Shown here: positions 1 to 42,036 of the stretch, one piece after another
Layout: each line of letters starts with the position of its first letter
Position numbering within the stretch: position 1 is the stretch's first letter
Virus record (IMG/VR): IMGVR_UViG_3300035663_000028
Location: 1-42,036 of that record
Reading direction: 5' to 3' (one strand)
Source: a virus
DNA length: 42,036 bases
Notes under the pieces: generated by a model
Database searches by the model: none
Told to the model about the DNA's origin: nothing
What the model saw: only the letters and a program-made list of their open reading frames with translations
Program-made: the position numbers and the translations under genes

Positions 1-1
1 T

Positions 2-292
2 TTTTTTGACTCGACTGTGAGAGTAGAAGCCAAGATTTTAGGCAGACAAAATCCTACAGCTAATGCTATGATTGTTAATTTAACCAATTCTTATGTTGTT
101 AATAGTGCTGGAACATTAACTGCTATGGGTGTTATTAGTAGTATAGACCCTAGAAATACTGCTGGAGCCTCTGGTTGGACTGTTCCAACTATTACTATTT
201 CTGGAAACAAATTAGATATAGTGTCTGGAGCCAATGCGTCAACAACTATTCATTGGGCCGCATTTATCAATATATATGTCAATCACTATTAA
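2..292 (+). CDS. C-terminal part of a virion/tail-fibre-like protein (cut by left edge)
   Basis: The reading frame is open to the left edge (in-frame codons precede the first possible GTG at 17), so this is most likely the last 96 codons of a longer gene rather than a small gene starting at 17. The visible part is rich in small and beta-favouring residues and ends in an aromatic strand (IHWAAFINIYVNHY), a style common at the C-terminus of phage tail-fibre and other virion proteins. There is no catalytic motif. The following structural genes on the same strand support a virion role. The assignment rests on composition and context only. Confidence 0.5.
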   Translation, partial: FFDSTVRVEAKILGRQNPTANAMIVNLTNSYVVNSAGTLTAMGVISSIDPRNTAGASGWTVPTITISGNKLDIVSGANASTTIHWAAFINIYVNHY

Positions 293-338
293 TATTCAAT
301 GAATACTAATTAAATTGTATCCAATACAAGGAGTTTGT

Positions 339-719
339 ATGGAACAAATCTTTTTAGGATTTATAACCTGGCAATTTTTATTTTTTTGTTTAGCTCTTGG
401 TGCATTAGTATATGTAGTTAGAACTTCAGTAGAATTTGCTTTACATAATACTAACAAAAATGCAAAGTGGTGGAGAGAATTGGTTCTCCCAATTTTTCCA
501 ATTGTGTTAGGTCCAACAGTTACTTTTTTTATTACTGTTTATCCATATCCTGAAGGATTTGATGGTGCCGGAGGTCGTTGGATTTTCGGATTAGTCGCGG
601 GTTTTACTTCTGGATTTGTAGTAAGAATTTATAAATCTTGGCTATCTGGTAAAGTAACTGATTTAATCAGCCGACTAAAAGTAACCTTAACGCCAAATAA
701 AGAAGAACCAAAAGAATAA
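339..719 (+). CDS. Small three-helix membrane protein, possible holin
   Basis: A 126-aa protein with three predicted membrane segments at about residues 9-28, 49-68 and 81-98, and a short charged C-terminal tail rich in K and E (last residues NKEEPKE). I chose ATG 339 over the upstream in-frame TTG at 315 because a strong AAGGAG ribosome-binding site at 328-333 lies 5 nt before it and would sit inside the longer version. Size, number of membrane helices and charged tail fit a class I-like holin, but no endolysin or spanin gene lies beside it in this window and I do not recognise a family. It could equally be another phage inner-membrane protein. The membrane location is well supported; the function is inference. 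Confidence 0.6.
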   Translation: MEQIFLGFITWQFLFFCLALGALVYVVRTSVEFALHNTNKNAKWWRELVLPIFPIVLGPTVTFFITVYPYPEGFDGAGGRWIFGLVAGFTSGFVVRIYKSWLSGKVTDLISRLKVTLTPNKEEPKE

Positions 720-757
720 TAACAAATTTAGTTATATAAATTACCGATGGTAGGATT

Positions 758-3700
758 ATGAGTTTTCCAAATACTTTTGATGACGATACAACTATACCTT
801 TTGTCAACGATAATATCGTTGAAATTGGCGGAGAAGCTATTAATGCTTCAAGAAATGCTATTTTTAATATTGAACAAAATATTGGATTAAATGCTCAAGG
901 CAGCATGCCCACTATTGCTGCCCGTTTAAATGTATCATTACTGCCAGATGGTAATATTAGACCTTCTGCCATTGCTAGTATGGGTTTAGTTACTTTACCA
1001 ATTGTAGATAGTCAAATTGCAGATTGGGCTGCCATTCCTGAACGAAAATTACAATTAGACCATCGAACACAAGATTTATTTAATTATATTAGAGATTTAT
1101 CAGGTGATGTTAATACTGCTATTGGTTGGATAAATAGTACGGGCATTAAATTAGAGCCTCATTTATTAGGGCAAATTTATCGTCATGAATTAAGCCAAAT
1201 CAATGTGAGTAGCGCTCCAATTAATTTCTTAGATAATAATTTAAGGCTATTACGAGATAATAGTGATTCTTATAAGTTAATTAAAGATATAAATAGTGAA
1301 TTATTAGCTCACCAATGGGCAGACGGTTCACCATTTGGTACTATTAGCAATATCATTACTAATGATGGTTCTACTTTTCCCAATAATTTTGCTCATACAG
1401 CTGGAGGTATATTTATTAATACTTCTAGATTTGCAACTATTCCGCAAACAGCGGATGATTTGCAAGCTTTTGCAGAGTTTATTGATAGTACCAGTATTTT
1501 CTTATTAGGAACTAGATTACAAAACTTATATTCTAATGGTATTTCTCGAGAATCACGATCTACCTCTTTATTAAATGATGGTTATGGTGCTCCGATTATT
1601 CCATCGACTCCAGCTATTGCCTTTTTGAAAAATTTAGGAAATAGTAGTAGCCCAGTTGATGATATTAATAATGGAGATGATATCGTTGAACTATTACCAC
1701 CAACCAGCGTATTATCCAATAATTCTTTTGATCAAAAATTTGCCCTAGTGCAAGTGGGTGATATTATTAGGGTAAATTACGGAACTATTGAAGTTGCTTT
1801 TGTTATTAAAGAAAAAAAATATATCCAAAATGGTGGTAATAAAAGATTTATTATTCGAATTGCTGGTAAAAATATTCAATATGCGCCCAATGCTTCGGTT
1901 AGAATTGATAAACCATTAGTTAATATTAATAAATATGGCGTCTTAGCAGTTTCTGCAGTCAATAGTGGTAATGCTTCTGTTCCGGCTAGTTTAATTACAG
2001 TTAATCCTAGAGGCGCGCAAGCATTAGGATTAGGATTTAATCCAGATCAGTTTGATGCCAGTCATTATATGCTATATTTGGCGTTATTTACTACCGGCTC
2101 TCCTAATGATGGGTATATTATTTTACCACCTATCGATGTGACAGGTAATGCAGGAACGACACCTGGAGCTTATACTTTAAATTCTGTAGTAGAAGCCACT
2201 AATAATGCTTTTAGACGTGCTGGGTTTAATTATCGATTTGTCGCCTTTCAATATCAAGGTGAATTTGGAATTGCTTTAGCAGACTCTTATGGTAATGCTG
2301 GTTTTTCTATTTTAAATGCAGTCGTAAACAGCAATGGAACATTAAATGAAACTGAAACTAACATTGTATTTCCTAATAATGTAGTTAGCATGTTTTCAGA
2401 TGATGGGACTACTGGGCCCGATCCTTTAGGATTTGGACCGACAGGATCCGCAGTCGCCAGTCCTCCATATCAAGCTTCTTATCCTTCGGCTGAAGCTGCA
2501 GTTTTGCCCACGAAATTATTTTTACCATTAAAAAGAAATAATTATTATGTCAATGGTACTGAAAGAGAAAAATTAAACCTAGATATTGACCAAGTACTAG
2601 ATACTTATGGTGATGGTTATTGGCCCGCTACGATTGTGGCTCAAACAATTACTCCAGGGCCATCAGGTTCAGTTAAAACTACTTATCGAGTAGCGTTAGA
2701 TCTTTCAGCCTCTCAATTAAAAATTGGTAAAACTTTAGTCGTTCAATCTCTAGATGGAACAGGAACTTCTCCTAATGATTTTGGTAGATTTATTATTGAG
2801 AATATTTCCTTAAGTTGTTCCCCTTCTAATTATACTGATATCACGGTCTTAGATGCTGTTCATGGATTAGGAACTACTGGGTCTAGCGGATTAGTATTAG
2901 GAGTAGGCGGTAAAGTTGCGCTATATTTCTCGCAAGACTCTATTGCTTTAAATGCGGAGAGTGCTACTGATTTTTCTGAAGTTTCTCCCTTTAAACGATT
3001 TTTTGAAATTTATGTAGATGAAAATGGAAACACTTTCACTCATGAACGAGCTAGATTTAATAGTGGTGGAATTTCTCCGCTTATTATTAATGATAATATT
3101 CCTTTAGTTAATAATTCAGAGTTAATTAAATTAAATTTTGTTAAAGTGTCGCCTAAATTAACAGGGTATCCATACGGATCCATAAATAAAATAACGTTAT
3201 TCATGAATTCTTATGATAACGTTACTGGTAATTATGATGGATATTTAGCCGCTTGGGATGGCAATTTAGCTACGCCAGCAACTCATCGTGGACCTGTAGT
3301 TTCAGGAAAAAGAGGATTAGTTTCTAGATTTTACGATGAAACTTATTTAGATTATATAGATATAGTTTTTGATTTTAATAGTACGGTGTCTTCATTTGCC
3401 GATCAAAAATTAGACATTCAATTATTTCCAAGTTTAGCGCTAAATAGTCAAATTATGACTATTGGCTCCTGTCAGTACAATGATGTTAGTAATGTCATTA
3501 ATTATATTAATGACGATCGACAATTTGGAAATATTTCAGAAAAAGATTTAACTACTTCGGCTTTAAATTATATTGCTGCACCTGAAAGATTATTGCATGG
3601 CAATGGAGTAATTAAAGGTTTTGAGCTACAAAATATTCCAGGGTTAACTAATCCTCGCAGAGGAAATATTTATTTAACAGGTGGAGAACTGTTAGTTAAT

Positions 3701-6700
3701 GGTAAATTCATTCAAAAAAATGATGAAACTGTCATTATTCCAGCAATGCGAGAAGTAACTCCTGGAATTAGCTCCACTTTAAAAATAAACTGGTTAGTCT
3801 GTATTAATTCTTTAGGAGATTATGAAATCTTACCGTTATTAGATCCAGATCCTATTTTAAATACGTCTAGCAATACTAATAGAGCTTTTGTTGGGCAAAA
3901 CTTAGTCAATGGCGGAAGTTATAATTTAAATGGGACTACTTTCTCTAATGTTATTAATAATAGAAAAGATTTAACCTTATTATATATTGCTGCCGCCACT
4001 TCAGTAGCTATTAATCCGCCTACTGTTAGCTTAGTAGTTCATGATATTAGAAAATTTGTCAATGATGGCGATACTATCTTACCATTAAAATTAACTTCAG
4101 CTAATAGTCAAGGTAATTTTAAAAACATTGTGCCAATTTTTAATTGGATTAAATATAATAATGCTTTTAATGGTACCGTTATTGTTAAAGGCGCGAATGT
4201 TAATAATGCAACTGTTGCTGCTGCCACAGAATTACATTTTACTAGTGGAAATGTTACTATAGATGGTCAAAATAATGCAACTATTACTTTTAATTCTGCC
4301 TTAACAGTAGGATCTAATTTAACATTTAAAGATTCGATATTAAATTTAAATGCTGGCATGTTTATTAAAACAAATGCCACTATTACCAATTTAATATTTG
4401 AAGGCTGCACGTTAAACGTTATTTTACCATCTTCTGCACCTAATACTACTGCGCTATTAGATATTAATAATGGAAGTAATATTAAATTTAAAGATTGTAC
4501 TTTTAATGTAACTTGGAATAAAAGTTTGCCAGTTCAATCTTATGGATTGGAAACTACTTTTCCCTGTTTAATTAGAGCGACTAATACGAGTAATTTTATC
4601 GTAGATAATTGTGTGATGTCTGTAGATTATACTACTGCTAGCGTAGGAGTTCCTCCTGGCGGACATATTGTGCTCATAGATAGTGATGATGCAATTATTA
4701 ATAACTGTACTTTTAGTGGAAATACTGATAAAACTTTAACTATTAAAAGCTCTAATAATGTTAAATTTACAAATTGTAGTGTATCATCTACTTATAATCC
4801 CGTAGATGATGGATTTGATGCTACTAATTTGGTTAGTTCAGAAAGTGGTTATGTTTATTGTAGAATGGATAATCCAGTAGATAACATTTTAATTGATAAT
4901 ATTTCTTTTAATTATGTTCCGGCAGGAGATCCAGCTGCAGATACGGATCTAAATATTAGATATCCATTTATTAGTTTTGAATTAGTAGCGTTAAATGCCA
5001 CTTTAAGCAACTTAACCATTAATAATTGTAAATTTAATCATTTAAATACTGGAGCAGTAGTTACTGATATTAGACCAGGTATTGCTATTGTCAATACATA
5101 TTCTGCTTTAGCTGGACCCACATTACCTAATGCCCAACAAGTTAATTTAATTAATGCTAATATTACTAAGAATATTGGTAATAGAAACCAATCTATTATC
5201 ATTACTTCTAGACGCGATAGCGCTGGATTAATGAATTATCCTGGATTAGCGGCTCAAGGATGTAACATTAAAGATAATATTTGCGGAAATATTGGATATT
5301 TTATTTCTAGCGCCGTACAAACAGTTAATTTATCTCCCAACTATACTAGTTTGCCAGATAAATTAACAGGTTTAACTATTGAAAACAATGTCTGTCATTA
5401 TATTTATAATTGTGACGAAGATGGTTACTCTTTCTTAATGTCTAAATTAGTAGGCGGCTCTAGTTCTAATCGTTGCGCGTATCCAAGTGGGTATGTAGAT
5501 ATTAATAAAAATAAGGCCAATTGGATTCATGTCGGTTGTGCTTATGAACAACAAAGCGGGCTAAATATTACTAATAACGTACTTCAAGCATATTCAGAAT
5601 CTTATTTAAATATGTTTGGAGCTAATGAAGGTAATTTTTATGGACCAGTCTCTGGTACTCGTTCTTTTAAGTATGCTATTTTTGTAAGTACTAATAAATA
5701 TAAGATGAATCCAATACAAAGCCCTTCAGAAGGGAATGATACTTCCATTTTAATTTCTGGAAATATTGTTAATCAGGGTTACTGGTATTTATCTAATGGT
5801 GTAGTTAACAATTATACTTATACTAATGGCTATATTTTCTGTCAAGGTTCTAGCACTATTACAGATAATATTTTAAGAGGTGCTGGTGTAGGCAATTTAA
5901 TTCTAGTTGGTGGTTTACGTAATATTATCAAGGGAAATAAAATTTATCGAGATAATATTGATGTTACCTCTTACATTAGATTTGATAATTTTGATACTCC
6001 TAATTGGGATAGTAACCCAGACGGAGAGGGTGCTGGTTCTCAAGGCTTAGTAGTAGATAATTTCTTTGATAAACCAACAATTAATGCTGTCGGAGTAACC
6101 GGATCATTTAACGGATTATCTTTTTTTGGAGCGATAAATATTCCTTCTACTGCGGCACCTGGATGGATTGTAGAAAGAAATAAAAATCAAACAGGAATTG
6201 CCATTGTTCCCTGGACTAATGGTCATATATTATATCATACTACAGGTGGATCTGCTTTTGGACCAGATGGTTATGATGACCTTTATATGAAACCTGCAAA
6301 TAATAATCCTTCAGGAACTTTTACTGGAGAATATCGCTCTAGAGTTTTAAGATTTAGAGATACAGAATCTGTTGGTTTTAGATTATGGGGAGTTCAGGTT
6401 AATTTAGAGGCATTTTTACCAAATGGAGTTCGAGTGTTAGAAGTTTCTTCGGCTATTCGATCTTTTGGCACCCAAGTTGATTATAATCCAGCATCTCCTC
6501 CAGCAGCTACTTCTAATTTTTGGATTAATTTAAGTTCACAAGATATGCAAAATATCGGAGTAGGAACTTTTTCTTTAGATAATTTTAGCACAGTTTCTGA
6601 TAACGATGATGGTGTATTTGAAATTAATAACACTGTCTTTTCTAATGTTACAGGCGGAGATTTTAATTCTAGTAGCTTAGCTCTTCCTTTTGAAATTGAC

Positions 6701-6856
6701 TTAACTAACTATAATGGAAATGATATTTCTAATAGATACATTACTGGCCGAGGAATTGGTATAACTTTATCTTTAGATGCTAGATGGGCAAGAGATTCTA
6801 TTTTTTTTGGTACTGAGTTCTTAATTTCTCCAGTACTTGTTACATATCGATGGTAA
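758..6856 (+). CDS. Giant tail-fibre/tailspike-like protein with right-handed beta-helix region
   Basis: A 2032-aa virion protein. The N-terminal roughly 1150 residues are long mixed beta-type regions with no catalytic motif I recognise. From about residue 1155 to 1725 (about nt 4220-5930) the sequence has the cadence of a pectate-lyase-like parallel beta-helix: repeated short strands with N, I, T, G and stacked asparagines, for example INNCTFSGN and VKFTNCSVSS. The last roughly 250 residues form a separate beta-rich end ending PVLVTYRW. Such beta-helices are known in phage tailspikes and receptor-binding or glycan-degrading proteins. It sits just upstream of the neck/sheath genes. I infer a fibre or spike contacting the host surface; enzymatic activity cannot be judged. 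An unrelated very large baseplate or capsid-decorating protein is the alternative. Confidence 0.7.
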   Translation: MSFPNTFDDDTTIPFVNDNIVEIGGEAINASRNAIFNIEQNIGLNAQGSMPTIAARLNVSLLPDGNIRPSAIASMGLVTLPIVDSQIADWAAIPERKLQLDHRTQDLFNYIRDLSGDVNTAIGWINSTGIKLEPHLLGQIYRHELSQINVSSAPINFLDNNLRLLRDNSDSYKLIKDINSELLAHQWADGSPFGTISNIITNDGSTFPNNFAHTAGGIFINTSRFATIPQTADDLQAFAEFIDSTSIFLLGTRLQNLYSNGISRESRSTSLLNDGYGAPIIPSTPAIAFLKNLGNSSSPVDDINNGDDIVELLPPTSVLSNNSFDQKFALVQVGDIIRVNYGTIEVAFVIKEKKYIQNGGNKRFIIRIAGKNIQYAPNASVRIDKPLVNINKYGVLAVSAVNSGNASVPASLITVNPRGAQALGLGFNPDQFDASHYMLYLALFTTGSPNDGYIILPPIDVTGNAGTTPGAYTLNSVVEATNNAFRRAGFNYRFVAFQYQGEFGIALADSYGNAGFSILNAVVNSNGTLNETETNIVFPNNVVSMFSDDGTTGPDPLGFGPTGSAVASPPYQASYPSAEAAVLPTKLFLPLKRNNYYVNGTEREKLNLDIDQVLDTYGDGYWPATIVAQTITPGPSGSVKTTYRVALDLSASQLKIGKTLVVQSLDGTGTSPNDFGRFIIENISLSCSPSNYTDITVLDAVHGLGTTGSSGLVLGVGGKVALYFSQDSIALNAESATDFSEVSPFKRFFEIYVDENGNTFTHERARFNSGGISPLIINDNIPLVNNSELIKLNFVKVSPKLTGYPYGSINKITLFMNSYDNVTGNYDGYLAAWDGNLATPATHRGPVVSGKRGLVSRFYDETYLDYIDIVFDFNSTVSSFADQKLDIQLFPSLALNSQIMTIGSCQYNDVSNVINYINDDRQFGNISEKDLTTSALNYIAAPERLLHGNGVIKGFELQNIPGLTNPRRGNIYLTGGELLVNGKFIQKNDETVIIPAMREVTPGISSTLKINWLVCINSLGDYEILPLLDPDPILNTSSNTNRAFVGQNLVNGGSYNLNGTTFSNVINNRKDLTLLYIAAATSVAINPPTVSLVVHDIRKFVNDGDTILPLKLTSANSQGNFKNIVPIFNWIKYNNAFNGTVIVKGANVNNATVAAATELHFTSGNVTIDGQNNATITFNSALTVGSNLTFKDSILNLNAGMFIKTNATITNLIFEGCTLNVILPSSAPNTTALLDINNGSNIKFKDCTFNVTWNKSLPVQSYGLETTFPCLIRATNTSNFIVDNCVMSVDYTTASVGVPPGGHIVLIDSDDAIINNCTFSGNTDKTLTIKSSNNVKFTNCSVSSTYNPVDDGFDATNLVSSESGYVYCRMDNPVDNILIDNISFNYVPAGDPAADTDLNIRYPFISFELVALNATLSNLTINNCKFNHLNTGAVVTDIRPGIAIVNTYSALAGPTLPNAQQVNLINANITKNIGNRNQSIIITSRRDSAGLMNYPGLAAQGCNIKDNICGNIGYFISSAVQTVNLSPNYTSLPDKLTGLTIENNVCHYIYNCDEDGYSFLMSKLVGGSSSNRCAYPSGYVDINKNKANWIHVGCAYEQQSGLNITNNVLQAYSESYLNMFGANEGNFYGPVSGTRSFKYAIFVSTNKYKMNPIQSPSEGNDTSILISGNIVNQGYWYLSNGVVNNYTYTNGYIFCQGSSTITDNILRGAGVGNLILVGGLRNIIKGNKIYRDNIDVTSYIRFDNFDTPNWDSNPDGEGAGSQGLVVDNFFDKPTINAVGVTGSFNGLSFFGAINIPSTAAPGWIVERNKNQTGIAIVPWTNGHILYHTTGGSAFGPDGYDDLYMKPANNNPSGTFTGEYRSRVLRFRDTESVGFRLWGVQVNLEAFLPNGVRVLEVSSAIRSFGTQVDYNPASPPAATSNFWINLSSQDMQNIGVGTFSLDNFSTVSDNDDGVFEINNTVFSNVTGGDFNSSSLALPFEIDLTNYNGNDISNRYITGRGIGITLSLDARWARDSIFFGTEFLISPVLVTYRW

Positions 6857-6859
6857 TCT

Positions 6860-7681
6860 ATGGGCGCAAATAATTTCTTTAAAAGCAATTTAATGTCTTT
6901 ACATAACGTGGTACAAGCCTCCATGTTAGTGTATCCTAAAGAAGTTATTATTGCTACGTTAAGAGATTATTTCTCTAAAGATGATTATTATCATTATGCC
7001 AAAGATCAATGGGGTTTTGCTAACACTATCGATCATACTGATTTACCTCCAGGGGCCGATATTCCAACCTCTCATAATCAATATGGAGCCAATGAAGAGG
7101 GATTAAGCACTCGGGTGTTTATTGGAGAAAATTATCGATATAATGGAATTTATTATCCAGCTATTTTAGTCAAAAGCGGCGGCAGTACTTATGTGCCTAT
7201 CTCTATTAATAGAGAACAGGAAGCTGTACAATATGAAGATATTGTATATGAAGATGGATATGGTAATCAAACTGTAGTTTCTAAACCTAAAGCTTTTGTG
7301 ACAGCTGGTGCCTGGGAAGGCAGTATTATTATTGATATTTTATCTAGAAGCTTGCGAGCAAGAGATGATTTATCAGAAGCTATTGCTATGTGTTTTACTG
7401 AATTTTATTTTGATAGTTTATATGATATTGGAATTATTGTAAAACCTCCAATTATTGGAGGCGCCAGCGAAACTGATGATAGAAATGATAAGCTTTTTCG
7501 CCAAAGTATTACGTTAAATGTTAGAACTGAATGGCGAAGAGAGATTCCAGTAGGCAATTTAATTGATACTATCTTTTTTACCGTTATTTTTGAAGATATT
7601 AGCAAGCCCGCTAATCCAGTACCTGCTAATTTAACTATTAATACCGAAGTTAGTTTAACTGATTTGTTAATCAATCTATGA
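6860..7681 (+). CDS. Virion structural protein upstream of sheath (tail-terminator/neck candidate)
   Basis: A 273-aa soluble protein starting 3 nt after the preceding stop. It has no signal peptide or membrane segment. The N-terminal half is aromatic- and acid-rich; residues about 165-235 read as alternating strands and helices. I do not recognise a family from sequence alone. Its length is close to that of the T4 tail-sheath stabiliser gp15 (272 aa), and its place just before the sheath gene is where neck or tail-terminator genes often lie, so a tail-completion role is a reasonable guess from position and size only. Its stop overlaps the start of the next gene (ATGA at 7678-7681), so the downstream endonuclease may be translated by coupling. 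Confidence 0.5.
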   Translation: MGANNFFKSNLMSLHNVVQASMLVYPKEVIIATLRDYFSKDDYYHYAKDQWGFANTIDHTDLPPGADIPTSHNQYGANEEGLSTRVFIGENYRYNGIYYPAILVKSGGSTYVPISINREQEAVQYEDIVYEDGYGNQTVVSKPKAFVTAGAWEGSIIIDILSRSLRARDDLSEAIAMCFTEFYFDSLYDIGIIVKPPIIGGASETDDRNDKLFRQSITLNVRTEWRREIPVGNLIDTIFFTVIFEDISKPANPVPANLTINTEVSLTDLLINL

Positions 7682-8355
7682 AAATTTGCACCAAATGCCA
7701 GATAGAAAAATCTTTATCTGATTTTGGATTAAGAAAAAGAAAGTTAAAGTCAGGAATTAAAGAATATTATTCTATTTACTGCAAAACTTGCATTAACCAA
7801 ACGGCTAAAAATTTTAGAAAACTTCATCCTTATCAAACAAGCGAATCTATCAAACTATCTAAACAAAAATGGGAAGAAAATAATAAAGAAGCTAGAAAAC
7901 AATATCAAAAAAACTATTATCTTCTTCACAAGGAAGATTTTCAAAAACGCGCTAATAATCAACAATATAAAGAAAACAAACGCAAATATCATCAACAAAG
8001 ACGACAAGATCCAATTTTTAGAATAAAAGAGAATATTTCTAATGCTATTTACAAGGCATTAGTGAAAGGTAAAACATCTAAAGCTGGAAATAGTATCCTT
8101 CAGTTTTTAGGATATTCTATCCAGGATTTAAAAAGTCATTTAGAAAGTTTGTTTACTGATAATTTTAATTGGGATAATTATGGCGTTGTTTGGCATATTG
8201 ATCATATTATTCCACATAGTAATTTTTCTTATCTGTCGATGACAGATCCATCTTTTACGCAATGTTGGGCCTTAGCAAATTTAAGACCGTTAGCTGCCGC
8301 TCAAAATATGAGAGATGGAAGTACTCGAGTCAGACATTTAAAGAAGAATATATGA
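7678..8355 (+). CDS. HNH homing-type endonuclease
   Basis: A 225-aa basic protein with an N-terminal zinc-binding pair of CxxC motifs (C4/C7 and C35/C38), a long lysine/glutamine-rich helical linker, and a C-terminal HNH core: DH at 175-176 in WHIDHIIPHS, N201 in the LANLRPL segment and N210. This is the architecture of free-standing phage HNH endonucleases that nick or cut DNA and spread their own gene. Zinc ligands and HNH residues all appear intact, so it is probably active. It overlaps the upstream gene by 4 nt (ATGA) and ends 46 nt before the sheath gene. Its C-terminal half is clearly related to the HNH protein at 11472-12203 (shared HLES, NWDN, IDHIIP, SM, WAL-NLRPL and RHK elements), so the two are paralogues or independent arrivals of one family. 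Confidence 0.93.
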   Translation: MKICTKCQIEKSLSDFGLRKRKLKSGIKEYYSIYCKTCINQTAKNFRKLHPYQTSESIKLSKQKWEENNKEARKQYQKNYYLLHKEDFQKRANNQQYKENKRKYHQQRRQDPIFRIKENISNAIYKALVKGKTSKAGNSILQFLGYSIQDLKSHLESLFTDNFNWDNYGVVWHIDHIIPHSNFSYLSMTDPSFTQCWALANLRPLAAAQNMRDGSTRVRHLKKNI

Positions 8356-8401
8356 ATAATACTATATAACAATGAATATTTACTTTTAATGGAGTTTCAT
8401 A

Positions 8402-11400
8402 ATGGCTAACATTCCAGGCGCAACAAATGTCCTACCCGGAGTTTTTACAGACGTAATTACTCAATCCCGTGGCGTCTCCGTTCCTGGTGGTTCTCGTATA
8501 ACTGCTATGATTGGAGAGGGCTCAACAGATGAGACTTTAGTATCACAAGCGGTAGGTGGTGGGCAAGACGGCCTTAACCCTAGCTATACTGGAACAACTG
8601 GTAGAGATGGTAGACACTTTCAATTATCAAGTTTTCCATTAATTTCTAATCGTACTACTTTATTTAAAAATGGAATTCCATTAAGAGGTTTAGAATCAAC
8701 TATTGATACTAATCCATTTAGCAATTCTTTTGATTACCGAATTGATATTACTACTGGCCAAATAGAATTGCAACGCGCTCATTTAGTTGACCAAGGTGGT
8801 TCTTTATGGACCGCCCTTTCTACCAATGTGGGGTTAGGATCAGTTAATAATTTAACTTTAGTAGATCCTAATGCACAACCAGAAAACTGGACGATTCGTT
8901 GTATCAAAGTTCAACGTGATGCGTTAAATAATCCGATTGGTGGAACCGCCTCTTTCTTAGCTTTTGGCTCTATTTCGGGAGCAAAATTAGATGCTAACGG
9001 CAATCCTATTGTTTGGATTGCTAATAATAATGTAGTGAGCAATGGTGTGATTAGCTTCTCTATTTCGGAAACTATGGTAGGACCCAATGCAGTATCTCCT
9101 TTTAGAGAGGGAGATGGATTCTTAGTAGTGGTAGATAGTGGTGTGTTAGTTAGAAATGATTCCTTAACAGCTAATTATATTGCTACGGCCAATCTAAATG
9201 ATCCTATTTTATTGCAAGGTTTAGGTGATGTAGTTACCCGTCATGGATTACCCAGTTTAACTAATAATTTATCGTTAGGCGCCCAATTAGCTTTTGCGAA
9301 TAATGCTCCGGCGTTATTAACAGTGCAAGCAGCACCGGCTCTACCACGTAGAACTTCTTACGTTTTAGATCAATCAGTAAATGCTTTATCTCCAGACCAA
9401 GATGATTTTATTTTCCCATTACCAGTAGGCGTAGTTCCAGATTTTAATTCAGAAATTCATTTCTTTGTTAAAAACAACGCTACCAATGTCGAAACGCAAT
9501 TATTGCCTAATAAGTTAACTTATTATACCTTAGATACGGCAGGCAATCCTACTACTAGCTCCTTTATTTTTGACAATACTCCTGCCCCTGGCGGATATTC
9601 ATATTTCTATACCGTCAAAGAAGGCTTAGAAGCGATGAGCTTTGGAGAAGATGGTTATATTGGTCGCAATTTAGCTTTCTTTAATCAAGGTGAGTTTAGC
9701 TCTGCCTCTCAAGTCTTTGATGCGAGCTATGTAGGTAAAGCTTTAAAGATTATTGATTCAGTTAACTCTGCCAATATTGGGGTGTTCCGAGTTACCGCTG
9801 TTAATAATGGTAAATTATATGTGGTAGCAGATGGTAATACCTTCCCGCCATCTACTTTAACTGCCAGCCCCACTTTCTTGTCTGATTTTGTTAATGAATC
9901 AAGCGTAGGTTTTAAAGTAATTAATCCTGTTACTGGATTAGAAGTAGTAGGCGGTTCTGGTACAAATGGAGTTATTGTTACCTCTGGAGCTTCTACAGGT
10001 ACTGCTACTTTACGTAGTACCACTGTAGCCTTTACTGCTATTAGCGGTATTACTAATTATCGATTACAGATAAACGGATCTACTATTTCTACAGATGCAT
10101 TACCAGTAGGTAATGATGGTCTGTATGATATTACGTCAGCCGCTACATTTAGCATTAATGCTGCCACTAATGCTAGCCCCATTGCTATTACTACTACTGC
10201 AAATCATAATTTAACAACAGGTAAAACGGTAACTATTACTGGTGTAGTAGGTAATACGGCAGCTAATGGTACCTTTGTCATTACTGTTACTGGGTTGAAT
10301 TCATTTACTCTGAACGGTTCAACAGGTAATGGTGCCTATACTAGCGGTGGAACAGTATTCCCACACGTAATTACTATTAAAAAAGCCATTGTTAATGAAA
10401 ATAATCTAGAGTTTATTGTTCAAGATCCTAGCGCTAATAGTAATTATATTGTGTTAAATAAAAATATCGTTCCCAATGGTAATGGTTTACGCGTTACTAT
10501 TGTCGACGCTAGAGATGCAACTTTCTTTGATGCGGGCTGGATTAATGCCTTAGAATCATTAGAAGCAGTAGAGTGCGATATTTTGGTACCTTTACCAAAA
10601 CAAACTATTTCTATCATCTTCCAAAATGCCTTAAGTCATTGTTTAGCTATGAGTAATATTCGTAACAAAAAAGAACGAGTCTTATTTATCGGAGCTATTA
10701 ATGGATTAACCCCAGATAATTTAACGGGAGCACAATCTGCCGCCGTAGAAGATATCGGCATCTTAGAAGGTATTCAAGGAGAAACTGTCACTGATATTTT
10801 GTCAGGTAATATTGAAGACTTAGCTAATTATTCAGTACCTAATGCTTTCGGTAATACCTTCCGAGCAGTTTATTTCTATCCAGACCAAATTGTGGTCCAA
10901 GCCGGAACAGAAAATGTCTTAATTGATGGTTTCTATTTAGCTGCCGCTGCTGCTGGATATGAATCGGCCGATGTAAGATTGGAAAATCCATTAACTAATA
11001 AAGTTTTAAGCGGATTTACCATCTTAAGAAATAAACAATTCTCTCCACAAACATTAGAAGCTTTAGCTACTGCCGGTGTTACTACTTTACAACCTGTGGC
11101 TGGTGGTGGTCGAGTAGTTTGGGGTATCACCACGACTCAAAGTGGCTTCCCTGAAGAGCAAGAAATCTCTATCGTCTTTATTAGAGACCGAGTAGCTAAG
11201 ACTTTAAGAGCAGGATTCCAAGGATTTATTGGATTAGCAGAGACTCCAAATACTGGAGCTATCTTAAATACTCGTGGAGTAATCTTACTCAACTCGTTAG
11301 TGTCACAAGGATTAATTACTCAATATAAGGACTTATCGGTGCAGAGAGACGAGGTTGATCCGCGTCAGTGGAATATCTCGGTTAGAGTACAACCGACATA

Positions 11401-11446
11401 TCCCGTTAACTTCATCTACATCCGCGTCAGCCTCGGTCAACTATAA
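8402..11446 (+). CDS. Contractile tail sheath protein
   Basis: A 1014-aa protein with the features of myovirus sheath subunits: an N-terminal segment with LPGVFTDVI and a conserved C-terminal domain with the family's late signature (DRVAKTLRAGFQGFIG, the NTRGVILLNSL helix, and a last strand ending NFIYIRVSLGQL) that forms the inner layer around the tube. It is longer than T4 gp18 (659 aa), the extra length lying in the middle as outward-facing insertions. One is an E1_FCCH-like beta domain at about residues 586-653 (nt 10157-10360). A strong GGAG site (8391-8394) precedes ATG 8402 by 7 nt, as expected for a heavily made protein. Endonuclease genes lie on both sides, and its first and last roughly 100-200 nt are GC-richer than the body. 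It would contract during infection to drive the tube into the cell. Confidence 0.93.
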   Translation: MANIPGATNVLPGVFTDVITQSRGVSVPGGSRITAMIGEGSTDETLVSQAVGGGQDGLNPSYTGTTGRDGRHFQLSSFPLISNRTTLFKNGIPLRGLESTIDTNPFSNSFDYRIDITTGQIELQRAHLVDQGGSLWTALSTNVGLGSVNNLTLVDPNAQPENWTIRCIKVQRDALNNPIGGTASFLAFGSISGAKLDANGNPIVWIANNNVVSNGVISFSISETMVGPNAVSPFREGDGFLVVVDSGVLVRNDSLTANYIATANLNDPILLQGLGDVVTRHGLPSLTNNLSLGAQLAFANNAPALLTVQAAPALPRRTSYVLDQSVNALSPDQDDFIFPLPVGVVPDFNSEIHFFVKNNATNVETQLLPNKLTYYTLDTAGNPTTSSFIFDNTPAPGGYSYFYTVKEGLEAMSFGEDGYIGRNLAFFNQGEFSSASQVFDASYVGKALKIIDSVNSANIGVFRVTAVNNGKLYVVADGNTFPPSTLTASPTFLSDFVNESSVGFKVINPVTGLEVVGGSGTNGVIVTSGASTGTATLRSTTVAFTAISGITNYRLQINGSTISTDALPVGNDGLYDITSAATFSINAATNASPIAITTTANHNLTTGKTVTITGVVGNTAANGTFVITVTGLNSFTLNGSTGNGAYTSGGTVFPHVITIKKAIVNENNLEFIVQDPSANSNYIVLNKNIVPNGNGLRVTIVDARDATFFDAGWINALESLEAVECDILVPLPKQTISIIFQNALSHCLAMSNIRNKKERVLFIGAINGLTPDNLTGAQSAAVEDIGILEGIQGETVTDILSGNIEDLANYSVPNAFGNTFRAVYFYPDQIVVQAGTENVLIDGFYLAAAAAGYESADVRLENPLTNKVLSGFTILRNKQFSPQTLEALATAGVTTLQPVAGGGRVVWGITTTQSGFPEEQEISIVFIRDRVAKTLRAGFQGFIGLAETPNTGAILNTRGVILLNSLVSQGLITQYKDLSVQRDEVDPRQWNISVRVQPTYPVNFIYIRVSLGQL
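10157..10360 (+). other. E1_FCCH-like beta domain inserted in tail sheath
   Basis: Sheath residues about 586-653 have the recognisable pattern of the domain family catalogued as the ubiquitin-activating enzyme E1 FCCH domain: PIAITTTANHNLTTG, a VTITGV strand, NTAANGTFVITV, the SFTL strand and the closing GGTVF. In phages this fold turns up as an add-on in surface-exposed structural proteins and has nothing to do with ubiquitin there. It sits between the sheath's central domains and its conserved C-terminal core, so it probably projects from the outside of the tail. This is a pattern match by eye, not a profile score. Confidence 0.65.
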
Positions 11447-11471
11447 TCCTCTCAGATATAGTTGGTAGAGA

Positions 11472-12203
11472 ATGGCTACCCAATTAACTCCATCACAATT
11501 AGATAAAATACAAGAGCTCTACCATCAAGGTTTGGGCTCTCGTAAAATTGCCCTAATAATTGGAGTTAACAGAAGTACTATTCAAAGAAGTTATCAACAA
11601 CTTCAGTTAAATAGTGCGGCTAAAAAATTACCTCGATTAGCTTCTCAATATACGGAAAAATATTGCAAAATTTGTGGCGATCTTAAAAAGATAGAGTTTT
11701 TTAGAAAACGATGCAATCAGAAAACACAACGAATTTCTTTTGAAAGCTATTGTAAAGAGTGCGAATATAGAAGAAATAACGAGAGATTAAAAAGAGCAGC
11801 TAAAATATTAAGACAGACTAATCCTAATTTTGTTATTAGAAAAAGTCTGTCTTATTTTATTTGGAAATCATTGGCCAAATCTAATTCCAGCAAACAAGAT
11901 CAGAGTTGCTTGCAATTTCTTCCATATGCCATAGAGAAACTTAGATTACATTTAGAGTCACAGTTTGAACCCTGGATGAACTGGGATAATCATGGCAGTT
12001 ATCGTAAACATACCTGGAACGATGATGATAGTAGTACTTGGAGTTGGCAAATAGATCATATTATTCCACAATCAGATTTGCCGTATACTAGTATGGCAGA
12101 AGAAAATTTTCACAAAAGTTGGGCGTTAAATAATTTGAGACCTTTGTCAGCTAAGCAAAATTTATTAGATGGAGCCAGGAAAATAAGGCATAAAATTATA
12201 TAA
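11472..12203 (+). CDS. HNH homing-type endonuclease with N-terminal helix-turn-helix
   Basis: A 243-aa protein in three parts: an N-terminal resolvase-like helix-turn-helix at about residues 6-45 (SRKIALIIGVNRSTIQRSYQ), a zinc module with CxxC pairs C65/C68 and C94/C97, and a C-terminal HNH nuclease with D195-H196 in WQIDHIIPQS, N221 in the NNLRPL segment and N230. The helix-turn-helix probably helps pick the target site. It lies between the sheath and tube genes, 25 nt after the sheath stop and 30 nt before the tube start, with only a weak ribosome-binding site (GTAGAG), unlike its structural neighbours. Its nuclease half is related to the protein at 7678-8355. All catalytic residues seem present, so I expect activity on a tail-gene locus of a competing phage. 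Confidence 0.93.
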   Translation: MATQLTPSQLDKIQELYHQGLGSRKIALIIGVNRSTIQRSYQQLQLNSAAKKLPRLASQYTEKYCKICGDLKKIEFFRKRCNQKTQRISFESYCKECEYRRNNERLKRAAKILRQTNPNFVIRKSLSYFIWKSLAKSNSSKQDQSCLQFLPYAIEKLRLHLESQFEPWMNWDNHGSYRKHTWNDDDSSTWSWQIDHIIPQSDLPYTSMAEENFHKSWALNNLRPLSAKQNLLDGARKIRHKII

Positions 12204-12233
12204 GATAAACACTATATTGTTTAGGAGTTTACG

Positions 12234-12920
12234 ATGGCTAATGCCGCTAATACAGGATCTACACTTACTGTGGCTGGTAGCAATGTTAATAAAACTAGCA
12301 CTGCTATTTCCACTAATATTATTATTTTAGTTAATAATCAGGCCGTAGGTGCGGTACAACAAATGCAAATTAATGAGCAGAGAAATATTACAATGATCGA
12401 TGAAGTCGGCACAGATGGCCATATTGATTCTGTTCCTACTAGCTCTACTAATATCAGTGGGAGTTGTACAAGAATTAGATTTGATCGTTTAAGAATTACT
12501 GAAGCTTTTAGTCGAGGATTTATCCATGTAGCTTCTCAAGTGTATCCTTTTGATATTGTTATTTTAGATAAACAAAAACGAGATCAAGGAAGTCAAATTT
12601 CTACTATTATTAAAAATGTATGGATTGAAAGTCTAGGTTATACTTATGATGCTGGTAATTGGGTAATTTCTGAAAATATGGGATGGAAAGCTGAGACTAT
12701 CTTTAGCGTGTTGAACAATGGTAGTTCGCAACCAGTGGCTGTGGGCGGAGAGCTTGGAATTAAGCATATGGGTGCGGGACCGAATGGTATTGTGAACATT
12801 ACGAGCGGAGATGGTATTACCAACATCGAGCAATTAGTCGACACCGGCGCAAGTGGTCGTCGTGGCTCTCTCGATGCCGCCGGCTTAATTGACATTGGTT
12901 CTTCTGGAGACCTCTTCTAA
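12234..12920 (+). CDS. Tail tube protein
   Basis: A 228-aa beta-rich protein following the sheath, the usual place for the tube subunit that stacks into the DNA conduit. The N-terminal low-complexity A/N/G/T segment is followed by strand pairs (IIILVNNQAVGAVQQMQINE, then the DEVGTDGHIDSVP turn and the RITEAF and YPFDIVILDK strands) that match the general tube fold, and IKNVWIESLGYTYDAGNW resembles the late strands of the tube barrel. An AGGAG site (12223-12227) sits 6 nt before ATG 12234. The last roughly 200 nt are about 54% GC, far above the first part of the gene, directly before the next endonuclease gene. The call rests on size, strand pattern and position. Length is slightly above that of T4 gp19 (163 aa), with a glycine-rich C-terminal extension. 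Confidence 0.85.
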   Translation: MANAANTGSTLTVAGSNVNKTSTAISTNIIILVNNQAVGAVQQMQINEQRNITMIDEVGTDGHIDSVPTSSTNISGSCTRIRFDRLRITEAFSRGFIHVASQVYPFDIVILDKQKRDQGSQISTIIKNVWIESLGYTYDAGNWVISENMGWKAETIFSVLNNGSSQPVAVGGELGIKHMGAGPNGIVNITSGDGITNIEQLVDTGASGRRGSLDAAGLIDIGSSGDLF

Positions 12921-12935
12921 TGATATAGTAGTGGA

Positions 12936-13820
12936 GTGAAGACCAAGTTTTTTGAACAAGCTCCACTGAGACACCAAAATAAATATAATTACTCGCAAGT
13001 CAATTATGTCGATCATAAAACTAAAGTAATTATTATTTGCACTCAACATGGGGAGTTTTCACAGACTCCCCATGCGCATTTAAAGGGGCAAGGATGTCCA
13101 GTTTGTGGTCGATTAAAAACTAGACAAGCTAAAAAATTAACCACTGCACATTTTATTACCCGAGCTCAACAAAAGCATGGAAATAAATACTCTTATTTGA
13201 AAAGTAATTATCAAGGCCAAGATCAATTAATCGAAATTATTTGTGCTACTCATGGAAGCTTTTTCCAGCGAGCAGCGGATCATTGGAGTGGGCACGGTTG
13301 CAATCAATGTGCCATGCAACAACGACATCAACAATTATCTTTAACTACTGAACAATTTATTAACAAATGTAAAATAATACATGGAGATAAATACAATTAT
13401 CATTTAGTTAATTATTTAAAACAAGACGAAATGGTGGAAATAGTTTGTCCGTATCATGGTAATTTCTGGCAACGAGCAGTTTATCATCTACAGGGTTGTG
13501 ATTGCCCTAAGTGTGCGTTAAATGGCATTTCTGAAGGAGAAACTATCTGGTTAAACGGTTTAGATATTAAGGAGCGTCAAGTTACTTTAGTGATTGACAA
13601 TAAAAAAATTAAAGTAGATGGTTACGATAGAGATAATAATACAATTTATGAATATTATGGAAATTATTGGCATGGTAATCCTCAAGTTTTTGAGCCAGAA
13701 GATATGAATAAATCAGTCGGATTAACTTTTGGGGAATTATATCAAAAAACATTAGATCGGGAACGATTAATAAAAAAGGCGGGATTTAATTTAATAATAA
13801 AATGGGAAACGGATATATAG
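12936..13820 (+). CDS. Homing-type endonuclease: three zinc-finger repeats plus EDxHD/Vsr-like nuclease region
   Basis: A 294-aa protein made of three similar zinc-finger units at residues about 4-58, 71-125 and 140-193. Each carries HGNKY-like helix residues, a CxxH pair and a CxxC pair (C35/H38/C54/C57, C103/H106/C122/C125, C171/H174/C190/C193), followed by a C-terminal nuclease-like region with D228, E239 and H246 in the KVDGYD and YEYYGNYWHGNP segments. This matches phage and bacterial proteins (DUF723-type repeats) whose C-terminal part resembles very-short-patch-repair and EDxHD homing nucleases such as I-Bth0305I. The zinc fingers would bind the target DNA. The start is GTG 12936, 15 nt after the tube stop, with only a weak upstream site, so reinitiation is plausible. 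It is the third probable mobile nuclease beside the sheath/tube genes. Confidence 0.85.
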   Translation: MKTKFFEQAPLRHQNKYNYSQVNYVDHKTKVIIICTQHGEFSQTPHAHLKGQGCPVCGRLKTRQAKKLTTAHFITRAQQKHGNKYSYLKSNYQGQDQLIEIICATHGSFFQRAADHWSGHGCNQCAMQQRHQQLSLTTEQFINKCKIIHGDKYNYHLVNYLKQDEMVEIVCPYHGNFWQRAVYHLQGCDCPKCALNGISEGETIWLNGLDIKERQVTLVIDNKKIKVDGYDRDNNTIYEYYGNYWHGNPQVFEPEDMNKSVGLTFGELYQKTLDRERLIKKAGFNLIIKWETDI

Positions 13821-13836
13821 ATAATTAGGAGAAATT

Positions 13837-14511
13837 ATGCCCAAATATGATAGCCCATTAGGTTCTAAAAATATTAATGCCCCCTCGTTAAGAGAGTTTG
13901 ATGTGTCGGATGAGAGTGAGATGCAGCCCATTATGAGGAACCAAGGGCCTGGATTACATGGATCTCAGCCGCCAATTAATTTAAATGCGGCTTATGAATT
14001 TCAACAGAAATTAAATCGTCAGCCAACCTCTTTTCAAGATGACATGCAATTAGAGAGAGAGATTAAAGAGGCCAAAGTAGCGAAAATAACTGGCAAAGAA
14101 CGATTAAATGAAGGGGCCAGACGTCGAATTGAGATGTTAGTCGGCATGACACGCTCTACTCGGGAAGTAGATTTAGAGGGCAATAAATTCTTATTGCAAA
14201 CTTTACGATCTCGGGAGATGAGAGAAGCAATTATGGCGGCTTCTGAATATGACAATACGGTACAATCACCTTTTGAGGTGAGACGGCAGTTATTGGCTCG
14301 TTCTTTGGTGCAAGTTGCTGGAATTGAGGTGGGACAATTTTTAGGAACGGATGCCTTGGAAGCGAGGTTAGCCTTAGTAGATGATTTAGATGAAGCTCCA
14401 TTAAATAGATTATATTCAGAATATTTATCTTTAGTTCAAGATTCTCGAGAAAAGTTTGCTATCAAGACTCCGGAAGAAGCTAAGGAAGTGGTAGAAGACT
14501 TAAAAAAATAA
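13837..14511 (+). CDS. Tail assembly chaperone, short (gpG-like) form
   Basis: A 224-aa soluble, charged, mostly helical protein directly upstream of the tape measure gene, where most long-tailed phages encode the chaperone pair that coats the tape measure during tail assembly (lambda gpG/gpGT). An AGGAG site (13827-13831) precedes ATG 13837. The coding sequence ends LKK followed by tandem stops TAATAA, and the last two sense codons are part of an in-frame A_AAA_AAA slippery heptamer (14502-14508). Ribosomes slipping back by one there would read on to 14861 and make a 341-aa fusion. I see no sequence similarity strong enough to name it without context; position and the frameshift signal make the assignment. 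Confidence 0.85.
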   Translation: MPKYDSPLGSKNINAPSLREFDVSDESEMQPIMRNQGPGLHGSQPPINLNAAYEFQQKLNRQPTSFQDDMQLEREIKEAKVAKITGKERLNEGARRRIEMLVGMTRSTREVDLEGNKFLLQTLRSREMREAIMAASEYDNTVQSPFEVRRQLLARSLVQVAGIEVGQFLGTDALEARLALVDDLDEAPLNRLYSEYLSLVQDSREKFAIKTPEEAKEVVEDLKK

Positions 14512-14605
14512 TAAATGAACCGGAACATAGATTTCATTGGTATTTATGTAAGTTATACCAAACTGAGGTCGATGATCCTAAAATTTTAAATATGGATCCG
14601 GTTCA
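14502..14605 (+). promoter_or_regulatory. Programmed -1 ribosomal frameshift site (slippery heptamer plus stem-loop)
   Basis: A_AAA_AAA at 14502-14508 is in frame with the upstream gene (TTA AAA AAA TAA). After a 7-nt spacer (14509-14515) comes a perfect 9-bp stem: TGAACCGGA at 14516-14524 pairs with TCCGGTTCA at 14597-14605. Inside its 72-nt loop is a 7-bp hairpin, TTGGTAT at 14537-14543 with ATACCAA at 14555-14561. The spacer length is within the 5-9 nt typical of -1 frameshift stimulators. The downstream frame is open from the slip site to 14859. Confidence 0.9.
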
Positions 14606-14861
14606 AAAAATATGGATGTATAATAATTGGATAGCTGATCAAAATGAGCAGGCCGAACTTGCTAAAAATCACGCATATCTAGTAGCATCCTTTTGGAATC
14701 CTGAAGCGGTGCAAAAGATCGTGGGTCAAGACAATGTTCATAAATCCACGGATGAAGAATATGAAGAATCTTTACGAATTGTGCAAGACCAAAGCTTTAA
14801 ATTAATGGAAGAGACTGTGCCCAAACGTAAACGACGCAAACGAGGCACTTTACAATCATAA
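14508..14861 (+). CDS. Tail assembly chaperone frameshift extension (gpT-like)
   Basis: This -1 frame segment has no stop from the slip site to the TAA at 14859-14861 and adds 117 residues to the 224-aa upstream protein, giving a 341-aa fusion. The first in-frame ATG (14592) has no ribosome-binding site, and the codons before it are coding-like (the segment HRFHWYLCKLYQTEVDDP), so translation as a frameshift product is more likely than independent initiation. The extension is helical, W- and Q-rich in the middle (IWMYNNWIADQNEQAELAKN) and ends in a basic cluster (KRKRRKRG). In lambda the T part recruits the tube subunit while the G part binds the tape measure; the same split of labour is inferred here. 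It ends 9 nt before the tape measure start. Confidence 0.85.
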   Translation: MINEPEHRFHWYLCKLYQTEVDDPKILNMDPVQKIWMYNNWIADQNEQAELAKNHAYLVASFWNPEAVQKIVGQDNVHKSTDEEYEESLRIVQDQSFKLMEETVPKRKRRKRGTLQS

Positions 14862-14870
14862 GGGTAACAG

Positions 14871-17036
14871 ATGGCAGATGATGATATTACAGGCTCCGGT
14901 CAAGCGGCTCAAAATACTGCTAATGCATTAGAGGCTTTGGCAAATGGTGCTAATAATTCTGGAGAACGCTTAAATGGATTAGGGGCCATCGCTGCCGGCG
15001 CTAAAGACATATTTTCAAATTTTAGCAAAACACTTGAATCATATAATATGTCTTTAAAAGACTCTGGAGCTTTCACTAATCAGCAAAGTGTGGCTTTTGC
15101 TGCGCTAGCTACTACCGCTTTAGAGACTAGAAAAGCATTTGACAATTTAACTGGAGTAGATTATAGTAATATTTCTGGTTTTACGGAACAATTTTCTACC
15201 TTAAAAAAAATTATTGGTGATTCTCCAGTTTATAATACTACAGAAAAACAAATGTCAGCTATTTCTAAATCTTTAGTTAGTTTAGGGGTGCCGATGGATA
15301 AAATCCAAGAAGCCGCTAAAGGAGGTTTAAGTGGTTTAATAGCATATGGTGCTGGTTTTTTACAAAGCGCGGATAATGCCTTAAGATTACAATCTGCGAT
15401 AATTCAATTAGCTGGTAAAACCGGATCCTTAAATGAAATTTTTAATGTCGCGGGAGAAGATTTAGGAAATGTTAATTCTTTATTAGCTCAGCAAAATAAG
15501 ATTATTGGAGACAGCATTAGTGCCACTGGATTAAATGAACAAAAAATAGAATCTTATTATGCTATGTTAGGAGGAGTTCGGGGAGCTTTAAATGAGAATG
15601 TGAAAGCTACCGAACAATCCGAAAAAAATACCAATATGTTGACGGCGAGTATTAAATTAGCGATGGGTACTGGTCAAAGATATGAAGAGGTAATTTCAGA
15701 TTTACGTGTCGCTTTTAGAGAATATGGCATTGTGGGAGAAAACGCTTTAAAATTAAATGCTCGCTTTAGTGAGTTAAGTAATAAATTCGGGATTGAATTA
15801 GATGATGTGCGTAGTGGTTTAATGGGGGCAGCTGGTGCTTTTAAAATCTTTGCTGATGCAGGTGATGCCGCTAGTAAAATGTCAGAAAATCTAGCTGGTA
15901 TTATGAATGATTATGTCCAAAGCTTGAAAGGAACTGGCATGTCTGGTTTACAGGCGGTTAAAGTAGTTCAAGATATGACTAGTTCAGTCGCTGGATTAAA
16001 CGTAGCTCAAAAAGCTTTCTTATCTGCCCAAACAGGTGGACCGGGCGGATTAATGGGGGCTTTTCAAATTGAGAAAATGCTAAAAAGCGGCGATATTGAA
16101 GGAGTGTTCAACAAGGTTCAACAAACTATGCAAAAACAATTTGGAAAAATTGTTACTTTAGATGAGGCTAGTACCAGTCAAGCGGCAGCTTCTCAATTGC
16201 AAAAACAAATGTTATTATTACAAAAAGGGCCTTTAGGCGGAATGGTTAAGAGCGACCAAGATGCGTATCGATTATTAGAAGCGATGCGAAATAAGCAAGA
16301 AGGTCGTATTACGTCGGATCAGGCAGCATCTCCATTACGAGACGATATTGTTCAACAATCTATGGATCGTGGTACTGCTATTCAAGAAAAATCATATACT
16401 ACATTAACAGAAGCTAATGTTAATTTACAAGCTATTAGAAGAGCAGCGGATGTCTTAGCGCTAGATACGATACAAAAAGGAATGACTGCGGGTACGGGAA
16501 GCGCTAACTTTTTAGGAACAGATACTAATCCTCAACAAATGATGAGAGCTGGCCTCAAAGAGTTTATGTCTAACGTATCACAACAAGGCGGAGAAGCTAA
16601 TAGAGATTATAAAGCTCAACTGGCAGGTGAGATGCCAATAAAGGAAGAAGCTGCTGGAGCAGCGGCGGCAACTAGTATAAATAATATGGATGGGTTTACG
16701 GATCAAATTGTCAATACCTTTGATTCTATGAAAGATTTATTTGGGCAACTATTTGATCAAAAAACAGAAAATCCCACTGTTGCTTATAATAACTTAGCAA
16801 TGACTACGCAACAAGCTATTGAAGCTCAACCCACTCGTACTTCGGGACAAATGGTAAGAGAAGCTCCTAGAATGGTTCCCTCACCAACGACAGCCGGTCC
16901 GGCTACTACCCAGACTATGGTTCCGGATGTTAGGGTTAATAAATCAGGAGATATGGGTAGAGTTACCGTACAAGTAGATGTCAAGGTCATAGAAGATGGT
17001 AATCAATCAATAGCAATAACTCCAGCAGCTCGATAA
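14871..17036 (+). CDS. Tape measure protein
   Basis: A 721-aa, mostly alpha-helical protein rich in A, G, S, Q and N, placed directly after the frameshifted chaperones, the classic spot for the tape measure that sets tail length. Helical stretches alternate with flexible glycine segments; residues about 340-400 are A/G/M-rich (DAGDAASKMSENLAGIMNDY), and the C-terminal roughly 100 residues are P/T-rich and then a beta-type end (GRVTVQVDVKVIEDG). I see no peptidase or lysozyme motif. At the usual rule of about 0.15 nm per residue it would specify a tail of roughly 110 nm, moderate next to the oversized baseplate genes. A short AAGGG site lies before ATG 14871. Confidence 0.82.
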   Translation: MADDDITGSGQAAQNTANALEALANGANNSGERLNGLGAIAAGAKDIFSNFSKTLESYNMSLKDSGAFTNQQSVAFAALATTALETRKAFDNLTGVDYSNISGFTEQFSTLKKIIGDSPVYNTTEKQMSAISKSLVSLGVPMDKIQEAAKGGLSGLIAYGAGFLQSADNALRLQSAIIQLAGKTGSLNEIFNVAGEDLGNVNSLLAQQNKIIGDSISATGLNEQKIESYYAMLGGVRGALNENVKATEQSEKNTNMLTASIKLAMGTGQRYEEVISDLRVAFREYGIVGENALKLNARFSELSNKFGIELDDVRSGLMGAAGAFKIFADAGDAASKMSENLAGIMNDYVQSLKGTGMSGLQAVKVVQDMTSSVAGLNVAQKAFLSAQTGGPGGLMGAFQIEKMLKSGDIEGVFNKVQQTMQKQFGKIVTLDEASTSQAAASQLQKQMLLLQKGPLGGMVKSDQDAYRLLEAMRNKQEGRITSDQAASPLRDDIVQQSMDRGTAIQEKSYTTLTEANVNLQAIRRAADVLALDTIQKGMTAGTGSANFLGTDTNPQQMMRAGLKEFMSNVSQQGGEANRDYKAQLAGEMPIKEEAAGAAAATSINNMDGFTDQIVNTFDSMKDLFGQLFDQKTENPTVAYNNLAMTTQQAIEAQPTRTSGQMVREAPRMVPSPTTAGPATTQTMVPDVRVNKSGDMGRVTVQVDVKVIEDGNQSIAITPAAR

Positions 17037-17062
17037 TTCCAACAACTAATGAGAGATAATTT

Positions 17063-17917
17063 ATGGTAAATGAAATTTTAAATGCAGCTAATGCGGCGCA
17101 AGACTTTCTAAATCAAAATAACCCTTTAACTAATCAGCAGCAAAATAGTTTTAGGTCAGATGGTTTTTTATTGCCTGCTACTTATTCGGCTGATGGTAAT
17201 GGTTTACCATATAATAATGTTCCAAGTAATAAACAAGGAAAAATTAATAGAAATATTATTACTTGGTTTATTCCACAATTTGGAATTGTTAGAATGTTTA
17301 TTAATCCCAATAATATTGTCTATACTCATAGAAAATTAATTGGTAAAGAACCAACTAAAGGCGGATTTACTTTACAATATTGGGGAGAAGATTTAACAAC
17401 TCTTAACATTAGAGGAACGACTGGTAGTTCGGGCATTGAAGGAATCAATGTCTTATATGAAATGTATCGAGCAGAACAATATGCTTTTGATTCGGTTGGT
17501 TTAACTTTAGCAGCTAATAATTTTAATAATGATTTAAGTAATAATCTTATTAATGGAGCTAGTAGTTTATTTGGTGGTAGCGAAACTACACAAGCCGGCA
17601 CTGCGGGTATATTAGGAGGTGTCTTAGGATTAAATTCACCCAATAATTCTTTGGCTCCTAGAAATATTCCTTCTCTAGCGCAATTAGCTTTTGGAGTTGA
17701 GATGTATTATAATGGTTGGGTATTTCGAGGTTATTTTGAAAATATTAATATTACTGAAAGTGCAGAAAATTTCCTCATGAATTATGATATAACTTTTATA
17801 GCGACTCAAAAACGCGGATATCGAACCAATTATTTCCCCTGGGCCAGAAGCGCCAAAGATGGACCCTCAAATTATACTACATCTAATAGTTTTAGTGGAA
17901 ATGTGATTGGAGAATAA
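17063..17917 (+). CDS. Tail-tip/baseplate protein after tape measure (tube-initiator-like)
   Basis: A 284-aa protein with an N/Q-rich N-terminus and a conserved-looking centre: MFINPNNIVYTHRKLIGKEP followed by KGGFTLQYWGEDLTTLNIRG and the GTTGSSGIEGINVLYEMYRAEQ helix. The C-terminal half has a membrane-free aromatic strand set (VEMYYNGWVFRGYFENINI). The pattern of two strands, an NP turn, a YWGE strand and a G-TGS loop is what I associate with myovirus baseplate proteins that connect tube and hub, and the place between tape measure and hub agrees. The exact T4 or Mu counterpart (gp54/gp48-like or LysM-type tip protein) cannot be decided. It is followed 8 nt later by the hub gene. Confidence 0.6.
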   Translation: MVNEILNAANAAQDFLNQNNPLTNQQQNSFRSDGFLLPATYSADGNGLPYNNVPSNKQGKINRNIITWFIPQFGIVRMFINPNNIVYTHRKLIGKEPTKGGFTLQYWGEDLTTLNIRGTTGSSGIEGINVLYEMYRAEQYAFDSVGLTLAANNFNNDLSNNLINGASSLFGGSETTQAGTAGILGGVLGLNSPNNSLAPRNIPSLAQLAFGVEMYYNGWVFRGYFENINITESAENFLMNYDITFIATQKRGYRTNYFPWARSAKDGPSNYTTSNSFSGNVIGE

Positions 17918-17925
17918 AGATAATT

Positions 17926-20900
17926 ATGAGTTTTTTAGGAGAATTAGCCAATCAGATATCATCTCAATTTTCATTAGGAGAAAATACTAATACTACGTTA
18001 GATTCTATTGATTTACAAACTGGTAAGACTATTCCATATGGATCTTTGGGTGAATTTGCTAAGAATTTTGATCAATCCGCAGAACGAAGATATGTAGAAG
18101 AGGGCTATTTAAGAAAAGATCCGTATAATGTAGATCCTAAAAAATTTGAAGTGTTATTACAGGAGCCGAGTGCGACGGTCTTAATTAAAAAGAAGATGTT
18201 CTCGTCTGTGGGTGAGAATTTTCGTCCTGATTATATGGACCAAGAGGAAAAAGTATATTATCGGGCGATGCGATTTTTGTTTCAAAACAAATGTCGCCAG
18301 ATTGCCAATTTAGAAAAACTGTCTAAAATACAAAAGATAACTTCTGCAATGGGCAGTTTACCAGACCAATTAATGCCTATTATTTTTACTTTATCTGATG
18401 AATTAAGCGACGGATTATCCGGAGGGAATTCGGCTATTAGTGGAAATAGTGTGTTAACACAAGAAGCTGGTTCCGTGAGTGATACTCTGAATCGATTACG
18501 TAGAATTTATGCCTTTAATACCACTAGCAAAATGACTAGTTGGATTACTGATGCTACTAATTTGTATCAATCACAATTAGGACAGGGTACTGGAGTTATT
18601 GAAATAACTAATTTTACTAATTTAACCACCAATGTTACTACTAGTTTAAATAGTCCAGGTAGTTTCACTTTATCAATTAGTGACCCTTATGAATCTATGT
18701 TGATTACAGAGTATGATATTGAGCGAGCTATTAGTGATGCTACTAATATGTTTTATAATAGCCGATTAACTGAATTTTCTAGTGAAAGTGCTGGAACTTT
18801 AATCAATGATTTGTTGGCAAAAATTAATTATATCAGATCAGAACGCAAAGCCTCACCAATTAGTATTAAAGTCAATCCAGATACCTTATTAGGTAAAAGG
18901 GTAGTTGTTATTTTAGATAGACGTGGAATTGAATTGCCTTTTACTTATGATAGTACTAGTGCTCAATCTATTTTTTCTGGTGGTGCCTTAGGAGGCGGAG
19001 TGACAGTAGCCTCTCAATATTTAAGGGGAGGTATTATTGCCGGAGAAGATGGACTAGATACTCAGCCTCAAACTTTTAATAATTTTCCCTTTTCCTCAGT
19101 TAATCCGGGAACACATAATGGAATTGATTCAGAATTTTCTATTTTTAATAGATTAATTTCTACCATTTTTAGTAAAATTAGTTTAGAAGCTAATTCTAAA
19201 GGGGCATTTCAAACTCAAAATAAAGAAACGAATTATGCTAGAAGAAAAATGAGATTTAATTTTTCTGGTAAATTATTAATTCAGCCGATGGATACGATCC
19301 ATATCTATATTAATTCTAAAAGTAGATATGATAATAAGTTATTATCTGGATTGCCCAATATGTTTAATGGTTTGGGCATGTTACAAAATCTGAACAACAC
19401 TTTAACTAATTTACAAAATGCCGTGGGAGCATTAGATCCCGCTGGAAATATTGGGTTACAAATAGAAAAATCAGTCTATGTCGGACAAGAATTTCCTAAT
19501 TTTTTGTGGAATTTAATTCGGGGACAGTTCATTTCTGAAAATGAAGGCACTCATGTCTTTGCAGGCGTGGTGCAAGGAGCTAAATCTAACTGGTCTAACG
19601 GACGATTTCAGGTAGATATTAATGGGGGAGACAATACCGTTTATTTTGATCAAGGAAAAGTTAACTTTAACCCTGGAGCTGATGCATTTAATGGAGCCAT
19701 GTTTGATCCTTTAACTCCATTTAAAAGCAATTTTGACAGCATTAATAGTAATGCTAGTGATGCTATTCCAGAATTATTAGAAGACAATAAAGTATTATTA
19801 GGCACTCGTCAAAATCAAAATGGTGGAAGCAGTGGAGCAGCTTTAGTTAAAAATAAATTAGGAAGATTTGCGGGAGAATTAGTTAACGAACAAAATATTA
19901 TTCAAGATCGTAATTTTGATCCTATTACTGGGCGAATTACTAAAGTGTTTTATGCTCCCGATGGATTAGTATATAAATGGAAAGAAGGCATTGGCGTTTT
20001 CGTTCAATTTGGCAGCAATTTATCGTTAAATAATCCGGCTTTAGTTGGCAATCCCAATACAGCTAAAGAGCCGTTTGCTGGCCAAAATGTCATGAATGTG
20101 TTATCATTATTAATTACTGGAGTTCCATATAATTTTGCTACTTATTTTAAAGCGGCCGTAGAATTTGATAGTATTACGGCGGATCCTCAAAGTAAACAAA
20201 ATGCAGTTAATTCGTTTTTGCAAGGACTGAGAACTGATTTAACTAAAAGTAATACTTTATGGGGAAATTTTATTCCTTTTAAAAACCTTAAGGTTGATGA
20301 GCCGTCTTTTGTTCAAGCTATCAATAAAACTGCGACAGTAGTTCAAAAAAATCAAGTTTTAGATAATCAAATTAGAAAATTACAAGATTTCCAACAGGAA
20401 AGAATGATTAATGGAGCGGCGACTTTAGTTAGCGCTTATACTACTAAAAATGAGAAAGTTGCCTCTGAATTAGACAATAGAATTCAATTATTACAACAAG
20501 ACATACAAACTACTATTAATGATATTGCTAGTGCGGATGCTTCTTTTATTCAAGAAGTAGGAGACGATATTTCCTTTGATTCCAATCAATTTATTGATTC
20601 AGGTCAAGATAAAAAAACTGCCGGTGAAACTCGTCGTTTCTTACGTCGACAGTTAAATCATTTAACTCGACGGATGTCGTATAATGTCAGAGCTAATGAA
20701 GATAAAAATCTATTTATTGTGGATGATTTTTATGATAAAGATTTTGATATTTTAGCTTATGAAAAGGCTTTATCCGATGGAATTAAACTATATAATAGTG
20801 AATTCACTTCAGTGCGTCAAAAGATTAACCATGTAGCTCAATTATTAGATTTAGAAGTCTTTTGTGATACTCAAGGGCATATTCGATGTCGCCCGCCGCA

Positions 20901-22977
20901 ATATAATAGAATGCCGAGTTCTGTGTTTTATAAGATGATGTATCTTAAACAGGCACTAGATATTCAAATCTTTCCTCAATTTTTAGCTGATTTATTTAAC
21001 ACCAAATTAGAAACTTTAAGAACTCAAGTAGAAATTATAGAAGATGAAATTAGATTAAGTTGTGCTTTATTAGCTAAAAATACAGATGAAGAAGCCGTTA
21101 ATTTTATTTTATATAATGGCAGCTCTTTAAGCACTAATAGTCCCACGGCTGGTACTGGAGACACTTTCTCTTTCTTATCGGCAGAAGACAGCGGAATTGT
21201 GTCTAACATTTCATTGTTATTAAAAGCGGCTAACCCTGATGAAAGAGATGATTTACAGCCACAAGATTTAGATACTTTTGATACTTTAGAAAAAAATGCT
21301 TTATCTACTAAAAATTTATTTAGTATGAGAGCTAAGTATTATAGTATAGTTAATTCTTTAGTGAGTCAAGAATTAACGACGGCAGGGTTTCCAGAGATTA
21401 TTACTGATGAAGTATTTAATAGTGAAAGAGTGAATGAATTAGTTAATAGAATTCAAACCAAATCTGGTCAACGTGTTGCCTTAAATGATTATTTAATTAA
21501 AAGAGATACTATTACCGTCATAGAATTGCCTGATAATTCAACTATTGATGTTTTTAAAGTTATCAAGGATTTATTCTTTCAAATTGGTAAGCGTCAAAAA
21601 GTAATTAAATTATTTTATCATACTTTGAAAAATGCACAAGAATTCAAATCATTGGATGATAACGATGATACCACCGGAAATGCATTAATTACTCCGGGAG
21701 TATATGGTAACTCAAATATTCCAGAAGTATTTGAGCATATGATAGAAGATGAAACTTTTGATGATTATGGCCTTAATTCCGGGCAAAGATATATTATTAA
21801 AAGAAGCCAAATTAAATCATTAAATATTTCAGAAAATCCTCCGCCATTTACTGCAGTAGAAGTACAAGGAGTCTTGGATCCATTTATTAGTAATAATGAT
21901 TTGCCACCAGGTTTAGTTGGAGCGTTTGATGGCAATGGAAATGGCATGACCACGGCTAAGGCTATTGATTACGATATGTGGAGAATGTATGGCTATAAAG
22001 AAGGTGCACCGATTAATGTGCCATTTTTATCTGACCCTACTTCGCAATGTGGGCCCTATGCCAGTATGATACTAAGTAAAAATAGAAAGAATATTTTACA
22101 GGGAACAGTTACTATTTCTGGTAATGAATATATGCAACCAGGAGAAGTAGTTTTTCTAGAAGACAGACAAATGTTATTTTATGTCTCTTCTGTAAGCCAC
22201 ACTTTTACTCAAGGTCGTTCTTTTGATACTACCTTAAATTTAACTTATGGTCATACTCCAGGAGAGTATATTCCCAATGTGACTGATATTATTGGTAAAT
22301 TAATTTATAATAACCGAGATGTTGCCGAGCTAGTTATCGATAGACAGAGCAGTTCGTCAAATGAATTAAGTATTGGTGTCATTCAAAGAAGCAATGATGA
22401 TTCCGGTATCGATAATTCTGCTAATTTAAATAACTTATCTAAAACATTTGATGTATTTAATGCTCAAACTATTGAAAATATTTTATATACTACTCGATAT
22501 TTATTAAATGCAAATGAATCAGAAAATCAACAAGCCATTGCATCCATTGAGTTAAGAATTTATCATGACAATAATAATAAACCAGATCCTGATTTAGAAG
22601 GTTATGCTAATGGAATTAGAGATATTCTACTTGGTAGAAATGATGCTACCGATTTAGCTAGTAAAGATTTAATAGTTCCTCTTAATATTAAGCAAGTAAA
22701 ACCAATTGAAGATAGTTTTGTTAATTTAGATGATACCGATGACCGCCGCTCTCCTTCTCAAAAAGCTATTGATGCAGCGCGCAACCACAAAGAGACAATA
22801 TCCACTAATGGTGGAGGAGCTTCTAATCCTGGGACGGAGGATGATGGTGGGCAAGCGACGGAGACAGAGTCCCCAAATATTAATAAAGATAGTATTAGGG
22901 TATCTTTATTTAAGTATATAATAGATTGTTGGGTAACTATCCAGCCAATATTTCCTCAAACTTCTAATGGGTCTTAA
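17926..22977 (+). CDS. Baseplate hub protein (gpD/gp27-like), enlarged
   Basis: A 1683-aa protein. Hub-type signatures are spread over it: the strand block GVIEITNFTNLTTNVTTSLN at about residues 222-241 followed by the FTLSISDPYESMLI strand; a domain at about 950-1000 with VAQLLDLEVFCDTQGHIRCR, PPQYN and MP, typical of late-control-D proteins; and a C-terminal beta barrel at about 1383-1460 (TVTISGNEYMQPGEVVFLED, then the VSSVSHTF strand). A coiled coil is likely at about 805-870 (QIRKLQDFQQERM, then NRIQLLQQDIQ). It is several times longer than T4 gp27 (391 aa), so the canonical hub parts are embedded in large additions. The tail end is low-complexity (G/E/T-rich). It lies between the tip protein and spike genes, as in Mu- and T4-like phages, and would form the ring on which the spike sits. 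Confidence 0.8.
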   Translation: MSFLGELANQISSQFSLGENTNTTLDSIDLQTGKTIPYGSLGEFAKNFDQSAERRYVEEGYLRKDPYNVDPKKFEVLLQEPSATVLIKKKMFSSVGENFRPDYMDQEEKVYYRAMRFLFQNKCRQIANLEKLSKIQKITSAMGSLPDQLMPIIFTLSDELSDGLSGGNSAISGNSVLTQEAGSVSDTLNRLRRIYAFNTTSKMTSWITDATNLYQSQLGQGTGVIEITNFTNLTTNVTTSLNSPGSFTLSISDPYESMLITEYDIERAISDATNMFYNSRLTEFSSESAGTLINDLLAKINYIRSERKASPISIKVNPDTLLGKRVVVILDRRGIELPFTYDSTSAQSIFSGGALGGGVTVASQYLRGGIIAGEDGLDTQPQTFNNFPFSSVNPGTHNGIDSEFSIFNRLISTIFSKISLEANSKGAFQTQNKETNYARRKMRFNFSGKLLIQPMDTIHIYINSKSRYDNKLLSGLPNMFNGLGMLQNLNNTLTNLQNAVGALDPAGNIGLQIEKSVYVGQEFPNFLWNLIRGQFISENEGTHVFAGVVQGAKSNWSNGRFQVDINGGDNTVYFDQGKVNFNPGADAFNGAMFDPLTPFKSNFDSINSNASDAIPELLEDNKVLLGTRQNQNGGSSGAALVKNKLGRFAGELVNEQNIIQDRNFDPITGRITKVFYAPDGLVYKWKEGIGVFVQFGSNLSLNNPALVGNPNTAKEPFAGQNVMNVLSLLITGVPYNFATYFKAAVEFDSITADPQSKQNAVNSFLQGLRTDLTKSNTLWGNFIPFKNLKVDEPSFVQAINKTATVVQKNQVLDNQIRKLQDFQQERMINGAATLVSAYTTKNEKVASELDNRIQLLQQDIQTTINDIASADASFIQEVGDDISFDSNQFIDSGQDKKTAGETRRFLRRQLNHLTRRMSYNVRANEDKNLFIVDDFYDKDFDILAYEKALSDGIKLYNSEFTSVRQKINHVAQLLDLEVFCDTQGHIRCRPPQYNRMPSSVFYKMMYLKQALDIQIFPQFLADLFNTKLETLRTQVEIIEDEIRLSCALLAKNTDEEAVNFILYNGSSLSTNSPTAGTGDTFSFLSAEDSGIVSNISLLLKAANPDERDDLQPQDLDTFDTLEKNALSTKNLFSMRAKYYSIVNSLVSQELTTAGFPEIITDEVFNSERVNELVNRIQTKSGQRVALNDYLIKRDTITVIELPDNSTIDVFKVIKDLFFQIGKRQKVIKLFYHTLKNAQEFKSLDDNDDTTGNALITPGVYGNSNIPEVFEHMIEDETFDDYGLNSGQRYIIKRSQIKSLNISENPPPFTAVEVQGVLDPFISNNDLPPGLVGAFDGNGNGMTTAKAIDYDMWRMYGYKEGAPINVPFLSDPTSQCGPYASMILSKNRKNILQGTVTISGNEYMQPGEVVFLEDRQMLFYVSSVSHTFTQGRSFDTTLNLTYGHTPGEYIPNVTDIIGKLIYNNRDVAELVIDRQSSSSNELSIGVIQRSNDDSGIDNSANLNNLSKTFDVFNAQTIENILYTTRYLLNANESENQQAIASIELRIYHDNNNKPDPDLEGYANGIRDILLGRNDATDLASKDLIVPLNIKQVKPIEDSFVNLDDTDDRRSPSQKAIDAARNHKETISTNGGGASNPGTEDDGGQATETESPNINKDSIRVSLFKYIIDCWVTIQPIFPQTSNGS

Positions 22978-22979
22978 TT

Positions 22980-25013
22980 ATGATAGATAATGGCGTAAAT
23001 AAATTTGATGAAGTAGTAGGTCTATTAAAAAGGGCTACTATTGTCAATTATTTGCCCGATCGTGATATTATTCAAGTTAAATTAGCTGCGGGTCAATCTG
23101 CGTTAAAGGGGCAAAGCCCCTTAGTCCCTATTGATGTTCCTGCCCCACATGGACTATTTTATAATAATGGTTTATTTATTGGAACCTTGCCGGATATTGG
23201 AACCCCAGTAGTTATTGGCCAAGGAAGCGGTGGGCAATATCATTTTGTCTCTTTTTTAGCGGAAAATATCACTAAAGTTCCAGTATTAAAATCGGGAGAA
23301 TTATTAATTCGTGGTTCTGAAACTGCGGTTATTACCTTAAATAAAAATAATGATATTTCTGTTGGTTCAGAAACTAATAAAATTCATATTAATGCTCAAA
23401 GTAATTTAATTACTACTAATTTTAACAATGAAAATCATTTTACTCAAGCTTCTAGAAAAATAGAAGGAGTAGTTAAACGAGATTTATTAAGAAATACTAA
23501 GTTTGATCAAAATAATAAGTTAGAAAGTGACGATTACGATTCTAAATTTAAAATTATTGGTATGGACCCCAGCTCTAATGCTAATAGTGTTATCACTGGT
23601 CCCTATAAAAATCCGCCCTTAGTAGAATCACGAGAAATCATTTATGAGTTTCAATTTGAATCAGAGATAGAAAATGATGCTATTGAATCGCTAAGATATA
23701 GTGACATAAATACTGATAATAATTACACTTTTCCAAATCGAAGAAACAGCCGAGCAGATTTACTCAGTTTATCTTTAGTGGCGCCTAATTATTTAATTGA
23801 AACTGTCAAAGGCACAGTGGTGGATATTTTTGGTAATATTTTAGATCTCAATCGATATCCATTGCCTATTGGAACAGATCAAGCGACAATCAATAAAGAT
23901 AGTACTATTGATAAAAGTGAGGCATTTTTATTAATTAAAGAATTAGAACGAAAAAGTTTAGCTTATCATTTTGAAATTAATACTCGCAAAGATTTACAGG
24001 GTCAACCTGCTACTAATTTTATTGATTCTAGTGATGATTATGCAAGAATTAGAAGTCGTTTCTTTTTAGATATTGATAAAGAAGGGCAATTTAAATTAAA
24101 TGTTCCGGCTTCTAGTGAAAAGGGTAACATTCCCTTATTAACTAGATATGAAAATTATTCTACTTTTGGGTCAGAAGATAATGGTAATCCTAATAAGTTA
24201 GTTTTTCAAGGGGCAGGTAATAATTTTGATGTTTATCAAGATTCTTTTGCTTCTCCAATTCTGACGCCTAGTGATGGAGGATTTTTACCATCTTCTGATA
24301 AAGGATCCATTACCTTAAAAACTTCTTCTGGAGCTGATGGAGCGCCACAAGACAGACTGACCGGAAATCATATCAAGCATGGAATGGTATTCCATGATAT
24401 TTTGCAAACTTGCTTTGCTCATCAAAATAATCAATTCATTAATTATCCTACCAATGCTTACATCTCGCCTATTTTAAATAATATCCCGACATTAAATAAT
24501 GTAGTTTCTAAAACTATTGTGATTGATGGAGATGAGGCTCGGGCTGGAGGAAGAAGCGGCTCTTTAAATTTTGATGGGTCCTTAGAATTAAATATTGGAG
24601 CTAATACTATCGATCGTCAATCGATGTGGTGCAGTATGGCTGGTGGGGCAGTGTATAATATTGGTCGAGATATTAATGGTCGAAGCATTATGGCAGCTAC
24701 GGGTGGAGATTTTTATTTACAAGTAGGCGGGTTTGGGATTACTGGAGATTCAAGATTTGAGGAAGGCGGAATTAATCCGCAAGATAATTCTATTAAGGGC
24801 GCGGTGTTAGATTTACGTATTTTGAGTAATGGTGGTTATTGTCATATGATTAGAATAGATGACAATGGTATTACTTTAATGACTCCTGGTAATATGGCGA
24901 TTCATGCTAAAGGAGCCTTGGAGTTAACTTCTGATCAAAGTATTAGAATAGAAGCTCCCAATGTTACTATGCAAAAACGATTGGTACTTAATGCTCCTAT
25001 GGGATCTATTTGA
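22980..25013 (+). CDS. Central spike/baseplate puncturing protein (gpV/gp5-like)
   Basis: A 677-aa protein starting 2 nt after the hub stop. The N-terminal about 10-95 residues form the OB-fold found in gp5/gpV/VgrG spikes: a first strand VGLLKRATIVNYLPDRDIIQVKL, then LPDIGTPVVIGQGSGGQYHF. The middle is long, mixed and low in recognisable motifs. The last about 80 residues (GGYCHMIRIDDNGITLMTPG, then the AMAIHAKGALELTSD-type strands and QSIRIEAPNVTM) read as the repeated strands of a beta-helical or beta-prism needle shaft. I see no lysozyme domain like that of T4 gp5 and no PAAR or His-rich tip. It should trimerise on the hub and pierce the outer envelope; peptidoglycan cutting would need another protein. 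Confidence 0.82.
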   Translation: MIDNGVNKFDEVVGLLKRATIVNYLPDRDIIQVKLAAGQSALKGQSPLVPIDVPAPHGLFYNNGLFIGTLPDIGTPVVIGQGSGGQYHFVSFLAENITKVPVLKSGELLIRGSETAVITLNKNNDISVGSETNKIHINAQSNLITTNFNNENHFTQASRKIEGVVKRDLLRNTKFDQNNKLESDDYDSKFKIIGMDPSSNANSVITGPYKNPPLVESREIIYEFQFESEIENDAIESLRYSDINTDNNYTFPNRRNSRADLLSLSLVAPNYLIETVKGTVVDIFGNILDLNRYPLPIGTDQATINKDSTIDKSEAFLLIKELERKSLAYHFEINTRKDLQGQPATNFIDSSDDYARIRSRFFLDIDKEGQFKLNVPASSEKGNIPLLTRYENYSTFGSEDNGNPNKLVFQGAGNNFDVYQDSFASPILTPSDGGFLPSSDKGSITLKTSSGADGAPQDRLTGNHIKHGMVFHDILQTCFAHQNNQFINYPTNAYISPILNNIPTLNNVVSKTIVIDGDEARAGGRSGSLNFDGSLELNIGANTIDRQSMWCSMAGGAVYNIGRDINGRSIMAATGGDFYLQVGGFGITGDSRFEEGGINPQDNSIKGAVLDLRILSNGGYCHMIRIDDNGITLMTPGNMAIHAKGALELTSDQSIRIEAPNVTMQKRLVLNAPMGSI

Positions 25014-25020
25014 GGTGAAT

Positions 25021-25371
25021 ATGAGAAAATTAAATAGTGTTATTTATAATAAGTTATTAGCTCAAGCAGAAGAAGCGAAAGATCAAGGTCATACTAAATT
25101 AGCTAATTCTATTCATGTGTGTATTGGAGCTTATCCAGAAAATGAAGTGACGGAATATGAATATTCTCAATTAGAAGAAGACCTTAAAATGGAAATGTGG
25201 AAAGCGGCAGCTAATGTTATTAACTACTATGGCGTAGAGAGTGTAGATGCGGAAAAAATGGATGAAGCATTAACCGCCTGTGCTAATAAAATGTTAACAG
25301 AATTAGAACAAGTATTAGGAATAGAGAACAAATTTGGACCTTTTGAACCAAAAGTATTAGGCCAAAAATAA
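25021..25371 (+). CDS. Small helical protein of unknown function in baseplate operon
   Basis: A 116-aa acidic, mostly helical protein. I chose ATG 25021 because GAGGTG (25012-25017) lies 3 nt before it and overlaps the spike stop (TGA 25011-25013); the longer version starting further upstream would overlap the spike gene heavily. Visible segments are a K/A/E-rich first helix (LLAQAEEAKDQGHTKLANSI), a C-G turn, and a second helix pair (EEDLKMEMWKAAANVINYYG). There is no metal or catalytic motif. Its place between the spike and two structural genes suggests a baseplate assembly or virion role, but I do not recognise the family. Confidence 0.7.
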   Translation: MRKLNSVIYNKLLAQAEEAKDQGHTKLANSIHVCIGAYPENEVTEYEYSQLEEDLKMEMWKAAANVINYYGVESVDAEKMDEALTACANKMLTELEQVLGIENKFGPFEPKVLGQK

Positions 25372-25395
25372 TATTTTGAAGTTATATAATAAATA

Positions 25396-27597
25396 ATGGC
25401 ACCCTGTAATCCTAATGATCTTTCTATTCCAGTTCCAGATGGCCCTAGTGGGCCATCCATTCCTGGATTTGGTACACCTTTTATTCCTAAAGGTCCAAAT
25501 TTAAATCCTTTTCCAGAAGGGTTTCCTGAAGATATTTTAGAATTATTCAATCAATTACAATTATTGATTCCTCCGGGAGCCTTAAAACCACAATTAAATC
25601 CTAATTATGGTAAAGATGTATTTGATGCTATAATGAAGTTGTTAGATCAATTTATGCCATTTTTAATGTTGTATAAATTTTTCTTACCAGTTTTAGAATT
25701 AATCATTTGTATCATTGAAGTATTATGCGCACTAATGAACCCCTTTAAATTAGTGAGAGCATTAAATAGATTATTTACTCAATGTATTCCGGCCTTTTTA
25801 AATCTATTTCCTATTTTTGCTTTAGTAATAATGATTATTTCTTTATTGTTGCTAATTTTGGCCTTAATTGAATATATTGTGGCTCAGATAATTAAATTTA
25901 TTGAAATCGTGACTCGTAATATTTTGGCTTTGCAAAAATCATTTGCTGATGGAGATGCCGAATCTATTAAAGCAATTGCCTTGAAGCTGGGTTCGTTATT
26001 ATGTATTTTTCAAAACTTATTTGTTTTGTTTGCAATCTTTAATATTATCATTCAAGTAATTAAAGATATTTTGGCTTTAGTTTTTGCCATTCCACCATGT
26101 GAAGATAGTGCGGCGGAAGATTTAGATGGTTGCTGTACTCCAGATGTCTGTCCTTCCATTGTGAAGGAAGAGTATACTAGAACTACTGGCACTTTACAAT
26201 ACTTAAATAAAGTGGGCGTAGAAACTTCTGTGGTGTTACCTCCACAATTTGGCGGAGCTTTTAGTGTAGATATTCGCCCAGAAAGTTGGCAAATCTATGA
26301 TATTCAGCAACCTATCCCACAACAATTTAAAAATATTTATGATGGTTATGATGTACCAGTACCATTTGGTTTAGAGTTTTTGCCATTTGCCAAGCCAGTC
26401 TTTTTCCCCACCGCTTTAACTTATACTGCAGAATCAGATCCTAAGCAGGCTCCATATGTTTTAGATTTACGATTATTTTATAATCCAGCTAATTGGGGTC
26501 GGCCAGGATTAGCACGATATGTTAGATTTACTAATTGTATTATGTTAACAGTGCCATCTAGCACATTAACTTTAGGTAATTTGCTTAAATTACCCATTCC
26601 AACAGCAGTAGCTAGTATTGCTGGAGGATTTGGTTATGAAGATGATGGTTATACTAAATTAACTGGATTTGATACAGATGGTGTTACTCCAATTGATGCT
26701 CAAGCTACTTTAAATAACTTTTTACATAAAGCAGCAGAAAATTCTACTAATCCTTCTCTTTCCATTACTGATGGATATACTTTCCAAAATATAGAATATA
26801 CTTTTAGACCCAATATTGCGCCGTTATTAGCTACTAATTTAGTCACTTTAGGGTGTGCTCCCGATATTGCTATTAATAGGACCTTTGTCAATAATGTATT
26901 TGCTGGTGATATTGCGCTCAAGACGCAATTATTGCGCAATCTATTAAATAATCCTAATTTTACTAATCCAGGAGCGGCCCAACAATGTCTCTCTACCGCA
27001 GTAGCTAATTTAAGTACTAATATGACGTTAGAAGGGGCAGCAGAGTTTCAAACAACGACTACATTATGTTTACAAAAACTCAAAGATGATACGAACAGTG
27101 CCTTAGGAGAATTAATTGGTATTGGTTTTGATCCATGTAAGAGTAGTTTTACTTTAGAGCCAAAAGTTCAATTTACAACTAAACCCATTATTGTTTCTGT
27201 TTCGTTAAATGAACGAAATGGATTATCCTTAACTGCCGGATTATCTGAGGAAGTAGCCGCTAATTTAGCTGATAGAATCTCACCACATATTACTTTTGGC
27301 GAAATTAGCAGATTTAGTTATGATGGATACCAAGCTTTTACGGCCGAATTAACTAGTAAAAATCCAGGGAGTGGAAGTATTATGATTTCTTTTGATAATA
27401 ATACTTTATGTAATAATAAATTGCCTGAAACTGGTGATTCGGCTGATGTACTACCTGAACATACCTTACAATCAATTGATTATCAATTTATCTATGCACC
27501 ATATGGTGTTGCAACAGATAGTGATGGTAAGCCACGAAGAGACGCGGGTGACGTGGCTATTACTGGACTAGTTAATCCTGGTAACGGAGGCGGTTAA
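25396..27597 (+). CDS. Hydrophobic, membrane-like baseplate-region protein
   Basis: A 733-aa protein of unusual composition. Residues 1-60 are proline/glycine-rich (IPVPDGPSGPSIPGFG). Residues about 82-113, 130-172 and 194-232 are strongly hydrophobic stretches of L, I, F and V, enough for several membrane-spanning helices or helical hairpins. A cysteine cluster follows at about 235-255 (PPCED and the DGCCTPDVCPS segment). The remaining about 480 residues are ordinary soluble, beta-type virion sequence. Its last base is the first base of the next ATG (TAATG at 27595-27599), so it is co-translated with the next gene and sits between spike and gp25-like genes. I infer a virion protein that may insert into the host membrane during injection. 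A non-virion membrane factor is the alternative. Confidence 0.65.
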   Translation: MAPCNPNDLSIPVPDGPSGPSIPGFGTPFIPKGPNLNPFPEGFPEDILELFNQLQLLIPPGALKPQLNPNYGKDVFDAIMKLLDQFMPFLMLYKFFLPVLELIICIIEVLCALMNPFKLVRALNRLFTQCIPAFLNLFPIFALVIMIISLLLLILALIEYIVAQIIKFIEIVTRNILALQKSFADGDAESIKAIALKLGSLLCIFQNLFVLFAIFNIIIQVIKDILALVFAIPPCEDSAAEDLDGCCTPDVCPSIVKEEYTRTTGTLQYLNKVGVETSVVLPPQFGGAFSVDIRPESWQIYDIQQPIPQQFKNIYDGYDVPVPFGLEFLPFAKPVFFPTALTYTAESDPKQAPYVLDLRLFYNPANWGRPGLARYVRFTNCIMLTVPSSTLTLGNLLKLPIPTAVASIAGGFGYEDDGYTKLTGFDTDGVTPIDAQATLNNFLHKAAENSTNPSLSITDGYTFQNIEYTFRPNIAPLLATNLVTLGCAPDIAINRTFVNNVFAGDIALKTQLLRNLLNNPNFTNPGAAQQCLSTAVANLSTNMTLEGAAEFQTTTTLCLQKLKDDTNSALGELIGIGFDPCKSSFTLEPKVQFTTKPIIVSVSLNERNGLSLTAGLSEEVAANLADRISPHITFGEISRFSYDGYQAFTAELTSKNPGSGSIMISFDNNTLCNNKLPETGDSADVLPEHTLQSIDYQFIYAPYGVATDSDGKPRRDAGDVAITGLVNPGNGGG

Positions 27598-29285
27598 TGG
27601 CTAGACCTAATAGTGCTAATACTCCTAATCAAAATATCTTTCAAGACAATCAAAATTATGATATTGATATTGCTCAATTATATAATGATTGGATTGTTCC
27701 AATTGATAATATTAGAAGTTATTCTAGTATTAATCCTCAAAATACTAATATTTTAAGTTCATTAGCTAAAAGTGAAGTGATTGATATTACAGAAATTGCT
27801 AAATTAGTTAAAATGGAACAAACGATTCAAGAAAGTCGTTGTCATGCCTTTTTTAGATGGATTGGTTTTCCAGTAGCAGATAAGAGTCATCAAATCTATA
27901 ATCCTGGTTTTGATATTATTAAAGATAAAACTAGAGCGTTAAATAATAAAAAGAAAATAAATATAGCAGTTAATCCAATTGAAAATTTCAATGAATTATC
28001 GGTGAAACGAGAAAATTATTCTAAAAATAATTTGGATATTTTTAACAAATCTAATTCAATTGATGCGGGAACATTGGCGCTCTCCAATGGAGGAACTAGA
28101 GCGTTAAGAAAATTTGTTACTCCGTTAGATCCAGAAAAAAGCGATGATCCGTTTGATATGAATCCAGAAAACCAGTCATATCAAGTTAATTTAGATGCTA
28201 GAGTAGGGAAAACAAAAGTCTCCTTAAAAAACTATCAAGATGTTAATGGTAATTTTCCAACTAAATTATCTGATAAACGGCAGCATTTAATCAAGCCCTT
28301 TATTGTAGATGCTAGAATTGATTATAGTGTGGCTCCACAATCTCGTTTAATTGCTGTTCCATTTGTTTTTGATAGTTACCAAACTAAAGTAAATTCAGTC
28401 AATAATGTCACTCGCCCGTTATTAGAAAAAATAATTAGAGATAGGTTTACTAATCAAGATCCCACAGCTAGTGCGGGCACTTCTGCTAACCAGGTATTGA
28501 AAAATATTTCTGAATCTTTAGATATTACGGATAATGAATTAATTCAAAAGGTTAGCAATCAAGATATTTATAATCAATCAGAAACCTCGCAATTTATTCA
28601 ATCTATTAATGTTATTAAATCTATGATGAAAAAATTAGCTGAGGCTCAAAACATTGTAGAAAAAGCTCAAGGGCAATATTATTGGTTACCTATTCCATCT
28701 GCTTCAGGTCCAGAAAAAGGATGTACCGTAAAAGGGATTTTTTTGCCTAAATTCATTAATACTACGTTAGTAACAGAGGCAGATAAAGCTATTTTAACTG
28801 CTTTCTATGATAATATCTTAAATAACTTGACCTCGGAAGGGGCATTAGCGACAGGATCTCCTACTGGATTAGATTTTGGATTATCTACCCCTACGGTAAC
28901 TTTTGGGAAAGATACTACTAATGCTTTAGGAGATAATACTAATCAAAATTTACAAGCATTAACGTCTAAAAGATTCAAAATCTTAACCGACGCTAGTGAG
29001 GCGTTAAAAACCATTGAAATCATTATGGGAGATTTTAGCGGACTGGGGTTGTGCGATATTATTGCCATTATTAGCGCTTTAAATATTATGTCTAAAGAGA
29101 ATTTAGTCGGGTTTTTAGATGAAGATGCCAAAGTCAGGATGTATACTTCGCTTAATTTAACGGAACAAACAGTTAATCCTGGAACTTATGATGCGGCGAT
29201 GAATGAATTATTTTCTACAGTTCGAGATTTTTATAATTTAATGGACCAGATTTATAAAGACTTTTCACAAAAGGGCATCTCCTAA
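27597..29285 (+). CDS. Virion structural protein, probable baseplate component
   Basis: A 562-aa soluble protein overlapping the previous gene by one nucleotide (ATG 27597). N-terminal about 120 residues: N/Q-rich start, a WIV-PIDNIRSY segment and a helix with C-H-F-R-W-I-G. The middle has K/N-rich linkers. Residues about 340-400 form a helix (SMMKKLAEAQNIVEKAQGQY) before WLPIPSA. The C-terminal 120 residues are two or three amphipathic helices (LGLCDIIAIISALNIMS, MNELFSTVRDFYNLMDQIYK). There is no domain I can name. Position between spike and gp25-like genes points to a wedge or hub-associated protein. The coupling with the hydrophobic protein suggests partners. Confidence 0.6.
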   Translation: MARPNSANTPNQNIFQDNQNYDIDIAQLYNDWIVPIDNIRSYSSINPQNTNILSSLAKSEVIDITEIAKLVKMEQTIQESRCHAFFRWIGFPVADKSHQIYNPGFDIIKDKTRALNNKKKINIAVNPIENFNELSVKRENYSKNNLDIFNKSNSIDAGTLALSNGGTRALRKFVTPLDPEKSDDPFDMNPENQSYQVNLDARVGKTKVSLKNYQDVNGNFPTKLSDKRQHLIKPFIVDARIDYSVAPQSRLIAVPFVFDSYQTKVNSVNNVTRPLLEKIIRDRFTNQDPTASAGTSANQVLKNISESLDITDNELIQKVSNQDIYNQSETSQFIQSINVIKSMMKKLAEAQNIVEKAQGQYYWLPIPSASGPEKGCTVKGIFLPKFINTTLVTEADKAILTAFYDNILNNLTSEGALATGSPTGLDFGLSTPTVTFGKDTTNALGDNTNQNLQALTSKRFKILTDASEALKTIEIIMGDFSGLGLCDIIAIISALNIMSKENLVGFLDEDAKVRMYTSLNLTEQTVNPGTYDAAMNELFSTVRDFYNLMDQIYKDFSQKGIS

Positions 29286-29324
29286 TATCTAATATTTCCA
29301 CATTAAATAGTAGGAGTAACCGGG

Positions 29325-29756
29325 ATGTCTTTTGATTTAAAAATAACAAATGGAGACTTAGTTATCACTCAAGGCCAGATAAAAACGGTGGTTGATAGTG
29401 AGAAATTAATTCAAGATATTCTTAAAATGGCCTTGACCACTGCCGGTACTAATCCGGTTCATCCTTGGTATGGGTCTTTCGTGTCTCGAACTTTAGTAGG
29501 AAATCCAAATTATACTAGCGTATTAGTTCAAATTGCGAAATCACAACTGACAACTGCCCTACAAAATCTAAAAGAATTACAAGACATACAGATTAAATCT
29601 TATCAACGAATGAGTGCAGATGAGCAAATTGCGGCTATTTCTGATATTTCTATTGTTAATAGTAGGTCAGATCCTCGATTATTTGATGTCGTTATTAAGG
29701 TATTAACTAAAGGATTAAAGCCCATTACTACTGCTTTTACTGTCTCAACGATATGA
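29325..29756 (+). CDS. Baseplate wedge protein, gp25/GpW-like
   Basis: A 143-aa protein with the family hallmark: an early D-KITNGDLVITQG turn, then a long helix with S-KLIQDILKMALTT and AGTNPVHPWYGSF, the invariant TxxGxxPxxPxYG-type motif of gp25-like (GPW/gp25) proteins. The C-terminal half is a strand-helix-strand end. The family is part of the inner baseplate ring that starts sheath polymerisation in T4, Mu, P2 and injection systems. An AGGAG site (29312-29316) precedes ATG 29325 by 8 nt. The J-like wedge gene follows after a 64-nt gap, the usual gp25-then-J order. Confidence 0.88.
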   Translation: MSFDLKITNGDLVITQGQIKTVVDSEKLIQDILKMALTTAGTNPVHPWYGSFVSRTLVGNPNYTSVLVQIAKSQLTTALQNLKELQDIQIKSYQRMSADEQIAAISDISIVNSRSDPRLFDVVIKVLTKGLKPITTAFTVSTI

Positions 29757-29820
29757 ATAAAATATATAAACAATCTCAAGATAAAAGTATGACTCGTGTT
29801 AATTTTAAAGGTAGTGTACT

Positions 29821-32800
29821 ATGGTAACAATTCGTAGTTCTAATGAAATAATTTTAAGTTTAATAGACTTTTTTAAATTAGCACAACCAGATTTAGACAC
29901 TAAACCTGGTACAGTGTCACGAGATTTATTTATTGAAGGTCCCGCTAGCCAATTATCATTATTATATGATGAATTAAGCGGAGTTTCTAATAAACAATCT
30001 TTACGATTAGTTATTGGTTCAGATTTAGATAAATTAGCTAAAAATTTTGCTATTGTTAGAAGACAAGCTACTCCAGCCACTGGGGCCGCCATTTTAACCT
30101 TTGCTTCTATTAATGCACCCATTCCTATTAATCGTGGGACCATTATTACGGCTAGTAATGGATTTTCATATTCAGTGACCACGGGCACCGTTGTAACCCC
30201 TACAGCTATTAATTTTTATAAATCAGTAGCCACTAAATTTAGAGATCAATTAGATTTTGCCGGTATTAGTGATACATTGGCTGTACAAGTCACTGTTACG
30301 GCTACCTCAGCAGGAACTACTGGAAATATTGGTAAGTATTCATTAAGCCGAGCTAATATTCCAGGAGTTAGTAATGTAACTAATGTTAATTCTTTTACTG
30401 GTGGTACGGATCAAGAAACAGATGCAGCTTTTAGAAACAGAATTCTAGCTACTTTTAGTGGTTCTAGTGTGGGCACAGCCTTAGGCTATTTGAATGTTGC
30501 GTTAAGTGTAGATGGTGTAGGTGATGCTGCCGTCATTGAGCCTGGTAATAGTTTAATGACACGAGATGGTACTGAAGTTAATGTGGCGGCCGATGGAACT
30601 CGAACTATCGTCTCCGAAGGTTCCGGTGGCAAAGTTGACGTCATTGTTTTAGGGTCTAATTTAGTAGAGAATTCTGAAAGTTTTATTTTTAGAGATAAAA
30701 GTAATAATAATGATCCAACTAGTTCCAAAAATAATGTAGTATTAGGTCAAATTCCAGAAGACGTTAATAAAACTATTAATCGTAAAAGAATTGATGATAT
30801 TCGAAATGGTACCTTACCAGCTCAGCCAGTAGATACTATTTTACAAGTTAGCGGTTCAGTTAGTGGGTCGAATTTCACTCCTAAATCTGTTGATTCTTTA
30901 GGTAGAGTTTCTGGAAATTATGAAATTATTAAAGATACTGGGGTGTATAGTGGAAGCCCATTTGGATTTGATACTTTTCACTGGATTTCTAATAAAATCT
31001 CTTTATTTTCTGAAGATAGATTAAAAGGCCAATTTAATGGTCAAGATTCCACTACTTTTACTGATGTATTAGAGATACCACAAGCACAACAAACAGTATT
31101 AATTACTAATGAAAATAGTACTGTTACTTCCGATAGATCTATTATTCAATTATTGCATACTCCGGCTACTAATGTCACTCGAGTTTTTAATGTCAATACT
31201 GGAGAAAGATATATTATTACTAATCAAAATTTGGACCAAACAGGAGCAACAAATACTTCTGGTAGAATTCAAATTAGCGGCAATACTTTACCTTCTACTA
31301 GTGATGCTTTACAAGTAGATTATAGTTGGATTGTTAATTTTGATCAGTACTCAGATTATGATGGGCTAGTTAATACTAAAAATTCTAGAGCCACTAATAA
31401 TAGTATTGATTGGGGATTAAGCGCAAATATTAGAAAAGAGCCAATCGTCTTTACTCAAAATTTAGGTAATAATTTTTATACAGGTAACACTTCTTTACCA
31501 ATTAGTTCTGTTATTTCTGCTAATAAAAGTACCGTAGTAGATGGTTATGTGGAGTTAATCACCACAGGTACTTTTGCTAACAGATTATCTATAGCGATAA
31601 ATAACTTATTAGAAACAGTTAATTCAGTAGACTCTGTTAAATTTAAAAATAATAATGTAGAATTATATCATACTAGCCAGGGGAATAATTCATTTAGCGT
31701 TACCACGGCAGTAGTTGGCATTCAAATTGTTTATACATTAAATATTATTTTGCCAACCGATACTTTAGCAGTTAATGGTGATAAAGTAACAGTTACTATT
31801 AACTCAGTAGATGTATTTAATTCATCAGTGACTCAGGGAAGTAGTTCTGGAACCCAAATTACTATTCCTAGCAATTTAGTTAATTCATCAGCCACGAGTT
31901 TAATTTTAGAAACTACTTATTTAACTAATGTTGCTGATTTATTCTCTTCAGCTATTACCTCTCTATCAGCTAGTCGAACAGGTAATGGTTTTACTTTGCT
32001 CAACAATAATGGTTTTAATAATTTTAGTCCAGTTAATATAGCTAGAAGAGAAAATCAAATAGTTCAAAAAAATCTGAGCAATCAATTTTATGTAGACTTA
32101 TCTCTTGGAGCCTTAGATTTTAATCTGGCTCCCGAACAAGTATTATCAGTCGTTAGATTGCGAGATGGGTATGAGCTATGGTCTAGTAATCATTTAGGTA
32201 CTATTGCGACTGGAATTAATGGCAATTATCAATTAATTTTATCTGGATTTAATGACCCAGTTATTTCTGATCGAGTATTAGTAATTTACTATGCTAATGA
32301 TATTAGAAGATTTCAACCATTTAGTTTTAGTAATAATTTAATTAAAAGCAGAGTCTTAAATTTAACAGTAGATCCCGGAACTAATAGATTACAAGTCCCT
32401 ATTAATACTTTTACTACACAATTTGATGTGTCATTTACTGTTAAAGATTCCAATAGTGATATTGTCTGGTTCACTATTACTGATGGCGAATTAATTAATA
32501 ATAATGATGGAACTGCCTTTTTAACTAGTACGGCAGTAAATATGTCTACTATCCCAGATTTATTACATAAAAAAGTAAAATTAGTTGTACCTAATTTATT
32601 AGGCGGGCCAACTAATGTTAATAATGATGGGGTGTATGATATTATTAATTATAATTTGACTACCAACACGTTGACTATTACACAGACGCTATCTAAATTA
32701 ACATATGACCAAGTTTCTATTATTAGATTATTAGATGGACAAGAAGTATGGAATTATAGTGGAACTATTGATGTTGTTAACAATAAATTATTATTACCAA

Positions 32801-33936
32801 CCTCTGCAGCTGCTAGTGTAGGTGATTTAGTGGTGGTGATGTTATTTAATTATAATAACCTTCGACAAGCGCCTACTCGAATAGTAGGAACTACAGTAGA
32901 TCAATTAGTTAATCCAGGAATTATTACTTTTAGCGGAACTACTTTAAGTAAAGCAGAGAATGTAGTATTTACAGCGACTAATACTGGAGTAAAATTAAAT
33001 GTATCAGAAGCTTTACGTAAAGCATTAAAATTATCATCGATAGCTGTTATTCCTAGTAATATAAAATTAGCAAAAATTTTAAAAGTAGAGAAGGTGGTAA
33101 CAGCTAGTAATACCGATGACACTGTGATTCAAGTTCTACATACTTATGATACTACTAATAGTATTATTCAAAATAATTTATTTTTTAATACTGATATGGT
33201 ATCGGATCCTACTTTACAAGCTTTAGAGTTTAAGTTGCCTAATACCACAAATAATACTTTGACCGGTATTACTAATAATCTTCCTACTTTAGGCGATAAA
33301 ATAAGAATCACTTTTTATTTTAGTACAGACAATGATTCAGAGAATTTATCTTATACTCGTAATGGAACACTATATACTAATAAAAAATTTGCTTTAATAA
33401 ACAAAATTTTTGTTTCTAGTGGTTTCAAAAATTCTCTGGCAACTCGTTTAAATGTTAGCTGTTTTAATCAGCCGGGATTAGGAGCCAGATATAAGGTTTT
33501 TTATGATTATTTAGCCCCAAAACAGAATGAACGGATAGTAATAAGATATAATTATAATAAGTTAATCTCTGATGTTACTTTTGCCGTTGAAAATTCTCGA
33601 CCAGTTAATGCAGATGTTTTAGTTAAAGCTGCCAGAGAAACATTATTAGACTTAACTATTAATGTGGTAATTGATCCGGCTCAACTTAGCTCACAAACTA
33701 CCATTTTACAAAACTTAAGAGATAGTTTAGTTACCACTTTAACAACTACTGAGTTAGGCCAAATTGTTGATCAGCCTACTATTATAAATGTAGCTCAAGC
33801 AACTAACGGTATTGCCAGAGCCAGAATACTGTATTTTAATAAAGCTGGTGGTATAGGTCAAGTATTAAAAGTGCAAGCTCAAGAAGATGAATTCTTTTCT
33901 CCTAATAATATCATCATTAACACCGAAACAAGATAA
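29821..33936 (+). CDS. Baseplate J/gp6-like wedge protein with very large central insertion
   Basis: A 1371-aa protein. Residues 1-250 follow the J family: TKPGTVSRDLFIEGPASQLS near the start, the LGSDLDKLAKNFAI-type helix, A-GAAILTFAS, I-INRGTIITASNGF, then TAGTTGNIGKYSLS and the GGTDQETDAAFRNRILATFS helix. The family's C-terminal domain returns at about 1245-1371 (VLVKAARETLLDLTINVVID, T-ELGQIVDQPTIINVAQATNG). About 1000 residues between them are beta-rich add-ons, including two copies of a module with R-L-x-DG-x-E-x-W at 766-833 and 961-1018 and several NG-rich strands. The family forms the dimeric arms of the wedge (Mu gpJ, T4 gp6). The stop and next ATG overlap by one base (33936). Confidence 0.85.
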   Translation: MVTIRSSNEIILSLIDFFKLAQPDLDTKPGTVSRDLFIEGPASQLSLLYDELSGVSNKQSLRLVIGSDLDKLAKNFAIVRRQATPATGAAILTFASINAPIPINRGTIITASNGFSYSVTTGTVVTPTAINFYKSVATKFRDQLDFAGISDTLAVQVTVTATSAGTTGNIGKYSLSRANIPGVSNVTNVNSFTGGTDQETDAAFRNRILATFSGSSVGTALGYLNVALSVDGVGDAAVIEPGNSLMTRDGTEVNVAADGTRTIVSEGSGGKVDVIVLGSNLVENSESFIFRDKSNNNDPTSSKNNVVLGQIPEDVNKTINRKRIDDIRNGTLPAQPVDTILQVSGSVSGSNFTPKSVDSLGRVSGNYEIIKDTGVYSGSPFGFDTFHWISNKISLFSEDRLKGQFNGQDSTTFTDVLEIPQAQQTVLITNENSTVTSDRSIIQLLHTPATNVTRVFNVNTGERYIITNQNLDQTGATNTSGRIQISGNTLPSTSDALQVDYSWIVNFDQYSDYDGLVNTKNSRATNNSIDWGLSANIRKEPIVFTQNLGNNFYTGNTSLPISSVISANKSTVVDGYVELITTGTFANRLSIAINNLLETVNSVDSVKFKNNNVELYHTSQGNNSFSVTTAVVGIQIVYTLNIILPTDTLAVNGDKVTVTINSVDVFNSSVTQGSSSGTQITIPSNLVNSSATSLILETTYLTNVADLFSSAITSLSASRTGNGFTLLNNNGFNNFSPVNIARRENQIVQKNLSNQFYVDLSLGALDFNLAPEQVLSVVRLRDGYELWSSNHLGTIATGINGNYQLILSGFNDPVISDRVLVIYYANDIRRFQPFSFSNNLIKSRVLNLTVDPGTNRLQVPINTFTTQFDVSFTVKDSNSDIVWFTITDGELINNNDGTAFLTSTAVNMSTIPDLLHKKVKLVVPNLLGGPTNVNNDGVYDIINYNLTTNTLTITQTLSKLTYDQVSIIRLLDGQEVWNYSGTIDVVNNKLLLPTSAAASVGDLVVVMLFNYNNLRQAPTRIVGTTVDQLVNPGIITFSGTTLSKAENVVFTATNTGVKLNVSEALRKALKLSSIAVIPSNIKLAKILKVEKVVTASNTDDTVIQVLHTYDTTNSIIQNNLFFNTDMVSDPTLQALEFKLPNTTNNTLTGITNNLPTLGDKIRITFYFSTDNDSENLSYTRNGTLYTNKKFALINKIFVSSGFKNSLATRLNVSCFNQPGLGARYKVFYDYLAPKQNERIVIRYNYNKLISDVTFAVENSRPVNADVLVKAARETLLDLTINVVIDPAQLSSQTTILQNLRDSLVTTLTTTELGQIVDQPTIINVAQATNGIARARILYFNKAGGIGQVLKVQAQEDEFFSPNNIIINTETR
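32116..32319 (+). repeat. Beta-type module copy 1 within J-like wedge protein
   Basis: Residues 766-833: a strand with VLSVVRLRDGYELW (W787), then a GTI turn, L-ILSGFNDPVISDRVLVIY. A second copy lies at residues 961-1018 of the same protein and a third, weaker one at about 825-885 of the next protein. Shared skeleton: R-x2-DG/D-x-ELW, GTI about 5-9 residues later, then L-LSG-N-P-x3-D-V-V-Y or its variant. Seen by aligning by eye; not a known named domain to me. Confidence 0.6.
32701..32874 (+). repeat. Beta-type module copy 2 within J-like wedge protein
   Basis: Residues 961-1018: DQVSIIRLLDGQEVW (W977), YSGTIDVVNNKLLLP, VGDLVVVMLFNY. It keeps the R-L-x-DG-x-E-x-W and GTI features of copy 1 but the later SG-N-P turn is replaced by a TSAAAS turn. 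It lies in the large insertion of the J-like protein. Confidence 0.55.
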
Positions 33937-36900
33937 TGGAAAATCTGAGAATTTTAAATATCAAAGTCATAGATAGCTCCAACATTGAAGCTACTTTTAC
34001 TGATAATTTGATTACTAATTTAATTAAAGAAAATGTAGTTATTACTTCTAATACTGCCAAAGTTCCTAATTCTGAAGTATTAGAAATAACTATTAAAGGT
34101 GCAACTTTATCTATTACTTGCCAACCTCTAACTCCACTAGCAGATTACTTTGTTGAATTTAAATCTGTCTTACCTTTGTATCCATTCCAATCAGTTAATG
34201 GAACGGCTAGAGTAGTAGAAGATGGTATTTCTAATAAGTATTTAATTACTGCTCCGTTAGGCATTGACAATCCAGTTAAAAATTATTTAAATAGTTATTA
34301 TAATGGAAATATTTATAATCATGAAGATGAGAATAGTATCGTTGCTAAGTTAATAAATTCTTATGCTGTCAATTTCTCTAAGGCATTATATGATATTAGA
34401 CAATTAAAAAATGAAAATTATCTCAATGTTGACATTGTCGATGAGCCTAAAGTAAGAGGAGCCGGACCAGTAGATAGATTAACTGAAGAAGGCGCCTATC
34501 AAATAGTTCGTGTAGGTCGTACTCCAACTGGTACTTTTGTTAGTAATACTATTCCTTTTGATATTTTTCCTCGTAACCCTATTACTTTACAAAGAACAGT
34601 CTCAGTAGAATTATTAACAGCTAACTCTATTAATGCTAAAACCTTTTTTAATATTAATGATTTAATACTTAACTTGAGTAATGCCCCGGTTACTAAAGTA
34701 AATAGTATCGTCTTTACTTTAAATTCTGTATCAGCAGTTTATACCTATGATATTGCTAAATATGGATACCAAATATTAGACTCCAGATATGATCAAGAGT
34801 TTGGCTTTACTTACTTATTATTAGAAAATAATCAAATTAAATTAAACGATCAAATTTTAGAAGATCCTTTATTTGAATTAGATAAAATTATTAGAGTAGA
34901 TGTTAATTATGAATATAAAAATTTAGGTATCGTAGTTAATCCAGATACTGTTAATGTGTATTCTATACAATCAGCTGTTCGAGAAGTTATTCCACCTATT
35001 ATTAATGTTTTTAGTTTAAAACATGCCCCATTAGTAGACGGAAATAACAATATACCTACTATAGGTGGTATTCAATTTTTAGATCCTAATTCAAATTTAA
35101 ACACACCACATCCAGCGTTTAAATTTGAATTGCCTTATCGATTAGAAGCGTTACCATCTACTCCGGGACAATACGCAATTGATTATGCTACTGGTACAGT
35201 TTATGTTTATGGAGCAGATTTAACCAATGATGGTACTGGGCCATTTCCGCCATTAGCTAATTATAAATATCGATTAACCTATCAGTCAGAGATAGATTAC
35301 GTTTATGATACAGATTTATTAGATTTAGTGGCACTACCAACTGGAAGCTTATTAGATTTTGATGGAACTATTAATTTTGAATATGAAGAAGTTTTTATTC
35401 CTGGACAAGATTATGAGGCTAATTTACATTTAGAAGAATTAACAGAAAGAGTCGGGAATAATTTAATTGCTTTAAATGCTTTTAGAACTAAAAAAGGCCC
35501 CATTACTAATGTCTTCAGAATTTTAAATGAAACTTCTGGTGAAATTTATACTTTAAATCGTTGGACTGAAGATAAAGTCTACTTTAGATATAATACGCCG
35601 CCTAGAATTGTTGCTCAAACTGGAGAGAGAGTTTCTTTTGAAACTATTCCTAATGAATTGTTATTTGTTAATACTTCATTGATTAACAGTGGTAGCATTA
35701 AAATATTTAATATACCACTAAATAATAATAACATTATTTCTTCTTCAGAAGATGGATTAGGATCTTCCATTAATACTAGTGTGTCATTTTCTAATCAAAC
35801 TATATTTGTCTCAGAAAAATGGTTTAATCGAGGATTATCTGTTTCTTTAAATTTAGAAAATTTAAATAATGTAGGGGAATACATGATAGATTATACCAAT
35901 GGTATTGTTTATTGTGCAGTCTCTACTAGCCAAGATTTTAATATTGGAACCGTTACTTACAAATATAAAAATATCATTCCAAATTTCCCGCATATTATTA
36001 CTGCGGATGATATTTACTATCAAATTAATCCATTATCTAATAAAAACAAAAGTTTTACTGTTTTTTCTTCCGGAGAAAATAGCATTATACCAGAAACATT
36101 AGATTTTTCTGATGAAACATTTTTAAACAATACTGATTCCTCGCCCTATCAATTGTTTAGTGGGCAAATTGGATCTTTTGTGGGACAAAACTTTGTTGGC
36201 GGAGTAACTAATCAAATTAAATTTATTCGTGGAGTATACGAATTTTTTGATTTACAAAATAGTGCTCATCCTTTTAATTTTTCTGGATTTGCCGCACATG
36301 ATGGATTTAATATTACACTCAATCCCACAGTTAAGCAAACACTAAGTTCAGTCCAATATGATGGAACAGATTATTTTGTGTTAATTAATGAGAATATTCC
36401 ATATCTCTCTCCTAGTATTAACTATACTTTTAGCATTATTCGGTCCTCTGATTCTCAAGAGTTATGGGATGTCATGGGCACAATAGTTCCAGGTAATCCA
36501 TTAAAACTAGTTTTATCAGGACTTAACTCGCCTCAAACTAATGATCAAGTAACTGTTAATTATACAATTGAGATTAAAGACTTATCAAGAGTAATTGTTG
36601 ATTACAATAAAGGAGATTATTTTATTGATTATACTTATTTGGCTGATGAAATTGTAGTTAGTTATGAATACGGTGATAACGTATTAGATTTTCGTCGTAG
36701 TACCAATATTCCAACTAATACAGAATATTATGCCTCCTATAAAGTTGGCGCTTTACGCGATGCATTATTAAAGAATTTTGGAACCTTAGTCAATGTAGCA
36801 GAGTTATCGGTATTTGATGTGGATTTTAAGCGCGAGCGTTATCGAGATGCATTATTAGCTGCCTTATCTTCTTTTATCCAAGGGGCGACATTAACAGCTA

Positions 36901-39900
36901 TTAAAAATATTGGAAAAACAATTTCTCATATTGAGCCAATAGTAACCGAATCATCATTTATTAATTGGTCATTAGGAAATAGTTTATTATCTCCTCAAAT
37001 GATAGAGACTACTGGAGACATAACTTTATTACCTGCTAAATTTGGTAATGGAGCTTTATTAACTCATGAAGGTCAGACTATTTCTGTCCCAGTAAATAGC
37101 AATATTAGATTAGAAGAAGGGACTTTTGAAACTTGGATTATTCCTCAATGGAATGGATTAGATAATGATGCCGTTCTTACTTTTAATGTTTTAAAAGATG
37201 GATATGCCATGCCAGCCAATCAAATATTTATTGGCGCAGAAGAATACCATCCCACGTTAGTGAGTGGCAAGTTTTCTGTTAATAAAAATATTTTAGGAAC
37301 ACCTAATACTAATAAAGATGGAGTCTTTATTTATTATGATAAAGATTTATCTGGAGATTTCAATCGTTGGTATGTTCAAGTAATTGATGGCTATGTAAAT
37401 TCTATAAGCTCTACTTATAAAATTACTATTCAATCTACTGGCAGCTTTTATGATAGCAAAAGTTTAGTCTTGCCAAAATCTAATAATGTATCTATTACTA
37501 CGGGAACTAATTCTTTAACGTTAAATATTACTGGAGGATCTGCTCTTGATGAAGGTGTGACATTTATTTCCGATGTAGACCATTATGTATTAGATTTTGG
37601 CAAGGAAAAAAATAAAAGTCGAGTCTCTTTATACAAAGATATTTCCGGTTACATGGTATTTAAAGTTTATGATCGATTAGGTACGGCTTATATGGTTAGT
37701 GCCGATGTATCTGCCTGGCGTGCGGGAGAAGCTCATCATGTAGCAGCGTCATGGAAATTAAATAATTTTAATAGTCGTGATGAGATTCATCTATTTTTAG
37801 ACGGATTTGAAGTTCCTAACATCATTAAGTATGGGCAAAAATTGCGCCCATACTTGCATGAAAAATTTAGAGCTATTAATACTGAAGAAATTATTGGTCT
37901 TTCTAATCGAGATATTATTTCTTCTGTGGATTTAGTTACTATAGCTGGTAGCACTCAAGTCACTTCTTCTATTAATTTTAGTAGTTTTAATATTTTTCCA
38001 GGAGATATCATCAATATTGATGAGGTTGGGTTTGCTGAAGCAGGCTATTCTATTGTGAGTATTAGTGGTCAATCATTAACATTAAATACTAGCATGCCAG
38101 TTTCTTTAAATAATGGAAAATTCTCTATTAATAGAACTTCATTTTCAGTTTCTTCAGATATTGATTTAGCTCCTAATATTGCAGTTAGCACTCTGAGTCC
38201 GATGGTTATTAATAGTGATTTGCAAGGAAGCATTGGATCAAATATTGTTACTTCTACTTCAGTAAATTTTGTGACAGCTGGAGTGAAACCAGGGTTTATC
38301 ATTAGAATTGATAATATTTCTTTAGAATCCACTTATCATATTTTACAAGTCAGTGGAAATACTCTGGTATTAACTGACCCAATGCCTGTTAACTTTACTA
38401 ATGAAGATTTTCAAGTGTACTCTACTACTGAACAAGAGATTCCGGGAGTAAGAGCGGTTCGCCCTTCTTATTCTATTAGTAAAGATCTTAATTTTAATAA
38501 TGTTTTAACTATTTCTAATAATGTCTTGGCTAAAGATTTAATTTTAGTGCGTACTTTAGGAATTAATCATCGTAAAGTAAAAAAGCAACATTATGTGTGG
38601 AGCAATGGTGAAGAGAATATTCTGAAAACACAATTACCAGCCCCCGTTGCGTTAGATGAAGTTAAAATAACAAAAATTATTTTGCCTACTACTGCTATTG
38701 GGCCGGCGAATTCTACGTTGACTTTAGGTCAATTTGTTTCTAATAATTTAACTGCTTATCCTACGACCAATGATCAAACAGGCAGAACCATTAGCATAAC
38801 TATTAGTGGAAATAATACAGATTTTATTGCACCAGCAGTAGTAACTATTAATGGAGTCTCTGGAAACGCTACTATTAATGAGAATTTATCATTTACGGAA
38901 TATGGCACTTTAGATACTGTTAATTTATTCCAAAGCATTAATTATATTACGGTAACAGTTACGCCTATTGATTCTACTAAAAATGCCTTAACTTTAATCG
39001 CAAAAGAAAAGTACTCTATTACACAAGTGGAAGCTAGTGGTAGTGTGCCAGTTATTAGATTCAGTTATGTTATTGGTTCTGGTTATACTTTATTTAATGA
39101 TACCTCGTATTCTGTGAGAGATGAAAATTTCTTATTTAGTAGTGTAGATATTGGAAATTATTTATTAATTCAGACTCCTATTACAGTAGCAGGATATTAT
39201 CAAATAACCGGATTATCTACAGATAGAAAAACTATTCATATTCAGCCAGCAGCACAGGCAGATCCATTACCTTTAGCTAATTTTACCAATGGTACCTATC
39301 AAGTATTAAATGTAAATCAATCTCGAAGTGGATTACAAAATGGATTCTTTACTTTAGAAAATAAAGAGTTGCCAGGTCAACCATACTTTTTAAGTAATGG
39401 ATTTTATGAATTAGAATATTCTACTTATACTAAAATTAATTTAGACCCTATTAATAGTAAAGCTTTTATTGGTTCTAATTTTGTTGGGAACTTATCAGCG
39501 AATGCCATTTTAGATCAAGTAAAAACATATTCAGTGATGTTAACTGATACTAGAATAGGGGAATCAATTCCGGCCAATCAAAGATCTATTACTAAAGATT
39601 TTAATTCATTAAAACCATTAACCGCAGATAGTAATACATTAATGTTAATTAATTTTGATAGTGTACCATTTGAAAATGAAGCTAAATTTTATATTAGCTC
39701 TACCCCTAGCAAAGATCATTTCCAATCTTCTGTAGTTATTAATGAAAACTTTGGTAATAGTATTGCGTTTTTAAATAAACCATTAGTGTTAGATAACGAA
39801 GGAATTTTAAATACTAAAAGAGAAGGCACTATTGAATTTTGGATGAATCCATTATTTGATACCTCTAACGATCCTAATATGAGATATTATTTTGATGCGT

Positions 39901-41081
39901 TTGGTGCCGTTATTGAAGAGACCGTCAGTGTTAATAATACTGCAGTTAAATTAACTGGCCCAGCTAGTAAAATTCTTTATGTAAAATTACCCGGCAATGA
40001 TGATATTGATTATTTTGCGGGCGGAAAAATTGAAATTGACACTCAAAATGCTATTCAAGAAGAAAGCGTTAGTTCTTCCAATAGCAATGTCTTGGTTTCT
40101 AAGCCAATCTTACAGGTAATTAGTGTTAAAATTGTAGGAGATTTAACTAATACTGACTATTTTGCGAATGGCACCATTAGCTCTAATTTAAAAACTATTT
40201 TCTTGGGCAAATTATTGCCTAAAAGTAATTTACCAGTAGTAGTTACTTATCAAACCACTGAAAATAATAACATTAAACTTAATACTCAAGTTATTAGATT
40301 AAATAGAAAATTACCTTATCAAAATACTAAGGTTACCGTGGCCTATGTACCTCAAGGTTTACAAGGAGATCGAATCTCTATTTTTAAAGATAAAGTCGGT
40401 TATCTCAATTTCTCGATTACCGCTTCTGGTATGGACCATGTCGTACGAGCACCTACATTGTGGGCTAAAAATACTTGGCATCGAATAAAGGCCAGTTATA
40501 AAATAAATGGCGGTGCGGGCCAAGATGAAATGAGATTATTTTTAGATGGCTATGAATATGTTAATTTGACATATGGTCAAAACATAATTTATGGAGACTT
40601 TCCATTAGTATATGGAATGGCTATTCCGGGAGGCATAAGAAATCGGGATGGGTATGAATCTTTAATAAATATTAAATTCAAAGATCCTATTAATGAATTA
40701 TTTATTGGAACGCAGTATACTAGAACCAGCCCAGCTTTCTGCTTATTAGATAATTTTAGAATCAGTAATATTTCTAGACCTATCTATGCGCCTTTTGGAG
40801 AGCCACTAGATATTAATTACAGTACTAATTTAAGTACAGTCTTTCCTGTCACAGAAGATTTATTTACTACTTATTTAATGAATTTCAATAATTTAGTGTT
40901 CTTAAATGATGATTTTGCTGTGTTAAAAAATCGAAAAACTGGATTATTTGATTTTTCGATAAATATTTTAGATTCTCTGGGTATAGTAAATAGTAATATT
41001 AAAAGTAAAGAAGCATTAGAGGCTTTACTTAAAGTATTGAAACCCGCCAATAGTAGAGTGTTCATCAATTATACTAGGTAA
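33936..41081 (+). CDS. Giant baseplate-associated protein with two LamG-like (jelly-roll) domains
   Basis: A 2381-aa protein whose ATG overlaps the J-like stop by one base. N-terminal residues 1-95 resemble an Ig/SwmB-type beta domain, then comes a helix-rich part (about 110-190) and long beta stretches. Residues 825-885 carry the DSQELW module shared with the J-like protein. LamG/concanavalin-like jelly-roll regions lie at about 1020-1340 (EEGTFETWIIPQWNG, AHHVAASWKLNNF, DEIHLFLDGFEV) and 1900-2285 (REGTIEFWMNPLFD, TWHRIKASYKINGG, DEMRLFLDGYEY). Between them a related about 75-residue module occurs at about 1330-1405, 1415-1490 and more weakly 1720-1785. The place after J is where Mu/P2 gpI-type proteins lie, but the length is far larger. 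I infer an outward, glycan-binding wedge/fibre-connecting protein. The gene ends in tandem stops TAATAG. Confidence 0.75.
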   Translation: MENLRILNIKVIDSSNIEATFTDNLITNLIKENVVITSNTAKVPNSEVLEITIKGATLSITCQPLTPLADYFVEFKSVLPLYPFQSVNGTARVVEDGISNKYLITAPLGIDNPVKNYLNSYYNGNIYNHEDENSIVAKLINSYAVNFSKALYDIRQLKNENYLNVDIVDEPKVRGAGPVDRLTEEGAYQIVRVGRTPTGTFVSNTIPFDIFPRNPITLQRTVSVELLTANSINAKTFFNINDLILNLSNAPVTKVNSIVFTLNSVSAVYTYDIAKYGYQILDSRYDQEFGFTYLLLENNQIKLNDQILEDPLFELDKIIRVDVNYEYKNLGIVVNPDTVNVYSIQSAVREVIPPIINVFSLKHAPLVDGNNNIPTIGGIQFLDPNSNLNTPHPAFKFELPYRLEALPSTPGQYAIDYATGTVYVYGADLTNDGTGPFPPLANYKYRLTYQSEIDYVYDTDLLDLVALPTGSLLDFDGTINFEYEEVFIPGQDYEANLHLEELTERVGNNLIALNAFRTKKGPITNVFRILNETSGEIYTLNRWTEDKVYFRYNTPPRIVAQTGERVSFETIPNELLFVNTSLINSGSIKIFNIPLNNNNIISSSEDGLGSSINTSVSFSNQTIFVSEKWFNRGLSVSLNLENLNNVGEYMIDYTNGIVYCAVSTSQDFNIGTVTYKYKNIIPNFPHIITADDIYYQINPLSNKNKSFTVFSSGENSIIPETLDFSDETFLNNTDSSPYQLFSGQIGSFVGQNFVGGVTNQIKFIRGVYEFFDLQNSAHPFNFSGFAAHDGFNITLNPTVKQTLSSVQYDGTDYFVLINENIPYLSPSINYTFSIIRSSDSQELWDVMGTIVPGNPLKLVLSGLNSPQTNDQVTVNYTIEIKDLSRVIVDYNKGDYFIDYTYLADEIVVSYEYGDNVLDFRRSTNIPTNTEYYASYKVGALRDALLKNFGTLVNVAELSVFDVDFKRERYRDALLAALSSFIQGATLTAIKNIGKTISHIEPIVTESSFINWSLGNSLLSPQMIETTGDITLLPAKFGNGALLTHEGQTISVPVNSNIRLEEGTFETWIIPQWNGLDNDAVLTFNVLKDGYAMPANQIFIGAEEYHPTLVSGKFSVNKNILGTPNTNKDGVFIYYDKDLSGDFNRWYVQVIDGYVNSISSTYKITIQSTGSFYDSKSLVLPKSNNVSITTGTNSLTLNITGGSALDEGVTFISDVDHYVLDFGKEKNKSRVSLYKDISGYMVFKVYDRLGTAYMVSADVSAWRAGEAHHVAASWKLNNFNSRDEIHLFLDGFEVPNIIKYGQKLRPYLHEKFRAINTEEIIGLSNRDIISSVDLVTIAGSTQVTSSINFSSFNIFPGDIINIDEVGFAEAGYSIVSISGQSLTLNTSMPVSLNNGKFSINRTSFSVSSDIDLAPNIAVSTLSPMVINSDLQGSIGSNIVTSTSVNFVTAGVKPGFIIRIDNISLESTYHILQVSGNTLVLTDPMPVNFTNEDFQVYSTTEQEIPGVRAVRPSYSISKDLNFNNVLTISNNVLAKDLILVRTLGINHRKVKKQHYVWSNGEENILKTQLPAPVALDEVKITKIILPTTAIGPANSTLTLGQFVSNNLTAYPTTNDQTGRTISITISGNNTDFIAPAVVTINGVSGNATINENLSFTEYGTLDTVNLFQSINYITVTVTPIDSTKNALTLIAKEKYSITQVEASGSVPVIRFSYVIGSGYTLFNDTSYSVRDENFLFSSVDIGNYLLIQTPITVAGYYQITGLSTDRKTIHIQPAAQADPLPLANFTNGTYQVLNVNQSRSGLQNGFFTLENKELPGQPYFLSNGFYELEYSTYTKINLDPINSKAFIGSNFVGNLSANAILDQVKTYSVMLTDTRIGESIPANQRSITKDFNSLKPLTADSNTLMLINFDSVPFENEAKFYISSTPSKDHFQSSVVINENFGNSIAFLNKPLVLDNEGILNTKREGTIEFWMNPLFDTSNDPNMRYYFDAFGAVIEETVSVNNTAVKLTGPASKILYVKLPGNDDIDYFAGGKIEIDTQNAIQEESVSSSNSNVLVSKPILQVISVKIVGDLTNTDYFANGTISSNLKTIFLGKLLPKSNLPVVVTYQTTENNNIKLNTQVIRLNRKLPYQNTKVTVAYVPQGLQGDRISIFKDKVGYLNFSITASGMDHVVRAPTLWAKNTWHRIKASYKINGGAGQDEMRLFLDGYEYVNLTYGQNIIYGDFPLVYGMAIPGGIRNRDGYESLINIKFKDPINELFIGTQYTRTSPAFCLLDNFRISNISRPIYAPFGEPLDINYSTNLSTVFPVTEDLFTTYLMNFNNLVFLNDDFAVLKNRKTGLFDFSINILDSLGIVNSNIKSKEALEALLKVLKPANSRVFINYTR
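37920..38405 (+). repeat. Tandem repeat pair of about 75 residues in giant LamG protein
   Basis: Residues about 1330-1405 and 1415-1490 share V-x-SS/T-S-x-NF, PGDIINID or PGFIIRID, a Y-I/HI turn, SG-SL or SGNTLVL followed by T-MPVSL-NGKF or D-PMPVNFTNEDF. A third diverged copy near 1720-1785 keeps the DIGNYLLIQ and GYYQITGLS elements and ends NFTNGTYQV. Found by reading the translation; the unit boundaries are approximate. Confidence 0.6.
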
Positions 41082-41202
41082 TAGCTCAATAATTCAATAT
41101 AAATGTATGACAGGTAGAAATTTTAATTCCAGCTGGGCCTTGATTAATTATGGGGCACTATCAGCCACAAACCATATTGTAGATAATAATGGGAGATAAA
41201 TC
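41082..41202 (+). other. 121-nt gap before last gene, with possible 30-codon ORF
   Basis: The largest gap in the window. It contains a TATAAAT-like box at 41098-41104 and an ATG at 41107 opening a 30-codon frame that stops at 41197-41199 (protein begins MTGRNFNSSWALINYG). The tiny ORF has no ribosome-binding site, and its stop sits inside the GGGAGA spacer region of the next gene, so translation is doubtful. The gap may simply be a leader with a late promoter. No strong terminator hairpin is visible. Confidence 0.35.
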
Positions 41203-42036
41203 ATGACTAAAAGAAGCCCAGTGTCTGCTGAAAAAAATATTTGGTTTGATGCTCAACAAGTAGATGATACCGACTTAACTGTTGAACAAGACTATAATGA
41301 TACTATTGATTCAGCCATTATCAACAATCATATTGGTACCGGAGTACTTCCTGAAGTATTAGTACAAAATGTTATTTTTGATTCCTCATTAGCTACTGGT
41401 TTATTAGATGGCGCAGTGATTTCAGTTCAGAATCAACCGAGTGATAATAATTTAGGAAATCAATTAGAAATTTCTTTAACTGGGTCACAAGTTGGTGGCC
41501 GCAAAGCAGTTAAAGTTGCTATCATTGGATTAGATTTTCAAAGTAATCTACAATTTGAAACGTTTTATTTTAGAGCTAATGAAATTCAAGTTAGCAGAAA
41601 ACATTTTACCCAAATTTTAGTTTTACTATTTAATGATTTAAAAGGAAATCCTAATTTTTCTATGAATCTAGGAGGTCGGTTAGTTATTAAAGAGGCTAAA
41701 CCTATGACCCTGTCTCGTTCTGCTATGATGGTAGCGCAAGATATTCAGCCCAATTTATTTTTTAGAGATTTTTTTACTGGAAATGGCACCGATTCATTAA
41801 ATAGCTTATTACAAAACGCATTACCATTTTATAATATTGATTCATTAGGAATTTATACGGCGGGTATTGATAAAAAAGTATTATTAAATAGTGACGTAAC
41901 TACTCAAATTGGAGAAAAGTTTCTAGCTACTACCAATAATATTCAAAAAGTTTCTTTGTTATTATCGGTTAGAAACTTAGAAGTAGGTAGTGAAAATGAT
42001 TTGGTGTGGAATGGAGACTTAGTAGTTAGCATTTAT
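41203..42036 (+). CDS. N-terminal part of a virion structural protein (cut by right edge)
   Basis: ATG 41203 has GGGAGA at 41191-41196 six nt upstream, and the frame stays open for 278 codons to the window edge with no stop. The start is a short charged segment (TKRSPVSAEKNIWFDAQQVD), then an acidic D-T/E-rich helix, V-NVIFDSSLATGLLDG, a beta set with N-LEISLTGSQVGGRK and the LDFQSNLQFETFYF strand. R-K-HFTQILVLLFND, L-GGRLVIKEAKPM and the FFRDFFTGNG segment follow. It resembles fibre or baseplate periphery proteins in style, with no motif I can name. Context downstream of the LamG protein suggests a further fibre or connector component. Confidence 0.65.
   Translation, partial: MTKRSPVSAEKNIWFDAQQVDDTDLTVEQDYNDTIDSAIINNHIGTGVLPEVLVQNVIFDSSLATGLLDGAVISVQNQPSDNNLGNQLEISLTGSQVGGRKAVKVAIIGLDFQSNLQFETFYFRANEIQVSRKHFTQILVLLFNDLKGNPNFSMNLGGRLVIKEAKPMTLSRSAMMVAQDIQPNLFFRDFFTGNGTDSLNSLLQNALPFYNIDSLGIYTAGIDKKVLLNSDVTTQIGEKFLATTNNIQKVSLLLSVRNLEVGSENDLVWNGDLVVSIY

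Follow-up and report, generated by a model that had tools for sequence, protein, structure and literature searches.

Programmed -1 frameshifting in the tail assembly chaperone genes of phages is well known, as are slippery heptamers made of A runs, stimulatory Shine-Dalgarno sequences and stimulators that fold as three-way junctions, such as that of IS911. In phage lambda, tail assembly requires the short chaperone and its frameshifted fusion in a ratio of about 30:1 (PMC5009743). At known -1 sites the stimulatory Shine-Dalgarno sequence lies 9-14 nt upstream of the slippery site and the 3' helix begins 6-9 nt downstream of it (PMC5009743). The locus described here is of the same general kind and was found in an IMG/VR virus fragment of 42,036 nt, the whole of which is referred to below as the window; all features of the signal lie on its plus strand.

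The zero-frame ORF (ORF A, 13837-14511) encodes a tail assembly chaperone, the short product of 224 aa. It ends in the heptamer A_AAA_AAA (14502-14508), composed of the A from a TTA codon and then AAA AAA, and is closed by tandem zero-frame stops, TAA TAA (14509-14514). The -1 frame (ORF B, 14508-14861) provides a further 117 aa and a stop codon (14859-14861), and would form the C-terminal extension of a fusion chaperone of 224 + 117 = 341 aa. The original prediction for this stretch had placed A_AAA_AAA directly before TAATAA and had described a -1 frame open to 14861 that gives a 341-aa fusion; the former was exact to the nucleotide, and the latter was borne out by the lengths of the two ORFs.

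Homologues were collected from IMG/VR by scans that used each ORF as well as alignments. This yielded 95 unique junctions, on contigs as long as 480 kb, from which 71 representatives less than 75% identical were drawn. Some of the scan patterns span the junction peptide and could bias the collection, while others (such as LAKNHAY or the ORF A patterns) do not. The signal is carried by relatives of giant phages that form a large and mostly uncultured group. No relatives or prophage forms were found in the GTDB genomes, which fits a lytic life style, and tblastn searches of the named phages in INPHARED with both ORFs gave no match. The codon-shuffle nulls used throughout keep the protein fixed and re-choose synonymous codons by the genes' own usage; they take sequences as independent, and kinship inflates the counts.

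The identity of the two ORFs was sought through a fold search combined with profiles, which led to Bacillus phage G. Comparison of profiles with hhalign matched ORF A to phage G gp181, a 'tail assembly chaperone' (probability 96.7%, E 3.5e-10), and ORF B to the frameshifted part of gp182 (E 9e-7); the phage G record (JN638751) presents gp182 as a joined tail assembly chaperone and places the tape measure gene after it. Of 31 ORF B homologues, 15 also matched phrog_25000 (tail assembly chaperone), with a best value of 1.3e-4, and the predicted model of ORF B resembles Herelleviridae-type chaperones. The structure model of ORF A was poor (pLDDT 61), and its fold matches were left unused except for one close homologue. 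Sheath, tube-like and baseplate genes are present in the same window, a tail-tube-like gene lies just upstream in 91 of the 95 loci, and the same next gene follows in 87; no gene in the window could be named by profile as a tape measure gene. Judged by the homology of both parts and by the tail-module setting, the tail-chaperone label given in the original prediction holds.

Other features of the module were noted in passing. An HNH/treble-clef endonuclease gene (12936-13820) lies between the tail-tube and chaperone genes; it is matched in only four of the 95 related loci, which gives it the appearance of a mobile insertion. Two endonuclease VII-like genes (7678-8355 and 11472-12203; phrog_1035, E about 1e-9) lie on either side of the sheath gene and are matched in 19 of 95 related loci. 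The sheath protein itself (8402-11446, 1014 aa) has, before its C-terminal sheath region, an extra domain (residues 596-652) that matches Pfam E1_FCCH (E 3.4e-8). The window also contains two very large ORFs, 758-6856 (2032 aa), which has no PHROG match, and 33936-41081 (2381 aa).

ORF B could in principle be initiated independently as a protein in its own right, for instance by ribosomes re-initiating at the in-frame ATG at 14592, and two related database entries, A0A6J5RW74 (227 aa) and A0A6J5RQE7 (89 aa), are indeed listed separately as uncharacterised proteins. However, from the slip site onwards the -1 frame stays open and shows selection at the protein level, without a start of its own. 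Within ORF B codons 6-15 the third positions vary most (entropy 1.28, against 0.63 and 0.44), and protein-level conservation begins about 25 codons before ATG 14592, with E4, P5, F9 and L13 invariant. A B-frame start codon upstream of codon 4 is absent in 93 of the 95 relatives and present in two, and in phage G the homologue is recorded as one joined product. A separately initiated ORF B protein is almost certainly not the explanation of this locus.

The heptamer is in frame in all 95 junctions. In 86 of them the zero-frame stop comes next, and in the other nine one codon intervenes. Homologues that keep the proteins but have lost both heptamer and stem had been named as evidence that would speak against frameshifting; none has lost the heptamer, and among the 95 IMG/VR junctions there was no locus with an ORF B match but without it.

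Downstream of the heptamer, the original prediction had proposed a perfect 9-bp stem after a spacer of 7 nt. This stem, termed P1, is formed by tgaaccgga (14516-14524) and tccggttca (14597-14605), with 72 nt between the arms, and the spacer is 14509-14515; both claims proved correct. The chance of such a helix had been put at about one in a thousand or less. It is indeed improbable, but the figure was slightly optimistic: a perfect helix of at least 9 bp starting 5-9 nt past the heptamer was obtained in 132 of 20,000 dinucleotide shuffles (0.66%), or about 1 in 150. The folding energy of the stretch is -27.9 kcal/mol (z = -4.3). The deciding evidence for the signal is conservation, rather than these single-sequence odds.

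The conserved core of P1 comprises 7 bp, GAACCGG (14517-14523) with CCGGTTC (14598-14604), and the two end pairs of the 9-bp helix are found in just 52 and 40 of 82 homologues. The core is paired at all seven positions in 72 of the 82, against a mean of 0.28 and a maximum of 3 in 1000 synonymous-codon shuffles; structure 6-9 nt from the heptamer is therefore kept beyond protein constraint. P1 is present in 56 of the 71 representatives, starts 7-8 nt downstream of the heptamer across homologues, and has its core arms separated by 74 or 77 nt only. Codon choice within the arms is correspondingly skewed: proline is encoded by CCG in 57 of 69 cases in the 5' arm and 61 of 67 in the 3' arm, compared with 80 of 875 elsewhere in both ORFs (71 representatives), and the valine of the 3' arm is GTT in 75 of 75 (background 45%). 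When sequences were folded singly with RNAfold, the mean probability of P1 was 0.90, versus 0.16 in codon-shuffled sequences; RNAalifold did not choose P1 on the alignment of 82 sequences, whereas per-sequence folding and the codon nulls do favour it. In five of six large genomes the P1 pattern occurs once, at the chaperone junction. H-type pseudoknots and other far partners up to about 270 nt downstream were examined with the arms and the second constrained block (below) fixed, and none rivals P1.

If the frameshift is real, the arms might still have another role, as a DNA or RNA binding site or through protein constraint, and not form a stimulatory stem. Both arms contain CCGG and sit in conserved protein motifs (EPEHR and MDPV), and covariation is limited, in that most arms are invariant and true double changes amount to three pairs in four cells. 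Nevertheless, protein-preserving shuffles almost never produce the stem, and the changes that do occur maintain pairing. Full compensatory double changes, which the original prediction had proposed as a check, restore pairing in L067 (GAATCGG/CCGATTC) and L098 (GAACCTG/CAGGTTC), and G-U wobbles keep P1 paired in eight further homologues. The covariation score exceeded that of 497 of 500 shuffles, which is a weak test alone as the sequences are related. In addition, in lineages that lack the 3' arm, a new local sequence often takes its place as partner of the 5' arm. It is very unlikely that the arms serve only some other role.

The local partners were analysed by assigning the 95 junctions to classes with a helix energy cut-off of -8 kcal/mol. 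The 5' arm had a long-range partner only in 68 junctions, both long-range and local partners in 11, a local partner only in nine and neither in seven; of the 16 junctions that lack P1, nine thus have a local partner. The 5' arm reads GAACCAG(A) or GAGCCAG(A) in L080, L126, L279 and L300 and finds its partner, (T)CTGGTTC, about 26 nt away, and in L085 and L317 the partner is nearer still. The resulting fold is a compact hairpin at the same spacing from the heptamer as P1. On the protein tree, the long-range state requires seven changes. These swaps of partner imply that the constant feature is a helix starting 7-8 nt after the heptamer, and not its 3' partner. The seven junctions with neither a strong P1 nor a local partner are a point against the frameshift reading. 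The junctions in which either partner is available, and in which two folds would compete, are L116, L137, L142, L111, L100, L098, L065, L022, L028, L007 and L200.

The 72 nt enclosed by P1 had been described as a large loop holding a second hairpin. The length is right, but the picture of an open loop was changed by folding against nulls. P1 was predicted to close exactly two hairpins in 52 of 62 sequences with consensus arms, compared with 34.9 when interior codons were shuffled and the arms fixed, and the mean folding energy of the consensus-arm sequences was -26.3 kcal/mol, against -23.4 kcal/mol for the fixed-arm null. The longer inner arm, P2 (14526-14574), had 6.0 expected base pairs versus 2.4 in the null (62 homologues). 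The shorter, P3 (14576-14596), in which 14576-14578 pairs with 14594-14596 stacked under P1, had 4.36 versus 2.89, and is weak in the window's own sequence. The second hairpin of the original prediction (14537-14543 with 14555-14561) is real here as the tip of P2; in other homologues its individual pairs are retained rather loosely (64% of cells), and the inner arms in general vary in their exact pairs between homologues. The excess of two-hairpin folds, the lower energy and the additional P2 and P3 pairs suggest that the loop is most likely a three-way junction, with P1 probably closing P2 and P3 in the manner of IS911.

A second synonymously constrained block was detected in ORF B by synonymous-site conservation at 14656-14684 (gaa ctt gct aaa aat cac gca tat cta; consensus GAACTAGCTAAAAATCACGCATATCTATTA). 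Its most constrained codons are GCA (81 of 94), CAC (77 of 94) and GCT (71 of 94), and the window and six large genomes (350-480 kb) each contain one exact copy. A promoter or repeated motif was rejected on the single exact copy per genome and on near matches in the window that are no more frequent than chance, and an overlapping gene was rejected on the stops that the consensus has in the other forward frame and all reverse frames. No recurrent or convincing pairing partner for the block was found in ORF A or ORF B, and the block may or may not belong to the frameshift signal. It is possible, though unlikely, that the 5' arm is a shared strand for which the near and far partners compete in the 11 homologues that have both, that such an RNA switch could set or regulate the frameshift ratio, and that the second block, about 150 nt downstream, is a further part of the same control.

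On the other side of the heptamer there is a conserved element that the original prediction missed. This putative Shine-Dalgarno-like stimulator (14482-14489) lies 12 nt before the heptamer; its consensus in relatives is AAGGAGGT, and the window's own copy, AAGGAAGT, is degenerate and weaker. Of 74 glutamate codons at -8, 69 are GAG, which has a background share of 30%, and AGGAGGT is found in 44 of 84 relatives, against 5.8 in the codon-shuffled null (maximum 13). To judge from codon choice, the site is under selection among relatives. By position, its 12-nt distance and the 7-8 nt spacing of the downstream helix both match those of known -1 sites.

These spacings bear on transcriptional slippage, in which RNA polymerase would add or drop an A in the A7 run and the edited mRNA would be translated normally to the fusion. 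Runs of A can provoke polymerase slippage, and A7 is under-represented in all frames of E. coli genes, perhaps owing to it (PMC4066793). The run, however, is exactly seven A's in all 95 homologous junctions and never longer, and the stem (7-8 nt) and Shine-Dalgarno-like site (12 nt) lie at distances typical of ribosomal stimulators (PMC5009743) and are under selection; polymerase slippage would require neither. Transcriptional slippage is most unlikely here.

A -1 programmed ribosomal frameshift with stimulation from both sides, yielding the 224-aa tail assembly chaperone and the 341-aa fusion, very probably operates at this locus. The frameshift with a downstream stimulator that had been predicted is supported by the 95 junctions, the codon-aware nulls, the compensatory changes and the homology to phage G. 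Ribosomes ending ORF A would meet A_AAA_AAA in their P and A sites, where the Shine-Dalgarno-like sequence behind and the three-way-junction RNA starting 7-8 nt ahead would cause a pause. A minority would slip back by one base as Lys-tRNA re-pairs AAA on AAA, avoid the stop next to the heptamer and decode a further 117 codons, and the chaperone and fusion would then be made at the fixed ratio needed for tail assembly. Slippage itself, its efficiency, the mechanism of pausing and the need for the ratio are steps that we infer. In E. coli, which may not be the host here, A_AAA_AAA is less slippery than A_AAA_AAG (PMC5009743).

The kind of frameshift is known, but the variant of the stimulator and its exact conservation appear to be new. 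Rfam gave no match up to E = 1 in 13800-15000 and none window-wide at gathering scores, and the open-access literature yielded no account of this stimulator in the chaperone genes of phages. Two adjoining ORFs that are separate in related database entries are, on this reading, one recoded gene. The 95 junctions and 71 representatives expose the slippery site, the Shine-Dalgarno-like site and the stimulator through codon choice, and include natural compensatory mutants and cases in which the long-range helix is replaced by a compact hairpin at the same spacing. Whether the position of a stimulator or its shape is the target of selection is directly testable with these homologues.

The arrangement resembles the G/GT genes of lambda and other long-tailed phages in its short chaperone and predicted low-level -1 fusion, in an X_XXY_YYZ-type site and probably in its place after the tail-tube gene and ahead of further tail genes (PMC5009743). 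It differs in its heptamer, in having an upstream Shine-Dalgarno-like site and a downstream fold under codon-level selection, and in belonging to a lineage without a tblastn match in INPHARED. Gp181/gp182 of Bacillus phage G, also a large phage, is homologous in both frames, and an A-run heptamer likewise ends its ORF A at the stop. The phage G slip site (L330:4783-4792) is A_AAA_AAC TAG, however, with a different last heptamer base, and the GAACCGG/CCGGTTC element is absent, with other hairpins downstream. The phage G site has AAAGGA upstream and a very strong hairpin starting about 40 nt downstream. IS911 orfA/orfB (A_AAA_AAG) shares the A-run heptamer, the upstream Shine-Dalgarno-like site and a helix closing two hairpins, the last being predicted here. 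IS911 encodes a transposase, whereas in the present locus the stop directly follows the slippery site, the 3' arm of P1 is far off (74 or 77 nt) and the inner arms are less conserved. An IS911/IS3-family element was rejected as the source of the locus, as the genes of the locus are those of a tail chaperone and not of a transposase, and the likeness is one of mechanism only. The dnaX gene of E. coli (A_AAA_AAG, 11-bp hairpin) is similar in its heptamer, its Shine-Dalgarno sequence at 9-14 nt and its 3' helix at 6-9 nt; it differs in its compact hairpin, its efficiency of about 50% and in making a shorter product by frameshifting, and the lineages here that use a local hairpin are closer to it.
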